A DNA stretch of 64,000 bases from Microbispora sp. NBC_01189 (GTDB lineage Bacteria; Actinomycetota; Actinomycetes; Streptosporangiales; Streptosporangiaceae), in NCBI RefSeq assembly GCF_036010665.1, contig NZ_CP108581.1:4321501-4385500 (forward strand), in the 5' to 3' direction. Of the stretch, positions 1 through 64,000 are shown one piece after another. Within the stretch, counting starts at the first letter, position 1. Every line of letters begins with the position of its first letter. The position numbers and the translations under genes were made by a program. The notes beneath the pieces are model-generated. The model was not told the origin of the DNA. It made no database searches and saw nothing but the letters and a program-made list of their open reading frames with translations.

Positions 1-2903
1 CCGAGGCTCTGTCCGAGCAGGTGGGTGAGCAGGCCCGCGCCGAGCTCGCCGGCCAGCCGGAAGGTCTCCGGGCTGCCCGCCGCCGCCAGCCACACGGGCA
101 GCTCGGGCCGGACCGGACGCGGGAAGGTGCGCACCTCGATCTCCCGGCCGGCCCCGTTGCGCACGCGCGTCGTCTCGCCGCGCCACAGGCGCCTGACGGT
201 CTCGATCCCCTCGCGCATGATCTCCCGGCGCCGCTCGTACGCGTCCGGGGCCAGGGCGAAGTCGTCGGCGTGCCAGCCGGAGGCGAAGGACAGGCCCGCC
301 CGCCCGCCGGACAGGTTGTCCACGACCGCCCACTCCTCGGCCACCCGGATCGGGTCGTGCAGCGGCAGGACCACGCTGCCGGCCCGCAGCTCGACGCGTT
401 CGGTGATCGCCGCCAGCGCGGCGGATGTCACGGCCGGGTTGGGATACAGGCCGCCGAACGGGTCGAAGTGCCGTTCCGGGGTCCAGACGGCCGAGAAGCC
501 GTTGCGGTCGGCGAACCGCGCGCCCTCCAGCAGCAGCCGGTACCGGTCCTCCGGGTCCCCGTCCTCGCTGCTGACCGCGAAGTAGAACAGCCCGAAGCCG
601 AGGCGGCGGCGGGCCGCGGGGACGCGTGCGGCGCCGCCGGGCAGTACGTCGCCGTCGTCCTGCAGCACGACCTTCCAGCCGTGCGTCAGCGGCCACAGCA
701 GTTCGAGCGCGGCGATGTCGAACGTCACGCCGGTGACCGCCAGCCAGACGCCATCGTCGCGGTCGCCGAGCAGGCCGTCCATGGCCGACATGAAGTTGGC
801 CAGGGCCGCGTGCCCGACCACGACCCCCTTGGGCCGTCCGGTGGAGCCCGACGTGTAGATGACGTACGCCATGTCGTCCGCCGTTCCACCCCGACCGGCG
901 TCGTGCGGCCCCGGCTCCGACGGGCCGGGCCCGGCGTCGTCCACGAGCACCTGGCGCAGCGGCCGGGAGCCGAACAGGTGCCGTTGCGACCGGGTGGTCA
1001 CGACGACCTCCGCCGCCGCGTCGTCCAGGATGTAGGCCAGCCGGTCCGGCGGGAGGGACGGGTCGAGAGGCAGGTAGCCGTTGCCGGACCGGAGCACGCC
1101 GAGCAGGCTCACGATCATGTCGGGTGAACGCTCGACGCAGACGGCGACGGGCCGGCCCGGGGTGATCCTTTCCCCGCGGAGCCGGTGGGCCAGCGCCGCG
1201 GACCGGGCGTCGAGCTCGGCGTAGGACAGCGTCCCGTCGCGGAAGGCGACGGCGGTGGCGTCCGGCGTGCGGGCCGCCTGCCGCGTCACCCGCTCGTGGA
1301 CGGGCGCGTGGTCGTGGTCCCTCGCCGTACGGTTCCACTCGCCGAGCAGCAGGTCGCGCTCCCCGGCGGTGAGCATGGGCAGCTCGCCGACCCGCCGTCC
1401 GGGGCCGGCGACCATGCCCTCCAGCAGCACCCGCCAGTGGCCGAGCAGGCGGCGCATCGAGTCGCCGCCGAAGACGTCGGCGTTGTAGAGCACGGCGGCC
1501 GTCGGCTCGGTCCCCGGGCCCGAGCCGCGCGGATCGACGAACTCCAGGGTCAGGTCGAACTCGGTGGCCGGCCGCCCGCTGGGCAGCGGCTCGACCCGCA
1601 GCCCCGGCAGGTCCAGCGTGGACATCGAGGTGTTCTGCACCACGAACAACGCCTGGAACAGCGGAGACCGGGCCGGGTCCCGGCGCGGACGCAGCGCCTC
1701 CACCAGGTGTTCGACCGGCGTGTCCTGGTTCTCGAAGGCGTCCAGGGCGCTGTCGCGCACACGCCGGAGGAGGTCGAGGACGGTGGGGTCGTCCGACAGG
1801 TCCGCGCGCAGGACGAGGGTATTGACGAAGAACCCGATGAGGTTCTCCACCTCGCCCCGGGTTCGGTTGGCCACCGGCGTGCCGACCAGGGTGTCGCTCT
1901 CGCCGGAGTACCGCGACAGCAGGATGTGGAAGGCGGCGAGGAGCACCATGAACCTGGTGGCCCCCTCGCGCCGGGCGAGCGCGTCGACCGCGTCGACCAG
2001 CCCGGCCGGCAGCGTCACCGTCTCCTGCGCCCCCGCGTACGTGGCCGTCGCCGGGCGCGGCCGGTCGGTGGGCAGCTCCAGCAGCGTCGGCGCCCCCGCG
2101 AGGCGCTCGGCCCAGTGGTCGACCTGCTCTCCGAGCACGCCGCCGTCCAGCCGGGCCCGCTGCCAGGCGGCGAAGTCGGCGTACTGCACGGGCAGTTCAG
2201 GCAGCGCGTCCCCGGCGGCGTCGCCGCCGGGGTAGAGCGCGGCGATCTCCCGGAGCAGCACGTCCAGCGACCACATGTCAGCGATGATGTGGTGGATCGT
2301 CAGCACGAGGACGTGCTCCTCCCCGCCCGTGCGCAGCAGCATCGCCCGCAGCAGCGGCGGCCGGGTCAGGTCGAACGGCCGCGCGTTCTCGGCCGCGACG
2401 AGCAGGCGGATCCGCGCGGCGCGCTCGTCCTCGCCCACCCCGGTGACGTCGACGACCGGCAGGCGCACGCCGGCGTGGCCGGCGATCTCCTGGACCGGCT
2501 CCTCGCCGTCCAGCCGGAAGCCGGTGCGCAGCGTCTCGTGGCGGGACACGACGATGTCCAGGCAGGCCGCCAGCGCCGCCACGTCCAGCGGACCGCCGAT
2601 CCGCCACGAGGCGGACATGTGGTAGGTCGGCGTTCCGGGATGCACCTGCTCGAAGAACCACATCCTCCGCTGCTGCGCCGACAGCGGCAGGGGCCGGTCG
2701 CGCGGCACGGGGACGATGCGCGACGCCTGCCCGGACGAGGAACGCCGCAGGACGTCCATCACCTCGTCGCGTGCGGCCCCGAGGGCGGCGCGCAGCTCCG
2801 GCGTGAGGGCTCCGGGCGGCGCGCTGAACCGCAGCGCGTCGCCGTCCACCCACAGATCGATCTCCGCGTCGCGCAGCCGGGAGAGGAGTTCGACGACTCT
2901 CAC
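1..2903 (-). CDS. NRPS with TubC-like docking, C, and an A domain interrupted by a luciferase-like monooxygenase (partial)
   Basis: The first 967 residues are present and the gene runs off the left edge. The GTG start at 2903 overlaps the stop of the PKS gene as GTGA, which suggests translational coupling. Residues 1-55 resemble a TubC N-terminal docking domain (MRVVELLSRLRDAEIDLWV). A condensation domain follows (about 75-490) with HHIIADM near residue 205; Met replaces the usual Gly. The A domain starts near 520, has YTSGSTGRPKG near 682, then TFDIAALELLWPL (A4). From about residue 768 the sequence becomes an FMN-dependent luciferase-like monooxygenase: GFGLFYFAVSSED, WTPERHFDPFGG and SVVLPLHDPIRVAEEWAVVD are typical of the MupA/Atu3671 type inserted in NRPS A domains. 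The rest of the A domain, the PCP and any release domain lie outside the window. Substrate cannot be predicted because most pocket residues are missing. It probably oxidises the chain or loaded residue after the PKS step. Confidence 0.9.
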   Translation of the reverse strand, partial: MRVVELLSRLRDAEIDLWVDGDALRFSAPPGALTPELRAALGAARDEVMDVLRRSSSGQASRIVPVPRDRPLPLSAQQRRMWFFEQVHPGTPTYHMSASWRIGGPLDVAALAACLDIVVSRHETLRTGFRLDGEEPVQEIAGHAGVRLPVVDVTGVGEDERAARIRLLVAAENARPFDLTRPPLLRAMLLRTGGEEHVLVLTIHHIIADMWSLDVLLREIAALYPGGDAAGDALPELPVQYADFAAWQRARLDGGVLGEQVDHWAERLAGAPTLLELPTDRPRPATATYAGAQETVTLPAGLVDAVDALARREGATRFMVLLAAFHILLSRYSGESDTLVGTPVANRTRGEVENLIGFFVNTLVLRADLSDDPTVLDLLRRVRDSALDAFENQDTPVEHLVEALRPRRDPARSPLFQALFVVQNTSMSTLDLPGLRVEPLPSGRPATEFDLTLEFVDPRGSGPGTEPTAAVLYNADVFGGDSMRRLLGHWRVLLEGMVAGPGRRVGELPMLTAGERDLLLGEWNRTARDHDHAPVHERVTRQAARTPDATAVAFRDGTLSYAELDARSAALAHRLRGERITPGRPVAVCVERSPDMIVSLLGVLRSGNGYLPLDPSLPPDRLAYILDDAAAEVVVTTRSQRHLFGSRPLRQVLVDDAGPGPSEPGPHDAGRGGTADDMAYVIYTSGSTGRPKGVVVGHAALANFMSAMDGLLGDRDDGVWLAVTGVTFDIAALELLWPLTHGWKVVLQDDGDVLPGGAARVPAARRRLGFGLFYFAVSSEDGDPEDRYRLLLEGARFADRNGFSAVWTPERHFDPFGGLYPNPAVTSAALAAITERVELRAGSVVLPLHDPIRVAEEWAVVDNLSGGRAGLSFASGWHADDFALAPDAYERRREIMREGIETVRRLWRGETTRVRNGAGREIEVRTFPRPVRPELPVWLAAAGSPETFRLAGELGAGLLTHLLGQSL

Positions 2904-5900
2904 AGCTCACCCTCCTCGTTGTCCTCCACCCTCGCGGCCGGTGCCCGCCCGAACCTGAGGAGCGTCTCGACCAGGGCCGCCTGTCCCGTCACGGTCGGCT
3001 CGGCGAACAGCTCGCGCAGCCGCAGCTCCACCCCGAACCTGTCGCGCAGCCGGCTCGCCAGCCGCGTGCCCAGCAGCGAGTGCCCGCCGAGCTGGAAGAA
3101 GTCGTCGTCCGGGGTGACGGCGGGCACGCCGAGCAGCTCCGTCCAGATCTCGGCGACCGCCCACAGGACCGGGCGGTCCGCGCCGGTCTCCCCGGGGGGT
3201 TCCCCGGTGCTCCGCGCGGTGAGCGTGCCGATGGCGTCGGCCGCGGTGCCGGTCGCGGTGCCGGCCGCGGTGTGAGCCGCCGCGTCGGCTGTGGTGCCGG
3301 TGGCGGGCTCCGCGGCCGTGGTCCATGCGGTCGTGGTCCAGGCGGTCGGGGCGCCGGCCAGGTCCGCACGCCAGTGCCGCGTCCGCTCGAACGGATAGGA
3401 CGGCAGCGGGACGCGCCTTCGCCGCTCGTGCGCCGTACGGCGCCGCCAGTCGACCGGCACCCCGGCCGCCCACACGCCGCCCGCCGCCCGTTCCAGCGCC
3501 TCGCCCGCGGACAGCGCGGAACGCGGATGGGCGAGCGACGGCACCACCGCCGTTCCCGCGGGGACCTGCCGCCGGGCCGCGGCCGACAGGGTGTGGCCGG
3601 GCCCCACCTCCAGCAGGAGCGCGTCCGGCGCTGCCCTCAGCAGGGCCGACAGGCCGTCGGCGAAGCGTACGGGCCGCAGGGTGTGCTCCGCCCAGTAGCC
3701 GGGATCGGCCGTCTGCTCCGGGCCGATCCAGTCGCCGGTGACGTTGGAGACGTACGGCAGCTCCGGTGGCCGGGTCTCCATCTTGGCGACGAGCGCCCGC
3801 AGCTCACGCGCGGCGGCCGCCATCGACGGGGAGTGGAACGCCCGGGTGGTGCGCAGGCGGCGCGCCGCGACGCCGCGCTCGGCGAGCCGCCGCCCGAAGT
3901 CCGCGATCGCGGGCTCCGGGCCGGCCACGGTGCACAGACCGGCCGCGTTGACGGCGGCGAGGCACAGCCCGTCGGGAAGGGCGCGTAGGTCCCGCTCGGC
4001 GAGCTCGACGCCGAGCATCGCGCCGGGCTCGGCCTCCCGCATCAGCCGGCCACGCCGGGCGACCAGCACCGCCGCGTCCTCCAGCGTGAAGACGCCGGCC
4101 AGGCAGGCCGCGACGTACTCGCCGAGGCTGTGCCCGACGAACGCGTGCGGACGCACGCCCCACGACTCCCACAGCCGCACGAGCGCGTACTCGACGGCGA
4201 ACAACGCCGGCTGCGCGACGGCGGTGTCGTCCAGGTCCGTACGCTCATCGGTGCCCGCGGCGGGGGTGAGGACGAGGCGGCGCAGGTCCGCGTCCACCTC
4301 GCCGGAGAACGCATCGAGGCAGCGGTCGAGCTCCTCGCGGAAGACGGGATACGCCTCGTGCGGCCCGGCGGCCATCCCGGGACGCTGTGCGCCCTGGCCG
4401 GGCAGCATGAAGACGACCGGAGGCGTGGACCCCGCGCCGGGGGGCGCCGGCACACCGGTCGCGACCGCGCCGCGCAGCCCGCGCACCGCCTCGGCGGTGT
4501 CCCGGCAGACGACGAAGCGCCGGTGGCCGAACGCCCTGCGGCCCACCTGTGTCGTGTGGGCGACGTCCGCCAGGTCGACACCAGGGTTCCGGGACAGGTG
4601 CGCGGCGAGGCGCTCTGTGGCCGCGTCGAGCGCCGTCGCGGTGCGGGCCGACAGCAGCAGCAGCCGGGGGGCTCCCGTCCGCCGGTCACGGGCAGGCTCC
4701 GCCGGCGGCGCCTCCTCCAGCACGACGTGCGCGTTGGTGCCGCCGATGCCGAACGAGCTGACGCCCGCCCGGCGCGGGGTCTCGCCGGACGGCCAGGGCG
4801 TGGCCCGCGTGCCGATGGAGAAGGGACTGTTCTCGAGGTCCAGCGCGGGGTTCGGCCGCTCGAAACGCGGGGCCGGGGGCAGGGTCGCGTGCTCCAGCGC
4901 CAGCACCGTCTTGATGAGCCCGGCGATCCCGGCCGCCACGTCGAGGTGGCCGATGGCGGCCTTGACCGAGCCGATCCCGCAGTAGCCGGACCGGCCGGTG
5001 CGGGCCCGGAAGGCCCGCGTCAGCGCCGCGATCTCCACGGGGTCGCCGAGCGCGGTCCCGGTGCCGTGGGCCTCGACGTACCCGATCGTGTCCGGGTGCA
5101 CGCCCGCCGCCCGGTGCGCGGCGCGGATCACGTCCGCCTGGCCGGTGACGCTCGGCGCGGTGAAGCCGACCTTGGCGGCGCCGTCGTTGTTCACCGCCGT
5201 GCCCTTGATCACGGCGTGGACCGTGTCGCCGTCGGCGAGCGCGTCGTCCAGCATCTTCAGCACCACCAGGCCGGCGCCGTCGCCGGGCACGGTCCCCGTG
5301 GCCGCGGCGTCGAACGCCCGGCAGTGGCCGTCGCGGGAGTAGATGCCGTCCTCCTGGAACAGGTAGCCCTCCCGCAGCGGGAACATCACCGAGACGCCGC
5401 CGGCGAGGGCGATGTCGCAGTCGCCGCTGAGCAGTCCCTGGCACGCGGTGTGCACGGCCACCAGCGATGTCGAGCAGGCCGACTGCACGCAGACGCTCGG
5501 GCCGGTCAGGTCCAGCTTGTAGGAGGTCCGCGTGGCCAGCATGTCCTTGTCGTTGCCGAGCACGATCTCCATGAACTCCGGCAGATAGGACAGCTCGCGC
5601 AGGGGACGGCTGAGATAGGTGCCGGTGCTCGACCCGGCGTACACGCCGATGGACGGGGTGCGGCCCGGGTCGACTCCGGCGTGCTCCAGCGCCTCCCAGG
5701 CGCATTCGAGGAACAGCCGCTGCTGGGGATCCAGGTTGCCCGCGTCCCGGGGGCTGAAGCCGAAGAACTCGGCGTCGAACAGGTCCGCGCCGTCGAGGAA
5801 GCCCTTCGCGCGGACATAACGCTCGTCCCTGACGATCTCACCGGGGATGCCCTCCTCCAGGAGCTCCTCCTCGGAGAAGAACGTGATGGCCTCGGCGCCG

Positions 5901-6022
5901 TCCCGCACCAGCGTCCAGAAGCGCTCCACGTCACCGGCGCCGGGGAACCGCCCGGCCATGCCGATGATCGCGATGTCCGTACCACCCGTGATGTGGTCCG
6001 CGTCGTCCGGTTCGCCGCTCAC
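2900..6022 (-). CDS. Type I PKS module, KS-AT-ACP
   Basis: This 1040-residue single module extends the chain by one ketide. The KS (about 14-440) has the active-site Cys183 in SACSTS, His319 in EAHGTGT and His359 in IGHLD, so the full catalytic triad is present. The AT (about 535-850) has GHSLGEY with Ser632 and AFHS at His730, the signature usually linked to malonyl-CoA. No KR, DH or ER is present, so the beta-keto group should stay unless modified in trans. An Ala/Thr-rich low-complexity linker (about 880-930) leads to an ACP with LGGHSLL (Ser982). It overlaps the genes on both sides by 4 bp and lies between a Gly-type NRPS module and the monooxygenase-containing NRPS, so a hybrid line is clear. 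Confidence 0.94.
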   Translation of the reverse strand: MSGEPDDADHITGGTDIAIIGMAGRFPGAGDVERFWTLVRDGAEAITFFSEEELLEEGIPGEIVRDERYVRAKGFLDGADLFDAEFFGFSPRDAGNLDPQQRLFLECAWEALEHAGVDPGRTPSIGVYAGSSTGTYLSRPLRELSYLPEFMEIVLGNDKDMLATRTSYKLDLTGPSVCVQSACSTSLVAVHTACQGLLSGDCDIALAGGVSVMFPLREGYLFQEDGIYSRDGHCRAFDAAATGTVPGDGAGLVVLKMLDDALADGDTVHAVIKGTAVNNDGAAKVGFTAPSVTGQADVIRAAHRAAGVHPDTIGYVEAHGTGTALGDPVEIAALTRAFRARTGRSGYCGIGSVKAAIGHLDVAAGIAGLIKTVLALEHATLPPAPRFERPNPALDLENSPFSIGTRATPWPSGETPRRAGVSSFGIGGTNAHVVLEEAPPAEPARDRRTGAPRLLLLSARTATALDAATERLAAHLSRNPGVDLADVAHTTQVGRRAFGHRRFVVCRDTAEAVRGLRGAVATGVPAPPGAGSTPPVVFMLPGQGAQRPGMAAGPHEAYPVFREELDRCLDAFSGEVDADLRRLVLTPAAGTDERTDLDDTAVAQPALFAVEYALVRLWESWGVRPHAFVGHSLGEYVAACLAGVFTLEDAAVLVARRGRLMREAEPGAMLGVELAERDLRALPDGLCLAAVNAAGLCTVAGPEPAIADFGRRLAERGVAARRLRTTRAFHSPSMAAAARELRALVAKMETRPPELPYVSNVTGDWIGPEQTADPGYWAEHTLRPVRFADGLSALLRAAPDALLLEVGPGHTLSAAARRQVPAGTAVVPSLAHPRSALSAGEALERAAGGVWAAGVPVDWRRRTAHERRRRVPLPSYPFERTRHWRADLAGAPTAWTTTAWTTAAEPATGTTADAAAHTAAGTATGTAADAIGTLTARSTGEPPGETGADRPVLWAVAEIWTELLGVPAVTPDDDFFQLGGHSLLGTRLASRLRDRFGVELRLRELFAEPTVTGQAALVETLLRFGRAPAARVEDNEEGEL

Positions 6023-9000
6023 TGCCCCTCCACCCTCGTCCGGCGCCGGAGCAGGCGGTCGCGTCCGTTCGTCCGCGTGGGCCCGTTCCCGGCGTGTCCG
6101 TTCCCGGCGTGTCCGTCCGTCCCGGCCGCCGTGCCGTCCTGTTCGAGATGCCGCGCGAGCGAGGCGATCGTCGGATGCTCGAAGATCGTCAGCGGGCTCA
6201 CCTCACGGCCGAGCTCCTCGCCCAGCCGCCCGGATACCTCCACCAGCAGCACCGAGTGGCCGCCGAGATCGAAGAAGTTCTCGGCGGTGCCGGGCCGCTC
6301 GACGCCGAGCGCCGCGGCCCAGACCCGCGACACCGTGCGTTCCATGCCGGTCGCCGCGGCGGCGCCGCGCGGGCCGTCCGGCGCCGTGCTCACGGCGATC
6401 GGGGGCAGCGCCGCCCTGTCCACCTTGCCGTTGGCCGTCAGCGGCAGCCTGCCCAGCACGCCGATCCGGGACGGCACCGCGGCGGGCGGGACGATGCCCG
6501 CGAGGAAGGCACGCAGCCCGGCGGGGGTCACCCCGGCGCCGTCCGCCAGCACGACGTGCGCGTCCAGGCGCAGCTCGCCCGACGGCTCCCGTACGGTGGT
6601 CGCCACCGCCACGCGGACCTCGCCGTGCCGCGCCAGGGCGGTCTCGACCTCGCCGAGCTCGATCCGGAAGCCCCTGACCTTGACCTGGCTGTCGGCCCGG
6701 CCCAGCACGTAGAGCCGGCCCTGGGGGTCGTACCTCGCGAGGTCGCCGGTCCGGTACATCCGGCCCCCGGGGCGGCAGCCGTACGGGTCGGGCACGAAGC
6801 GCTCGGCCGTGAGCCCGGGACGGCCGGTGTATCCGCGCGCCACGCCGAGACCCCCGATGCACAGCTCGCCGACCATGCCGGGCGCGACCGGCCGCAGATC
6901 GGCGTCGAGCACGTGGACGCAGGTCTCGGCGATGGGCCGGCCCACGCTCACCGGGAGCCCCACGTCCGGCTCGATCTCCGCGCACGTCGACCAGATGGTG
7001 GTCTCGGTCGGGCCGTACATGTTCCACAGGCGGCGTACGCGGGGCCGCAGCGCCGCGGCCAGCTCGGGCGGCAGGGCCTCGCCGCCGACGAGCGCGGTGA
7101 GCCGGGGCGAGCCGGCCCAGCCCGCGCCGAGCAGCATGCGCCAGGTGACCGGGGTCGCCTGCATCACCGTGGCCGACGCCCGCTCCAGCAGCCGCACCAG
7201 GGCCGCCGGGTCGGCCGCCTCCGCGCGGCTCGCCACCGTCACGCGTGCCCCTGCGGTCAAGGGGAGCCACAGCTCAAGCTCCGCGATGTCGAACGACAGC
7301 GTCGTGACCGCCACCAGGCTGTCGTCCGGGGACATGCCCGGGGTCTCGCGCATCGCGAGGAGAAAGTTGACGAAGGACTCGTGCGGCACCGCCACGCCCT
7401 TCGGCGTCCCGGTCGAGCCGGAGGTGTGCAGCACATAGGCCAGCGTCCGCGGATCGACGTCCACGTTGGTGGGCATGGCGTCCCGGCCGGGAGGTTCGGC
7501 GCCCGGCGCGGCACCCGCGCGGCGGTCGTGACCCTCCCGGTCACGGTCGTCGTCCGGTGGCAGCGTGTGCCAGGGGCCGTCGAGCCCGGCGGGCGCCGTC
7601 GCGTCGAGGATCAGCACGGACGGCCGCGCGCCGTGCAGGACGGCCCGGATGTGGTCCGCGGGATAACGCGGATCGACGGGGACGTAGGCGGCGCCCGCCT
7701 TGTGCACGGCGATCATGGCGGTGACCATGGGGATGCCCCGGTCCAGGCAGATGCCGACGAGGGACTCGGGTCCCGCGCCGAGCCCGCGCAGCCGCCCGGC
7801 GAGCCGGTTCGCGGCCGCGTCGAGCTCGCCGTACGTCATGGACGACGACCCGGCCGTCACGGCGACGCGGCCGGGCGCCTCGGCGGCCCGCTCCTCGAAC
7901 ATCCGATGCGCGCTGCGCCAGGGGCGCGAGGAGCCGGGGGCGGGGTTCAGCTCGGCGGCCAGGCGCCGCGCCTCCGCCTCGCTGACGGCGCGCAGCGCGG
8001 ACACCGGGGTGGTGGGGCCGGCCGCGGCGGCGGCCGACAGCGTGGTCAGCTGGCCCAGGAGGCACCGGGCCATCGCGTCGTCGACGCGCTCCGGCCGGTA
8101 GGCCAGGGTCAGGCGCAGGTGATCGTCCCGGCGTTCGCAGGTCAGGCTCAGGACGAACGGCCCGGTCCACACCCGCTGCTCCCGCACGGCGAACGTCACC
8201 TCACCGGCGTCGGCCCGCACCGCCTCCCCCCAGGCGAAGCCCCAGACGGGGTGCGCGGACGCGCCGGGGCCGTCGTCGGGCCAGTTGAAGAACTCCAGCT
8301 CCTCCCGCGCCCGGCCGAGTCCGCGCCGCACCCGGGTCAGTACGTCGCGGAAGCGGTCGCCGCCCGCGATCGGGGTGGTCACCGGCAGCGCCTTGGCGCA
8401 CGGCCCGATCACCGGCTCCAGCTCCTGGTAGACGCGGCAGTCGGTCACCACGCCCACCGCGATCTCCGGGACGCCGCAGTGCCGCCACAGCAGTGTCTGC
8501 CAGCAGGCGAGCGCGAACTCCTCCGGCGTCGCCGACTGCCCGGCCGCCGCGTCCTCCAGGGTCGCGGTCTCGGCGGGGGACAGGTCCGCGGACAGGAAGG
8601 CCCAGGCGGACGCGGCCGCGTCGCCGCCGGGACGTTCGAAGGGGAGCCGCTGGGCGCGCGCGAGTTCGCGCATCCTCGTGAGCCGGCCGCCGAGCGCGTC
8701 GGCGCCCTCACCCATGTCCTCGTCCGCGAGTGCGTTCTGCCAGTCCGCGAACTCGTCGTACTGGACGACCTTGTCGTCCTCCTCCCGGCCATCCTCGCCG
8801 CGCCGGTAGGCCGCCGCGATCTCGCGTACGAGGTTGCGCAGGCCGCCGGGGTCCGCGTGGACCGCCGGCAGGCCCAGCACCAGGAGGTGACGGTCCGGGC
8901 CCAGGGCGCGCAGCTCGGTCCGTGACGCCGGCTCCTCGCCGGGCCGGGAGAGCAGACGGTGGCGCCGGACGACGGCGGCCAGCGCGGTACGCAGGCGCGG

Positions 9001-9111
9001 CTCGTGCAGCGGGCCCTCGACCAGGACCTCGCAGTGGGCGTCGTGCACCGATCCCCGCCGGCTCCAGGCCAGGATGTGGCGCTGCTGCGGAGAGAGCGCG
9101 TGGGACTCCAT
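6019..9111 (-). CDS. NRPS module, degenerate C - A (Gly predicted) - PCP
   Basis: The ATG at 9111 is chosen because it follows the upstream stop by one base and begins at the C-domain motif SPQQRHIL; a longer reading up to 9219 would run into the previous gene. The product is 1030 residues. The N-terminal C domain is abnormal: only about 80 residues separate the first core motif from the His motif, and that motif reads HADPGG (about 85) instead of HHxxxDG. The A domain (about 385-895) is complete: [28 protein letters not shown]. Reading pocket positions against GrsA by eye gives D-I-L-Q-V-G-M-I-W-K, close to the glycine code DILQLGLIWK. A PCP with LGGHSVL closes the module. The preceding protein ends with an intact C domain, which could supply the missing condensation activity. 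Confidence 0.92.
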   Translation of the reverse strand: MESHALSPQQRHILAWSRRGSVHDAHCEVLVEGPLHEPRLRTALAAVVRRHRLLSRPGEEPASRTELRALGPDRHLLVLGLPAVHADPGGLRNLVREIAAAYRRGEDGREEDDKVVQYDEFADWQNALADEDMGEGADALGGRLTRMRELARAQRLPFERPGGDAAASAWAFLSADLSPAETATLEDAAAGQSATPEEFALACWQTLLWRHCGVPEIAVGVVTDCRVYQELEPVIGPCAKALPVTTPIAGGDRFRDVLTRVRRGLGRAREELEFFNWPDDGPGASAHPVWGFAWGEAVRADAGEVTFAVREQRVWTGPFVLSLTCERRDDHLRLTLAYRPERVDDAMARCLLGQLTTLSAAAAAGPTTPVSALRAVSEAEARRLAAELNPAPGSSRPWRSAHRMFEERAAEAPGRVAVTAGSSSMTYGELDAAANRLAGRLRGLGAGPESLVGICLDRGIPMVTAMIAVHKAGAAYVPVDPRYPADHIRAVLHGARPSVLILDATAPAGLDGPWHTLPPDDDRDREGHDRRAGAAPGAEPPGRDAMPTNVDVDPRTLAYVLHTSGSTGTPKGVAVPHESFVNFLLAMRETPGMSPDDSLVAVTTLSFDIAELELWLPLTAGARVTVASRAEAADPAALVRLLERASATVMQATPVTWRMLLGAGWAGSPRLTALVGGEALPPELAAALRPRVRRLWNMYGPTETTIWSTCAEIEPDVGLPVSVGRPIAETCVHVLDADLRPVAPGMVGELCIGGLGVARGYTGRPGLTAERFVPDPYGCRPGGRMYRTGDLARYDPQGRLYVLGRADSQVKVRGFRIELGEVETALARHGEVRVAVATTVREPSGELRLDAHVVLADGAGVTPAGLRAFLAGIVPPAAVPSRIGVLGRLPLTANGKVDRAALPPIAVSTAPDGPRGAAAATGMERTVSRVWAAALGVERPGTAENFFDLGGHSVLLVEVSGRLGEELGREVSPLTIFEHPTIASLARHLEQDGTAAGTDGHAGNGHAGNGPTRTNGRDRLLRRRTRVEGQ

Positions 9112-9112
9112 G

Positions 9113-12100
9113 TCAGCTCCTGTCCGGGTCGCGTGGCCTGCCCCGCAGGCCCTCGAAACGGGCCCGTGCCAGCGCGGCACGCTCCCGGGCCGCCGCCGCC
9201 CGCCACTCGTTCTCCACACGGGCGGCGACCTCGTCCACCCGGGACTCCGCGAAGGAGCCCGCCGAGGCGTCCGGCTGGGAGTCCGTCCCGGTTTCCGCGG
9301 AGGCGGCGATGGCGTCCAGCAGCCCGAGAAACTCGCCGAGCATCCGGCGCGCGGTGGCGGGGGCGAAGGCGTCGGCGTTGTAGATCAGGTCGCCCCGCAC
9401 GACGGTCTCGGTCTGCACCACGTGCAGGGACAGGTCCTGGGTGGCGGTCGGCGCGTGCAGCTCCAGCGGCGCGACCTCCACGCCGGGCGGCCCGGGCACC
9501 CGGTCCGGGCGCCGGTGATACTCGATCTCCACGTGGAACAGCGGCGGCCGGTTGGCCCGGCGCGGTGGCCGCACCAGCTCCACCAGCCGGTCGAAGGGCA
9601 GCTCGGCGTGCGTGTGCGCGCCCAGCGTGGTCTCCCGCACCCGCGACAGGACGTCGCGGACGGTGTCGGCGCCCGAGACACCCGTACGCAGGACGAGCTG
9701 GTTGGTGAAGAAGCCGATGAGGGGTTCGACCTCGACCGCCGCTCGGTTCGCGGTGCCCGAGCCGACGACGAGGTCCGTCTGCCGGGTGTGCCGATGCAGC
9801 ACGATGAGGTACGCCGCGAGGACGGTCATGAAGACCGTGGCGCCCTCACGCAGCCCGAACGCGACGAGCGCGCGGGTCCGCTCCGGCGTGAGCGCGTACG
9901 GCAGGGACGCCGAACGGAAGACCGGGGTGGCCGGGAGGGGATGGTCGTAGGGCAGGTCGAGGGTCTCGGGGGCGCCCGCCAGCCGCTCCGTCCAGTACGC
10001 GGCCGACCGCCGCGTCACCTCGTCCAGGTGCCGTTCCTCCCACAGGGCGTAGTCGGCGTACTGGACCGGCAACGGCGGGAGGCCGGTGGGCTCGCCGCGC
10101 AGCCGCGCGGCGTAGGCCGCCCACAGCTCGCCGAACAGCACCTCCGAGGACCAGGCGTCGGTCACGATGTGATGGAGCGTCACCGACAGCAGGTGCCGGG
10201 CGGGTGACAGCCGCACCAGCCGCATCCGCAGCAGCGGGCCGCGCGCCAGGTCGAACGGCCGGGCCGCCTCGGCCTCGGCCAGCCGCCGCCCCTCCCGCTC
10301 GGCCTCGGCCTCGCCGAGCCCGCTGAGATCGGCCAGCGGCAGCCCTGACGGCACGTGCGCGGAGACGACCTGCCGCAGCGCACCGCCCACCTGGCGGAAC
10401 GTCGTACGCGGCGACTCGTGCCGCTCCCGGACGACGTCGGCGGCGTGGGCGAGGGCGGCCGGGTCCAGCGGGCCGTCCAGCCGCAGCACGGTCGCCACGT
10501 TGTGGTGTGCGCCGTCACGGTCGAGCTGGTCGATGAACCACAGGCGCCGCTGGGCGTGCGACAGCGGGATCGGCCGGTCGCGCCCCTGGGGCCGTACGGC
10601 GGGGACGGCGGGGACGGCGGCGCCGGACCCCTCCCGCATCGCCTCTTCCACCCGGTGCGCGAACCGCCCCGGCAGGGGCGCTTCGAACAGCACCCGGACG
10701 GGCAGGTCCACGCCGAGCAGGCGGCGGATCCGTGTCATCACCCGGACGGCGAGCAGCGAGTGGCCGCCTGCTGTGAAGAAGTCCGTCTCCGGGGTCACCT
10801 CGGTGCCGAGCACCTCGGCCCAGATGGCGCGCACCAGGTCGGCGACCTGCCCGGACGCCGGCGGGCTCGACGCGGACGGGCCGGGTGTCGACAGGCCGGG
10901 TGTCGACGGGCCGGAGCCGGTCGCCTCTTCCGCCCGCGCACCGGCGTCGTCCCCCGGACGCGCCGCCCCGTTGGCCCGCCGAGGACCCGGCATCGGCGAG
11001 CCCGGCGGCTCGGACCCCGCGAGTGCCCGGCCCGCGAGTTCGGACCCCGCGAGTGCCCGGCCCGCGAGTTCGGAGATCGGCAGGTGCGGCGCGTCGGCGG
11101 CGCGGGCCAGCAGCGCGGCGAACGCGCCCAGCACCCGCTCGGCGGTCCCGGCCTCGAACAGGTCGGCGCTGTAGCTGAGGGTCGCGACCAGCCCCTCCTC
11201 CCCGTCGCGCATGGTCAGCGACAGATCGAAGGTCTCCGGCGGATGCAGCAGACCGGCCGGGGCCACGGTGACACCGGGCAGGTCCCAGGTCGCGGGCGGC
11301 GTGTTCTGGAAGGCGAACATGACCTGGAAGACCGGGCTGTGCCCGGCGCCGCGCGGCAGGCGAAGTTCCTCCACGAGCCACTCGAACGGCACGTCCTGGT
11401 GCACGTACGCCGAGAGGGTCACCTCGCGGACCCGGTCGAGCAGGCCGGCGAAGGACGGGTCGCCGCCGAGGTCGGTGCGCAGCGCCACGGCGTTGACGAA
11501 GCAGCCGATCAGGTTCTCGACGTCGGCGTGGGACCGCCCGGCGACGGGACAGCCGACGACCACGTCCGTGTCGCCGGACCAGCGGTGGAGCAGCGCCTGG
11601 AAGGACGCCAGCAGCGTCATGAACATCGTCGCGCCCGAGGCCGCGCTCAGCGCGCGCAGCCTTCCGGCCACCCCCGGCGCGATGGTCGTCTCGGTGATGC
11701 CGCCCCCGCGTACGCGGCCGGCCGTGCGCGGATGGTCCGTCGGCAGGCCGAGCAGCGGCGGCGCGTCCGCGAGCCGCGACCTCCACCAGGTGAGCCCGGC
11801 CCGCAGCTCGTCGCCGTCCAGGCCGCGCACCTGCCACTCGGCGTAGTCGGCGAACTGCAGCGGCACGTCCGCGACCCGAGGCGCCTCGCCCCGGACGAAC
11901 GCCGCGTAATGGGCCGACAGCTCGCGGACCAGCAGGGAGTGGGACCAGCCGTCGGCCACGATGTGGTGGACGGACAGCAGCAGGACGTGTTCGGCGTCGC
12001 CGGTGCGCAGCAGCACGGCGCGCAGCATCGGACCGCGGGCGAGGTCGAAGTGGCAGCGTCCCTCCGCCTGCCGCAGGTCCCGTACGGCGGCCCGGCGCTC

Positions 12101-12559
12101 CTCGGGCTGCAGCGCCCTGAGGTCGACGAGCGGCAGGGACACCGGCCCGGGCGGCGTGACGACCTGCACCAGTCGCTCGTCCACCACCGGCCGCTCGTCC
12201 ACCTCGGCGAAGACGGTCCGCAGGATGGAGTGGCGGCGGACGACCGCCTCCAGCGCCCGGCGGAACGCGGCGACGTCGAGCGGACCGGTCAGCCGCAGCG
12301 CCTCCCGCGCGGTGTAGAGCCCGCCGCCCGGCTGCCACTGTTCGAGAAACCACATGCCGCGCTGTGCGTGGGTCAGCGGGGCGGGGCCGTCACCGGTGCG
12401 GCGCGGGATGCGGGAGCCGGCGGCTCCGGACCCACGTCCGCGCGCCAGGGCACGCTCCAGCAGAGCCCGTTCGAGCACCGCCCGCTTGGCCGGCGACAGC
12501 AGCGCGAGGCGGTCGCCCTGTGTCTCCCCGGCGGTGCCCTGTGTCTCCCCGGGGGTCAC
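9113..12559 (-). CDS. NRPS protein C-PCP-C lacking an adenylation domain
   Basis: The 1148-residue protein starts at GTG 12559, overlapping the A-PCP gene as GTGA. A short Ala/Arg-rich leader (residues 1-55) is followed by C1 (about 60-490, HHIVADGWS near 205), a long Pro/Ala/Ser linker with an internal exact repeat, a PCP (about 605-675, AGGHSLLA), and C2 (about 695-1110, HHIVTDAWS). There is no A domain between C1 and the PCP, so the PCP must be charged in trans, most simply by the free A-PCP protein just upstream or by the separate A-PCP-C protein at 28706-31768. C2 is the last domain and would abut the degenerate C domain of the next protein, giving a C-C arrangement across a protein junction. 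Confidence 0.93.
11011..11070. repeat. Perfect 30-bp tandem duplication inside the NRPS linker
   Basis: Two identical 30-bp units (11011-11040 and 11041-11070) lie in frame in the C1-PCP linker and encode [10 protein letters not shown] twice. Being a multiple of three it keeps the reading frame. It looks like a recent slippage event in a flexible linker. Confidence 0.9.
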
Positions 12560-14421
12560 GTGCGCGGCCCTTCTCCGGCGAGCCGCCGGACCGCGTCGTC
12601 CTCCGACATGGTCTCCAGATCCGCGAGGAGCCCGAGGATCTCCTCGTCCCCGGCGGCGGCCAGCGAGGACGCGGTGATCACCTGGGCCAGCCCGGCGATG
12701 GTCGGCCTCTCGAAGACCTTCCGCAGCGGGAGCTCCACGCCGAGGGACTCGCGGACACGCGACACCATCTGGTTGGCGAGCAGCGAGTCGCCTCCGGAGA
12801 CGAAGAAGTCCTCGGTGAGGCCGATCCGGTCGCGCCGGAGGAGATCACACCAGATCCGCTCCAGCATCCGCTCGACCGGCGAGGCCGAGCCCTCGGGGTC
12901 CGCCTCGCCGTCGTCCGTGCGGTCCGGCGCGGGGAGGCCGGTGAGGTCGATCTTGCCGCCGGGCGTCAGGGGAAGCGCGTCCAGCGTCACGAAGAAGGAC
13001 GGAACCATGTAGCCGGGCAGCCGCTCGGCAAGGAACGCGCGCAGACCGCCGGGGGAGGGGCGGACGTCCCCGCGCGGCACGCAGTACGCGACGAGCCGCC
13101 CCTCGCTCGGCACGACGACCGACGGGCCGATATCGGGATGCGCGCACAGCGCGGCCTCGACGTCGCCGAGGTCGATCCGGTATCCCCGGATCTTGACCTG
13201 CCGGTCGGCCCGCCCGGCGAACTCCAGGTCGCCGCTCTCGGTCCATCGGGCGAGGTCGCCGGTGCGGTACATGCGGGAGCCGGGCTCGGGGCCGTACGGG
13301 CTGGGCAGGAACCGCTCGGCGGTGAGCGCGCCGTCCCCGGCGTAGCCGCGGGCCAGGCCGGTCCCGGTGACGTACAGCTCGCCGACCTCGCCCACCGGCA
13401 CCGGCCGCAGTTCCTCGTCCAGGACGTGTACGCCGGTCCCCGGCAGCGGGCGGCCGATGGGCACCCTGCCGAGCCGTTCGATCTCGTCCGGGTCGGCCGG
13501 CGGCAGGTACAACGTCGCCGCGATCGTCGTCTCGGTCGGGCCGTAGGCGTAGACGAAGCGCGGGTGATGCGGGTTCAGCCGGGTCCAGTCCACCAGCAGC
13601 CGTACCGGGATGCTCTCGCCGCCGGTGATGAAGTGGCGCAGCCAGGGGAGCCGCCGCCCGGTCGTGGCCAGCGTGTCGACCAGGAGGTGCAGGAAGACCG
13701 GCGGCAGCATCACCCCACTGATCCCGGCCCGCTCGCACTCGTCCATGAGCTCGGCGGGCGAGGCCCAGCTCGGCCGGGGGTGGATCACCAGCGTCGCCCC
13801 CGCCAGCAGGGCCGGGTAGATCTCGGCGGCCGCCGCGTCGAAGCTCAGCGAGGTGAACTGCAGGATCCGGTCGCCCGGGGAGAAGCCGTAGATCTCGGTC
13901 TTCGCGCGGGCGCGGTCGTGGAGGGCCAGCCGGTCGATCATGATGCCCTTGGGCGTCCCGGTCGAGCCCGAGGTGTAGATGACGTATGCGAGGTTCCCCG
14001 GCCGCGCCCCGCTGGGGAATCCCGCCGGATTCTGGGCCGCTATAGAAGGGTCGTCGACGTCCTGGGTCCGGACGTCGGCGGGCAGCCGGTCCGCCAGCGG
14101 CCTCCGGGTGAGCACGAGCACCGGCGCCGCGCTCCGGAGGATCGGCGACAGCCGGGCCGCCGGCCAGTCCGGTTCCAGCGGGAGGTAGGCGCCGCCCGCC
14201 TTGAGCACGGCGAGCAGCGCGACGATCATCTCGGCCGAGCGGTCGAGATAGAGGCCGACGACGGTGTCGGCGCCGACTCCGCGGTCCCGCAGGAGGCGGC
14301 CCAGCCGGTTCGCCCGTTCGTCGAGCGTCCGGTAGGTCAGCTCCGTGTCACCCAGCACGACCGCGGCGGCGTCCGGGGTGCGTGCGACCTGGGCCGCGAA
14401 GAGGTCGAGAACGTCGGCCAC
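12556..14421 (-). CDS. Free-standing NRPS A-PCP didomain
   Basis: The GTG at 14421 overlaps the last base of the flavin reductase stop (TAGTG) and places the start at [16 protein letters not shown], a normal A-domain beginning; the product is 621 residues. Core motifs are complete: [44 protein letters not shown] with SGGDSLL follows. Pocket positions read by eye are D-A-A-M-I-G-A-I-A-K, which I cannot match to a known code; the small residues imply a roomy pocket. Placed directly after halogenase and flavin reductase, it may activate tryptophan or a chlorinated derivative, perhaps so that halogenation occurs on free or carrier-bound amino acid. With no C domain of its own, it should feed the C-PCP-C protein encoded next. 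Confidence 0.92.
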
Positions 14422-15053
14422 TAGGGCACCGTCCTTCCGCTTGAGGTCATCGGAGGCGTCACCGCCGGGTCCAGCGCTTCCACCCGGTTCACCATCGGGT
14501 CCGCCGCGTTCCCGCCGGAGCCGCCGGTTTCGCCGGGTCCGCCGGGTCCGCCTCCCGGCCACGCCGCGTACTCGCGCAGCCCGTAGAGCAGCGGCGCGCG
14601 GGCCGCCAGGTGCTCCACCGCCACGACCCCGCCGATCACGACGGTGTGGTCCCCGGCGGGGGTGCTGGAGTGGACCCGGCACTCCGCGACGGTGTGCGCG
14701 TGGCCGGTGAGGCGGGGCAGGCCCCTGTCCCCGGTCGCGCTCCACTCGATCGACGAGAAGCGGTCGTGCGCTCCGGCGGCGAACACCTCCGCCGCCGCCC
14801 GCCCGTGCCGGTGCAGCATGTTGACGGCGAAGAACCCCTGCGCCTGCACCGCCCTGAGCGTGCGGCTCCGGTTGTCGATGCAAACGAGCAGCATCGGCGG
14901 CTCCAGCGAGACCGCGCACAGCGAGGTGCAGGTCAGGCCCATCGGGACGCCCTCGGCGTCGAGCGTCGTCAGCACGGTGACGCCGGTCGGGAAGCCCGTC
15001 ATGAGCTCCCGGAAGTCGCCGGCGCCGACCGCCGTCCCGTCGATCCGCGTCAT
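14421..15053 (-). CDS. Flavin reductase for the halogenase
   Basis: This 210-residue protein begins [18 protein letters not shown] and carries the flavin-reductase-like FMN-binding features [25 protein letters not shown] and VNMLHRHG. These belong to the NAD(P)H:flavin oxidoreductase family that supplies FADH2 to two-component flavoenzymes. It begins 8 bp after the halogenase stop, so its role is almost certainly to reduce flavin for that enzyme, as PrnF/RebF-type partners do. It might also serve the FMN-dependent monooxygenase domain encoded further down the operon. The C-terminus has a Gly/Pro-rich stretch (about 165-185) that looks like a disordered tail. Confidence 0.93.
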
Positions 15054-15061
15054 GGCCGCCC

Positions 15062-16615
15062 TCAGACGGCCGGAGGCCGGCGCATGTGGGCGAAGTACTC
15101 GTACTGGCTGGGCAGTTCGGCGGTGGCCTGCGCCGTGCGCCGCCTCAGCCGCTCGAACTCCCGCTCGGCCGGTCCGGGATCGAGCATGTCCACGATCGGC
15201 CGCTGCGTCGTCGGGAGCCCGCCGAGGCCGAGCAGCAGGGTGGACCAGGAGTACGGCTCGAACCCGTGGTAGTAGGGGTAGACGCTCTCCGCGTCCGGCA
15301 GTTTGCGGCGCCACAGCCGCACCCGCTCGGCGAGGTCGCCGGGCAGCTCGCGTTCCTTGGTCGCCTTCCAGTACACGTTGTCCGTACGCGCGGCGGTGAA
15401 GTAGTGGAAGGCGAGGAACTCCCGGACGCCGTCGATGACCCGGCCCACCACCTGGTTGTAGTGCTCGATCAGCGCCGGGTCGGTCCGCTCGTCCGGGAAG
15501 TGCTTCACCAGCTGCTCGATGCCGTGCTGGATGAAGAAGATGCCGGTGGACTCCAGGGGTTCGACGAATCCGCTGGCCAGGCCGATCGCCACGCAGTTGC
15601 CGACCCACGAGCGCCGGCTGCGCCCGATGCGCATGCGGATGTGGTTGGCCTCCAGGTCGGCCGCCCCGGGGCCGGCCGCGGCGCGCAGCGCGGCCTCCGC
15701 CTCGTCGGGGGTGCAGTAGTCCTCGGCGTACACGTAGCCCATGCCGTTGCGGCCGAACAGCGGGATCGTCCACATCCAGCCGGCGTCCATGGCCGTGGCG
15801 GTCGTGTAGGGCACGATGCCGTCCCGCTCGATGTCGGCCGGCACGCGCAGCGCCACCGCGCGGTCGTTGGGCAGGAACCGCTGGAAGGAGATGAGCGGCT
15901 CCTCCAGCGCCTGGTTGATCAGCAGCCCCCGGAACCCGGTGCAGTCGACGTAGAGGTCCGCCTCCACGATCCCGTGTTCCTTGGTCACGAGGCCCGCGAT
16001 GCCGCGTTCGTCGCGCCGGCACTCCTGGATGAGGTCGGTGACCCGCTTCACCCCCATCGCGGTCGTCCTGCGCATCAGGTAGTCCGCGAGCAGGGCCGCG
16101 TCGAAGTGGTACGCGTACGGATACTGGGTGTCCTCCTCGGCCATCGTCGTACGCGACCCCACGGGCAGGGTCTTGTCGTCGGCGTCGAACAGCCGGCCGT
16201 CGAAGGTGTGGGGGGAGCGCATCGCGTCGCAGAGCCCCGAGATCATGAAGCAGTCGCGGTCGAAACGCTCGGACGGCCGCAGGCGCAGCCACCACTCCTG
16301 CAGCGGATACCCGTGTATCAGGGTCGGCCGCTCGAAGGGGTGATAGAAGTCGTGCCCGGGATGACGCCAGTTCCGGAACCGGATGCCCAGCTTGTACGTG
16401 GCGTTGCAGGCCGGCATCCAGTCGCGTTCCGCCAGCCCGATGTAGCTGAAGAAGTGACGGATCGTGCTGAAGGTCGCCTCGCCCACCCCGATGGTCGAGA
16501 TGGCCGGCGACTCGACCACCGTGATGTCGATCCGGTCGCCGAAGGTCGCCTGGAGATACGCCGCCGTCATCCAGCCGGCGGTCCCGCCACCGGCGATGGC
16601 CACACTTCTGATCAT
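15062..16615 (-). CDS. Flavin-dependent tryptophan halogenase (PyrH-like)
   Basis: The 517-residue protein contains GGGTAGW (9-15, FAD binding), the catalytic lysine Lys75 in [14 protein letters not shown] (280-285, the halogenase WxWxIP signature) and Glu355 in [10 protein letters not shown], matching the PrnA Lys79/Glu346 pair. From memory, stretches such as [19 protein letters not shown] and [16 protein letters not shown] are closest to PyrH, a tryptophan 5-halogenase, but regiochemistry cannot be settled by eye. It should use FADH2, O2 and chloride to chlorinate L-tryptophan or a tryptophan moiety. The flavin reductase follows directly, and a dioxygenase of the tryptophan 2,3-dioxygenase family opens the same operon. 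Confidence 0.96.
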
Positions 16616-16618
16616 CTG

Positions 16619-16882
16619 TCAGTCCTCCGGCGTCTCGAAGTTCAGTTCCTCACGGCAGAAGCGCGCCCACGCGCCGTCCACACCGGTCGCACCGTCCGCG
16701 TCCCACAGGACGAGGCCGTCCGGCGCGACCGGGTCGGCCACGACGCTCAGGTCGTCCCACAGGTAGACGACCGTGTCGCTGGGCAGTCCGGCCTCCTCCG
16801 GGTGCGCACGGGCCGCCCATCCGGGGAAGCGGCGCAGGTCGGCCAGGTGATAGGCCCTGCAGTACTGCCTCACGAGGCTCAC
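16619..16882 (-). CDS. Small conserved-type protein of unknown function
   Basis: This 87-residue protein has a GTG start that overlaps the MFS stop as GTGA and ends 3 bp before the halogenase. It starts MSLVRQYCRAYHLADL and contains FPGWAARAHP and VVYLWDDLSVVADP, rich in Trp and acidic residues and without a signal peptide or membrane segment. It is not MbtH: the MbtH tryptophan pattern and NxExQxS motif are absent. I do not recognise the family. Its position within a coupled operon argues that it is really translated; a carrier-protein or synthetase helper role is only a guess. Confidence 0.8.
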   Translation of the reverse strand: MSLVRQYCRAYHLADLRRFPGWAARAHPEEAGLPSDTVVYLWDDLSVVADPVAPDGLVLWDADGATGVDGAWARFCREELNFETPED

Positions 16883-18324
16883 GACCGGTCGCCCTCCTGC
16901 CCGTTCGCCCGCCGGGCCTCGGCCAGGTCCGGCGCGCCGTCCGCGCGCTCGTCCGCCGGCTCTCCCGGGTGCCCGGCCCGCTCGTCCGGGGGCTCCTCCG
17001 TACGGGGATCGGCGTTCTCGCCGGGAGACGTCACCGCTTGCATCCTCGACTCCAGGTCACGCAGCAGGGGATTCAGATAAGCGGCCAGCACCACCAGCAG
17101 GAAGGCGGCGCCGAGCACGATGAGCAGCAGCCCGATGCCCCGCCCGGGGCCGGTACCGAGGACCCGGCCGACGCTGCCGGCGAGAGACCCGGACGGCCGC
17201 AGCAGCGGGGTGAACGCGTCGGACAGCGGGCCGGCGAGCAGGTAGGCGAGCGGCAGCGTCGACCACGCGACGAAGCGGTTGAGCGAGAAGACCCGTGCCT
17301 GCATCGTGTGCGGCACGTACGTACGGATGATCGTGGCCGTGCAGCCGCGCACGAACTGGATGCAGAACAGGCAGCCGAACAGCCCGAGGCCGATGAGCAC
17401 CGCGTTCGGCCGCAGGCCCGCGATCATCAGCGACAGCGCCTGGATGAGGCCGAAGCCCAGGACGCCGGTGATCCTGCGTGCCGGGCCGCCCCACGCGGCC
17501 ATCGCCATCCCGCCGAGGAAGATGCCGAAGCCGCCCGCGGAGAAGGTCACGCCGAGGATCGACGCCGAGGTGAAGCTCAGCACCAGAGGGGTGACCACGA
17601 TCTGCGTCAGCCCGACGGCGAAGCTGATGAACGCGCCGAACAGGAACAGCAGGAAGAAGCCGCGGTGCGTCGTGACGTAGCTCCAGCCGACCGCCATGTC
17701 GCTCCACAGCGACGGCTTGCCCGCGTCTCGCTCCGCGTGCTCGACGCGGGGGAACGCGGTGACCAGCAGGGCGACGCCCCCGACGATGTACGAGATCAGA
17801 TCGATGACGAGCACCCCGGACAGCCCCGCGGTGGCGAGCAGGACGCCCGCGATGAGCGGCGGCGCGACGATGCCGACGTTCTCGGCCGTCTGGACCAGCC
17901 CGCTCGCGCGTCCGAGCTGCTTGCCGGAGACGAGCTGGCTGACCGACGCGTAGTACGCGGGGTCGCGGAAGGCGCCGCAGACGGCCAGCAGGGCCGCCCC
18001 CGCGTAGATGTGCCAGAGCTCCAGGCTCCCCGCCCGGTTCAGTAGCAGCATCAGCAGGATCACCACGCCGGAGGCGGCGTTGCTGTACAGCATCATCCGG
18101 CGCCGGTCCCAGCGGTCGCCCAGGGCCCCGGAGAACGGGGAGAGCAGGATCGCCGGGATCATGGTGAACACCAGCACCAGGGCGAACTGGGTGGTCGAGC
18201 CGGTGCGCTGGTAGACGAAGACGCCGAGCGCGAACTGGGTCAGGCCCGTCCCCAGCGCGGAGATGAACTGACTGATCAATACGACGAGGAAGACGGTCCG
18301 TGCCTGTCGGATCCTGGTCTGCAT
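16879..18324 (-). CDS. MFS transporter, probable product exporter
   Basis: The 481-residue protein has about twelve hydrophobic segments, beginning VFLVVLISQFISALGTGL. The cytoplasmic loop GDRWDRRRMML after helix 2 is the MFS motif A equivalent. The C-terminus (about 430-481) is a charged Glu/Asp/Arg-rich tail. It resembles the MFS drug-efflux proteins often found in NRPS clusters and is likely to export the product and confer self-resistance. It starts 3 bp after the stop of the FkbH-like gene and overlaps the small gene that follows. Confidence 0.93.
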   Translation of the reverse strand: MQTRIRQARTVFLVVLISQFISALGTGLTQFALGVFVYQRTGSTTQFALVLVFTMIPAILLSPFSGALGDRWDRRRMMLYSNAASGVVILLMLLLNRAGSLELWHIYAGAALLAVCGAFRDPAYYASVSQLVSGKQLGRASGLVQTAENVGIVAPPLIAGVLLATAGLSGVLVIDLISYIVGGVALLVTAFPRVEHAERDAGKPSLWSDMAVGWSYVTTHRGFFLLFLFGAFISFAVGLTQIVVTPLVLSFTSASILGVTFSAGGFGIFLGGMAMAAWGGPARRITGVLGFGLIQALSLMIAGLRPNAVLIGLGLFGCLFCIQFVRGCTATIIRTYVPHTMQARVFSLNRFVAWSTLPLAYLLAGPLSDAFTPLLRPSGSLAGSVGRVLGTGPGRGIGLLLIVLGAAFLLVVLAAYLNPLLRDLESRMQAVTSPGENADPRTEEPPDERAGHPGEPADERADGAPDLAEARRANGQEGDRS

Positions 18325-18327
18325 GGG

Positions 18328-21300
18328 TTAGTCCTCCCTGCCTGGGGCGCGTACGCCCGGGGCCGCGAGTGGCCGGGCGTCGCCGATCAGTCCCCGCAGC
18401 TCCCCCGCCCACCGATCGGCGAGCCGCCGGATCGTGGAGGCGTGGTACTGCGCGGGGCGGTAACCGATCTCGGTGCGGATCCGGCCGCCCGTGATGATCG
18501 CTTCGAACTGGAGTGTGTACGGGGTGACGGCGTCCGGGTCGATGTCCGGGCCGAACCCGTCGAGGCGGCGGCCCAGGAGCGGCCGCTCCACGGGCGCCGG
18601 GTCGATGTCGCCGCCGTAGGAGAACAGCACGTCCCCGGTGGGCAGTGCCGCCACCTGAGCCCTGACCCGCTCGTCCGCACTGAGGAACCGCAGCAGGTTG
18701 TCACCCGCGCCGTGGTGCGACGACCAGGTCCGGAGTTGGTCCGCGACCGCCGGGACGACGCCGGGGAGATCCTCCTGAGGGTCGATCTCCAGGAGCACCG
18801 GGACGTTGAGGACCAGCCAGCCGGCGGTCCGCGAGAGGTCCACGCCGTCGAGGAAGCCCTCCCGGCCGTGGCCGACCACGTCGACCAGGAACCGTCCCCG
18901 GCCCGTCCAGCGCGCCAGCGCCCGGGCCGCCGCCGCGAGCAGGAGGACGTCCAGCGGCTCCTGCTCGACCTCGACCGCCCGCCGGCGCAGCGCCGCCGTC
19001 TCGCCGGGGTCCAGCGTCGCGGCCTCGCCGTGCGTCAGGATCCCGGCGCCGGGCGCGCCGGGGACGTCCAGCGGCAGCGGCTCGACCCGGGTCCCCGCCC
19101 GCGCCGTCCACCGGGGCAGCTCCGCGCGTGCCTCCGTGCTCTGCGCGTACGCGCTGAGCCGCTCGGCCCAGGCCGTCACCGGCAGGGGCACCGGGTCGAG
19201 GACGATCGGGCCGCCGCGCCGCACCTGTTCCCAGGCCTGCTGCAGGTCGCCGAGCAGGATGCGCCAGGTGATCCCGTCGATCGCCAGGTGATGGAAGATC
19301 ACCAGCAGCCGCGCCGGACGCCCGGGGCCGAAGGTGAACAGGGCGAACGCGCACAGCCGCCCGTCCTCCGGGCTCATGGCCAGGTGCAGCTCCCGCTCGT
19401 GCCGGGCGAGCTCCGCCTCCTGCTCCCCGGGATCGGCGGAGGCGAGGTCGACATGGGTGAACGGATCGCACACCGCAGGGCCGGGGTCGGTCTGCCGCAT
19501 GCCTTCGGGGGTGGCGGTGAAGCGCATGCGCAACGACTGGTGGTGCGCGACCAGCGCCCGCACCGCCCGGTGCAGGGCGCCGGCGTCCACGTCGCACGGC
19601 ACTTCGAAGCGCTGCGACTGGTTGAAGTGGCCGGGGGTGACCAGCCCGAGGCCGAAGAACCATGCCTGCAGGGGCAGCAACGGCGCCGAGCCGGTCGCCG
19701 GCACGGCCTCTCCGGCCGTCGTCGTATTCGCCGTCCGCGTCCCGTTGGCCGCCACGGCCGTTCGCGCCGCGTCTCCCGCATGCGCCGCGTTCGCGGTCTG
19801 CATGGCCTCGGTGGCCTCGGTGGCCTCGGTGGCCTCGGTGGTCACCGCGGCCAGCGCGGCCACGGTCTGGTGCTTGAACACCTCGCGCAGGGTGAGGCGC
19901 AGGCCGCTCTGGTTCGCCTTCGCGATGAGCTGGACCGCGAGCATCGAGTTGCCGTGGACGAAGAAGCCGGTGCCCACATCGACGTCGGTCCGCCCGAGCA
20001 CGGATCGGAAGACCTCCAGCAGCCGCCGCTCCATCTCGGTGCGCGGCGGCCGTCCCGTGTCCCCTTCGACGCCGGCTTCCGGCTGGTGCCGTTCGCCGCC
20101 GCGCGCCCGCACGGCCTGGAGGATCTGCGCGGCCGTCGTCGGCCCGGCCGGGCCGACGACGGCCCGCCGCCTGGGCCGCCGGGAGGCACCCGCACCGGGG
20201 ACGACCCCCGGGACGGGACCGGTGGCAGCCCCGGAGCCGGGACCAGGGGTGCCTCCGGAGGCGGTCGCGGCGGCGGGACCGCTCGCGGCCTGGCTGCGGC
20301 CCGTCCACCCGACCGGGATCGTGGTCGTCGCGCCGTCCGATACGGCGGCGTCACCGCCCGCCAGACCCGCCAGGTAGGCGCGCATCGCGTCGTTGCGCGG
20401 CGTCGCGCGGTACGGGAAGGCGAACGTGGCGCAGCCATGGGCGGTCGCGGCCTCGGTGAGCCGGTCGAGCACCCGGTCCTCGACGCCCTTGCCCAGCACC
20501 GGGCAGGTCAGTACCCACGCGTCGACGACCAGTGTCCCGCCGTCGGGATGGGCCACCACCACGCCGCTGAACCCGTGGTCGCCGAAGCGGTCGCTGACCG
20601 TCACACCCCAGCGGATCGACCCCGGGGCAAGCCCCTCGAACCGCTCCTCGAACCGTTCGGCGGGCCACTCCGCGCCGTCCAGGTGGAACTCCGCGACCCG
20701 TCTGGTGAGGTCCGCCGCCGCCTCGTACAGGTCGGGCGACAGCGGTGTGCAGGTGACGACCAGGCGCAGGCTCGCGAGAAAGCCCTCCAGGGTCGGCGGC
20801 GTGTCCGGCGCGCTCGCCTCGCCGGATACGTCCCGGTCACCGGCCTTCGGCGGCGACTGGTCGGTGAGGGCGCCGCCGTTCAGCAGCTCCGGCCAGCGCT
20901 CCCGGTCCGGAGGCAGCTCCAGCGTCTCCACCTGCGGCAACTCGCGGGCGACGGCCGCGACGGCGGCGCCGTCGGTGCTCAGGAAGACGATCCGGTCGCG
21001 GCCTGCCGACAACCGCTCCGCCAGGTCGCGGATCTGCTCGGTACGGCCCGGTCCCGCCTGGTCGCACAGTGCGACGGCGGCTCCCGCGCGGACCGCCTCG
21101 GCGAGGTAGGCCCGCAGGCTCGTCTCGGGGCCGCCCTGTCCCCGGTCGCCGGCGAGGAGCCCGGCGTCGAGGACGAACAACCGGCTCCCGGAGCGGCGGG
21201 CGAGCACGACGGCCCTGCCGATCCGCCGGCCCAGCAGGTGGAAGTACTCCTCCGAGTACGGGATCCGGGCGGCGGCGAGCAGAGCGGGGTTGCAGGCGTT

Positions 21301-21933
21301 GGCGCTGCCGATCGCGCGGGCCACGGCCTCCCCGTCCACGATCGACACGCCCTCGCGACCGGCGAGCAGGCGGCGCGCCGACTCCCGTGCCCGGGTCGCG
21401 GACGCGAACACGCCGGCGGCGTTGCCGTCGTCGCCCACCCCCGTGGGCCGGATCTCGGGCACCGGCGGAAGCGTGAACAGCAGCCGCGCGCCCCACCGCC
21501 CGGCCGCGTCCAGGCAGATGTCCGCGACCTCCCGCAGATCCGGCTCGTACGCCGGGAGGTCGTCGAGCGGGAGTCCCCGGCCGGCCCACAGGTCCTCAAG
21601 CCGGGGTGCGACGACGAGGATCTCCGGCCCGTAGCGCGCGGTCTCCGAGGCGTCGTCGAGGCACTGCCGCTGGATCTGGTCGTACGGCCCGACTCGCAGG
21701 TCCGCGCGGACATCCGCGTCGTCAAGGGCGGTGCCGAGGTAGGGGACGAGCGGATCGACGGTGAAGGTCGACAGCAGCGCCACCCGTAAGGCACCGGCCG
21801 GGGCCTCGCGTGCCATCTTCGGCCAGCGCAGCCGCGCCCGCAGCCGCTCGGCGGCCGAGCCGCTGCCGGAGACGGCGGCGGCGCCGGGACCGGAACCGGG
21901 GTCCGTGCCGGGGCCGTACGACGGGTCGGTCAC
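18328..21933 (-). CDS. FkbH-like (degenerate HAD) - ACP - epimerisation-like domain protein
   Basis: The GTG at 21933 is preceded by AGGAGG with 7 bp spacing and overlaps the E2 stop as GTGA; 1201 residues. Residues 40-560 follow the FkbH plan: an N-terminal domain (VALLSTFTVDPLVPYLG), a HAD-like core and a GNAT-like end (VSDRFGDHGFSGVV, TCPVLGKGVEDRVL). Canonical FkbH has DLDNTLW; here the motif is FVLDAGLLAGD (first Asp 256), so the second Asp is lost and phosphatase activity is doubtful. A carrier domain follows (Ser663 in HGNSML). Residues 751-1185 are epimerisation-domain-like: PLQAWFF, HFNQSQRF, FHHLAIDGITWRIL, LSRTAGW. Its EGHGRE motif is VGHGRE, losing the Glu considered catalytic in TycA. 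FkbH proteins normally load glyceryl from 1,3-bisphosphoglycerate; with E1/E2 genes next door this one may load another acyl unit. Confidence 0.88.
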   Translation of the reverse strand: MTDPSYGPGTDPGSGPGAAAVSGSGSAAERLRARLRWPKMAREAPAGALRVALLSTFTVDPLVPYLGTALDDADVRADLRVGPYDQIQRQCLDDASETARYGPEILVVAPRLEDLWAGRGLPLDDLPAYEPDLREVADICLDAAGRWGARLLFTLPPVPEIRPTGVGDDGNAAGVFASATRARESARRLLAGREGVSIVDGEAVARAIGSANACNPALLAAARIPYSEEYFHLLGRRIGRAVVLARRSGSRLFVLDAGLLAGDRGQGGPETSLRAYLAEAVRAGAAVALCDQAGPGRTEQIRDLAERLSAGRDRIVFLSTDGAAVAAVARELPQVETLELPPDRERWPELLNGGALTDQSPPKAGDRDVSGEASAPDTPPTLEGFLASLRLVVTCTPLSPDLYEAAADLTRRVAEFHLDGAEWPAERFEERFEGLAPGSIRWGVTVSDRFGDHGFSGVVVAHPDGGTLVVDAWVLTCPVLGKGVEDRVLDRLTEAATAHGCATFAFPYRATPRNDAMRAYLAGLAGGDAAVSDGATTTIPVGWTGRSQAASGPAAATASGGTPGPGSGAATGPVPGVVPGAGASRRPRRRAVVGPAGPTTAAQILQAVRARGGERHQPEAGVEGDTGRPPRTEMERRLLEVFRSVLGRTDVDVGTGFFVHGNSMLAVQLIAKANQSGLRLTLREVFKHQTVAALAAVTTEATEATEATEAMQTANAAHAGDAARTAVAANGTRTANTTTAGEAVPATGSAPLLPLQAWFFGLGLVTPGHFNQSQRFEVPCDVDAGALHRAVRALVAHHQSLRMRFTATPEGMRQTDPGPAVCDPFTHVDLASADPGEQEAELARHERELHLAMSPEDGRLCAFALFTFGPGRPARLLVIFHHLAIDGITWRILLGDLQQAWEQVRRGGPIVLDPVPLPVTAWAERLSAYAQSTEARAELPRWTARAGTRVEPLPLDVPGAPGAGILTHGEAATLDPGETAALRRRAVEVEQEPLDVLLLAAAARALARWTGRGRFLVDVVGHGREGFLDGVDLSRTAGWLVLNVPVLLEIDPQEDLPGVVPAVADQLRTWSSHHGAGDNLLRFLSADERVRAQVAALPTGDVLFSYGGDIDPAPVERPLLGRRLDGFGPDIDPDAVTPYTLQFEAIITGGRIRTEIGYRPAQYHASTIRRLADRWAGELRGLIGDARPLAAPGVRAPGRED
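19804..19839. repeat. Four 9-bp tandem repeats in the ACP to E-domain linker
   Basis: The unit GGCCTCGGT occurs four times in a row, encoding Glu-Ala-Thr repeats (EATEATEATEA, about residues 700-710) just after the carrier domain. Frame-preserving minisatellite-like linker expansion. Confidence 0.9.
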
Positions 21934-23162
21934 CACGTCACCTCCTGCGGCCGTTCCATCGCCGCCTTGAACGCCGTCATGAACTCGGCGGCGTCGCGTC
22001 CGTTGATCACTCTGTGGTCGTAGGCGAGACCGGCCGCGAGGTAGGCCCGCCGCCCCACCCGGCCCGTCTCGTCGTCGAGGACCAGCTCGGTCTGCACCGA
22101 GGGGATCGACACCATGCACACCTGCGGGGGAAGGATGAGGGGAATGGCGGCGAGCACGTCGGGGTCGCTGTTCAGCGAGACCGACAGATGTCCCTCGGCC
22201 AGGTCGGCCGCGCGGAAGGAGTCCCGGAGCGCGGCGACGCGCAGCTCCATGACGCGGTCGGCGATCTCGCCCAGGCCGCGCGCGCCGGCGTCCTCCACAA
22301 GCGGGACGAACAGCCCGGTGCCCACGTCGACGGTGACCCCGATGTCGGTGCGTCCGCCGGGAGGGCGCAGCCGGTGCCCGTCCTCCAGGCGGCTGAAGAA
22401 CACGGGGAAAGCGGGCCGCAGACCGGCCAGGATCCTGATCGCCGCCTCGGGGACGCCGGCCGCCGTCCCGTTCGCCGCGTTCCACTCGCGCAGGTGGCCC
22501 AGGAGGGCGTCGCAGTACACCTTCATGACCAGGAACGCGGCGGGCACTGACTGGTGCGACCGGGTCACCACCCTCGCGATCGCCTGCTGACGCGGCGACA
22601 ACGACGCGCCGGACGGCCCCGTCGGCACGGGCCGCGGCACGGACCGCGGTGCGGGCTCCGATGAGGGCTCCGGCGAGGGCTCCGGCGAGGGCTCCGCCCG
22701 CGCGGCCACTCGTGCGGCCATTCGCGCGGCCAGCGCCTCGACGTCGGCGCGCTGGACGATCCGCTTGCCGAGTGAGCGGAGCTGGGCCGTGGTCAGCCCC
22801 GCCTCCTCGCTCAGCCTGCGGGCCGGCTCGGTGAGCACGAACGTCCCGCCCTCGCCGTCCACACGCGTCCCACCGGTCTCCGGTCGGCCGCTTCCGCCCT
22901 GTCCGGCCAGGTAGTCAAGCCGTTCCCGCTCGTCGGCGAAGACGTAGCCGATCACCTCGCCGACCCGGCACTCGGCCCCGGCGGGCACCGCCGCGTGCAG
23001 GATCCCGGTGATCTCGCTGTGGATGTCGGCGGCGGCCTTCGACGTCTCGACCACGGCGACGACCGCCGTCTCCTCGACCTCCGTCCCGTCGGCGCGGGTC
23101 CACTCGACGAGCCGGCAGGTGTCGTCGTTGCTGTTCAGCCTGGGCACTTCTAGGGCGCGCAT
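21930..23162 (-). CDS. 2-oxoacid dehydrogenase E2-type acyltransferase with lipoyl domain
   Basis: This 410-residue protein shows the three-part E2 plan. The lipoyl domain (about 1-80) has its lysine in ETSKAAADIHSE; a peripheral-subunit binding motif follows at about 108-145 (TEPARRLSEEAGL); after a Pro/Ser/Glu linker (EPSPEPSPEPSSEP) comes the acyltransferase core (about 190-405). The catalytic motif reads DHRVINGRDAAEF, so the usual Asp of DHRxxDG is Asn while the His is kept. It overlaps E1 beta by 13 bp and the FkbH-like gene by 3-4 bp. It should accept an acyl group on its lipoyl arm from E1 and pass it to CoA or, more interestingly, to the carrier domain of the adjacent loading protein. 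No E3 gene is in the window. Confidence 0.93.
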   Translation of the reverse strand: MRALEVPRLNSNDDTCRLVEWTRADGTEVEETAVVAVVETSKAAADIHSEITGILHAAVPAGAECRVGEVIGYVFADERERLDYLAGQGGSGRPETGGTRVDGEGGTFVLTEPARRLSEEAGLTTAQLRSLGKRIVQRADVEALAARMAARVAARAEPSPEPSPEPSSEPAPRSVPRPVPTGPSGASLSPRQQAIARVVTRSHQSVPAAFLVMKVYCDALLGHLREWNAANGTAAGVPEAAIRILAGLRPAFPVFFSRLEDGHRLRPPGGRTDIGVTVDVGTGLFVPLVEDAGARGLGEIADRVMELRVAALRDSFRAADLAEGHLSVSLNSDPDVLAAIPLILPPQVCMVSIPSVQTELVLDDETGRVGRRAYLAAGLAYDHRVINGRDAAEFMTAFKAAMERPQEVTW

Positions 23163-24175
23163 GCCACCATCCGTTCGCGCACTCGGGTGACGATGTCCTC
23201 GGTCTGCACGACGACCCGACGTTCGAGGTGCCGCGCGGCGGGGATGACCCGGTCGCGGGAGCCGATCAGGCCGACGGGACCGGACAGCCGGTCCCAGCAG
23301 GTCTCGGCCAGGCGCTGCGCCACCTCGGCGCCCCAGGTGGCTCCGGGCGTGCTCTCCTCGGCGACGAAGACGTGCCGGGCCCGCGCGACGTCGTCAAGGA
23401 TCGGCTCGGGATCGAGGGGGTAGAGTCGGGAGGCGACGGCGACGGTCACGTCGATCTCGTCCTCCAGCAGCAGGGTCCTGGCCGCATCGAGGGCGCGGGA
23501 GACCATCCCGCCGGCGACGATCAGCAGGCATCCGCCGCCGTCCACGGCGGAGGTCACGCGGGCCCAGTGGCGTTCGTCGTCGGCGTACTCGTAGCCGAAC
23601 AGCTCGTCGATCGGCCCCGGCGCGCGCATGCGCTGCCCGTACACCGTCTTGTTCTCGAAGAACATGCCGGGGCGGCCCGAGCCCAGCATGCGGCGCAGGA
23701 CGTCCAGGGTGTCGTGCAGGGGGGACAGCTCGTACAGGTCCAGGTCGGGGATGCCGACGAAGTGCTTCTGGAGGCTCTGGCTGTGCGTCGGGCCGTACCC
23801 GCGGTTGGCGCCCGTGGGCACCCGCACGACGACCGGCACGGGCAGGGTCTCGCCGAACATCGAGACCGACTTGGCCGAGACGTTGAGGATCTGGTCGAAG
23901 CACAGCGCGGCGAAGTCGCCGAACATCATCTCCACGATCGCGCGGTTGCCCGTGAGCGCCAGGCCGTTGGCCACCCCCACGATGCCGTTCTCACTGATCG
24001 GGGTGGACAGCACCCGGCCGGGATACTTCGTGGACAGCCCGGCGGTGACCTTGAACGCCCCGCCGTAGGGGTCGGCCACGTCCTCGCCGAGCAGGAACAG
24101 CCGGGGATCCTCGGCGAGCAGCGTGTGCAGCGCGCCGTTGAGGTTGTCGAGGACCCGGTCGGTGGTGGTCAGCAC
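23150..24175 (-). CDS. 2-oxoacid dehydrogenase E1 component, beta subunit
   Basis: The GTG at 24175 begins LTTTDRVLDNLNGALHTLLAEDP and overlaps the alpha-subunit gene by 7 bp; 341 residues, normal for the family. E1-beta hallmarks include LLGEDVADPYGGAFKVT, TPISENGIVGVANGLAL and FGDFAALCFDQILN, followed by the C-terminal transketolase-like domain (LLIVAGGMVSRALDAA). Together with the alpha subunit it forms the thiamine-diphosphate enzyme that decarboxylates a 2-oxoacid, or cleaves a ketose, and hands the two-carbon or larger acyl unit to E2. Confidence 0.94.
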   Translation of the reverse strand: MLTTTDRVLDNLNGALHTLLAEDPRLFLLGEDVADPYGGAFKVTAGLSTKYPGRVLSTPISENGIVGVANGLALTGNRAIVEMMFGDFAALCFDQILNVSAKSVSMFGETLPVPVVVRVPTGANRGYGPTHSQSLQKHFVGIPDLDLYELSPLHDTLDVLRRMLGSGRPGMFFENKTVYGQRMRAPGPIDELFGYEYADDERHWARVTSAVDGGGCLLIVAGGMVSRALDAARTLLLEDEIDVTVAVASRLYPLDPEPILDDVARARHVFVAEESTPGATWGAEVAQRLAETCWDRLSGPVGLIGSRDRVIPAARHLERRVVVQTEDIVTRVRERMVACAP

Positions 24176-25068
24176 GGCACCGCCGCCCACCGCGCCGGCT
24201 CGCGGGCCAGGACCTCGTGGACGGCCGCCTCCACGGTGGCGCGGGCCGCCGCGTCCGCCGCCTCGACCCGGCCGGGGAAGTGGCGGGAGTAGGCGGCGAG
24301 CCAGTCGCGCTCGCGAAGGGCCCGCACCTCGTCCGCGTCGCGGGTGTCGTCGCCCTTGCTGTGCGGCCCGAGCCGTACGGTGTCGAACTCGACGACCAGC
24401 GGCCCGCCGCCGTCGCGCACCCGGCGCAGACACGGCTTCAGCTCGCCGCGGATCTCCATCACGTCCCGCGAGGTGACGAGCCGGTAGGCGGCGTCGAAGG
24501 CCTCCGCCCGGCCGCGTACGGACCCCGCGAGGTGGTGGCGCAGCGGCGTCGTCTGCGCGATGTGGTTGTTCTCGACGGCGAGCACGAGCGGCACCTCCCA
24601 GAGGCGGGCCATGTTGAGCGCCTCGTACACCGCGCCCTCGCCGAACGTGCCGTCGCCGACATAGGCGAGCGCGAGCGCGCCGCCGCCCTCGCGCCGCAGG
24701 TGCAGCGCGGCGCCGACGGCGACCGGGACGCTCTCGCCCTGCACCCCGCTGGAGAGGTAGGTGCCCCGCCGGAGATGCTGGCTGCCGCCGACCCCGCGGC
24801 ACACCCCGCCTTCCCGGCCGGTGATCTCGGCCAGCAGCGGGACGGGGTCGCGGAAGCGCGCGAGGTAGTGGCCGTGGCCGCGGTGGTTGCTGAACAGATG
24901 GTCGCCGTCGCGCAGCAGCGGAGCGAGCGCCACGGGAACGTACTCCTGCCCGATGCAGGTGTGCGTCGTGCCGTCGATCAGCCCCTGGCCGAACAGTCGC
25001 AGCAACTCCTCCTCGAAGCGGCGGATGAGGAGCATCAGGTAGAGGTCGTCGTCGCCGGGGCTACGCAT
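24169..25068 (-). CDS. 2-oxoacid dehydrogenase E1 component, alpha subunit
   Basis: The 299-residue protein contains THTCIGQE near the N-terminus and the thiamine-diphosphate motif GDGTFGEGAVYEALN ending in VLAVENN (about 155-190), typical of PDH/BCKDH/acetoin-type E1 alpha. The phosphorylation-loop-like region HSKGDDTRD is kept. Its ATG at 25068 overlaps the dioxygenase stop by 8 bp. Substrate is not evident: pyruvate and branched-chain oxoacids are possible. In naphthyridinomycin and quinocarcin clusters, E1/E2 homologues take a hydroxyacetyl unit from a ketose phosphate, and the absence of E3 here fits such a non-oxidative reaction, but that is inference. Confidence 0.94.
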   Translation of the reverse strand: MRSPGDDDLYLMLLIRRFEEELLRLFGQGLIDGTTHTCIGQEYVPVALAPLLRDGDHLFSNHRGHGHYLARFRDPVPLLAEITGREGGVCRGVGGSQHLRRGTYLSSGVQGESVPVAVGAALHLRREGGGALALAYVGDGTFGEGAVYEALNMARLWEVPLVLAVENNHIAQTTPLRHHLAGSVRGRAEAFDAAYRLVTSRDVMEIRGELKPCLRRVRDGGGPLVVEFDTVRLGPHSKGDDTRDADEVRALRERDWLAAYSRHFPGRVEAADAAARATVEAAVHEVLAREPARWAAVPC

Positions 25069-26305
25069 GCGGCGCTCCGGGGTCGTCCGAGGCGAGCGGT
25101 CCAGTGAACAGGCGGTTGTCCAGCGCGTCGCGGAGATAGGGGACGCCCTCGGTGTAGCCGGTGCCGACCTCCGCGCCGATCATGCGGGACGCCATTTTCC
25201 AGTGCGTACGCTTCCAGCGCTGGTGCACCCTCTCCAGCTCCGCCGCCGCCTCCCGCACCAAGGTGATTTCATGTTCATCTATCGCCCGCCGGATCATTGA
25301 ATCCTTGATTAACGAGCTCACATCGCTCCACCCGGCCTCGACGCGGTCGCGCACGCGCGGCACCTCTCCGTACGCGGGTGATTCGAGGCGCCGCGGGGAA
25401 GGAGCGGAGCAGTAGGTCTCGAAAGTCTTGTACGCCTCGGACTGGATGGCGCTCGCACCCACCGTGTAGGCGCGGAAAATCTGGAAGGAATCCGGCTTCA
25501 TCGTCGCGAGGAGCGAGAACAGGCCGCGAACCGCCGACAGCGTTTCCGCGCACCGGACGATGCCGGCCGCCGCGTTCTCCGCGTCGTCGCGGGCCGCTGC
25601 GGCGACGGCGTCGCGCATTTCCGCGGCCATCGCTGCGAATGTGACCTCGAAGGCCTGCAGGACGCGAATGAACATGTACTCGTCGTGCACCACGAACACC
25701 GGCTGAATGGACAGCGAGAGCCGGAGGAGCAGGTCGTCCGGCGCGCCGGCCAGGAGCGCGGCGGCGGTCCGCGCGGGGTCGCGCGGGGGTCCGGCCGGAT
25801 CCGGATCCGGAGGCGTGGCGGCCGAAAGGGCCGCGTCGAGGAGGGCGAGCCGCTTGCGGGTGAGCGCGGCGTCGGGGCGTCGTTCTGGCAGCCGGTCGTG
25901 TGTCCCGTCGCGGGCGCCCAGCTCAAAGGCGCGCAGGTCGGCCAGCAGCGGCCCGAACCACCGCTCGCGCTGGCGCCGCCCGGTGGCCGCGTCCGCCTCG
26001 GGCGTCAGGCCGAACAGGCCGAGCCCGAGATAGGAGCTGTAGGTGTAGGTGCCGTCCCACTTGTCGAGGGCGACGGCGAGGAAGTCGTCGAGCGGCGCCC
26101 GGTCGCGGCGGGCTCCGGCGGCCGGCGCGAGCGACCGGCGGACGGATGCGAGCCTCCGGAGCAGCGGCTCCGGGGCGAAATGCTTTCCATGACGGCGAAA
26201 ACACGACATGACGGCTTCGTATGGGAAGTATTCGGGACCGTCGTTCTCGTCCCACGCGGCGAGCTCATCGAGCAAACCGTGCGGGATCGTCGCGGCGTGC
26301 GTCAC
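25061..26305 (-). CDS. Tryptophan 2,3-dioxygenase-like haem protein
   Basis: The 414-residue protein opens the operon. Family signatures: GTYTYSSYLGLGLFGL, VVHDEYMFIRVLQAFE and, near the C-terminus, RTHWKMASRMIGAEVGTGYT ending GVPYLR; its His should be the proximal haem ligand. TDO normally cleaves the indole ring to N-formylkynurenine. Two oddities are visible. About 120 residues separate SYL from HDE, against roughly 20 in ordinary bacterial TDO, giving a longer protein. The distal-His segment, normally QHQTSEL, reads VLQAFEV, so the distal His is replaced by Leu. It may therefore perform a related chemistry, as MarE and other haem-dependent aromatic oxygenases do. With the halogenase it could make a chlorokynurenine-type residue. 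No kynurenine formamidase is seen. Confidence 0.85.
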   Translation of the reverse strand: MTHAATIPHGLLDELAAWDENDGPEYFPYEAVMSCFRRHGKHFAPEPLLRRLASVRRSLAPAAGARRDRAPLDDFLAVALDKWDGTYTYSSYLGLGLFGLTPEADAATGRRQRERWFGPLLADLRAFELGARDGTHDRLPERRPDAALTRKRLALLDAALSAATPPDPDPAGPPRDPARTAAALLAGAPDDLLLRLSLSIQPVFVVHDEYMFIRVLQAFEVTFAAMAAEMRDAVAAAARDDAENAAAGIVRCAETLSAVRGLFSLLATMKPDSFQIFRAYTVGASAIQSEAYKTFETYCSAPSPRRLESPAYGEVPRVRDRVEAGWSDVSSLIKDSMIRRAIDEHEITLVREAAAELERVHQRWKRTHWKMASRMIGAEVGTGYTEGVPYLRDALDNRLFTGPLASDDPGAPHA

Positions 26306-26453
26306 CCACTCAGCCCCCGTTGCCTTGTCGGGTCATCATGTGTCTTTGTCGGATCCAAAAAAAGGCAGCCGGAAACGACTCGAAGACGACAATGCCCCCA
26401 TTGACGATGTCCGAAAGATCGGTTTTTTGCAGACATGCACTAGCCCCGGGAGC

Positions 26454-26483
26454 AGTCTGTGGGAGTTGTCGAGCGGATGTCAA
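26454..26483 (-). promoter_or_regulatory. Candidate promoter for the leftward biosynthetic operon
   Basis: On the minus strand TTGACA (26483-26478) is followed 18 bp later by CAGACT (26459-26454). This would leave a leader of about 140 nt before the dioxygenase ATG at 26305. The -35 is perfect and the -10 is weak. Confidence 0.4.
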
Positions 26484-26573
26484 CCCTCATTCTGATTGCG
26501 GTAAAAACTGGATATCTGGCCGATCGTGCCTGTATGTCCGATTTCTGGAAGTCGTGACGTCGGGAAATACGGC

Positions 26574-26603
26574 TTGACGAAAGCGGCAAAAGGTGTCTAG
26601 CGT
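26574..26603 (+). promoter_or_regulatory. Candidate promoter for the carbamoyltransferase gene
   Basis: TTGACG (26574-26579), 18-bp spacer, TAGCGT (26598-26603), about 30 bp before the GTG start. The 330-bp divergent region 26306-26636 is AT-richer than its surroundings and holds no other gene. No regulator gene belonging to the cluster is visible in the window. Confidence 0.45.
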
Positions 26604-26636
26604 CACTGCGAAACCGATTTGCACCCGGGGGGGCTC

Positions 26637-28670
26637 GTGACGGTACGTGTCATCGGCATTAACTTGAGCCACGACAGCAGTGCCTGCCTCGTGGAGAACG
26701 GGGAGATCCGGGCGGCCCTCGCGCTGGAGCGCGGCACCCGGGTGAAACGCGGGACCGTGCCGCCGCACACGTACGCCGCCGCCATGGCCGACCTGACGGG
26801 CGAGCTCCTGCGGCACGCGGGGCTGACCTCCGCCGACGTCGACTACTGGATCACCACCTCGACCGAGTCGCGCGACGACGAGGACGAGGCCGGCCTGTCC
26901 CGCGTCCTCGGCCTGCTCGTCCCGCCGGAGCGTGCCCTGCACCTGCCGCACCCCGGCCATCACCTGGCCCACGCCGCCTCCGCCTTCTACTCCTCGGGAT
27001 TCGGGGAGGCGGCGGCCCTGGTCATCGACGCGTACGGCTCGCTGCTGGGCGGCGGGCGCGAACGCGAGTCGGCGTTCCACTTCCGGCCGGGCGAGACACC
27101 CGAGTGCGTGCTGCGCACCACCCGCGACTCCGAGAGGGCCGCGGGCCACCGCCGCGACGGGGAGATCTGGCTGCCCCTCGATCTGTCGGGCGTCGGCGAG
27201 GTGTACCGCGTCGTCACCCTCGCGCTCGGCTTCCACGAGGCCGGGACCATCTACGACGACGCCGGCAAGACGATGGGACTCGCGTCGTACGGCAAACGGC
27301 TGACGAGCGAGAACCTCTTCATCGACCTGCTCCCGGACGGCGGGCTTTCCTTCGGCCGCTTCGCCGGCTCGCTGCAGGAACTGGGCGTCGCCGTACGGGA
27401 GGGCGAGGAGCTGCGGCTGGTGCCCCGCCCGCCGCGAGGCGCGTTCACCCGCTTCCACCACGACCTCGCCGCGCAGGTGCAGGCCGAGTTCGAGGACGCC
27501 TGCCTGCATCTCACCCGGGAGGTGCTGCGCCGCACGGGCAGTCGGTCGCTGGTCGCCGCCGGCGGCTGCTTCCTGAACTCGATGCTCAACACGCGCCTGC
27601 TGCGTGAGACCGAGATCGACCGGCTCTTCGTCTTCCCCGCCGCGACCGACGACGGCAACGCGGCGGGGGCGGCACTCTACGCCTACCACAACCTCACCGG
27701 TCGTCCCGCCGAGCCCGGCCCCGCGCTGAGGCACGTCTACCTCGGCCCTTCACGGACCGCGGGGCGGGACCTGCGGCCGCTCGCCGAGCGCTGGGGGCTG
27801 CCCGCGCGACGTCACGAGAGCCCGGCGCGGATCGCCGAAGCCGCGGCGGCGGCCATCGCCCGCGGCGAGATCGTGGGCTGGTTCCAGGACCGCGCGGAGT
27901 TCGGCCCGAGGTCGCTCGGCGCCCGCTCGATCCTCTGCCATCCGGGCATCCCGAGCATGAAGGACCGGCTCAACGCCCGGGTGAAGTTCCGGGAGGGCTT
28001 CCGCCCGTTCGCCGGGTCCGTCCTGGTCGAGCAGGCGCACAAGTGGTTCGACATGCCCGCCGACGAGAGTCCCTTCATGCTGCTCGTCTGTCCCGTGCTG
28101 CCCGACCGGCAGGACGAGATCAGCGAGATCACCCACATCGACGGCACCTGCCGGATCCAGACGGTCGGCGAGGACACGCCGGGGCCGTTCCGCGCGCTGC
28201 TGGAGGCGTTCGAGCGGGAGACCGGCCTGCCGCTCGTGCTCAACACCTCGTTCAACCTGCGGGGGATGCCGATCGTCGAGCGTCCGGAGGAGGCGGTCGA
28301 CTGCCTGTACGGCGCCCGGCTCGACCGGCTGTTCATCGGCGACCTGGAAATCGAGCCGGTGGACTTCGCCGGATTACGCCCGGAACGCGTCGAGACCTCC
28401 TTCCAGTGGAGCGCGAGCCGTACGGCGTCGCGCACGATGTCCGCGGCCCGCGCCGGCATCCCGGCGGAGGGCCTGGCGGTCCTGGAGCTCTGCGACGGGG
28501 CGCGCACCATGCGCGACATCGCCGCCGGGGCCGGACTCGAGGTGGACGCGGCCGTCGATCTCGCGCTCGACATGCGCCGGCACGGGCTGCTGCGCTGGGC
28601 CGGGGTGCCGGTGGTGACGCCGCCGCGCTACCCGCTCGCCCAGTACCTCCCCGACTCCCACGCCGACTGA
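26637..28670 (+). CDS. Carbamoyltransferase (NodU/CmcH/TobZ family) with a PqqD-like C-terminal extension
   Basis: The GTG at 26637 after a G-rich ribosome-binding stretch starts the family N-terminus VRVIGINLSHDSSACLVENG; an upstream in-frame TTG at 26619 is less likely. 677 residues. The Kae1-like domain (about 1-360) includes HPGHHLAHAASAF with metal/ATP-site histidines; the YrdC-like domain follows with FGPRSLGARSILCHP, FREGFRPFAGSVL and LNTSFNLRGMPIV, all typical of O-carbamoyltransferases. It should transfer a carbamoyl group from carbamoyl phosphate to a hydroxyl of the product. After about residue 600 there is an extra winged-helix-like segment (VLELCDGARTMRDIAAGAG to GLLRWAGV) resembling PqqD-type peptide-binding domains, which may recognise carrier-bound substrate. 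Confidence 0.93.
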   Translation: MTVRVIGINLSHDSSACLVENGEIRAALALERGTRVKRGTVPPHTYAAAMADLTGELLRHAGLTSADVDYWITTSTESRDDEDEAGLSRVLGLLVPPERALHLPHPGHHLAHAASAFYSSGFGEAAALVIDAYGSLLGGGRERESAFHFRPGETPECVLRTTRDSERAAGHRRDGEIWLPLDLSGVGEVYRVVTLALGFHEAGTIYDDAGKTMGLASYGKRLTSENLFIDLLPDGGLSFGRFAGSLQELGVAVREGEELRLVPRPPRGAFTRFHHDLAAQVQAEFEDACLHLTREVLRRTGSRSLVAAGGCFLNSMLNTRLLRETEIDRLFVFPAATDDGNAAGAALYAYHNLTGRPAEPGPALRHVYLGPSRTAGRDLRPLAERWGLPARRHESPARIAEAAAAAIARGEIVGWFQDRAEFGPRSLGARSILCHPGIPSMKDRLNARVKFREGFRPFAGSVLVEQAHKWFDMPADESPFMLLVCPVLPDRQDEISEITHIDGTCRIQTVGEDTPGPFRALLEAFERETGLPLVLNTSFNLRGMPIVERPEEAVDCLYGARLDRLFIGDLEIEPVDFAGLRPERVETSFQWSASRTASRTMSAARAGIPAEGLAVLELCDGARTMRDIAAGAGLEVDAAVDLALDMRRHGLLRWAGVPVVTPPRYPLAQYLPDSHAD

Positions 28671-28705
28671 CGGCGACGAGGCACCGGCCCGTACGGGGCG
28701 CGGTC

Positions 28706-31700
28706 CTACCGGTCCGGGTGACCGGCGGCGGCCGCGACGGTCCGGGTGAACCGTCCGGCCAGGGCCCGCGCGGTGGCGGCGGTGAACAGGTCCGGACGGT
28801 AGTGGAGCAGGCCGTTCAGCTCGCCGTCACCCTCTTCTACTGTGACCAGCAGATCGAGGGCGTTGCCGCCCTGCCCCGACCGGAGCGGCGTGCTCTCCAG
28901 GCCCGGCAGGCCGCCCCGGTCGCCGTGCGCGGCGAGTGACTGGAACCCCACCTGCGCGACGGGAGTGCGGGCGAGGTCGCGCGGTGGCCGCAGCGCGGCG
29001 ACGAGATGGTCGAACGGCAGCGCCTGATGCCGGTAGGCGCCCAGCGCGGTCGTGCGGACGCGGCGCAGCACCTCCCCGAATGCGGGCTCGCCCTCGAACC
29101 GCATCCGCAGGGCGAGCGTGTTCACGAACATCCCGACGAGCCGCTGCGTCTCCACCGACTGGCGGTGGCTCGCGAAGGTGGCGACGACGAAGTCGTCCTG
29201 CCCCGAAAGATCCCTGATGGTCACGGCGAACGCGGCCAGCAGCGCCATGTAGGAGGTGGCGTCCGCCCGTACGGCCACGCCCGCCAGCGCGCGGGCGACC
29301 GGGGCGGGCACGGTGAAGCCCACGACCGCGTCGACGGACTCCTCCGGCACGCGGCGAGGGAAGTCGGTCGGCAGGTCCAGCACCAGGGGCGCGCCGTCCA
29401 GTTCCGCGCGCCAGTAGTCGAGATGCGCGCGCAGCGTCTCGGCGTGCGACGCCCCGCGCTGCCACACCGCGTAGTCCGCGTACCGCACGGTCAGCGGGGC
29501 GAGGGCGGGGGTGGCCCCGGCGGCGCGTGCCCGGTAGCAGGCGCGCAGGTCACTCCAGAGCACGTCCATCGACCAGTCGTCGGCGACGATGTGGTGAACC
29601 ACGATCAGCAGCACGTGGTGCCCGGGGCCCAGGCGCAGCAGCGTCGTCCGCAGCAGCGGCCCCTTGCCGAGACGGAACGGCCGGCGCGCCTCCCGCTCGA
29701 CCAGCGCGTCGACCACGCCGGCGCTCTCTTCGGCGTCGATCACGTCGAAGACGCAGACCGTGTCCTCCGCGACCACCTGGTACGGCACGCCGCGGTCGTC
29801 GTGGAACGTGGTGCGCAGCGCCGGCTGCCGCCGGACCACGTCGGCGAGGGCGGCGCGCAGCGCGGCGACGTCGAGCGGGCCACGCAGCCGATACGCCTCG
29901 AAGAGGGTGTAGTCGGTGCTCCCGGGCATGATCCGGTCGAGCAGCCACAGCCGTTCCTGCGCGAAGGCCAGTGGATACCGCGCCCTGGGCGCGGCGGCGG
30001 TGACCGGCCCGTCCGCCGCGGCGGCGGCGTCGACGACCTCGGCGAGGGCCTCGACGGTCGTCGCGGCGAGCAGGTCGGCCACGCTCACCTCGCGGCCGAA
30101 CTCCTCGCGGACCCGCGCGCAGATCCTCGCGGCCGACAGGGAGTGGCCGCCGAGTTCGACGAACCCGTCCCTGACCCCGATGGGCGAGACGCCGAGCACG
30201 CTCCGCCAGATCTCGACGAGCCGGCGCTCGGTGCCGGTCCGGGGTCCGGGTGGGAGCGGGCCGCCGGCCTCCGGCCGTACGGGAACGGCCGCGAGCGCGT
30301 CGTGGTCGATCTTGCCGTTCGGCGTGAGGGGGATCGCGCCGACCGTGACGATCCGCGCGGGCACCGCCCAGGACGGCAGCACCTCACGCAGGCGGGCCGT
30401 CACCCTGCCGGGGTCGGACGCCGCGCCGGGCGCGGGGACGACGTAGGCGACGATGCTCGCCTCCCCGTCCACCAGCTCGCGCCGTCCGACGACCACGTCC
30501 CGCACGCCGGCGGCGGCGCGCAGCGCCGTCTCCACCTCGCCGGGCTCCACCCGGTGGCCGCGCACCTTGAGCTGCCGGTCGGCCCGGCCCTCGAACACCA
30601 GGTCGCCGTCCGGGAGGGTCCTCACCAGATCGCCCGTACGGTAGGCGCGTCCGCCACCGCCGGCGGGGTCGGGGACGAAGCGCGCCGACTCGCTCGCGGG
30701 GGCGCCGATGTATCCCCGCGCCACGCCGGTGCCCGCGACGACCAGCTCTCCCGTGCCGCTCGCGGCCGGCCGGCCGTCCTCGTCCACGACGTACAGCCGG
30801 TTGCCGGTGACCGCGCGGCCGATCGGGGTCCGTCCGGCCCGGTCGCCCCCGACGCGCGGCACCGGGTGGAGCGTGCAGCAGATGGTGGCCTCGGCGGGAC
30901 CGTACCCGTTCACGACGGTCAGCCGGGGGCGGGCCTCCATGAGGTCCTGCAGGACGCCGAGGGGGATGGGCTCGACGCCGACCAGCAGCCGGGCCAGCCC
31001 CGCGCAGGCCTCCGGGTCCGTACGGAGGAGGGCGAGCAGGTCGGGGAGGAACGCGCCGGGCACGTAGGCGCTGCCGACCTCGGCGTAGGACAGGAAGCCG
31101 GCGAGTCGGGGCCCCTCCAGGCGGCACTCGTCCGGGACCACCACGACCGTCCCGCCGTGCAGCAGGGGGCTCCACGACTCCCAGACCGACACGTCGAAGC
31201 TCGGCCGGGTCCACCACGAGCCGCGGTGCGCGGACCCGGCGGGCGCGAGCCGATCGAGGTCGGCGACGAGGTTCAGCACGCTGTGATGCTCGACCTCCAC
31301 CCCCTTGGGCACGCCGGTCGAGCCCGACGTGTGGATGACGTACGCGACGTCCCCGGGGTGGAAGGATTCGGGTTCGCACGAGCCCGCCGGGGACTCGTCC
31401 GGCGTGAGGATCGGGCACGGGCCGTCGCTCGCGGGCCGCTCGGCCACGCACACCCGGGCGCCGCAGTGGCCGAGCATCGCAAGCGTCCGCCGCCGGGGCT
31501 GCCGCGGGTCGAGCGGGACGTAGGCGCCGCCGATCAGCAGGGTGGCGATGGTCGCGACGACGGCGTCCCGCCCGGGGGAGAACAGCACGCCGACCCGGTC
31601 ACCGCGTCCGGCGCCGCGCTCGGCGAGGACGGCGGCGAGCCGCGAAGCCCGCCGTACGAGGCCGGCGTAGGAGAGGACACCACCGGAGTCGGACACTGCG

Positions 31701-31768
31701 GGCCTGTCCGGCGCCTCCCGGGCGGTCCGCAGAACCGACTCGACCAGAGATGCGCCCTGCCACGCCAC
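28706..31768 (-). CDS. NRPS A-PCP-C, separate from the main operon
   Basis: The 1020-residue protein starts at GTG 31768 and ends 35 bp from the carbamoyltransferase stop, so the two genes are convergent. The A domain (about 1-500) has [37 protein letters not shown] and NGKID. Pocket residues read by eye are D-V-W-Y-L-G-G-I-C-K, which I cannot assign. A PCP (LGGHSLSA, about 545) and a C domain (about 590-1010, HHIVADDWS) follow. Ending on a C domain means it hands its aminoacyl group to a PCP on another protein. It could be the first amino-acid module or could charge the A-less C-PCP-C protein. A TTGACA hexamer lies upstream on the minus strand (31812-31807) without a convincing -10. Confidence 0.92.
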
Positions 31769-31969
31769 GTCGGCCGTCCCTTAGGTCGTGTCCACCGCCA
31801 TAAGGCTGTCAAAGGCAGGATACGGGCCGCCGTGGTGTCCCTGTCCAGGCATGCCGGCATCCCCGGAAGAAGGAACGCGCGATGGCGAGGCGTAGATCCA
31901 TCGGGCTTCCGGAGGCCGCCGTGGACCGGACGCCTACGACGCGGGGACCCGGCCGAGGACTTCGCGGGC

Positions 31970-32117
31970 CGACCGCGCGACGGAAGTCGATGTGCGGGAA
32001 CGCCCTCGCCATCCGCAGCGCGGCGAGCGAGATCTCGTCGGCGAGGTCGGGGAACCGCTCCCGCGCCGCCTGGATACCGCGCATCACGAACTCGAAGTGC
32101 GCGAAGTCGTACCTCTC
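31970..32117 (-). pseudogene. Possible gene remnant, inverted relative to the neighbouring amidohydrolase fragment
   Basis: Read on the minus strand, this stretch gives protein-like text (ERYDFAHFEFVMRGI, then FPDLADEISLAALRMA, then AFPHIDFRR), while the plus strand here gives Arg/Ser-rich nonsense. It ends where the plus-strand amidohydrolase similarity begins (about 32118). It looks like the end of another gene joined by rearrangement. I do not recognise the family. Confidence 0.3.
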
Positions 32118-32731
32118 GCCCCGCGCGCTGCTGATCGCCCCGAAGATGGGCCGGGTGGGCCTGCCGGAGTCGTGGCAGATGGACCCGCGCCACGTGGCCG
32201 ACGCCGTGCAGGCCCGGCCCGACCGCTTCAGCGGCCTCATCGGGCTTGACCCCTACGCCGGCATGCGGGGCGTGCGGGAGCTGGAGAAATGGGTCCGCGA
32301 GTATGGCTTCGTCGGCGCCCATCTCTACCCGCACTGGTTCGAACTGCCGCCCGACGACGCCCGCTACTACCCGCTCTACGCGAAGTGCGCCGAGCTGGGC
32401 GTCCCGATCCAGATGCAGGTCGGCCACTGCCTCCGCTACAGCGACGAGCATCCACATCGGCTGGCCGTGGACCGAGGAGATGATCGCGGTCGCGTACAAG
32501 CACCCGAACGTCTACATCGGTGTGGACGCCTACGCGCCCCGGCACCGGGACCCCAAGCTCGTCCGCTACGCCAACACCTTCGGCCAGGACAAGGTGCTCT
32601 TCGGCACCGACTTCCCGGTGATCCCGCACCGGCGCGCCCGCACCGAGATCGCCGAGCTGGGCCTCCGTCCCGGCTCCGAGCGCAAGCTCCTGCGCGACAA
32701 CGCCCTCCGCGTGTACGACCTGCCCGACTGA
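32118..32731 (+). pseudogene. Amidohydrolase (amidohydro_2 type) pseudogene, truncated and frameshifted
   Basis: Frame 1 from about 32118 to 32450 encodes LLIAPKMGRVGLPESWQ, FSGLIGLDPYAGMRG and GAHLYPHWFELPPDDARYYP, a metal-dependent hydrolase barrel. At about 32450 the similarity jumps to another frame (HIGWPWTEEMIAVAYKHPNV, then FGQDKVLFGTDFPVIP) and continues to the TGA at 32731. The segment that should lie between YSDE and HIGWPW (roughly 20 residues) is missing, and there is no proper N-terminus. So the gene has lost its 5' end and carries an internal deletion with frameshift. Its relation to the neighbouring NRPS cluster is unclear. Confidence 0.75.
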
Positions 32732-32842
32732 TCAGCCGTGTCCGGGGAGACGACCCGTGCACCCAGAACGCCGGCCCGGCGGCACGACGTGACGGACGAG
32801 CAGGCCAGGCAGGCCCACGCGAACACCGAGTGATCCAGGGTT

Positions 32843-33541
32843 CTAGACCGCGGAGGGCACCGGCGCCGCGGTGGTGCGGCGGTCCTCCTGGAAACGTGTG
32901 ATCGACAGGACGACCGCGACGGCGAGGGCGGCGGTGACGATGTACGCGGCGTTGACGGCGATGTCGAAAAGCGCGGCCTCCCGCATTTCCGGCAGCTCCT
33001 CGGCGTTCAGGTATCTGCGGCCCACTCCCTTGGCGATCCACATGCTGATTAGCCACGCCAGCCACCAGGCCCAGATCAGTCCGGACCGGCGGGCGGTCGC
33101 GAGGTTTCCGGTCTCCTCGACGGCGCCGGGCTTCGACGCCGTCCAGATGTCGTCGACGATCTGCTTGGGATACCACCAGCAGAGGATCGGGAAGCCCCAG
33201 CCGAAGACCAGCCAGGGCCGGGCGCGCCGCTGCGGCCACGGGCTCAGCGTCTCGGCGTTCGTCCGGGCCCGGAAGAGCCAGATCAGGAACACGACCGCGG
33301 TGGCGACGTAGACGACGGTCTCCACCAGGCCCGACAGGGCGTACAGCGCGTCGCTGGCGTCGCCGTCCGCCTGGGAGGCGGAGGCGGGGTCGGCGAGGAA
33401 CCTGTCGATGAGCAGGGCCCGCTGCACGTCGACGGCGGAGGAGAGCACGCTCACCAGGGCGTCAGCGGCCAGCAGCACGACCGCCGCCGTCCCCAGGTTT
33501 CGGATCGGCCGCAGCGGCACGGGCGGTGCTGTGGGATACAC
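32843..33541 (-). CDS. DUF4328 membrane protein
   Basis: The 232-residue protein has four to five hydrophobic segments (AAVVLLAADALVSVL, LVETVVYVATAVVFLIWLF, GLIWAWWLAWLISMWIA, AAYIVTAALAVAVVL) and the DUF4328 pattern LFRARTNAE followed by a Trp/Pro-rich loop (WLVFGWGFPILCWWYPKQIV). This family is widespread in actinomycetes and has no assigned function. It is divergent from the hydrolase at 33664. Confidence 0.85.
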   Translation of the reverse strand: MYPTAPPVPLRPIRNLGTAAVVLLAADALVSVLSSAVDVQRALLIDRFLADPASASQADGDASDALYALSGLVETVVYVATAVVFLIWLFRARTNAETLSPWPQRRARPWLVFGWGFPILCWWYPKQIVDDIWTASKPGAVEETGNLATARRSGLIWAWWLAWLISMWIAKGVGRRYLNAEELPEMREAALFDIAVNAAYIVTAALAVAVVLSITRFQEDRRTTAAPVPSAV

Positions 33542-33663
33542 GGAGAACTCCTCAAGGGCGGTGAGGAATCATCATTCACCGCCGTACGACCGTGATCACC
33601 CGAATTCCCAGTTCGTGATCATTTCTCTCGGGGCGGCTCCGGTGGGCTCGCTAGGGTGTGGTG

Positions 33664-34475
33664 ATGGATGCGAAGCTCGACGATGTCCCGGTGCACGTCG
33701 TCGAGCACGGCGGCGGAATGCCCGTTCTGGCGTTGCACGGCGCGGGCGTGGACCATCGGGAGATTGCCGGAGCTTTGGAACCCGTGTTCCGTGACCGGCC
33801 CGGCTATCGGCGCATTTATCCGGACCTGCCGGGAATGGGGCGCACCCCGTTGCCGGACTGGTTCCGTGGCTCCGACGACACCCTCGATGTCGTGCTCGGC
33901 CTGATCGACGCTCTTGCCGGTGACGAGCCGTTCGCGGTCGTCGGCCACTCCTTCGGCGCGTACCTCGCGAGGGCCGTCGCCGACCGGCGCCCGGAGCGGG
34001 TCGCGGGACTGGCGCTGATCTGCCCCATCGGCGAGGAGGCGGGCGACGTGCCCGCGCACGCGGTGCTGCACGGCTCGGACAGCGTGGCCGACGCGCTGAG
34101 CCCGGACGAGCAGGCGCAGTCCGCGACTACTTCGTGGTGCGGACGCCCGCCATGGTGGAGCGGTTCCGGGAGTACGTGGCTCCGGCCCTGCCCCTCGTCG
34201 ACGGCGACGGCCTTGGGCGGATCTCCGAGCACTGGCAACTGAGCGAGGCCCCCGCGGAGACGTCCCCGTACACCGGACCGGTGCTGATCCTCGCCGGGCG
34301 CCAGGACGGCACGGTCGGGTACGCCGGTCCGTGGGAACTGGTGGAGCGGTATCCGCGTGCCACGTTCGCCGTCCTGGACCGGGCCGGTCACGCGCTGCCG
34401 CACGAACAGTCCGGGCTGTTCACCGCCCTCGTCGCCGAATGGCTCGACCGGGTTGACGAGCGTCTCGCCATGTGA
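33664..34475 (+). pseudogene. Alpha/beta hydrolase with a single frameshift
   Basis: The N-terminal part (ATG 33664) has the fold's hallmarks: LALHGAGVDHREIAG (oxyanion region), RIYPDLPGMGRTP and the nucleophile elbow VVGHSFGAYLARA. The frame breaks at about 34115-34122: DEQAQ continues as nonsense, while the +1 frame reads VRDYFVVRTPAMVERFREYV and carries on with GPVLILAGRQDGTVGY and DRAGHALPHEQ (catalytic Asp and His) to the stop at 34475. One base inserted or deleted explains it. All catalytic residues are present across the two frames, so this is either a very recent mutation or a sequencing error. Confidence 0.85.
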
Positions 34476-34744
34476 CCGCGCAGGCGGCCCTTGGCGGAGT
34501 CGTTCACGGAGACCCGGTGCGGGCGAGCCCGCGAAGGCCGCCGCTCTGGCTGATGCCGGACGACCTGCGGGCCCACACGTCCTCGCCGGGCTTCGGCGCC
34601 GGCCGCAGGCCCGCCTGGTCGGGTGGAGAGGACCTTACGTCACGAACCTGTCACGCTCTGTCGGTTCCGGCTGATTTTCCGTACGCCGGATGTGATGGTC
34701 CAGCCAGGTACAGGTGATCCGTACGGCTGGCAGGGAGTGGCGCG

Positions 34745-35962
34745 ATGGCGAGGGGTCCGTTCGGGTATGCGGTCATCGACGTGGAGACGACCGGGCTGGC
34801 ATCCAGACGGCACGATCGTGTCATCGAGATCGGAGTCGTCCACCTCACGCCCGCGGGTGAGGTGACCGGTGAGTGGACGACCCTCGTCAATCCCGAACGC
34901 GATCTCGGTCCTCAGCACATCCATGGGGTCAGGGCTGCCGACGTACGGCACGCGCCTACTTTCGCCGACGTCGCCGGGATCGTCATCGAACTCCTGCGCG
35001 GACGTGTGGTGGTCGCGCACAACCTGCCCTTCGATGTCGGCTTCGTCGCGCAGGAGTTCGCCCGTCTCGGTGCTGCCGCCCCGCTCCGCCGTGACCTCGG
35101 TGTCTGCACCATGGCCGAGGCGATCCGGTATCTCCCGCAGGCTCCCCGCTCGCTCGCGGCCTGCTGCGCCGTGGCCGACATCCCTCTCAACGGTCATCAC
35201 GACGCGCTCATCGACGCCCGGGCCTGCGCCGCGCTCCTGCGACACTATCTGGACCTCGCCGCCCCGGCCGACCCCTGGCGGGACCTGCTGCACACCGCGG
35301 TACGAACCCCATGGCCGCACCTCCCGCCCACCGGCGCCCCGTGGGTACGGCGCGGCGTCTCCGCCGATCGCGATGGTCACTTCCTGGCACGCATCGTCGA
35401 CCGGCTTCCCCGGGTGCCGCATCCGGCCGCGGCGGACTCCTACCTCGCACTCCTGGACCAGGTGCTTCTCGATCACCACATCTCCGCGTCGGAGGCCGAC
35501 GCCCTGGTCACGCTCGCCACGGACCTCGGCCTGAGCCGCGAGGACCTGAACCAGCTGCACCACGACTACCTCGCCGCGCTCGCCGAGGCGGCGCTCGCGG
35601 ACGGCGTCGTCACCGTGGCCGAACGCCGTGAGCTGGATCTGGTCGCCACACTCCTCGATCTCTCATCCACGGCGGTCGACGAAGCCCTGACCCGTTCGAG
35701 GGACGAGAAGTTGCCGGCCGTTCAGCGGTTCCGGCTGGCCCCCGGAGACCTGATCGTGTTCACCGGGGAGATGGACGGCGGCCGGGACGCCTGGGAGGCC
35801 CGTGCCCGCCAGGCCGGGTACGTCCCGCACCCCACCGTGACAAAGAAGGTGCGACTCCTCGTCGCCGCGGATCCTGACACGCTCTCGGGAAAGGCCCGCA
35901 AGGCCCGGGCGTACGGGCTCCCCATCGTCACGCCCGACGCCTTCAGCTGCATGATCGGCTGA
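34745..35962 (+). CDS. DnaQ-like 3'-5' exonuclease with TerB-like and BRCT-like regions
   Basis: The 405-residue protein has an N-terminal DEDDh exonuclease domain (about 6-170): VIDVETTG (Asp/Glu pair), HNLPFDVGF (third acidic residue) and HHDALIDARA (His and Asp). The middle (about 235-325) is helical with two acidic ALADGVVTVAERRELD-type segments reminiscent of TerB. The C-terminus (about 330-405) is BRCT-like: GDLIVFTGEMDGGRDAWE then TKKVRLLVAADPDTLSGKARKA. This architecture is known from actinobacterial DNA polymerase III epsilon-like exonucleases of uncertain role in repair. A GGGAG ribosome-binding site precedes the ATG. Upstream, 34476-34744 holds no recognisable gene. Confidence 0.9.
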   Translation: MARGPFGYAVIDVETTGLASRRHDRVIEIGVVHLTPAGEVTGEWTTLVNPERDLGPQHIHGVRAADVRHAPTFADVAGIVIELLRGRVVVAHNLPFDVGFVAQEFARLGAAAPLRRDLGVCTMAEAIRYLPQAPRSLAACCAVADIPLNGHHDALIDARACAALLRHYLDLAAPADPWRDLLHTAVRTPWPHLPPTGAPWVRRGVSADRDGHFLARIVDRLPRVPHPAAADSYLALLDQVLLDHHISASEADALVTLATDLGLSREDLNQLHHDYLAALAEAALADGVVTVAERRELDLVATLLDLSSTAVDEALTRSRDEKLPAVQRFRLAPGDLIVFTGEMDGGRDAWEARARQAGYVPHPTVTKKVRLLVAADPDTLSGKARKARAYGLPIVTPDAFSCMIG

Positions 35963-36485
35963 TCGTGTCGTGTCGCCCCCGGCGAGAACCAGCCGCGACC
36001 CTTTGAGTCTGTGTCCTTTCGGGGGAAGTAAGGACCTCTCCCATAGACCGTCACACGATGGCTCGCTTTGTGCCAGATGCCCATCACTGATCGTCACGAG
36101 TTACACCACCCGAAGACCAAAGTCGCGCTCGTCGAGCAGGCGGGTGGGCACCACAGCGCGCTGGCCCCGATCGGCCGCCTGCTCGACGCCGCCGAGGTGG
36201 CGGGCGCCGTCGTCTACCTGGGCTCCGCCGCCGCGCAGGACGCCGGCCGCCGTGCGGACTTCCGGCCCGGATTCGTACGGCGTGCCAGACGCGGCGACGG
36301 CCACTTCGCGGCCTCTCCGAACCTGCCCGGCCGAGCATGCCAACGCGTACGGACCGCGGGCAAACGACTTTGAAGAGCGATGCCGGATGGGCCTGAAAGC
36401 CTGATTTCGGCCGTCCGCACGGTGGCAATGGTAATTCTTCACATCCAAATGATTTCAGTAGTGAGCTGGCCATTAGGTACTGTCG
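35963..36485. other. Intergenic region with a possible SDR fragment
   Basis: No convincing intact gene. A short plus-strand stretch at about 36165-36240 encodes PIGRLLDAAEVAGAVVYLGS, which resembles the C-terminal part of short-chain dehydrogenases (GRLGEPEEVAxAVxFLAS), but both ends are lost. The last 90 bp are AT-rich and may hold the acyltransferase promoter. Confidence 0.35.
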
Positions 36486-36497
36486 TTGATCGCTAGC

Positions 36498-37781
36498 ATG
36501 GGCCGAATGCTCACAACTCGGGACGTGCCGCGGCAGACGAGGAAACGCCTGGCGTGGCTCGACGCCCTCCGTGGCCTCGCCGCCCTGACCGTGGTCTTCG
36601 AGCACGCCCTTGCGCCGTTGCTGCCCGAAGTGCGACTGCCGGTGAAAGCGGTTTTCGACCCCGGCTGGTTCGGCGTGATGGCGTTCTTCTTGGTCAGCGG
36701 ATACATCGTGCCGGCGTCCCTGGAACGGCGGGCCAGCTTACGGGCGTTCTGGATTTCCCGTTTGCTCCGCCTGTATCCGCTGTTCGGAGTGGCTGCGGCG
36801 GCCATGGCTCTGCTGGCGCTGTTGGGCTGGGACGACCCGCACATCTGGTGGAGGACCCGGCCGGTCCCCCTCGTCCTGGGCCACCTGACGATGCTGCAGA
36901 ACCTGCTGGGCATGCCCAACCTGCTCAACGTCCTCTGGACGCTGTCCTACGAGATGGCCTTCTATCTGCTGCTGACGGCGATGTTCACGCTCGGCGTCAA
37001 CCGGAGGAGCATCACCGGCACACTCGGCTTCACCGCGGCGGCCCTGCTGGGCGCCGGCACCCTCCCGGTCACCCTGCTTTCGGCGGGCGGATCCGGCCGG
37101 ATGCTGACGGTCGCCCTGGTGATGACCACACTGATGATGGCCGGACTGGCCGCTGCCATCAGGGGTTCGGGCGCGGTGCGGCACGCGGGCGCGATTCTCA
37201 TCGGGCTCACTGTGCTGACACTCCTGGCGGTCAACCAGAGCTATCCCGGGCCGTGGCGGGGCCTGCTGATCCTGGCCACGATGTTCGCCGGCACCGCGCT
37301 GTACAGGGCGGAGCAGCGTGAACTCTCCTGGAGACAAGCGGGCTGGGTGGCTCTGGTCCCGCTCGCCGGGATCTGGCTGGCGCGTGCCGACGCCGGCACA
37401 CAGACGGCCACGGTCGCCGCCTGGCTCACCTTCGCCGCCGGCCTGGCGTTGCGGCATCAGAAAATGCCACGCGTGCTCACATGGCTGGGGCTGGTCAGTT
37501 ACTCGGTCTACCTGCTCCACGCCCTGCTGCTGGAGAGCGTCGAGTGGTTCTGGCCGGAGCCGCTGGCCGTACCCCTGAATCTGCGCATTGCGGCTCTGGC
37601 ATGCGTGGTAGCGCTGCTGCTCGGGCTGAGCGCGCTGACGTGGCGTTTCGTCGAAGCTCCCGCACAACGCCTGGCCAAGCGCCTCGTGGCCCGGACGCCG
37701 CCCGACAGGAAGATCGAGATCGGTCAGCCGGATGCGGCACAAGGACGCGGCAGCTCAAGCAAGGCGGACCAAACAAGCTGA
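36498..37781 (+). CDS. Acyltransferase-3 family membrane protein
   Basis: Several starts are possible (TTG 36486, ATG 36498, ATG 36507). The domain begins RLAWLDALRGLAALTVVFEH, the family signature with the catalytic-type His. About ten hydrophobic segments follow, with FFLVSGYIVPASLERR, FWISRLLRLYPLF and LWTLSYEMAFYLL, as in OafA/NodX-like O-acyltransferases that modify surface polysaccharides or secondary metabolites at the membrane. The C-terminal 30 residues are charged and cytoplasmic. It stands alone, so its substrate is unknown; it is too far from the NRPS cluster to assign confidently to it. Confidence 0.9.
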   Translation: MGRMLTTRDVPRQTRKRLAWLDALRGLAALTVVFEHALAPLLPEVRLPVKAVFDPGWFGVMAFFLVSGYIVPASLERRASLRAFWISRLLRLYPLFGVAAAAMALLALLGWDDPHIWWRTRPVPLVLGHLTMLQNLLGMPNLLNVLWTLSYEMAFYLLLTAMFTLGVNRRSITGTLGFTAAALLGAGTLPVTLLSAGGSGRMLTVALVMTTLMMAGLAAAIRGSGAVRHAGAILIGLTVLTLLAVNQSYPGPWRGLLILATMFAGTALYRAEQRELSWRQAGWVALVPLAGIWLARADAGTQTATVAAWLTFAAGLALRHQKMPRVLTWLGLVSYSVYLLHALLLESVEWFWPEPLAVPLNLRIAALACVVALLLGLSALTWRFVEAPAQRLAKRLVARTPPDRKIEIGQPDAAQGRGSSSKADQTS

Positions 37782-37970
37782 CGGTCAGCGTCTCCAGGTG
37801 CCGGTGTCGCAGTGAAGCGAGGCGTCAGGCTACTCGAAGTGACGAGCCTGAAACCTACTCCGGTGTGGGCTCTCGTCGGCGCGCCGTACGGCCCTGTACG
37901 CCGGAGAGCGTCAGGCCCGGCTGAGGCTTCACAGGCACCGGACTTCAAGAAAGCAAGCGTCCGCTCCGGG

Positions 37971-38636
37971 ATGAGTAGGATGAGTGACGTGACCACGGCA
38001 CGCACGTACGGCGACCCCTGCGCCGCCGCGCGCGCTCTCGACCTGCTCGGCGAGCGCTGGGCGCTGATGATCGTGCGGGACCTGCTCTTCGGCCCCAAGC
38101 GCTACAGCGACCTGCAGAGCGGCCTGCCCAACGCCAGCCCCACCGTGCTCTCGCAGCGGCTGCGCGATCTGGAGGAGGGCGGGGTCATCCGGCGCCGCAA
38201 GCTGGGCCCGCCGGCGCGCGCGTGGGTCTACGAGCTCACCGAGTGGGGCCATGACCTGGAGCCGATCCTCGTCCACCTGGGCCGATGGGGCCGTCGCTCT
38301 CCCCGGAAGGAGACGACGACGCCCCTGGGGACCGATTCGCTGATGCTCGCCGTGAAGAGCTATCTCGACCCCGCCCGGCTGGGCGACCTCGACGCCACGT
38401 TCCTGGTCGGCGTCGGTGAAGAGGTCTTCACCATCCGCGTGTCCGGCGGCGAACTCGCGATCCGCCGGGGCGAGCCGGACCGGTGGGACGCGGCCCTGCG
38501 GACCGATTCCGTCGTCCTCAAGGCCCTGATCATCGATGGGACGCCGCCACCCGGCCAGGCCGGGGCGGAGATCACCGGCGACCGCGCGGCCCTCCAGCGG
38601 CTGCTGGACGCCCTTCATCTGGGAGATCAAACGTGA
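37971..38636 (+). CDS. HxlR-family transcriptional regulator with SCP2-like C-terminus
   Basis: About 221 residues from ATG 37971 (ATG 37980 is also possible). The HTH region has CAAARALDLLGERWALMIVR, LLFGPKRYSDLQSGLPNASP and LSQRLRDLEEGGVIRRRKLG, the standard HxlR winged helix. Residues about 115-215 resemble the small SCP2-like sterol-carrier domain found at the end of some actinobacterial HxlR proteins (VFTIRVSGGELAIRRG). It overlaps the DinB-like gene by 4 bp (GTGA), so the two are coupled. Confidence 0.9.
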   Translation: MSRMSDVTTARTYGDPCAAARALDLLGERWALMIVRDLLFGPKRYSDLQSGLPNASPTVLSQRLRDLEEGGVIRRRKLGPPARAWVYELTEWGHDLEPILVHLGRWGRRSPRKETTTPLGTDSLMLAVKSYLDPARLGDLDATFLVGVGEEVFTIRVSGGELAIRRGEPDRWDAALRTDSVVLKALIIDGTPPPGQAGAEITGDRAALQRLLDALHLGDQT

Positions 38637-39130
38637 GCGCGTCGAGTGACATTTCATCCATCCTCGGTTACCTGAACTGGAAGCGGCGGCACGTCCTCGA
38701 CATGGTGGACGGCCTGGACGAGGCCGATCTCCGGCGGCCGGTTCTGCCGTCCGCCTGGACCCCGGCCGGGCTCGTCCGCCACCTCGCCATCGACGTCGAG
38801 CGCTTCTGGTTCCGTGCCGTCTTCGGCGGTGACCCCGACGCGGTGGCCTCGCTCGCCACCCCGGCGGACGCGTGGCAGGTGCCCGGCGACCGGCCCGCCT
38901 CGGAGGTGTTCGCCCTCTACCGCGAGGAGACGGCGCGCGCCGACGAGGTGATCGCCTCCAGCGCTCCGGACCAGGCGCCGCGCTGGTGGCCGGACTACCG
39001 CGACGACCAGCCGCCGAGCGACCTGCGTGAGGCGATCCTCCACGTCCTCGTCGAGACGGCGACCCACGCCGGCCACCTCGACGCGGTCCGTGAACTGATC
39101 GACGGCAAACAGTTCCTCGTCCTGGACTGA
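38633..39130 (+). CDS. DinB/DUF664 family protein
   Basis: The GTG at 38633 overlaps the regulator's stop. The 165-residue protein starts with a four-helix-bundle pattern (ILGYLNWKRRHVLDMVDGL) and has the metal-binding histidines typical of the family: VRHLAIDVERFWF and, near the end, VETATHAGHLDAVREL. Members are mycothiol- or bacillithiol-dependent S-transferases or detoxification enzymes. Pairing with an HxlR regulator suggests a small stress-response unit. Confidence 0.9.
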   Translation: MSASSDISSILGYLNWKRRHVLDMVDGLDEADLRRPVLPSAWTPAGLVRHLAIDVERFWFRAVFGGDPDAVASLATPADAWQVPGDRPASEVFALYREETARADEVIASSAPDQAPRWWPDYRDDQPPSDLREAILHVLVETATHAGHLDAVRELIDGKQFLVLD

Positions 39131-39322
39131 TCGGCCCGCGTCACGATCTGCCGGTCGAACCCTCAGTACGGAAGCACAGGTGTGGAATCGGAAAATCATC
39201 CATACCAATTCACTTTCCCTGATATGGCGCTATGTAGCACTGCTTACTTTTGGCTCCCCTGGTGGCGCGGCGAATGAGAAGCTAGCATCAAGGCCAGGTC
39301 AACCCAGGTAAGGAGTTCCTCC

Positions 39323-39835
39323 ATGGCGGCTCCACTCACCGGAATGAAGAGCGGTATAGCTCTTCTCGAAGATCCCCACTTTCCCGGCGACGACGATGCC
39401 GCTCTACGCCTCTTCAACCGGATCGCCGACCGCATCTCCCAGGACTACGCCGTCCCCAGGAGCACGGCGGGAGACGCGCTCGACCAGGCGTTAATCTTCG
39501 TCGCGGTAGCCGGGCAGAAGAGGGACCTCATGCTGTCGCCGTCCCCTTTGGTCGACTGGGCATGGGACACGTTCATCCTTTACACCCCCTATTACCACGC
39601 TTTCTGTGAGCGCTTCGGCGGCTACGTCCATCACGTGCCGAATGACGCCCCCGAGCTTCTGATCACGTCCAGCCGGAAACTTCACAGCCCGTACGAAACG
39701 GCATCGGTTCTCCGCGAGGCCGGATACCACGTCCTGGACGAGCTTTGGCCCCGGGACGCGATGGCCAGGGCCAAGGCCAATTGCACCTCCTGTTACAACG
39801 GCGGCCACGAGGGCGACCTCGACGATGTGGGCTGA
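39323..39835 (+). CDS. Hypothetical protein, glycine-rich-domain-like
   Basis: The 170-residue protein has a clear AAGGAG site 7 bp before its ATG. The central part VDWAWDTFILYTPYYHAFCERF resembles the DxVWHxFILxTxxYxxFC motif of GRDP-like proteins, with Trp-Asp in place of Trp-His. The end carries a Cys pair (NCTSCYNGGHEGDL), perhaps a metal-binding or modification site. No signal peptide or membrane helix is visible. Function unknown. It sits just upstream of the broken XRE regulator, a common pairing of small unknown genes with such regulators in actinomycetes. Confidence 0.75.
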   Translation: MAAPLTGMKSGIALLEDPHFPGDDDAALRLFNRIADRISQDYAVPRSTAGDALDQALIFVAVAGQKRDLMLSPSPLVDWAWDTFILYTPYYHAFCERFGGYVHHVPNDAPELLITSSRKLHSPYETASVLREAGYHVLDELWPRDAMARAKANCTSCYNGGHEGDLDDVG

Positions 39836-39934
39836 CCGGCTCGCGATGCGCGAATCCGGGCGATGGGCGCCCTCGTACGGCGTGCCGCCGTCCGCAGGCC
39901 CGAAAACTTTTCCTCTTCACCTGCTCCCGGATCC

Positions 39935-40200
39935 GAGCAGAGGTGCGTGCGATGAGCGTTGACCTTCCCGCCTGGGCCGTACGGCTGCGGGCCGAGCGGC
40001 GTGACCGGTTGTGGAGTCAGCGTGAGATGGCCCGCCGTCTGGTGGAGGCCGCCGACGAGGACACCCGGCCGCGGTTGCCGTCCCGGGAGACGATGGTGCG
40101 CCGCATCAAGGCGTACGAGGCCGGGCACAACCGGCCCGGCGACCCCTACCGCGTGCTCTACGCCCGCGCCTTCGGGCTCACCGAGGCCGACCTGTTCGGC
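39935..40200 (+). repeat. Direct repeat, copy 1 (HTH-coding segment)
   Basis: About 260 bp, including the ribosome-binding region (AGCAGAGGTGC) and first 83 codons, match copy 2 at 41436-41702 with only scattered differences. Possible segmental duplication or gene conversion between two regulator genes. Confidence 0.85.
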
Positions 40201-40967
40201 GAGAACCGTGGTTCCCGTGCCGCCGACGAAGGCTGCGGCGTTGGGGGGCCGCGTCAGTGTGTCGCCGCGCGATACGACATCTCCATGGACCCGGCGACCT
40301 GGGTCGTGCCCGAGCGTGGCGGGCCGTCGCCCTCGACATGGCGCATCGTTCGCAGGACCCGCAGCTCATCAGCTACGCGCTCACGAACAAGGCGATGCTC
40401 GCGGTCGACTTCGAGGACGGCCGCACGGTCGTGGACTACACGGAAGCGGCCCTGGCCGACGAGGCCAAACTCTGCCCGAAGGTACGGATTCTCGCGCTGG
40501 TCCACCAGGCGCACGGACACTCGATGCTGCCCGCCAAAGACAAGGATCTCGTCGACCGGTTGCTGGACCGGGCGGCGGTGCTCGTCGACCGGGTCGACGA
40601 CGAATATCCCTGGGGCAACGCTTGCCGTCGCACTCTCGGGTACATCGACGTGCAGCGAGCCACCGCCTATCTGCGGCTGGGCGCGTATCGGGAGGCTGTC
40701 GCCCTGTGGGATCGGATTCTGGGCACCGCTCCGGAATCGGCGCGCCGCGACAACGGCGTGTTCTGGGCACGTCAGGCCGCCGCACTGGCCGCCGTCCCCG
40801 AGCCGGAACGTGTCGTCCAGATCGCGTCAGCCGCCGCGTCCGTCGTCGGTGGGACCGGATCGGCCCGGTTGCGCAAGGAGATCAGGGCTGTCTCGCGTCA
40901 CGCGACCGCCTGGGCCGGCACTGGCCCCGGCCGCGAGCTGGCCGAGATCGTCGCCCAGATCGTCTGA
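39952..40967 (+). pseudogene. XRE-type regulator, broken copy
   Basis: The first 83 codons from ATG 39952 are intact: LPAWAVRLRAERRDRLWSQR, REMARRLVEAADEDTRPRLP, then YRVLYARAFGLTEADLFGE. At about 40200-40320 the frame changes. The C-terminal TPR-like half continues in another frame (VALDMAHRSQDPQLISYALT, then HQAHGHSMLPAKDKDLVDRL) to the stop at 40967. Intact relatives have some 150-200 residues between these parts, so there is a deletion as well as a frame change. The HTH half is nearly identical to the intact regulator at 41452-42711, while the C-terminal half is not. Confidence 0.75.
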
Positions 40968-41009
40968 CCTTGTCGAACTTGTCCAACTTGTCGAACGTGG
41001 AGACGCCGG

Positions 41010-41318
41010 ATGTCCCCCGAGCCGTTGTCCGAAGAGGAGATAGCCGCCCACCTGGGCGAGCTGCCCGGATGGGAACGCCAGGGCGAGACCATCGTCCGAA
41101 CGTTCGCGCACACGTACCACGAGTGCGTTCACCTGGCGATGTACGTCGCCGCCAAGGCCCGGGAGATCGGCCACCACCCCGACATCCACATCACGTGGCA
41201 GCGCATCCGCTTCGTGATCACCACCCACGACGCCGGCAACCGCCTGACCGCCAAGGACTTCGAACTCGCCCGCCACATCGACGCTATCGCCGTCGGCCAT
41301 GGCGCTGAGCCTGTGTAA
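41010..41318 (+). CDS. 4a-hydroxytetrahydrobiopterin (pterin-4a-carbinolamine) dehydratase
   Basis: The 102-residue protein has the family length and motifs: LGELPGWERQGETIVRTF and the active-site histidines in EIGHHPDIHITWQRIRF, then TTHDAGNRLTAKDFELA. It dehydrates 4a-hydroxytetrahydrobiopterin after aromatic amino-acid hydroxylation; in bacteria without such a hydroxylase nearby the role is often unclear. Just upstream, 40969-40996 contains three imperfect 9-10 bp repeats of CTTGTCGAA. Confidence 0.93.
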   Translation: MSPEPLSEEEIAAHLGELPGWERQGETIVRTFAHTYHECVHLAMYVAAKAREIGHHPDIHITWQRIRFVITTHDAGNRLTAKDFELARHIDAIAVGHGAEPV

Positions 41319-41375
41319 GCCCGAGCCGCCGCCCGTGACTGAGGAAGCTGACCATCTTTGGGGAACCCACCGCGG

Positions 41376-41411
41376 CCCTGGTAACCGCCCCGATCGAGGC
41401 GGTTACCAGGG
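41376..41411. promoter_or_regulatory. Perfect 14-bp inverted repeat, operator or terminator
   Basis: CCCTGGTAACCGCC (41376-41389), 8-bp loop, GGCGGTTACCAGGG (41398-41411). It lies between the dehydratase stop and the XRE regulator start (41452). There is no T-tract, so it may be an autoregulatory operator for the regulator or a U-less actinomycete terminator for the dehydratase gene. Confidence 0.7.
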
Positions 41412-41435
41412 AGTTGAGGGTCACCCCGGATCTGC

Positions 41436-41702
41436 AGCAGAGGTGCCTTCGATGAGTGATGACCTTCCCGCGTGGGCCGTACGGCTGCGGGCCGAGCGGC
41501 GCAACCGGTTGTGGAGTCAGCGCGAGATGGCCCGCCGTCTGGTGGAGGCCGCCGACGAGGACACCCGGCCGCGGTTGTCCTCCCGGGAGACGATGGTGCG
41601 CCGCATCAAGGCGTACGAGGCCGGGCACAACCGGCCCGGCGACCCCTACCGCGTGCTGTACGCCCGAGCCTTCGCGCTCACCGAGGCCGACCTGTTCGGC
41701 GA
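41436..41702 (+). repeat. Direct repeat, copy 2 (HTH-coding segment)
   Basis: Second copy of the segment at 39935-40200, forming the start region and first 83 codons of the intact regulator. Confidence 0.85.
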
Positions 41703-42711
41703 GTCGGTCGCCGTGCCCGATGGCTCGTCGTGCGTAAGCGATGTGATCGATCTCGTCGCCTGGGTCGAGCAGACCAACGCGGGCGACGGCACCATCAGCA
41801 TGCTCGCCGAGGAGACGCAACGTGTCGGCGAAACCCACGCTCATGTTCCGCCTCAACGTGTGCTGTCCGATGTCATCCGCCTTGAGCGGCACACTCGCGC
41901 GCTGTTGTCCGGCGGCAGGCAGAGGCTTCCTCAGACACGCGAGCTGTTCCGCATCGAGGCCGATCTTCTGGCGCACGCCTGCATCCTCCTCGGGGACCTG
42001 CACCGGAACGCTGCCGCAATGACTCACGCCACGGCCGCCGTCGTGTGTGCCGAGGAAGCGGGCACAAGCCCGGCCGTCGCGCTCAGCGCCCAGGCGAAGA
42101 CCGAACGGTGGCGGCGTCGCTTCGCCCGCTCGGCCGACCTCGCCCGGCGAGGGTACGAGTGCAGCCCGACGAGCCCGCTGCGAGCGCTGCTCGCGAGTCA
42201 GGAGGCCAACGCGGCGGGCCTCCTCGGTGACCGGATGCGGGCACGAGAAGCCCTTCGACGTGCCGAAGAAGCCGCTCACGGTCAGCAGGCTCAAGACTCG
42301 GGCGTATCGCCATGGTCGTGCCCCCGCCCACGGCAGGCGTTGTACGCGCTCTCGGTGGCTCTCCAGGCCGGCAATCCTGAGGAGGCTCTTCAGGCCGTTC
42401 GAATAGCGGAGTCGGCCTGGGCCTCGGGGGATCCACGCGTACCCGCCACCTGGGCACAGATCAGGTTCGGAGCGGCCAACGCCTACGTGATGATGGGCGA
42501 CCTTCACGGCGCCGCCGAGCAGATCGCGCCCGTGATGAGCATGCCGCCGGAGTTCCGTATGTCCACGGTGACGAACTACCTGGTGGAGTTGGACGCGCGG
42601 CTGGACGACCGCCGCTTCCTCGGCTCTGGCATCGCAGCATCTCTCCGGAACCAGATCCGCGACTTCACTTCCGCAGCCCTGTCGGCGGTCGGCTCCGGGG
42701 AGGACTCTTGA
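41452..42711 (+). CDS. XRE-type regulator with TPR-like C-terminal region
   Basis: The 419-residue protein starts MSDDLPAWAVRLRAER with an N-terminal helix-turn-helix (about 5-80, SQREMARRLVEAADEDTRPR) and a long helical repeat region (about 110-410) such as RELFRIEADLLAHACILLGD and ALYALSVALQAGNPEEALQA, the TPR-like sensor common in actinomycete XRE proteins. An inverted repeat 40 bp upstream could be its operator. It overlaps the RNA-ligase-like gene by 4 bp, so that gene is probably co-translated. Confidence 0.88.
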   Translation: MSDDLPAWAVRLRAERRNRLWSQREMARRLVEAADEDTRPRLSSRETMVRRIKAYEAGHNRPGDPYRVLYARAFALTEADLFGESVAVPDGSSCVSDVIDLVAWVEQTNAGDGTISMLAEETQRVGETHAHVPPQRVLSDVIRLERHTRALLSGGRQRLPQTRELFRIEADLLAHACILLGDLHRNAAAMTHATAAVVCAEEAGTSPAVALSAQAKTERWRRRFARSADLARRGYECSPTSPLRALLASQEANAAGLLGDRMRAREALRRAEEAAHGQQAQDSGVSPWSCPRPRQALYALSVALQAGNPEEALQAVRIAESAWASGDPRVPATWAQIRFGAANAYVMMGDLHGAAEQIAPVMSMPPEFRMSTVTNYLVELDARLDDRRFLGSGIAASLRNQIRDFTSAALSAVGSGEDS

Positions 42712-43352
42712 GCCCTCTGCCGAGGTTCATGGCCAACCGCTGGGGGGGACGGGAGATGCTCCCTGCCGGACAGGGCCGGATCTACTGGCACGTCCTGTTC
42801 CGCGACCACCCTGAAGTCCGGGCGATAGCGAGCGAGGCCCATCGACGGCTGGCCGGGATAGGCGGGCTCGATCTGGTGCCGTACGAATGGCTGCACCTGA
42901 CAACGCTCGTCGTCGGCCTGACGGACGAGATCACAGACGAGCAGCTCACCAGCCTGGTCGCCGAGGCCCGGAAGCTCCTGGCGGACGTGCAGCCCATCAC
43001 GGTGACGCTCGGCCGCGTGCTCTACCACCCCGAGGCCATCGCCGTGGAAGCACGCCCCGCAGAGGCCTTGGTGCCGATGCTCGACGCCGTACGGGCCGCG
43101 ACGCACATCGCGACCGGCCGTGATGGTGCCCTGGGCACCGATCCCTGGACACCTCACGTCACCGTCGCCTACAGCAGCGCGGAACAGCCCGCCGAACCCA
43201 TCATCGCGGCCCTGGGCCGCCACCTACCTGACTGCAAGGTGACGATCGACCACATCAGCCTGGTCCTCCAGGACGGTCCCGAGTACCTGTGGAACTGGCA
43301 CCCGTGCGCAGAAGCCCCTCTTGGCACTCCGGCCGACGGGAACGGCTTATAA
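42708..43352 (+). CDS. 2'-5' RNA ligase / cyclic phosphodiesterase family protein
   Basis: TTG start at 42708, preceded by GGGGAGG 4 bp away and overlapping the regulator's stop. The 214-residue protein has both HxTx motifs of the 2H phosphoesterase family: HLTT (about residue 64) and HVTV (about residue 150). Members act on 2',3'-cyclic phosphates or RNA termini. It is coupled to an XRE-TPR regulator, a pairing I have seen in actinomycetes without a known function. Confidence 0.85.
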   Translation: MSPLPRFMANRWGGREMLPAGQGRIYWHVLFRDHPEVRAIASEAHRRLAGIGGLDLVPYEWLHLTTLVVGLTDEITDEQLTSLVAEARKLLADVQPITVTLGRVLYHPEAIAVEARPAEALVPMLDAVRAATHIATGRDGALGTDPWTPHVTVAYSSAEQPAEPIIAALGRHLPDCKVTIDHISLVLQDGPEYLWNWHPCAEAPLGTPADGNGL

Positions 43353-43409
43353 GGGCAGCTCGGCTGGAGGAGCAGCAGACCGCCAGCCGGAATCAGTGCC
43401 GCTGAGGAT

Positions 43410-43757
43410 TCATCGAACCCGGCCGAGGAGCAGTTCCGTCCACAGCGAGCGCATCCGCGCGTGCGGCAGGCGTTCGGTTTCGCGGATCTTCGGCTGGTCG
43501 CCGCTCCGGTCCGTACGGCGGATGAACAGCAGCCCGCCGCTGGCGCACAGTTCGTAGGCCAGCGACGAGCAGTCGTCGCAGGTGTGGGCGACGACCCGGA
43601 CGGAGGCACTGCGCGGGGTCTCGCGCATCCACCGGATCGCGACGTGGCCAGGCTGCTCAGGAGCTACATGCAGCCCCGGACAGGCGTCTTCAAACTGGCT
43701 GAGGGCTTCGAGCGCCTTGACGGCGGATGCTCTCAGGGCAGATGGTGCCGCACTCAT
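43410..43757 (-). CDS. Small hypothetical protein
   Basis: The 115-residue protein starts MSAAPSALRASAVKALEALS and contains a Cys/His region (VAHTCDDCSSLAYELCASGG), possibly metal binding. Its ATG overlaps the stop of the upstream small gene (ATGA), indicating a two-gene unit divergent from the HTH-PLD-like gene. I do not recognise the family. Confidence 0.65.
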   Translation of the reverse strand: MSAAPSALRASAVKALEALSQFEDACPGLHVAPEQPGHVAIRWMRETPRSASVRVVAHTCDDCSSLAYELCASGGLLFIRRTDRSGDQPKIRETERLPHARMRSLWTELLLGRVR

Positions 43758-43981
43758 TGGGGCGGTAGCTCCGAAGCGAGCCGCTCTTGGTCGCGGAGCT
43801 GTTCACCGAGTTGGTGCGCGTCGTCCCCGTCGATCGTGTGACTCAGCCCGTGGTTCATCTCCACGTCGGTGAGCTGCCGATTACGCGTCGCCCAGAGGCG
43901 ATCTGCGGAGCTTCGCCAGATTGTCCAGCCGGGGAACGCGGCCTGCAGTTCCTTCAAAGGTGTCGTCGTACGCATGGCCAC
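43754..43981 (-). CDS. Small hypothetical protein paired with the previous gene
   Basis: 75 residues from GTG 43981 (ATG 43975 is also possible): TPLKELQAAFPGWTIWRSSA, then LWATRNRQLTDVEMNHGLSH. Small proteins with this FPGWxIWRS pattern occur beside HTH regulators in actinomycetes; function unknown. Little space for a ribosome-binding site, so it may be leaderless. Confidence 0.65.
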   Translation of the reverse strand: MAMRTTTPLKELQAAFPGWTIWRSSADRLWATRNRQLTDVEMNHGLSHTIDGDDAHQLGEQLRDQERLASELPPQ

Positions 43982-43984
43982 AGC

Positions 43985-44013
43985 GTGACGTTTGGTGGTG
44001 GATCGTTTACACT
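43985..44013 (+). promoter_or_regulatory. Candidate promoter of the HTH-PLD-like gene
   Basis: GTGACG (43985-43990), 17-bp spacer, TACACT (44008-44013), about 78 bp before the GTG at 44091. A direct GGGACGT repeat (44027-44042) lies just downstream of the expected start point. Confidence 0.45.
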
Positions 44014-44090
44014 CCGTTCTTGGGACGTGCGGGACGTTTTGCGTTGCCGCTCAGGTGCGTCCTCAACGTCCTCCCGATTCGAGGTCGCGC

Positions 44091-44849
44091 GTGTCAAACG
44101 ACTCTCTACGGCAAGCAATGACCGATGCGAGACTTACCGAAAGGGACCTCGCATTGCGATGCGAGGTGGACATCAAGACGGTGTCCCGCTGGCTGGCTGA
44201 CGAAGCGCGTGTCCCGCATCCGCGTCACCGGTGGGCGGCGGCCGATGCTCTGGGGGTGGATGAGTCGGTGTTATGGCCCGAGGCGATACGGAACACGGTC
44301 AAGATCGGACCCGATAGGGAGATCGTTACGGTCTACCCCTACCGTTCCGCCTGTCCCAGAAGCGTATGGCGGGCGCTGATCACTGAAGCGCAGTCGAACA
44401 TCACCATCGCCGGATACACCAACTACTTTCTCTGGCTTGAGCACCCCAACTTGGCCAAAGCTCTCAAGCGGAAGGCCGAGCAGGGCTGCCAGATCCGATT
44501 TCTGATCGGCGATCCCGACAGCGAGGTGACTCACCGCCGTGAGGACGCCGAAGCGGTCCCGCTGACGGTGTCCACCCGCATCCGCATCACCCTCGCCGAG
44601 CTGGAGCACCTCAAGGGGGTGTCCGGTATCGAGGCGCGCTTCGGCGACGAGCACATCGCCATGTCGGTGTTCCAGTTCGACGACGAGATGCTCGTCACCC
44701 CGCACCTGGCCAAGCTGGTCGGCCACGACTCACCAATGCTGCACCTGAAGCGCTACCAAGACGACGGCCTCTACGACCGCTTCGCGTACCACGTCAAGGA
44801 GCTGTGGTCAGTAGGCCGAGGCGTCTGGCTGGACACAGCACCGGCATGA
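44091..44849 (+). CDS. HTH plus phospholipase-D-like protein (DUF5919 type)
   Basis: GTG at 44091 gives 252 residues. Residues 1-75 form a helix-turn-helix (LTERDLALRCEVDIKTVSRW). The rest resembles a phosphatidylserine synthase/phospholipase-D-like domain seen in DUF5919 proteins: ALITEAQSNITIAGYTNYFL, QGCQIRFLIGDPDSEVTHRR and, later, RFGDEHIAMSVFQFDDEMLV. The standard HxKxxxxD motif is not obvious, so catalysis is doubtful. Such proteins are frequent in actinomycetes beside Nudix or methyltransferase genes and may be regulators that sense a ligand. It precedes the defence island but is convergent with vsr, so I do not count it as part of that system. Confidence 0.8.
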   Translation: MSNDSLRQAMTDARLTERDLALRCEVDIKTVSRWLADEARVPHPRHRWAAADALGVDESVLWPEAIRNTVKIGPDREIVTVYPYRSACPRSVWRALITEAQSNITIAGYTNYFLWLEHPNLAKALKRKAEQGCQIRFLIGDPDSEVTHRREDAEAVPLTVSTRIRITLAELEHLKGVSGIEARFGDEHIAMSVFQFDDEMLVTPHLAKLVGHDSPMLHLKRYQDDGLYDRFAYHVKELWSVGRGVWLDTAPA

Positions 44850-44963
44850 CCGACACTGCTCCCTACGAGCGATTGCCGCAGGTCGCAACGCTGAAAGGAT
44901 CTGAGCTGATCAGCAGCTGAACACGAAGAGTAGGAAGGCAGGGACCTGCGGGAGGCGCTCAAT

Positions 44964-45401
44964 CTACGAGGGGTGCTTGACCGCCCTTCCGAGCAAGACC
45001 GCCACGCGCTTGGCGGCGTCCGCCGGATCCTCGTGTTCCCAAACGCGGAGGACACGCCAGCCGGCCTCCTTCAACAACTGATCGGTCTCCGCGTCCCTCT
45101 CACGGGTGCGACGAACCTTCTGGGCCCAGAAGCCGGCGTTTGTCACGGCGACCGTGTGGTGGAGAGGACAGCCGTGCCAGAAGCAGCCATCCAGGAAGAC
45201 GGCAACTTTGGCCTTCGTGAAGACGATGTCGGCGGTCCGGCGGACGGACTTCACTGGACGGATGGCGACGCGGTATCGAAGGCCGAGGGCGTGCACAGCG
45301 CGACGAAGGGCCAGCTCCGGCTTGGTGTCGCGCCCCTTGTTCGACCGCATGCTCCTGCGAACGGCCTCGCTCGACGCCCACGACTCGGTCTCCATCCCCA
45401 C
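44964..45401 (-). CDS. vsr: Very short patch repair endonuclease
   Basis: The 145-residue protein, full length for the family, contains SMRSNKGRDTKPELALRRAV, RRTADIVFTKAKVAVFLDGC (catalytic Asp region) and FWHGCPLHH (Zn-binding Cys/His), then WRVLRVWEHE. Vsr nicks DNA next to T:G mismatches that arise when 5-methylcytosine deaminates. It is divergent from the C5 methyltransferase, its usual partner. The 220 bp between them contain TATAGT (45584-45589), a possible -10 for the methyltransferase. Confidence 0.96.
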   Translation of the reverse strand: MGMETESWASSEAVRRSMRSNKGRDTKPELALRRAVHALGLRYRVAIRPVKSVRRTADIVFTKAKVAVFLDGCFWHGCPLHHTVAVTNAGFWAQKVRRTRERDAETDQLLKEAGWRVLRVWEHEDPADAAKRVAVLLGRAVKHPS

Positions 45402-45621
45402 GAGGCAACGTTAGAGCGGCGGGGCGCTTCAGGCATCTCAGCGAGACGGCAAGCGAGAGTGTTGCGAACTGGTGCTCGATTTTTCCTGGACCGCCGTGGA
45501 GACTGTTCCTCCAGCACCTCTGGGCTCGCGTGCTCGCTCGCGGGCCTCGGGCATCAACCGCCAGTTGCGGCAACGATCGCCCCTATAGTTACGGGGGGTT
45601 TAAATCACGGGGAGGGTGGCG

Positions 45622-46704
45622 TTGACGACTGAGGCGATCACAGTGATCGACCTGTTCGCAGGCGCAGGGGGCCTTGCCCAAGGGTTCAAGCAGGCAAAGC
45701 TTGGCTACCAGACCGTGTTCGCGGTCGAGATAGATCCCGCCGCAGCACGAACCTTCAAGCAGAACTTCGGATGTCCAGTCTACGACGGACCTATCGAGAA
45801 GGTCTCCGACGAGGACTACCCCAAGGCAGACGTGATCATCGGAGGTCCTCCCTGCCAGGGGTTCAGCCCGCTCGGGCGTGATCGGGACGATGCCAGCCGA
45901 GCCGTGCTCAACGAGCTGTGGCAGCAGTACCTGAGGGCCGTACGGTTAGTACGGCCCAAGGCGTTCGTGATCGAAAACGTACCGGAATTTCAAAAGTCAG
46001 CTCAGTTTGCGCGTCTGCTCCAACTCATGGAGACAGACAAGGACCTCAGGGACTACAAGTTCGGATACGGAGTCCTCAACGCCGCTGACTATGGAGTCCC
46101 GCAGAACCGGAGGCGGGGAATCTTTGTCGCGGTACGCGACGTCGAGGAGGTCCCCTGGCCTCCAGAACCGACCCATGGTCCGAACTCATCTGGTAACACA
46201 CCTTATGTGTCTCTAAGCGCCACCATTGCAGATTTGCCTGACTATCCTGAGCGAACCGAAATAACAGTTGACGAGTCCGGCCGGCAGGACCTTCATATCC
46301 GTCGGACTCCGACACAGAAGTCTCTAGAGCGATATCGTGCGATCCCTCCCGGTGGAAACCGGTTTGATCTCCGGCGAAATAGACCAGACCTGGAGCCCCG
46401 TTGCTGGGCGGAGAAGGCGACAGGAACAACCGACGTCATGGGGCGGCTTTGGTGGGATCGTCCCAGCGTGACGATCCGGACCGAGTTCTACAAGCCGGAA
46501 AAAGGGCGCTACCTTCACCCCGTTCACGATCGACCCATCACTCACCGCGAAGCCGCGAGGATCCAGTCTTTCCCCGACGACTTCGTGTTCGTGGGCTCGA
46601 AGAGCGAGGTTGCCCGTCAGATCGGCAACGCCGTGCCACCTCTACTTGGCCAGAAGCTTGCCCAATTCATATACGACATGGCTTTTGCTTCTGAATGCCC
46701 ATAG
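45622..46704 (+). CDS. DNA (cytosine-5) methyltransferase, DrmMII-like
   Basis: TTG at 45622 is preferred because GGAGG (45611-45615) is 6 bp upstream; a GTG at 45616 would overlap that site. 360 residues. All C5-MTase motifs are in order: VIDLFAGAGGLAQGF (I), GGPPCQGFSP (IV, catalytic Cys), VIENVPEF (VI), PQNRRRGIF (VIII), then SVTIRTEFY, ARIQSFPDDF and IGNAVPPLLGQ (IX-X). The target-recognition region lies between VIII and IX. It should protect host DNA against the adjacent restriction-type genes, as DrmMII does in class 2 DISARM. Vsr beside it fits. Its sequence specificity cannot be read. Confidence 0.95.
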   Translation: MTTEAITVIDLFAGAGGLAQGFKQAKLGYQTVFAVEIDPAAARTFKQNFGCPVYDGPIEKVSDEDYPKADVIIGGPPCQGFSPLGRDRDDASRAVLNELWQQYLRAVRLVRPKAFVIENVPEFQKSAQFARLLQLMETDKDLRDYKFGYGVLNAADYGVPQNRRRGIFVAVRDVEEVPWPPEPTHGPNSSGNTPYVSLSATIADLPDYPERTEITVDESGRQDLHIRRTPTQKSLERYRAIPPGGNRFDLRRNRPDLEPRCWAEKATGTTDVMGRLWWDRPSVTIRTEFYKPEKGRYLHPVHDRPITHREAARIQSFPDDFVFVGSKSEVARQIGNAVPPLLGQKLAQFIYDMAFASECP

Positions 46705-46746
46705 TTCGGGTGACATCAGGGAGTCTTGTCGGAGTTGTGAATACTT

Positions 46747-47037
46747 CTAGTCGCCTCGTGATCGCTCAAAGAGCTCGCGAAACATCGCGAAATCCTTGGC
46801 ATCGCTTTTCTTCGGGAACCTCCTGATGACCATAGCTCCCAGCAACAAGTACACAATCTTCTCGACGGTCTCGGGGATTGCGCATGCCAGGCCGACAACA
46901 AGAAGTGCCCATACAGATGGAAGCGGCGCGCCTGATAAGAGGGACGTCAGGGAGTACCCCGCAACTCCAACCAGGGCGATTTCAAGGTCGCCGCTTTGGG
47001 GTGAGTGTGTCTTGGTGTCCGGATCGACTTTGGTCAC
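46747..47037 (-). pseudogene. Small membrane protein gene, 3' part fused to IS sequence
   Basis: Residues from VGVAGYSLTSLLSG onward (74 codons, ending 46747) belong to the original gene: hydrophobic segments SVWALLVVGLACAIPETV and KIVYLLLGAMVIRRF, then a charged tail. The first 22 codons, from GTG 47037, are encoded inside the insertion sequence. The true N-terminus lies on the other side of the element at 48313-48378. Joining the two flanks across one target-duplication copy restores a 93-codon frame. The present 96-codon fusion may or may not be expressed. Function unknown; it lies beside a methyltransferase, antisense to it, in a defence island. Confidence 0.75.
46963..46971. repeat. Target-site duplication, left copy
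   Basis: AACTCCAAC immediately left of the IS end, identical to 48313-48321. Confidence 0.93.
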
Positions 47038-48312
47038 CTAGCGTGATGCTGAAACGAGGATGACCTTCCGTTCGAGATCATGGGAGTTCTCTACGCTGCC
47101 AAGATCTGAACGAGAAGGTCATCGGTGCCAGTCTCCCATGTCTCCGCTCTGCCGTCGCTGCTGGAGGCCCTGACGGGTCTGACCGATCCGCGCAAACGGC
47201 GCGGGGTACGGCACACGCTGGGCTCGGTGCTCGCGGTGGCGGTGGTGGCGACCTTGGGAGGAGCGTCCAACTACCGGGAGCTGGGCTCGCATGCCCGCGA
47301 TTTCTCCCCCCGGCTGCTCGAACTGCTGGGAGCGCGGTGGCATCCACTGCGCAGACGGCACTCCCCGCCCAGCGCCGGCACGCTGCGCCGGGTCTTGCTC
47401 GCGGTGGACGCCGACGCCCTGGACCACGTGATCGGGCAGTGGCTGAGGGCGCATGCCGCCTGCGACGGCGACGGCTGGGCGATCGCGCTGGACGGCAAGG
47501 ATCTGCACGGGGCGTGGAACGACGAGGGCCGGCTGGTGCTGTTGTCCGCCTTCATGCACCGAAGCGGCAAGCGGGGCGCGGTCACACTCGCCCAAGTCCA
47601 GGTGCCCGCCGACACCACCGAGGTCACCCAGGTCAAGGCCTTGCTGGAGGGCGTCGACACCGCCCGGGCACTGGTGACGGCGGACGCCGCGCACACCTGC
47701 GCCAAGACTGCCCGCCACCTGGTGGAAGACAAGAAGGCCGACTACCTGATGTGCCTGAAGGGCAACCGCGAGGCCCTGCACGCCGCCGCGGTCGAGGTCG
47801 GCCGCGTGCTGCTGAACTCCGGGCAGGCGCCGCACACGCTCACCGAACACGCCCACGGAAGGATCACCACGTGGACCACGTGGAGCACGGATCTGGACGG
47901 CGAGCTGGACCTTCCGCACGCCGCTCGGCTGGCCGTGCTACGCCGGGAGGTCGCCGACCCGATCGGACGGACCGTCAGCAAGGAGGTCGTCTTGTACGTC
48001 ACCAGCCGCAAGGACCTGACCGGCGAAGGGTTCAGCAGGTACGTCCGGGGCCACTGGGGCATTGAAAATCTTGAACACCGGGCCCGCGACACAGTCTGGT
48101 ACGAGGACGCCCAGCAGGCCTACCTCGGGCACGGCCCCCGGAACATGGCGGCGCTGCGTAACCTCGCCCTGAGCACACTCGCCCTGCACGGCATCATGAA
48201 GATCAAGGAGAAGGTGCAGGAGATCGGCCGCGACCACAACCGCGCTCTCCCCCTACTCATGCTCACATAGCGTCACACTCGCCGATCACCCGACGACTTT
48301 GAAATCGCCCTG
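46972..48312 (+). mobile_element. ISAs1-family insertion sequence, 1341 bp, complete
   Basis: Left end CAGGGCGATTTCAAGGTCG (46972-46990) and right end, inverted, CAGGGCGATTTCAAAGTCG (48312-48294) match at 18 of 19 positions, and similarity continues inward (GAGTGTG at equal distance). A perfect 9-bp duplication AACTCCAAC flanks it. It carries one transposase gene. The perfect duplication and intact ends point to a recent insertion. Confidence 0.95.
47125..48270 (+). CDS. ISAs1-family transposase
   Basis: GTG start, 381 residues. Family motifs: LTDPRKRRGVRHTLGSVLAV at the N-terminus, and a DDE-type catalytic triad in IALDGKDLHGA (Asp), LVTADAAHTC (Asp) and GHWGIENLEHRARD (Glu). The length matches other intact members, so the enzyme is probably active. 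It is followed 24 bp later by the right inverted repeat. Confidence 0.95.
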   Translation: MPVSHVSALPSLLEALTGLTDPRKRRGVRHTLGSVLAVAVVATLGGASNYRELGSHARDFSPRLLELLGARWHPLRRRHSPPSAGTLRRVLLAVDADALDHVIGQWLRAHAACDGDGWAIALDGKDLHGAWNDEGRLVLLSAFMHRSGKRGAVTLAQVQVPADTTEVTQVKALLEGVDTARALVTADAAHTCAKTARHLVEDKKADYLMCLKGNREALHAAAVEVGRVLLNSGQAPHTLTEHAHGRITTWTTWSTDLDGELDLPHAARLAVLRREVADPIGRTVSKEVVLYVTSRKDLTGEGFSRYVRGHWGIENLEHRARDTVWYEDAQQAYLGHGPRNMAALRNLALSTLALHGIMKIKEKVQEIGRDHNRALPLLMLT

Positions 48313-48378
48313 AACTCCAACAGTGGGCTGAACAGCCTTACGTGCTGCGCCGAATCGACGCTTCAAGCTCCCCGGCAT
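48313..48378 (-). pseudogene. Displaced N-terminal part of the interrupted small membrane-protein gene
   Basis: Reading leftward from ATG 48378 gives MPGSLKRRFGAARKAVQPT, a basic N-terminus suited to precede a membrane segment, followed by VGV encoded by the duplicated 9 bp. An in-frame TAG lies 6 codons upstream, so ATG 48378 is the only plausible start. The remainder is at 46747-46971. Confidence 0.7.
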
Positions 48379-48740
48379 GGAATCATCATGGCTCTACACC
48401 AACACCCTTCTCTGGATCGGAGACAGATGCTATTTGGACCATTGAAGTAGAGGTTCTTGCAGTACGCCACTTTCGGCTCACGCTCGTCCGGCGGCGCACG
48501 CAAGTACCCTGTGCAATGGCTTTTGTGGTTCTGTATCATCCACAGTCATCTCCTGCGAAACCGTGGATGCGTTCAGAATGGCCTATCTCGAAAGTTGACA
48601 CAAGAGGCAATCACGAAATACGCCCTAGATACACCTTGTGACATATAGCAACCCCCTAAGCGGTTTTTGGGGTCACATGCCCATTTTATGCATCTTTGCC
48701 CAATTTGACCCATCGTGAGTGGTGTCCAAATTGCCATGTC
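48379..48740. other. AT-richer intergenic segment without a recognisable gene
   Basis: Both strands give only short, unconvincing frames. A TTGACA at 48595-48600 has no -10 at the right distance. The stretch GCAACCCCCTAAGCGG (48649-48664) followed by TTTTTGGGGTC can form a weak hairpin. Confidence 0.5.
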
Positions 48741-48770
48741 TTGACATCCCTTGCGATGGCCATCTAGTCT
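48741..48770 (+). promoter_or_regulatory. Strong sigma70-like promoter for the defence operon
   Basis: TTGACA (48741-48746), 18-bp spacer, TAGTCT (48765-48770). It would start transcription near 48777, leaving a leader of about 210 nt before the winged-helix gene. No other good promoter lies between the IS and that gene. Confidence 0.6.
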
Positions 48771-48778
48771 GCAGGGCA

Positions 48779-48796
48779 GGTGCTCCTGGGAGCACC
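48779..48796. promoter_or_regulatory. Inverted repeat at the expected transcription start
   Basis: GGTGCTCC-TG-GGAGCACC, perfect 8-bp arms, directly downstream of the -10. Could be a repressor operator or a 5' mRNA hairpin. A second weaker palindrome ATTCCCC/GGGGAAT is at 48931-48950. Confidence 0.55.
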
Positions 48797-48986
48797 AAAA
48801 TGTTCTGCCCGGATGAGCTGGAAGCCTGAAGGCTGGACCGCCTAACTGGATTGCGTGACACCACGACAACGAGCCATGTTTCCTGGACAAAAGCCACCTG
48901 GCTCTGCGTAAGCGTGCCGCGACCTCAGTAATTCCCCCAGGCTGGGGAATCCGCTAGCCGTCTAGGACCTAGAGGTTGAGTGAATC

Positions 48987-49643
48987 ATGGCAGTGTCAGG
49001 CGGAAACACTCATGGGCGACAGCGTGTGGAACTCGCACGGCTCGAAAAATCGCTCAAAGACGCTCTCGCCATCGTGCAGGCTGCTCAGGAGGAGTTGAAG
49101 CCGCAGGAGTGGTTGGAGACAGCAGCCCGAGTCGGGACTCATCTCGCCGAGTCCAGGGAGGCATTGGCCGATGTGCGTCAAGACCTTCTCGGCGGCGCCC
49201 GGACGGCACTCCTCCTCTACTTCCGTAATCACCCGGGGGAGGCTCTCTCACCTCAGCAGCTGGAGGGGGTCGCTGCAATCCGTGCGTGGGCGCGACGCAT
49301 CAGGGAACTCCGCGAGGTTGGCTGGGACATCGAAACCCTGGGAGCAGGCGCCGGCGCCCCCTATCGCCTCAACGTGTCCCAACTGGACGAAGCTGTCGCT
49401 GCAAGCGAGGAAACCATCGAGTCGATCGGCGGCGGAAGCCCTGCAGAGCGACTGATTGAGTATCTCCTTCACATCAGCCCTTGGCCGGCAAGCCCGCAAC
49501 AGCTCGAACGTGTGGCCAAGACACCCACGTGGCGGCAGGAGGTCCGGGAGCTCATTGACCAGGGGGGATGGCACATTCAGTCGCATGATGACGACCCGGA
49601 TGTCCCGCCTGGTCACTATCGGCTCGTGAATCTTGAGGCTTAG
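48987..49643 (+). CDS. Protein with two winged-helix repeats, first gene of the defence operon
   Basis: 218 residues from ATG 48987. An N-terminal helical, probably coiled-coil, part (about 12-70, ELARLEKSLKDALAIVQAAQ) is followed by two related segments: LLLYFRNHPGEALSPQQLEG to IRELREVGWDIETL (about 77-120), and LIEYLLHISPWPASPQQLER to VRELIDQGGWHIQSH (about 160-203). Each resembles the small winged helix ending in GWxIxTxxxxPxLxPGxYxL found at the ends of many restriction enzymes (here DPDVPPGHYRL). It lies about 85 bp before the large ATPase gene. It is likely a DNA-binding or specificity subunit; no nuclease motif is visible. Confidence 0.75.
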   Translation: MAVSGGNTHGRQRVELARLEKSLKDALAIVQAAQEELKPQEWLETAARVGTHLAESREALADVRQDLLGGARTALLLYFRNHPGEALSPQQLEGVAAIRAWARRIRELREVGWDIETLGAGAGAPYRLNVSQLDEAVAASEETIESIGGGSPAERLIEYLLHISPWPASPQQLERVAKTPTWRQEVRELIDQGGWHIQSHDDDPDVPPGHYRLVNLEA

Positions 49644-49729
49644 GTCGAGTCCTGCGCTTTTGTCTGCCCTCGCGGTTGGCGTAGGGTCCTAGGCCAACGA
49701 GTGTGCATTCGCAAGGAGAGCGAGTCTCA

Positions 49730-52700
49730 GTGGTCGATCCAGACGAGGACAAGTTCGCGGCCGGCTCCTCCGACTGGGCCGGCGCGGACAGCCCTGTCTC
49801 GCAGGTCGTTCTCCAACAGTCAGAAGCCTGCCTCCGGTCGTACAAGGAAAACTCTGCTCTGATCGAGGAGCACGCGAACATCGAGCGCTCCGTGAAGGAG
49901 GGCGGCTACGGGCACCGGCAGCTGTACGAGCTGATTCAGAACGGCGCCGATGAGCTCCGGGAAACGCCCAACGGTCTCATCCACGTTGTCCTGACAGCGG
50001 ACACGCTTTACTGTGCCAACCGCGGTAGGCCGGTCACGCCATCCGGAGTTGGAACGATCCTGGCCTCGCACCTGTCGCGTAAGAAGGGTGCGGAGATCGG
50101 ACGCTTCGGCCTCGGCTTTAAATCTGTATTGAGCGTCTCCGATCAGCCCCAGTTCTTCAGCCGTAGCGGGTCCTTCGGTTGGTCCGCCCAGCTGTCTGCG
50201 CAACGCATCCGAGAACGTGTTCCTGGGACGGGTCCCACCCCGGTGCTCCGCATCGCTCACCTTCTCGATGCTGAGAAAGAACGTACCGCGGATAAGACGC
50301 TTGATGAGCTGATGGCATGGGCCTCAACGGTGATCAAGCTCCCTCTGGCCACGCCTGATTACGCTACTCGTCTTTCCATGGATCTTGCAGAATTCCCTGC
50401 AGTCTTTGCGGTCTTCTCCCCGCATGCAGGACGAGTAGTGCTGGAGAACCGACAGGCGTCAACGCTCAGAGAGATCAGCGTGAGCGGCGAGGGCCACCGT
50501 CGGTCGCTGAGGGTTCGCGAGAGTGATGGCGAGTACGTATCCGAAGAGTGGACGGTTTTCGAGAGCAGTTTCCAGCCGCCTGACGAAGCCTGGACTGATG
50601 CCGGTGAGTATCGTAACCGCGTCGAGGTGCCCATAGCGTGGGCGGTTCCGTCTTCCGGGTCTCGGGAACGACTGGGAGAGTTTTGGGCATTCTTCCCCAC
50701 GACCTATGCGACCACCCTCCGCGGGGTCTTGAACGCCGCGTGGAAAACCAATGAGGATCGCCAACATCTTCTTGAAGGAAACCGTTTCAATGAAGCTCTG
50801 ATGAAAGAGGCCGCCCGCCTCGTTGTGGCCTCGCTTCCCGCGCTTTCTACCCCGGAAGACCCGGCACGACCTCTGTCGCTCATGACGGCACGTGGCCGAG
50901 AGACGCGGAACTGGGCGGATGCGATGCTTACGAATTGCGTCCAAGAAGAGGCCACACGAAACCCCTCTCTGCCTGATCAACTGGGCAGATTCCAGCGCCC
51001 GAGCGCGATCAAGATCCACCCTCGGGGCACAGCGGCAGACGACAGACATTGGAAGATCTGGGTCGAGAGATGGGCCGGCTACCCTGGTCGTCCAACCAAC
51101 TGGTGCCATCCCACCGTTGAGAGCTCCGCGACCCGCCGAGCCCGCGCCGACTCGTTGATTGAGTCGGCAGGCGCCAGGGTGAGTAGCGTCCAGGAGTGGC
51201 TGGAGGCGCTGGTCTCTGACGGAACCGCCGCTGCCTCTGCTGTAGCACTGTCCATCGTGGCGGAGATGGTCGCAGAGGGGCATCCGTACGCGGAACAGGC
51301 ACGCGAGTCGGCCATTCTCAGGACGGCAAGTGGACGAATGGTTCCACCACAGGGGGACCGTGTGTTCAGGCGCACGTCCATGGACCCGTCCAGTGAAGTC
51401 ACTGTGTACGTCGACCCCGAGTTGGAGAACGACTCCGCGACATCTCGGTTCCTTGACATTCTTGGCATTCGAGAAGCCGACGCGTTTGGCCGATTTGCTG
51501 CTGCCGTCTCTGGAGGCTTTGTCTCCTACCGAAACGCCGACTGGGATCGCTTCTGGCTACTCGCACGGCAAACCGGGGCGGAGCGGGCGGTGGAACACCT
51601 GACGAGCCAAGGCGTGAGCACACAACTCAAGGTCCGTAACCGCTATGGAACGTACAAGCGGCTGAGCCAGGTCCTTCTTCCCGGCGCCGTCATCCCTTCC
51701 GGAAGTCCCGACGACGGCGACTTCGTGGTTGATGAGGACTTCCATCACGATGACATGAGGATGCTCCGCCTCCTCGGCATGTCCGACAGCCCGAGCGCCG
51801 GCGTGGATCCCTCCTCTGCCTCGTGGTATGACGACTACCGGTCGAACATGATTGAGCGGTACTACAAGGCTTTGCCGCCAGATGTCCGTAGGCCTCAGGC
51901 AGCTAAGATCGTAGTCGCAGGTCCCCATCCCGCCGGCCATCTGGGTCTGTTGTACGGCCTTACGCCCGGTGCGCGTGCTCGTTACATCCAGCAGCTCCCT
52001 TCCGAAGGATTGGTGACGACCTGGACCGTCTACGCGCTGACTCGCTCGAATGAAGCTCCACTATCCATACCATCACCATTGATCTGGACTATTGAACAGA
52101 ACGGCAGGCTAGCCACCTCAATGGGTATCCGCCGTGTTGTCGACTCTGTGGGCCCAGGCCTAGAGGAGTACGCTCGCGTCCTACCGGTCGCCGATGTGGA
52201 CCCAGGTCTAGCCCGTGCTCTCGGACTGCCGAACACCTTGGAGGCCATCAAGGGGGTTCTGTGGTTCTCCCTTCTGAAGGACGCACTTTCGAGTGAGAAT
52301 CACATAGAGCTGGGCAGCCTCTACGCGGTTGCGGCGACGCAATTGAGCGCGCCTCCCAAAATTCGCTGCCAGCAGGACTCTCAGTGGGTGTCCTCTCCTC
52401 CAGGAGACGTGGTCGCCACTGCGGATCCTGTGCAGTACCGGCGTCTGCAGGCCGGTGGTATGGCCGCGATCCTGGTCCCGCAGTCAGACGATGTCGCAGT
52501 GCTTGTGGACGCGTGGGGGATGAAGACCTTTGATGAGGTCTACATCACCGAGTTGCGCGCGACCCGACCAGGCGAGCCAACTCCCCTTGAAGACGTGTTT
52601 CCTCAGCTCAAATTCGAGCCTGGACGCCCGCTGCGAGGTCTCGCCCTCGTGCGGTGCGACGAGTTGGATCAACTCGTCCGTACCCCGTCCGGCCAGTCCT

Positions 52701-54442
52701 CGGAACCGGTGGACATCGGCCGGCGTGAAGACACCATCTACTGGCATGACCGCGGGGACGATCTCGCCCTACTGAGGGAGTTGAACCACCTACTCAGACT
52801 CGGGCTGTCGGAGGAGCGTTGCCGAGAGGTGCTTCGGCACCGCAAGGACGTCCAGCGGGACCAGCAGATTGTCAAGGTCCGGCAAATGTCGGACCTACGG
52901 GACAAGCTGGTGGCCATGCTCGGTGGTGACGTGCTCCGTGAACGACTGCCGTATGGCCTGATCGATGCTGTCGAGTCCGAGGAAGGGCCGATTGACGATC
53001 GAGGAATTGCCGAACTCGCGATGGCCGTTCATGGCCCCGGTGTGTTGCGTGAGTTCCGGCAGGAGTTGGAGGAAAAGGGCTTCCCGGTGCCAGTCCAGAT
53101 GGCTGGCAGCCATCAGGCCAAGGCGTTTGTCTCCGACCTTGGCTTTCCTGCGGAGTACGCCGGGTTCCGGCAGCCAGGGCTTGAGCCCTTGCTGACTGTC
53201 CAGGGTCCGGTGGACTTCCCACCCCTCCACGAGTACCAAGAGCTCATGGTCGGACGAATCCTGGAGGTGCTACAGAGTCGGCCGGCACAACGAGGAATGG
53301 TCAGCCTCCCCACAGGGGCGGGTAAGACACGGGTCGCCGTCGAGGCTCTCATCCGACGGCTGCGGACACTTCCCCCTGAGGCGATCTCGGTTCCAGTTCT
53401 CTGGGTGGCTCAGACGGAGGAGTTGTGTGAGCAGGCCGTGCAGAACTGGCAGTCAATCTGGCGCCATACCGGTCCGTCACAGCAGCTGACCATCAGCAGG
53501 CTATGGAGCACGAACGAGGCTGACCCCGTTGTGGAGGGCTATCACCTCGTTGTCGCAACCGACGCCAAGCTAGAAAAGATCATCGAGACCGATGAATACG
53601 CATGGTTACGAGGGACCCAGGCTGTGATCGTCGATGAGGCTCACACGTCAATCAGCCCTCGCTACACGCAGGTGCTGGCTGCTCTGGGGCTGACTCCGCA
53701 CCGATCCCGCTGCCCACTCATCGGTTTGAGCGCGACCCCCTTCCGTGGAGCGAACACAGTAGAAACCGAACGTTTGGTTTCCCGGTACGGAAGGAACCGG
53801 CTCGATCATAATCGGGACGGTACTGAGATCCTGGGCCCTCAGCCGTACCGGACGCTACAGGAGCTCGGCGTGCTGGCTCGCGTCAGGCATGAGGAGCTAC
53901 CAGGCGCGACGCTCGACCTCACTGCTCGCGAGCGGGACACGCTGCAACAACTGCGCCGCCTACCTCCAACGGCGGAGGAGCGGCTGGGCCTGGACAGTGC
54001 CCGCAACAGAATCTTGATCGACAAGATGCTTGCCCTGCCGGATGACTGGCAGATCCTGCTCTTTGCCACTTCGGTCAACCATGCCCAGGCCATGGCGGCC
54101 CTTCTCAACCGCAGGGGGGTCACTGCCGCCGCGGTGTCAGGCGACACCGATCTTGGCCAGCGGCGATACGTCATCGATCAGTTCAAGAATCGAGGGATTC
54201 GAGTCCTCACCAACTACAACGTCCTCTCCCAAGGCTTCGACGCGCCTGCGACACGAGCGGTGATTGTGGCCCGCCCCACCTACAGCCCCAATGTGTATCA
54301 GCAGATGATCGGACGAGGGCTGCGTGGACCTCTGAACGGGGGCAAGGATGAGTGTCTGATTATCAACGTCGCTGACAACATCGCGCAGTATGGCGAGGAG
54401 TTGGCGTTCCGCCAGTTCGAATACCTGTGGAAGACCCAATGA
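49730..54442 (+). CDS. GHKL (sacsin/MORC-like) ATPase fused to an SF2 DEAH helicase
   Basis: GTG 49730 follows AAGGAG by 11 bp (a GTG at 49703 is less likely); 1570 residues. The N-terminal GHKL ATPase domain has YELIQNGADELR (N box, about 66), TLYCANRGRPVTPSG (G1) and GRFGLGFKSV (G2, about 123). The middle (about 450-1150) has no recognised domain. The C-terminal SF2 helicase has LPTGAGKTRVAVEAL (Walker A, about 1194), VIVDEAHTSISPRY (about 1301), IGLSATPFRGANT and QMIGRGLRG (motif VI, about 1524), as in Type III restriction helicases. MORC-type GHKL ATPases are known to associate with restriction-modification loci. It overlaps the next gene by 4 bp (ATGA). Probably the main ATP-driven effector or translocase of the system. 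Confidence 0.9.
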   Translation: MVDPDEDKFAAGSSDWAGADSPVSQVVLQQSEACLRSYKENSALIEEHANIERSVKEGGYGHRQLYELIQNGADELRETPNGLIHVVLTADTLYCANRGRPVTPSGVGTILASHLSRKKGAEIGRFGLGFKSVLSVSDQPQFFSRSGSFGWSAQLSAQRIRERVPGTGPTPVLRIAHLLDAEKERTADKTLDELMAWASTVIKLPLATPDYATRLSMDLAEFPAVFAVFSPHAGRVVLENRQASTLREISVSGEGHRRSLRVRESDGEYVSEEWTVFESSFQPPDEAWTDAGEYRNRVEVPIAWAVPSSGSRERLGEFWAFFPTTYATTLRGVLNAAWKTNEDRQHLLEGNRFNEALMKEAARLVVASLPALSTPEDPARPLSLMTARGRETRNWADAMLTNCVQEEATRNPSLPDQLGRFQRPSAIKIHPRGTAADDRHWKIWVERWAGYPGRPTNWCHPTVESSATRRARADSLIESAGARVSSVQEWLEALVSDGTAAASAVALSIVAEMVAEGHPYAEQARESAILRTASGRMVPPQGDRVFRRTSMDPSSEVTVYVDPELENDSATSRFLDILGIREADAFGRFAAAVSGGFVSYRNADWDRFWLLARQTGAERAVEHLTSQGVSTQLKVRNRYGTYKRLSQVLLPGAVIPSGSPDDGDFVVDEDFHHDDMRMLRLLGMSDSPSAGVDPSSASWYDDYRSNMIERYYKALPPDVRRPQAAKIVVAGPHPAGHLGLLYGLTPGARARYIQQLPSEGLVTTWTVYALTRSNEAPLSIPSPLIWTIEQNGRLATSMGIRRVVDSVGPGLEEYARVLPVADVDPGLARALGLPNTLEAIKGVLWFSLLKDALSSENHIELGSLYAVAATQLSAPPKIRCQQDSQWVSSPPGDVVATADPVQYRRLQAGGMAAILVPQSDDVAVLVDAWGMKTFDEVYITELRATRPGEPTPLEDVFPQLKFEPGRPLRGLALVRCDELDQLVRTPSGQSSEPVDIGRREDTIYWHDRGDDLALLRELNHLLRLGLSEERCREVLRHRKDVQRDQQIVKVRQMSDLRDKLVAMLGGDVLRERLPYGLIDAVESEEGPIDDRGIAELAMAVHGPGVLREFRQELEEKGFPVPVQMAGSHQAKAFVSDLGFPAEYAGFRQPGLEPLLTVQGPVDFPPLHEYQELMVGRILEVLQSRPAQRGMVSLPTGAGKTRVAVEALIRRLRTLPPEAISVPVLWVAQTEELCEQAVQNWQSIWRHTGPSQQLTISRLWSTNEADPVVEGYHLVVATDAKLEKIIETDEYAWLRGTQAVIVDEAHTSISPRYTQVLAALGLTPHRSRCPLIGLSATPFRGANTVETERLVSRYGRNRLDHNRDGTEILGPQPYRTLQELGVLARVRHEELPGATLDLTARERDTLQQLRRLPPTAEERLGLDSARNRILIDKMLALPDDWQILLFATSVNHAQAMAALLNRRGVTAAAVSGDTDLGQRRYVIDQFKNRGIRVLTNYNVLSQGFDAPATRAVIVARPTYSPNVYQQMIGRGLRGPLNGGKDECLIINVADNIAQYGEELAFRQFEYLWKTQ

Positions 54443-56241
54443 TCGATTCTGCGCACTGGACGGAGGCCCAGCAGCGGTTGATCGAAGAGCCGGCTGATTC
54501 TCGTCTCCTGGTGACGGCTCCTGCAGGTAGCGGCAAGACCTTTTCGCTCATCCACCGTCTTGCGTATCTCATCGACGAGGAGGGTCTGGCACCATCAGAA
54601 CTTCTTGTCCTGAGCTTCTCCCAAGCAGCGGTCCGTGAAATAAGGAAGAGGCTGGTTACGCTCGACAGTGCTGCCGCCCAGGTCGAGGTCCGAACATTCG
54701 ACTCCTATGCGACCTGGCTCTTGTCGGAGCTCGTGCCGGACGGTCCTTGGCAACGCCTGAGCTTCGATCAGCGCATCCGCGAGGCGACTCGGCTGATCAA
54801 GGAGGATCCGGAGGGAACAGAGCGGATAGGTGAAGTCAGGCACCTGGTAGTGGACGAAGTCCAGGATCTGGTCGGCGTTCGAGCACAGCTCGTGCAGGCG
54901 CTTCTCGAGACCGATCTTGACGGCTTCACCCTGTTGGGCGATCCAGCCCAAGGCATATACGGCTTCCAACTCGACGATCCACAGGAGCGCTTGGCCGGGG
55001 CGGCTCGGCTGTATCAGTATGTGCGCAGTAGCTTTGGCACCGAGCTTGAGGAGATCTCTCTCCGCGGCAACTTCCGTGCCCGCGAGCCAGAGGCCGAGGT
55101 AGCGCTCTCGTTCGGCGACGCGCTGGGTGCGGTTGACGCCCCCTTCGCCACCATCCAACGAGGGTTGCGGACCGCGCTTCTTGAAGGCGATTCGCTCGGC
55201 ACGCTGGATCAGGCCGCACAGGTGCTGTCGCGAGTGGTAGCGCCGACCGCGGTGCTTTGCCGGTCGAACGACCAGGTTCTCCTGGTCTCACGGCGGCTTC
55301 ATGAGCTTGGCGTGGCCCATCGGCTCCAACGCTCAGCCCAGGAGCAGGTGATCCCGACGTGGGTCGCTGCGATCTTCCGCGAACTCGACTCCAAGCAGCC
55401 GACCAAGGACGATGTCCTGGCGGTGGTCAGCAAGGCCGGCGTGGACGCGGAAGAAGCCTGGCAGATCCTACGCCGTATGGATCCGAACGGCCGTGGGGAG
55501 AAGCTCGACCTCACGACAGTCCGTAGACAATTGCTTGGCGGGGAGTTTCCTCAGCAGCCTCCAGAACGACTCGTCGTCTCGACCATCCATCGGGTCAAAG
55601 GCCTTGAGTTCGATCAGGTCGTTCTCGTTGATCCAGGTGACGCGCCGGACGACGACCCTATCGAGCAGGCCGAGCGTGCACGACTGATGTATGTGGCGAT
55701 GACCCGTCCCAGGGACCTGCTGATGCATGTGAAACCGGTCGGCAAACTCTCCGCTGGTTATCTCAAACGGCAAAATGGCGGCCGGTGGGCGGAACTGGGT
55801 TTCAAGCCTGGAAGATATCTGGGCATGGAAATACGTCCAGAGGACGTGAATGCGGAGGAACCCGCAGGTACGGTCGGCTATGTGCAAGATCCCCGTGAGA
55901 TCCAGAACTATCTGGCCACCAGGGTGCGAAGTGGCGATCTGGTCAGGTTCGTTGCGGCTCCTGAACGCGCCTCTGAAGAGGCTCCCCGATACATCGTGGA
56001 GCATGAGGGCCAACGCATTGGCGTGACCAACGCTTCTTTCGCCGGAGCGCTCCAGACGCTCGTTCCCGGCCGGGGCCGCCGACTGCCCCCATGCATCGAG
56101 GACCTTCGGGTGAACGATGTGGAGACTGTCATCGGGCGGGAGGCCGCTGCCCTCAACGCGGGCCTTGGTTGGTCAGGTGTATGGCTTCGGCCACGAATCG
56201 GAGGATTAGGGCGTTTTGACTGGACTGGGGGGCAAGCGTGA
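54439..56241 (+). CDS. UvrD/Rep-like SF1 helicase
   Basis: ATG 54439 overlaps the preceding stop; 600 residues. SF1A motifs are complete: TEAQQRLIEEPADSRLLVTA (Q motif), APAGSGKTFSLIHRL (I), VLSFSQAAVREIRKRL (Ia), LVVDEVQDLVG (II, about 140), LLGDPAQGIYGFQ (III), VSTIHRVKGLEFDQVVLV (V) and MYVAMTRPRDLL (VI, about 417). The C-terminal 150 residues are not typical of UvrD and have no recognised nuclease motif. It overlaps the DrmA-type gene by 4 bp, so the two are translated together. SF1 helicases of this type are not part of described DISARM classes. Confidence 0.92.
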   Translation: MIDSAHWTEAQQRLIEEPADSRLLVTAPAGSGKTFSLIHRLAYLIDEEGLAPSELLVLSFSQAAVREIRKRLVTLDSAAAQVEVRTFDSYATWLLSELVPDGPWQRLSFDQRIREATRLIKEDPEGTERIGEVRHLVVDEVQDLVGVRAQLVQALLETDLDGFTLLGDPAQGIYGFQLDDPQERLAGAARLYQYVRSSFGTELEEISLRGNFRAREPEAEVALSFGDALGAVDAPFATIQRGLRTALLEGDSLGTLDQAAQVLSRVVAPTAVLCRSNDQVLLVSRRLHELGVAHRLQRSAQEQVIPTWVAAIFRELDSKQPTKDDVLAVVSKAGVDAEEAWQILRRMDPNGRGEKLDLTTVRRQLLGGEFPQQPPERLVVSTIHRVKGLEFDQVVLVDPGDAPDDDPIEQAERARLMYVAMTRPRDLLMHVKPVGKLSAGYLKRQNGGRWAELGFKPGRYLGMEIRPEDVNAEEPAGTVGYVQDPREIQNYLATRVRSGDLVRFVAAPERASEEAPRYIVEHEGQRIGVTNASFAGALQTLVPGRGRRLPPCIEDLRVNDVETVIGREAAALNAGLGWSGVWLRPRIGGLGRFDWTGGQA

Positions 56242-59200
56242 GCTTTAACAAGCACTATGCGTTTCGGCAGGAACTAGTTTCCAGGTTAGAACGAGACCTG
56301 ATCGGACCTGGCGGTTCCTCAAGCGAGACGATCAGTGACCCACCGATCACCAAATACGCGGCCGGCATCCTATTCCCTCAGTCCCAGGACGTGGTGGCCG
56401 ACGTCAATGCCCTGGACGAGGAGCCAGAGAACAAGCACCCGGGCGAGGCGCCCGACCCGGCCATCACTATGGCCAACATCCGGTACCCCTCCTCGATGGG
56501 AATGACCTTCTCTGTTGATATCAGGGCAGCGGACAGCATCCTCGTCGAGGTGGAGGCAGCGCGTTATGTGCCTGAGACGACTATCGAAGAACGCCGTGGG
56601 CGCACCGGTCCTGCCGCCGAGGGTTCCTGGCGGCGTGAGTCCCTTTCGATCGCGCCTCGAAGGGTCAGAGTCTCGGCCGCGTCTCAAGACCAGATACCAC
56701 TTGCTGACAATCTGGAACTGTTCGTCCGTGTGAGGCCTGCGGATTCCAACATGGTTTCAGCCGTCACATTGGCGCTGTTGAACAAGCATCGATCGGCAGC
56801 GAAAACCGCTGACCGAGATGCGATGGCCTTCTTTCAACCTCGAATCACAGTCAGGGGGGCCGACGATTCTGCCCCCTTCGTAGAACGCCCGTCGCTCGGA
56901 CTGGCGGTCGATGCGGACGAGGAACTCAACTCGTACCGACTCCTGTACAGGCATGCGCCGACATTCGCTACGGGCCACGGGTGCGCTGTGGAATGGCAAC
57001 CTTCGGAAGTTGCCATCAATGATATGAATTCGGTTACTTCGACCGGTTGGATACGCACAACCTTCGTTCCAGAACACGATCTTCGGCTTGCCGACTCCAA
57101 CCCAGCCATCGACGTTCGCCGACTTGGAATGCATCATCTTGCGACGTCTTCTGATGCCGAGGTTGTTTCCGCCCTGAAGGCGCTCACGGCGGGCTATCGG
57201 GAGTGGATCAAATTAAGGGCTGATCAGGCCGAAAGCATCGCCACCGAGAGCCTCCGTAAGACCGCTAGGGAGCACTTGGACAGGTGCAACGCAGCTTGTG
57301 ATCGCATGGAGGCGGGAATTGAACTTCTCGCAGACACTTCAGACCCGATCCCTATGGAGGCATTTCGTCTTACCAATCAGGCTATGGCCATGCAGCGATC
57401 TCGGACGGAGTGGCTGAGGTCATCTGTACGGAAGAGTACGTCTCCTGACGATAAAGAAGGCGTATGGCGGCCTTTTCAGATAGCCTTCATTCTCCTGTCA
57501 CTGTGTGGTCTGGCTGAGCGGGAGTCCGCCGATCGTGATATCGCCGACGTGCTGTGGTTTCCCACAGGTGGTGGCAAGACAGAGGCCTACTTGGGCCTGA
57601 TCGCTTTCTCGACGTTCCTGAGACGACTGCGTGATCCGAAAGACGGTGGTGGCGTTACTGTTCTCATGCGCTATACGCTCCGCCTGCTCACGGTTCAGCA
57701 GTTCGAACGTGCGGCTCTCCTTATGTGTTGCATGGAGCGGCTCCGTCGAGATCGAGCTGACCGCCTGGGATGGAGTGAGATCTCCATCGGCATGTGGGTG
57801 GGTCGCGGATCCACTCCAAACACTCTGGACGAAGCGAAACGGTCGCTTCGTAAGCTGTCGAAGAACGAAGTTGTGCAGGAGGAGAACCCTGTCCAACTTC
57901 GATCCTGTAGCTGGTGTGGGACTGCTCTCGATCACTACAACTACAAGGTTTCGGACGACCGTCTGATAATTGCCTGTGGTACGCCGAGTTGTGACTTTGC
58001 CGACGGCCTTCCGATCCATGTAGTAGACGAGGTCATCTACGCGGCGCGGCCCACACTGATCATCGCGACAGCGGACAAGTTTGCCGGGCTGCCCTGGAAA
58101 CCGGAGATTGGGCACCTCTTCAACCACTTCAGTGCCGAGCCTCCTCCTGAACTGATCATCCAAGACGAGCTGCACCTCATTTCCGGTCCCTTAGGCACTC
58201 TGGCAGGCCTCTACGAGACGGCAGTCGACCTCATCGGTCGTCGCCCGAAGGTGGTGGCGTCAACGGCCACCATCCGCCGTGCGGTGCACCAGGGACGCGC
58301 GCTGTTCGACCGACAGGTTGAGCAGTTTCCACCGCCTGGACTCGACGCTCGTGACTCCTACTTCTCGGTCGAGACGGCGCCGTCCCTTAAGGCGAGCAGG
58401 CTGTACGTGGGCCTCATGGCGCCGGCAACCAGCCAAGCCAGTTTGATGGTACGGACCTATGCCGCGCTTCTTCACCATGCCCAGGCGATAGAAGGAGACG
58501 ACGCGGTTCGAGATGCGTATTGGACGCTCCTCGGGTACTTCAACAGCCTGCGGGTCCTCGGTGGCGCCAAGCTTCAGGTTCAGGACGACGTCAATGACCG
58601 CCTTGATCTATTGAGTGACGGGTCACCTCAGAGGCGACGTGACATCGGCCGTGACATCGAGCTGACCAGTCGGGAGCCGTCCAGCGCTATACCGGGCCAT
58701 CTCCAGGACATGGCCACGCCCCTGCCTGATGCTCTCGGCGTGATCCTCGCCACGAACATGATCTCCGTGGGAGTCGACGTCGATCGGCTCGGGTTGATGG
58801 TCATGATGGGTCAGCCTCAGTCCACTTCCGAGTACATCCAGGCCACCAGCCGAGTCGGACGAAAATGGCCAGGCCTGGTGGTCACCCTGTTCAACGCAGC
58901 AAGATCCAGGGACCGCTCGCACTACGAGAACTTCACCGCCTACCACTCAGCCCTGTATCGCCAGGTTGAAGCAACAAGCGTGACGCCGTTCTCCGCCCGC
59001 GCCCGCGACCGTGGCCTGCACGCCGTCGTCGTCGGCCTGGCGCGCCTACTGATTCCCATGGCACGTCCCAAAGAGGCGGCCGCGCTCATCGCCGATTTCG
59101 AGGAAGACCTGCGGAGCCACTGCGATGAGATTCTGGCCCGCGTCGAGAGGGTCGCCGGGCAGGCCGAGTGTGACATGGCGGCCAAACAGATCGACGAGAT

Positions 59201-59396
59201 CATTGCTCAGTGGCGAGAGGCGGCAGAGGCAGACCCGGAGCTCAAATACGGTACTTACCGACAGCCCGGGCTCCTTGTGGATGCCGGCCGCTGGGACGAG
59301 TCAGACGATCAACTTGCTTATTCCTTCGAGACTCTCTGGAGTCTGCGGGATGTGGACGTGGAGTCCACTCTCTACCTGGACAGGGGAACAAGGTGA
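56238..59396 (+). CDS. drmA: DrmA-like SF2 helicase
   Basis: GTG start; 1052 residues, similar in size to DISARM DrmA. The N-terminus RLERDLIGPGGSSSETISDP and KYAAGILFPQ match the DrmA pattern of DLxGP followed by YxxGxLxP. Helicase motifs: LWFPTGGGKTEAYLGLIAF (Walker A, about 440), IIQDELHLISGPLGTLAGLY (motif II, about 640; the HLxxGPLG stretch is a DrmA hallmark), ASTATIRRA (III) and QATSRVGRKWPGLVV (VI, about 870). A Cys4 zinc-ribbon-like insert (CSWC ... CGTPSC, about 556-578) lies between I and II. DrmA together with DrmB blocks or processes invading unmethylated DNA in DISARM. Confidence 0.92.
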   Translation: MSFNKHYAFRQELVSRLERDLIGPGGSSSETISDPPITKYAAGILFPQSQDVVADVNALDEEPENKHPGEAPDPAITMANIRYPSSMGMTFSVDIRAADSILVEVEAARYVPETTIEERRGRTGPAAEGSWRRESLSIAPRRVRVSAASQDQIPLADNLELFVRVRPADSNMVSAVTLALLNKHRSAAKTADRDAMAFFQPRITVRGADDSAPFVERPSLGLAVDADEELNSYRLLYRHAPTFATGHGCAVEWQPSEVAINDMNSVTSTGWIRTTFVPEHDLRLADSNPAIDVRRLGMHHLATSSDAEVVSALKALTAGYREWIKLRADQAESIATESLRKTAREHLDRCNAACDRMEAGIELLADTSDPIPMEAFRLTNQAMAMQRSRTEWLRSSVRKSTSPDDKEGVWRPFQIAFILLSLCGLAERESADRDIADVLWFPTGGGKTEAYLGLIAFSTFLRRLRDPKDGGGVTVLMRYTLRLLTVQQFERAALLMCCMERLRRDRADRLGWSEISIGMWVGRGSTPNTLDEAKRSLRKLSKNEVVQEENPVQLRSCSWCGTALDHYNYKVSDDRLIIACGTPSCDFADGLPIHVVDEVIYAARPTLIIATADKFAGLPWKPEIGHLFNHFSAEPPPELIIQDELHLISGPLGTLAGLYETAVDLIGRRPKVVASTATIRRAVHQGRALFDRQVEQFPPPGLDARDSYFSVETAPSLKASRLYVGLMAPATSQASLMVRTYAALLHHAQAIEGDDAVRDAYWTLLGYFNSLRVLGGAKLQVQDDVNDRLDLLSDGSPQRRRDIGRDIELTSREPSSAIPGHLQDMATPLPDALGVILATNMISVGVDVDRLGLMVMMGQPQSTSEYIQATSRVGRKWPGLVVTLFNAARSRDRSHYENFTAYHSALYRQVEATSVTPFSARARDRGLHAVVVGLARLLIPMARPKEAAALIADFEEDLRSHCDEILARVERVAGQAECDMAAKQIDEIIAQWREAAEADPELKYGTYRQPGLLVDAGRWDESDDQLAYSFETLWSLRDVDVESTLYLDRGTR

Positions 59397-61132
59397 AGGG
59401 AAAGCCCATCGGCGGCGTACGCCGCGCCCAACTCATCACTACCTATGGCGTCGGCTCCTTGATCGCAGTCGGTAGCGAGTCGTTCATGGTTACCGGCCTC
59501 GACCTCTGGTCTGAGCTCGGTCCCTACGACCAGATCATCCACGAACGACGGCTTGAGAAAGAACTCGGAGTTAAGAGGTTCCGCCTCCCTCCGGCGTCCG
59601 ACAGTGAAAAATACGGCGATGTCCCGGTTGTCCGGTTTCCAGAGATGCAGTCCTGCACGAGCTGTAACCGGCTCGCCCAGGCTCGGTTCTTCGGAGCTAC
59701 ACGCAGTCCGGCAAAGTGTCAGAAATGTAACCGTGAGTTAGTGCCATCCAGGTTTGTCGTATGCTGCGCCGCTGGTCACATCGACGACTTTCCCTACTAT
59801 CGCTGGCTCCATAAGGGTGGTGGGTCATCTGGTGGTGATAGCCCCAAGCATGAGCTGAAGCTCAAGGCGTCGGGACGTAGCGCATCGCTGGGTGACATCG
59901 AAATCTCGTGTATCTGCGGCGTGCGTCCCGTGACGATGGAAGGCGCTCTCAGCAAGGGCGCCTTAAGTGGGATCATTTCATGCACGGGTAGACGTCCATG
60001 GTTGGGCGACGTTCCGCGGGAAGACTGTCAGGAACTGCCACGAGCGATGCAGCGAGGTGCGTCGGGAGTGTGGTTTTCTGACGTCCGCTCCGCTATTTCC
60101 ATTCCGCCATGGTCCGAAGGCGTTCAGAAGCTTGTGGAGCGTAACTGGAACTCGCTCAGGAAGGCTGCCGACCTTCGAGATCGCATCGAAGAGCTTGAAC
60201 TGGCCAATCGTATGTACAGTGTCGAGCAGATCATTCAGGCCGTAGAGAGGCGTCGCCAGGACGAGGCAGGTCACACGGACACCTCTGAGGAGGCGTTGAA
60301 GTTCGAGGAGTACCAGGCGCTCACCAGGACGACTGAGGAGAAGCCCGAGAAACAGGACTTCGTCTGCGTACCATGGCACGACGATTCGCTCGGTGCGGAA
60401 TTGGCCATCGACCAGGTCATGCGGGTGAAGCGGCTGCGGGAGGTTCGGGTGCTCCGAGGCTTTAGTCGCTTGGCTGCGCCCAGCTCCGCGAACCCGCGTC
60501 AGCGGGCGTCGCTCTACACAGCGGAGAGTCGTCCCGACTGGTTGCCCGCGATCGAAGTCATCGGCGAAGGAGTTTTCCTGCGTCTGGATGGCGCTCGACT
60601 CGCCGAATGGGAGAAACGTTCAGATGTCCTGGCGCGCGTCGCACCGATGGACTCGGCGTACCAAGAGCGCTTCACTCGCTTCGGTCTACCGTCGGATCGC
60701 GAGATAACGCCTCGCCTGGTTATGATCCACACCCTTGCTCATTCGATCATCAACGAGTGGAGTCTCGACTCTGGCTACCCGGCCGCCTCCTTGCGTGAAC
60801 GCCTCTATGTGTCGGATGAGATGTCGGGATTCCTTGTCTACACGGCTACTAGTGACTCGGCCGGCAGTCTCGGCGGGATTGTGGCGCAAGTGGAATCAGG
60901 TAGGCTTGCAATCTCCATCCGTACCGCACTCGACAGGATTTCATGGTGCTCGTCCGATCCCCTGTGCATCGAGGCGGACAGTAGCGGCACCGATAACTTG
61001 AATCGTGCGGCCTGTCATTCATGCGTACTGCTTCCCGAGACCAGTTGTGAGGAATTCAACGTCCTTCTTGATCGTGCCCTTCTGGTTGGGACACAAGACA
61101 ATTCCACTCTGGGATTCTTCGCCGGAGCATAG
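59393..61132 (+). CDS. drmB: DrmB-like DUF1998 protein
   Basis: GTG 59393 overlaps the drmA-like stop (GTGA); 579 residues, the DrmB length. The N-terminus RRAQLITTYGVGSLIAVGSE is the DrmB signature. A zinc-ribbon region (about 84-120: SCTSCNRL, KCQKCNREL) precedes VVCCAAGHIDDFPY. The DUF1998 part (about 440-575) has MIHTLAHSIINEWSLDSGYP, SDSAGSLGGIVAQ and a Cys-rich end (CSSDPLC, ACHSCVLLPETSCEEFN). DrmB works with the DrmA helicase. It is the last gene of the operon: no drmC follows, and a GC-rich hairpin lies 30 bp downstream. Confidence 0.93.
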   Translation: MKGKPIGGVRRAQLITTYGVGSLIAVGSESFMVTGLDLWSELGPYDQIIHERRLEKELGVKRFRLPPASDSEKYGDVPVVRFPEMQSCTSCNRLAQARFFGATRSPAKCQKCNRELVPSRFVVCCAAGHIDDFPYYRWLHKGGGSSGGDSPKHELKLKASGRSASLGDIEISCICGVRPVTMEGALSKGALSGIISCTGRRPWLGDVPREDCQELPRAMQRGASGVWFSDVRSAISIPPWSEGVQKLVERNWNSLRKAADLRDRIEELELANRMYSVEQIIQAVERRRQDEAGHTDTSEEALKFEEYQALTRTTEEKPEKQDFVCVPWHDDSLGAELAIDQVMRVKRLREVRVLRGFSRLAAPSSANPRQRASLYTAESRPDWLPAIEVIGEGVFLRLDGARLAEWEKRSDVLARVAPMDSAYQERFTRFGLPSDREITPRLVMIHTLAHSIINEWSLDSGYPAASLRERLYVSDEMSGFLVYTATSDSAGSLGGIVAQVESGRLAISIRTALDRISWCSSDPLCIEADSSGTDNLNRAACHSCVLLPETSCEEFNVLLDRALLVGTQDNSTLGFFAGA

Positions 61133-61162
61133 AGGGAGTAGACCAATCGGGGCGGCGATCCG

Positions 61163-61181
61163 GCTGCCGCGTTGCGGCAGC
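61163..61181 (+). terminator. GC-rich hairpin after the defence operon
   Basis: GCTGCCGC-GTT-GCGGCAGC, perfect 8-bp stem and 3-nt loop, 30 bp after the DrmB-like stop. No T-run follows, as is common in actinomycetes. Confidence 0.55.
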
Positions 61182-61516
61182 TGGCGCTACCGGGACGAGT
61201 GGTGCGAGTTGTTTGCCGACGAGTAGTTCGCTGCTGTGTTCGTCGCGAGGGCGGGACGGGCGCATCACCGGGTCGTACGCGGTCTCTTTAACGCCCGAAA
61301 CATGCCGGTACCGCAATCAAACACTTCCGGCGCGGCATGACGAGTCGCTGCAAGGGCTGCAACCTCTGGTCGAGCAGTTCTCTCAACCATGTTGCTGACG
61401 GCGTCGGCGGGGGAGCATCCTGACCGGGAGCACCAAGTGTGTGTGGCTCGTTACTATGCGCCTCGCTCAGCGCTGTCGTGATCTTGCCTGGCCCCCACCT
61501 CAGGAGGACTGACGCG
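61182..61516. other. Intergenic region, no recognisable gene
   Basis: Nothing convincing on either strand apart from short frames. It marks the right edge of the defence island and should hold the promoter of the Nudix unit; CAGGAGGAC at 61501-61509 is a strong ribosome-binding site. Confidence 0.5.
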
Positions 61517-61555
61517 ATGCCCTGCCCGACGCGCACCTCGGAGTGCGGCCGGTGA
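61517..61555 (+). CDS. 12-codon leader ORF coupled to the Nudix gene
   Basis: ATG 61517 lies 9 bp after AGGAGG and encodes MPCPTRTSECGR before TGA. The TGA overlaps the Nudix GTG start (GTGA). It may simply deliver ribosomes to the downstream start, or sense translation of its Pro/Arg/Cys codons. Confidence 0.4.
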   Translation: MPCPTRTSECGR

Positions 61556-62085
61556 CTCACGGCGTGCTGGGACAAGTGACCTTGGACGCGGCGATCGCTG
61601 ATGCTCGCCTCGCTGTGCTGGAGTTCGACGACGCTCGGGCCTGGCTGGATCGGGCCCGTCATGGGCCGATGGAGCCACTCGCGGCGGAAGTCTGGGTGAC
61701 CGATCCGTCCCTCAAGCACGTTCTGCTTGTGAGACATCGCTGGCGAGGGTGGGTGCCTCCCGGAGGCAAGGTCGAGCCAGGTGAGACGCTCCGAGCCGCC
61801 GCGTCCCGTGAGCTCGCCGAGGAGACGGGCCTGCGGGCCGAGTTGCTGCCGGTTCCGGCGGCGGTGTCCGTACGTTCCTACCGTGCGGACTGGTCGCCGA
61901 CGCTGGGCCTGTCGTACGTCGCGATCACCGACCGTGACGCGCCCCTCCGAGGGCAAACCGGCCAGCCGCCGATGTGGTTCGAACTCGACGACGAGTGGGA
62001 GAGCGTCTTCCCCGACGACCGCGACCGCATCCAGATGTACGTACGCCGCCTGTCGGCCGAGCACGAGACGCCCCAGGGCAAGTGA
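61552..62085 (+). CDS. Nudix hydrolase
   Basis: GTG 61552 is chosen because it overlaps the leader stop and no independent ribosome-binding site lies closer; 177 residues. The Nudix box is complete: GGKVEPGETLRAAASRELAE followed by ETGL (GX5EX7REUXEEXGU). An N-terminal 45-residue helical extension precedes the fold. Substrate unknown. It overlaps the methyltransferase gene by 4 bp (GTGA). Confidence 0.93.
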   Translation: MTHGVLGQVTLDAAIADARLAVLEFDDARAWLDRARHGPMEPLAAEVWVTDPSLKHVLLVRHRWRGWVPPGGKVEPGETLRAAASRELAEETGLRAELLPVPAAVSVRSYRADWSPTLGLSYVAITDRDAPLRGQTGQPPMWFELDDEWESVFPDDRDRIQMYVRRLSAEHETPQGK

Positions 62086-63185
62086 CGAACAACGGGCGTC
62101 TGATCGCACAGCTACAGGGCCTCGACTCGCGATGGGCGGACGCCATGCGGGCGGTGCCGCGTGACCTCTTCATCCCTGACCGGGCGTGGTGCTCTTCTGA
62201 CGACGAGCCGGGCTATCTGATCGACCGGACCGCCGACCCGGACGGGTGGATGGACGCCGTCTACTCCAACACGGCCATCGTTACCCAGCTTGACGACGGG
62301 ACGACCGACCTGAGCGCGGGAAGCGGAGACTACACCTCGTCATGCTCCATGCCCAGCATCGTCGCGGCGGGCCTGGACCTGCTCGACCCCTACGACGGTG
62401 ACGAGGTCCTGGAGATCGGCACGGGAACCGGGTGGACGGCGGGCCTGCTGGCCCATCGCCTCGGCGACGGCAACGTCACCAGTGTCGAGATAGATCAGGC
62501 CGTACTCGCCACAGCGACCGAGAGCCTCAAGAACGCCGGGCGTCTCCCCCGGCTCGTCCTGGGGGACGGGGCTACCGGGTGCCCGGATGGCAAGCCCTAT
62601 GACCGCGTCCACGTCACCTGCGGCGTCGATGAGGTGCCCTATGCCTGGGTCGAGCAGACGCGTCCAGCGGGCCTGATTGTTTTCCCCTGGATGCCTCGGT
62701 GGGAGGCCGGTCACCTGACCAGGCTGACCGTGACCGGGGACGGCACGGCTGTGGGGAGGTTCTACCGGGGCTGTTCCTTCATGATGCTGCGGTCGCAACG
62801 ACGGCGCGTACCCGAGATGGCGGGCGACTACCGGGAGTCGTCGACCTACCTGGACCCCCGCCGGATCGTCCGCTCCTCGGTCGGTGCCGACGTTGCGGTC
62901 GCGGGCATGATTCCCGACCTGAACGGCCGGCACACCGACGAGGACAACGGCGAGTTCCACCTCTGGCTGTGGTCGGACGACTCCGATGCTCAGGTGCACT
63001 ACTCGCCTGAGTACAAGCGCGTGGCCGTTCTCCAGAGGGGGCCGCGTGATCTCTGGGACGAACTTGAGTCCACATTCCTGCGGTGGGTCTCCTACGGCTC
63101 CCCAGGCCGTGACCGGTTCGGCCTGACCGTCACGCCGGAGGGCCAGCACGTCTGGCTCGACTCCCCGGCGAACGTGATCGGGTAG
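62082..63185 (+). CDS. PCMT-like methyltransferase (FxLD-system type)
   Basis: 367 residues from GTG 62082. The N-terminal part resembles protein-L-isoaspartate methyltransferase: MRAVPRDLFIPDRAW, then the SAM-binding motif VLEIGTGTGWTAGLLAHRLG (about 105-124), VTSVEIDQAVLATATESL and VTCGVDEVPYAWVEQTRPAG. The C-terminal 150 residues are a different domain (HLWLWSDDSDAQVHYSPEYK). Such two-domain PCMT-like enzymes occur in actinomycetes, some beside FxLD lanthipeptide genes, but no precursor peptide is visible here. Substrate unknown; co-translated with the Nudix enzyme. Confidence 0.87.
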   Translation: MTNNGRLIAQLQGLDSRWADAMRAVPRDLFIPDRAWCSSDDEPGYLIDRTADPDGWMDAVYSNTAIVTQLDDGTTDLSAGSGDYTSSCSMPSIVAAGLDLLDPYDGDEVLEIGTGTGWTAGLLAHRLGDGNVTSVEIDQAVLATATESLKNAGRLPRLVLGDGATGCPDGKPYDRVHVTCGVDEVPYAWVEQTRPAGLIVFPWMPRWEAGHLTRLTVTGDGTAVGRFYRGCSFMMLRSQRRRVPEMAGDYRESSTYLDPRRIVRSSVGADVAVAGMIPDLNGRHTDEDNGEFHLWLWSDDSDAQVHYSPEYKRVAVLQRGPRDLWDELESTFLRWVSYGSPGRDRFGLTVTPEGQHVWLDSPANVIG

Positions 63186-63254
63186 GCGGGCACAGCGGCA
63201 CCGCCGACGACGCCGCCACCTTCGCGCCGGCGGTGGGCGCTCTGATCAGGGAAC

Positions 63255-63270
63255 TTGAGCGATTGCTCAA
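63255..63270. promoter_or_regulatory. TetR-type operator, site 1, overlapping the -35
   Basis: Palindrome TTGAGC-GATT-GCTCAA. Its first half is the -35 hexamer TTGAGC (63255-63260); 17 bp later is TACTCT (63278-63283), a -10 for the rightward SRPBCC-like gene. Confidence 0.7.
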
Positions 63271-63287
63271 ATCGGCCTACTCTCACG

Positions 63288-63305
63288 TTTGAGCGACTGC
63301 TCAAA
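63288..63305. promoter_or_regulatory. TetR-type operator, site 2, at the expected start point
   Basis: Palindrome TTTGAGC-GACT-GCTCAAA, the same half-sites and spacing as site 1, centred 34 bp downstream. The two sites bracket the promoter. No TetR gene is in the window. Confidence 0.7.
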
Positions 63306-63321
63306 ACTGTGGAGGTGGCTT

Positions 63322-64000
63322 GTGGGTCGCTTCGTGTATGTCGAGTGCCTGGTCCGGGCGGACATGGGTGCTCTCTGGGAGCTGACGCAGGCTCCTGACC
63401 AGCATCAACGGTGGGATCTGCGGTTCACCGAGATCGACTACCTGCCGCGCGCCGACGGCGAGCCGCAGTGGTTCCGGTACGCCGTACGGCTGCTGCCGGG
63501 CCTTGTCATCACCGGTGCCGGCGTCACGGCCGGGGACCGCCTCGACCCCGATGACAGGACGTCCGCGCTGCGGTTCGCCTCGGCGCATCCGCTGTCGCCG
63601 ATCCGCTCGGGCTCCGGCTACTGGCGCTACGTCCAGACCCCCGACGGTGTCCGCTTCCTCACCCGGTACGGCTACCGCCCCGGCTGGGGCGGGGCTGTGG
63701 ACCTCGTCTTCCGACCGCTCATCGGCTGGGCGACGGCGTGGTCCTTCGACCGGCTCCGCCTCTGGCTGGAGACAGGAAGAACACCCGAGCGCTCCCTGTG
63801 GCAGGCCCTCGCCGGGGTGTGCGTACGCGTGCTCGTCACCGCCACGGCCACAGCCCTGGCCCCGCCCGCGGCCGCCGTACTGGTCGCGGCGCTCGCGGTC
63901 CTCCTGCCGCCGCTGCCCGGCACCCCCGCGGCCCGCCGCTGCCTGCGCCACCCAACCAGCCGCTCAACCAGCCGCTCAACCAGCCGCCCGCCCGACCGGC
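63322..64000 (+). CDS. SRPBCC/START-like protein, partial at right edge
   Basis: GTG 63322 has GGAGG 6 bp upstream. It encodes GRFVYVECLVRADMGALWEL, QHQRWDLRFTEIDYLP, FRYAVRLLPGLVITGAGV and SGYWRYVQTPDGVRFLTRYG, a START-like ligand-binding fold, then a hydrophobic segment (VLVTATATALAPPAAAVLVA). The end consists of Ser/Arg/Thr codons from a 12-bp repeat (CGCTCAACCAGC). At least 226 codons are present. Controlled, by inference, by the twin palindromes upstream. Confidence 0.72.
   Translation, partial: MGRFVYVECLVRADMGALWELTQAPDQHQRWDLRFTEIDYLPRADGEPQWFRYAVRLLPGLVITGAGVTAGDRLDPDDRTSALRFASAHPLSPIRSGSGYWRYVQTPDGVRFLTRYGYRPGWGGAVDLVFRPLIGWATAWSFDRLRLWLETGRTPERSLWQALAGVCVRVLVTATATALAPPAAAVLVAALAVLLPPLPGTPAARRCLRHPTSRSTSRSTSRPPDR

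Follow-up and report, generated by a model that had tools for sequence, protein, structure and literature searches.

Four overlapping minus-strand genes at positions 18328–25068 of the window (the whole 64,000-nucleotide stretch analysed) join an E1α, an E1β and a lipoyl E2 to an FkbH-like protein that has lost its HAD residues. We give about even chances to the idea that this E1α/E1β/E2 set, of the NapB/NapC/NapD type, feeds an NRPS module lacking an A domain by way of the phosphatase-dead FkbH protein, which would serve as the acyltransferase. The peptide would probably receive a small hydroxy-acid unit without the usual activating enzyme, and comparison with other loci is what supports an acyl group that would come from E1/E2 in place of phosphoglycerate.

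The genes run from E1α (NapB-like, 299 aa, 24169..25068 (-), E1_dh 6.7e-45) through E1β (341 aa with an inferred start codon, 23150..24175 (-), Transket_pyr and Transketolase_C) and E2 (410 aa, 21930..23162 (-), with a Biotin_lipoyl domain bearing ETSKA and a 2-oxoacid_dh catalytic domain bearing DHRVINGRD) to the FkbH-like–T–E-like protein (1201 aa, 18328..21933 (-), Pfam and NCBIfam matches). E1α and E1β overlap by 7 nt, E1β and E2 by 13 nt, and the E2 stop and FkbH-like start by 4 nt, with GTG at 21933 as the likely start of the last gene; a 1385-aa frame reaching 22485 is mechanical. A sequence-only reading of this DNA had already coupled E1α, E1β and lipoyl E2 to a gene with FkbH-like, carrier and E-like domains and had seen no E3, and both points hold: none of the genome's 25 lipoamide-dehydrogenase matches falls inside the window, and the two that exceed the cut-off lie at 2.39 and 5.55 Mb. 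The motif strings it quoted (FVLDAGLLAGD at residue 253, VGHGRE and DHRVINGRD) are exact. When other clusters were searched for the same gene set, ACP, E1α, E1β, E2 and FkbH were found together again in Streptomyces, Paenibacillus, Lentzea, Amycolatopsis and two Micromonospora, a recurrence that places the set beyond chance; the combination that includes the ACP and a dead FkbH spans two phyla.

Family and E2 alignments bear out the proposed kinship with NapB and NapD, placing E1α, E1β and the lipoyl-E2 in the same protein family as NapB/C/D-type sets, here inside a biosynthetic cluster. E1α is 46–60% identical to six relatives from gene clusters and scores 520 bits against the family alignment, versus 178 bits for the next, non-family E1α of the genome, and E1β is 53.6% identical to its counterpart in Streptomyces NBC_01136 and 42.5% to that in Paenibacillus. 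Glu and His are retained at their positions in E1, as is the Lys motif of the lipoyl domain. We rejected the view of the E2 motif DHRxxNG as damage, the canonical Asp being absent in all seven aligned relatives, which makes its absence a family trait. A second set in the same genome, at 4.64 Mb and ordered E1α–ACP–[E1β-E2]–KASIII-like, is the one that shows the NapB/NapC/NapD layout. On the E1/E2 tree, from which 7 of the 80 census loci that lacked some part were omitted, the window set lies on a long branch outside the clade of Nap-order sets (10 rows), so it is better described as related and working like a Nap set than as one. FkbH-linked sets require five changes on this tree, which, like the long branch, counts against the pathway.

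The census itself took the best 80 of 579 relatives and so leans to the window's E1α; an FkbH-type protein lies in the flanks of 4 of these 80 loci and was not found in those of the other 76, indicating that E1/E2 sets mostly work without FkbH. This scarcity also counts against the pathway, and it favors an arrangement in which E2 loads the T domain or ACP directly while the FkbH part is a docking scaffold or remnant with no GNAT-like relay, as does the needlessness of FkbH in the naphthyridinomycin and pepteridine proposals. We nevertheless consider direct loading unlikely, given the GNAT-like residues, Cys included, that persist in seven of seven E1/E2-linked proteins despite HAD decay. In an even sample of the phylum, 13 of 396 genomes carry the E1α DNA motif, the window's genome included; among four of the other twelve that were examined, one (L113) has a full set of the window's type, with no FkbH found in 19.5 kb.

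The FkbH-like protein comprises a NEX part with an SGNH-like fold (residues 46–247, 21193..21798 (-)), a degenerate and shortened HAD part (residues 252–350, 20884..21180 (-)), a GNAT-like acyltransferase part containing Cys477 (residues 390–542, 20308..20766 (-)), a T (PCP) domain with its Ser (HGNSM, 19846..20028 (-), PP-binding 9.3e-7) and an E-like domain of the Condensation superfamily (18394..19692 (-)) with VGHGRE replacing EGHGRE. In a structure model of middling confidence (mean pLDDT 65.8), the NEX part matches SGNH/GDSL folds and the GNAT-like part GNAT folds, each with Z about 13–14.5. The HAD Asp pair, earlier read as reduced, proved so on alignment: motif I is partial, its first Asp present and its second replaced by Gly, and the Ser of motif II, the Lys of motif III and the Asp pair of motif IV are all missing. 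The protein thus lacks the DxDxT and motifs II–IV of an FkbH glyceryl transferase/phosphatase and retains the conserved residues of its GNAT-like part. NCBIfam TIGR01686 (FkbH) scores it at 86.2 bits, under the cut-off of 146.65, and gives 55–75 bits for five other E1/E2-linked proteins and 293.7 for an intact second copy. A phmmer search of the FkbH part against the PDB returned a single match (E 0.87), a single-protein FkbH scan of a collection of genome contigs found no relative, and across 14 other genomes of the genus and 40 others of the family the FkbH part had no ortholog, the matches being FkbH relatives at 24–37% identity. An ACP had also been assigned to this protein; a carrier is indeed fused there, but it is a PCP-type T domain, and a separate NapC-type ACP gene sits beyond the window. 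The E-like domain belongs to the epimerization family, as had been supposed, with a PvdL stretch (EGHGRE) and TycA as its best PDB matches, and the Glu position holds Val in the window; two homologous clusters have Ala and Thr there.

Loss of the HAD residues is common to the E1/E2-linked FkbH proteins. None of the seven, the window's included, has DxDxT, and none keeps motif II, III or IV, while the GNAT-like DRxGxxG, Cys and Asn are present in all seven; retention of these residues while the HAD part decays speaks for a transfer domain that still works. In motif I the first Asp survives in five proteins and both in three; the survival of both in those three, and of the first in the window, counts against the pathway. 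We rejected a shift of the FkbH catalytic residues elsewhere in the domain, since the alignment check that had been proposed found none in any of the seven. By comparison, DxDxT is present in 27 of 27 other FkbH proteins, two of them second copies within the Micromonospora clusters. Fisher's test (linked, 7 dead and 2 intact; others, 0 dead and 25 intact) gave 6.7e-6, a value that overstates independence because the comparison is non-random (16 genus- and family-scan loci, only part of the places found there, 5 of 71 plasmid records, 4 more loci and the 2 intact second copies), ten members come from the window's own genus and are mostly near-copies, and one (L026) has internal stops. For 20 of the 25 other comparison loci the E1/E2 scan covered 3.3–4.8 kb, and a near-identical record from Streptomyces sp. 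NBC_01384 was not counted. In a first FkbH tree of 34 rows, five were badly cut and three intact rows fell among the dead; in a second, which omitted the 10 of 34 rows without the anchor motif (the Paenibacillus dead FkbH among them), the six dead rows form one side of a branch with support 90/89. A single lineage of dead FkbH proteins is suggested.

In loci of the tetronate type an intact FkbH is accompanied by a lone E2-like acyltransferase, and five of the 25 comparison loci have such an acyltransferase beside intact FkbH. The window shares with this type the pairing of FkbH with a catalytic domain of E2 type; unlike the window, the tetronate-type comparison loci keep DxDxT and show no lipoyl or E1 match within 3.7–4.8 kb.

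On the acceptor side, the NRPS that starts at 3..2906 (-) ends beyond the window in C-NEX' (locus L008 15047) and is followed by the NapC-type ACP (L008 14820–15050, genome 4317319–4317549). NEX', a second FkbH piece, stands after the last C domain where an A domain would be expected, as in C-NEX-T modules. No PP-binding match was found behind that C domain, so no T directly follows NEX', and the candidate partners are the T on the FkbH protein and the NapC-type ACP. The latter provides the stand-alone ACP of a NapB/C/D-type set and shares 43% identity with the ACP next to E1α in Streptomyces; its Pfam score of 20.5 bits is slightly below the 20.8 cut-off and the C domain preceding NEX' looks like ordinary C domains, both of which count against the pathway.

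Partner clusters contain C-NEX-T modules where the window's cluster has C-NEX'. In Streptomyces sp. NBC_01136 a homologous T-E' pair terminates an NRPS of composition C-NEX-T-C-NEX-T-E', and in Paenibacillus a thioester reductase comes after FkbH-T and, as in the window's cluster, one NRPS stops at C-NEX and lacks a T behind it. These ends point to a terminal or extension unit, and the starter unit originally envisaged finds no support in the comparison. A chain start, in which FkbH-T would act as the loading module and receive the acyl group of E2, would suit their adjacency in the operon and the frequent origin of glyceryl units from FkbH proteins, but with homologous T-E' and FkbH-T-reductase layouts at NRPS protein ends and the window's own NRPS ending in C-NEX' without T, we regard it as improbable.

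The window also holds a C-T-C protein with an A-less carrier (9113..12559 (-)), whose presence as another possible acceptor counts against the pathway. Such a carrier might be primed with an ordinary acetyl, propionyl or branched acyl group that E1/E2 derive from a 2-oxo acid, on the model of the pepteridine proposal, while FkbH acts in a separate step. E1 positions agree with pyruvate dehydrogenase, and just ahead of E1α an A-less C-T protein ends in L043 and a small PP-binding frame in L046. This would leave the decayed HAD unexplained and sits poorly with the E2/FkbH overlap and with the recurrence, in two phyla, of sets that include both the ACP and a dead FkbH; we judge it quite unlikely.

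In the pathway we favor, E1 with thiamine diphosphate would use a ketose phosphate as donor of a two-carbon unit, or decarboxylate hydroxypyruvate, and acylate the lipoyl arm of E2, which a housekeeping E3 would re-oxidise. The E2 catalytic domain would then hand the acyl group over to the thiol of a phosphopantetheine arm, whose likeliest bearer is the NapC-type ACP, encoded at the cluster's far end. The FkbH-like protein, having lost the HAD residues to handle bisphosphoglycerate, is presumably inactive in that role, and its GNAT-like part, perhaps via the invariant Cys477, may shift the acyl group to the T of the C-NEX-T module, a T that here probably forms part of the FkbH protein. The NRPS with the C-NEX' end would use its C domain there to link the upstream chain to the unit, with the E-like domain lacking Glu coming next. 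The unit should be α-hydroxyacyl, since glycerate or another α-hydroxy acid is what the known C-FkbH-T and C-NEX-T modules accept, and by analogy with Nap-type E1/E2, glycolyl is the favored, simplest candidate. We hold tentatively, at somewhat less than even chances, that a dead-FkbH lineage relays α-hydroxyacyl groups, made by E1/E2 from sugar phosphates, into C-NEX-T modules in actinobacteria and Paenibacillus.

Priming of carrier proteins by E1/E2 has been proposed for naphthyridinomycin and pepteridine (PMC7570522, PMC5384830). Like the window set, NapB/NapC/NapD (and DinU/DinT/DinS of dnacin) pair proteins of E1 and E2 type with a small ACP, and their proposed task is to deliver a hydroxyacyl unit of two carbons to an NRPS; the window differs in its separate E1β and E2, its FkbH partner, its position outside the Nap-order clade and the absence of a KASIII-like gene among its annotated genes. 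In pepteridine (E1 with an E2-T-C fusion), E2 is likewise proposed to prime the carrier directly with E3 from the host; it differs in lacking FkbH and in drawing its acyl groups from 2-oxo acids. C-FkbH-T modules (vioprolide, corramycin, cystomanamide) also replace A with an FkbH-type domain between C and T but load glycerate with a HAD phosphatase, whereas the window has lost the HAD residues and has E1/E2. BurF of malleicyprol (C-NEX-T-Red) similarly places a NEX piece between C and T, its carrier receiving an α-hydroxy acid in trans from BurJ and BurH with ATP and without E1/E2. The literature searched (titles and abstract openings, with thin coverage of subscription papers) yielded no description of FkbH combined with E1/E2.

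If correct, the pathway would join Nap-type two-carbon loading to C-FkbH-T/C-NEX-T hydroxy-acid incorporation, hitherto separate chemistries, as an adenylation-free route writing hydroxy acids into peptides in actinobacteria and Paenibacillus. A natural FkbH that transfers without dephosphorylating would isolate the transfer step, which is treated as open for NEX domains (PMC12304814), and hydroxy-acid units would be predicted in orphan clusters where prediction from A domains cannot see them. The cluster further includes a KS-AT-ACP PKS module (2900..6202 (-), an open frame whose start is not fixed) that shares 49% identity with the PKS in the cluster of Streptomyces NBC_01136.

Five genes lie in an overlapping row on the reverse strand of the window: a TDO-like gene (25061-26305, 414 aa, 62.6 bits), E1alpha (24169-25068, E1_dh profile), E1beta (23150-24175, Transket_pyr and Transketolase_C profiles), E2 (21930-23162, Biotin_lipoyl and 2-oxoacid_dh profiles) and an FkbH-like protein (18328-21933, with PP-binding and Condensation matches and an FkbH match below threshold). 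With the E1beta start placed by inference, successive overlaps are 8, 7, 13 and 4 nt. Alignments of the E1 subunits against human pyruvate dehydrogenase found the catalytic Glu (PISE) and His positions retained, and the E2 keeps its lipoyl motif ETSKA. The sequence-only reading had reported that no E3 is present, which was borne out, as none of the genome's 25 lipoamide-dehydrogenase matches falls inside the window; the two that exceed the cut-off lie at 2.39 and 5.55 Mb. The TDO-like gene is tryptophan 2,3-dioxygenase-like and longer than the usual enzyme. Its cluster also encodes a Trp_halogenase-family enzyme (15062-16615) together with a flavin reductase, and one of the building blocks may be a halogenated, ring-oxidised tryptophan.

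The same genome carries two additional E1alpha/E1beta/E2 sets. The one at 4.64 Mb (L010 3819-7152), near-identical to Microbispora amethystogenes, runs E1alpha-ACP-[E1beta-E2 in one frame]-KASIII-like, the order of NapB-C-D-E in naphthyridinomycin, with the KASIII models below their cut-offs for the last gene; the one at 7.02 Mb (L009 2976-6531) adjoins an NRPS. On family-alignment scores the three E1alpha copies reach 520-543 bits and the genome's next E1alpha 178. Published lengths for the naphthyridinomycin and dnacin proteins (NapB/DinU 306 aa, NapD/DinS 754 aa, NapE/DinQ KASIII 336 aa, with NapC/DinT as ACP; passages of PMC7570522) and kinship suggest that NapB is E1alpha and NapD an E1beta-E2 fusion. 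The DHRVINGRD of the window E2 is a family trait, because the canonical Asp of DHRxxDG is missing in all seven aligned E2 proteins (NG in six, TG in one). A genome-contig scan with seven E1alpha queries gave 579 confirmed relatives, and among the best 80, 73 combine E1alpha with E1beta, a lipoyl domain and an E2 catalytic domain within the flanking stretch scanned. A NapC-type ACP is lacking near many E1/E2 sets of Streptosporangiaceae and other actinobacteria; at the two loci examined (L043 8392-12994 and L046 9709-12934) a PCP ends directly before E1alpha, that of L043 being fused to an A-less C domain.

The gene set singled out in the sequence-only reading recurs in Streptomyces, Paenibacillus, Lentzea, Amycolatopsis and two Micromonospora, giving seven decayed FkbH proteins linked to E1/E2, the window included. 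FkbH-type proteins, recognised by NEX and GNAT-like parts, occur in the flanks of four of the 80 census loci, the best 80 of the 579 relatives. The order is ACP-E1alpha-E1beta-E2-FkbH in Lentzea sp. (L063) and Amycolatopsis eburnea (L109). In Micromonospora sp. HK10 (L052) and M. yasonensis (L090), E1alpha-E1beta-E2 comes after ACP-FkbH-KASIII-like-FkbH, the KASIII domain having been tested in L052 only. Plasmid records added Streptomyces sp. NBC_01136 (ACP-E1alpha-E1beta-E2-FkbH) and Paenibacillus polymyxa YT9 (ACP, E2, then ACP-E1alpha-E1beta-FkbH-T-thioester reductase). L052 (4810-13068) holds a decayed and an intact FkbH, a KASIII-like gene and an E1/E2 set, a natural side-by-side comparison. 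A literature search, mostly without subscription journals, found no description of E1/E2 combined with a decayed FkbH.

The DxDxT motif is absent from all seven linked FkbH proteins and present in 27 of 27 comparison proteins, two of which are intact second copies adjoining a decayed one in the Micromonospora clusters. In a column-by-column alignment of the seven with 18 of the 27, no linked protein retains the motif II Ser, the motif III Lys or either motif IV Asp, so phosphatase activity seems unlikely. Motif I has lost its Thr in all seven and keeps its first Asp in five (window included), its second in five, and both together in three (Streptomyces and the two Micromonospora). The reduced HAD Asp pair first described for the window is confirmed: the first Asp of motif I persists there and the second is Gly. 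The GNAT-like DRxGxxG residues (D, R, G, G), a Cys (window 477) and an Asn (window 514) are retained in all seven. Among the other 25 comparison loci, five have a lone weak E2-like catalytic match (27-34 bits), no lipoyl or E1 match, and an intact FkbH, a layout known from tetronate clusters. HAD decay accompanies E1/E2 in this non-random FkbH sample. An AlphaFold2 model of the FkbH-like part, built from seven sequences (mean pLDDT 65.8, pTM 0.51), best matched as a whole BF1531 (3slr) in its N-terminal part (Z 19.5), with an rmsd of 9.1 over 290 and therefore not as one rigid body. In structure searches including Foldseek, residues 46-247 matched SGNH/GDSL-type folds and residues 390-542 GNAT enzymes (each Z up to ~14.5), and the modelled order fits NEX, pseudo-HAD, GNAT.

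The E-like domain groups by sequence with epimerization domains. The Glu of EGHGRE matters for epimerization, and the VGHGRE noted in the window stands; Streptomyces has Ala and Micromonospora HK10 Thr. Because the Glu is lost in all three clusters examined, the domain probably does not epimerize.

We infer a relay, its substrate, path, bond type and unit position included, in which E1/E2 would form an alpha-hydroxyacyl thioester and the probably phosphatase-dead FkbH would pass the acyl group to an A-less carrier (C-NEX-T). The Streptomyces NRPS ahead of the exporter reads C-NEX-T-C-NEX-T-E-like domain, and in the Lentzea frame C, T and NEX each match twice, one NEX match being weak. Paenibacillus and the window each have an NRPS protein whose last domains are C-NEX, with no T after them, and a T lies on the FkbH protein, followed by the thioester reductase or the E-like domain, respectively. 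The window's NRPS (3-2906, reverse strand) runs past the window start and reads TubC_N-C-A-T-C-NEX', NEX' being a second FkbH piece; Pfam found no carrier downstream of the final C domain in this protein. Outside the window, a 76-aa ACP gene (L008, the own-genome stretch past the window start, 14820-15050; genome 4317319-4317549) overlaps the NRPS stop by 4 nt with its start, is 43% identical to the ACP preceding E1alpha in the Streptomyces cluster, and scores 20.5 bits, slightly below the Pfam cut-off of 20.8. A luciferase-like monooxygenase of the MupA/Atu3671 type is inserted within the A domain of this NRPS.

FkbH domains that replace A domains are described as loading glycerate in vioprolide and cystomanamide and, as a proposal, corramycin (passages of PMC8949500 and PMC10099666). 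In BurF, a NEX domain suggested to aid transfer lies between C and T, and BurJ and BurH load that T in trans with an alpha-hydroxy acid (passages of PMC12304814). NEX after C is common to BurF and the window's NRPS; no T follows NEX' in the latter. The naphthyridinomycin unit is termed a glycolicacyl extender, and for pepteridine an E2-T-C fusion is proposed to prime the carrier directly (passages of PMC5384830). Glycolyl would be the simplest incorporated unit, because it would suit both the expected product of Nap-type E1/E2 chemistry, a glycolyl thioester, and the use of alpha-hydroxy acids by NEX or FkbH modules. Against the relay, the window set forms a long branch outside the single clade (SH-aLRT 99) of the ten Nap-order sets in a tree that covers 73 census loci, six other sets and the window (80 in all), on which FkbH linkage needs five changes. 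FkbH is missing from the neighbourhood of most E1/E2 loci, motif I is incompletely lost, and the C domain in front of NEX' looks like an ordinary one, as in Txo1 and Txo2. The A-less C-T-C protein (9113-12559) is a possible alternative acceptor to the carrier of the proposed relay.

A domain scan classed the cluster as a hybrid NRPS-PKS; it also encodes A-T-C (28706-31768), A-T, partial C with A-T and KS-AT-ACP proteins, an MFS exporter and the flavin reductase. A NodU-like carbamoyltransferase on the opposite, forward strand (26619-28670) has a C-terminal winged-helix-like match. Between 44000 and 62000, a crude scan gave weak coding signal and GC of ~0.59-0.63, compared to ~0.74 in the cluster, and this stretch is possibly acquired DNA adjoining it.
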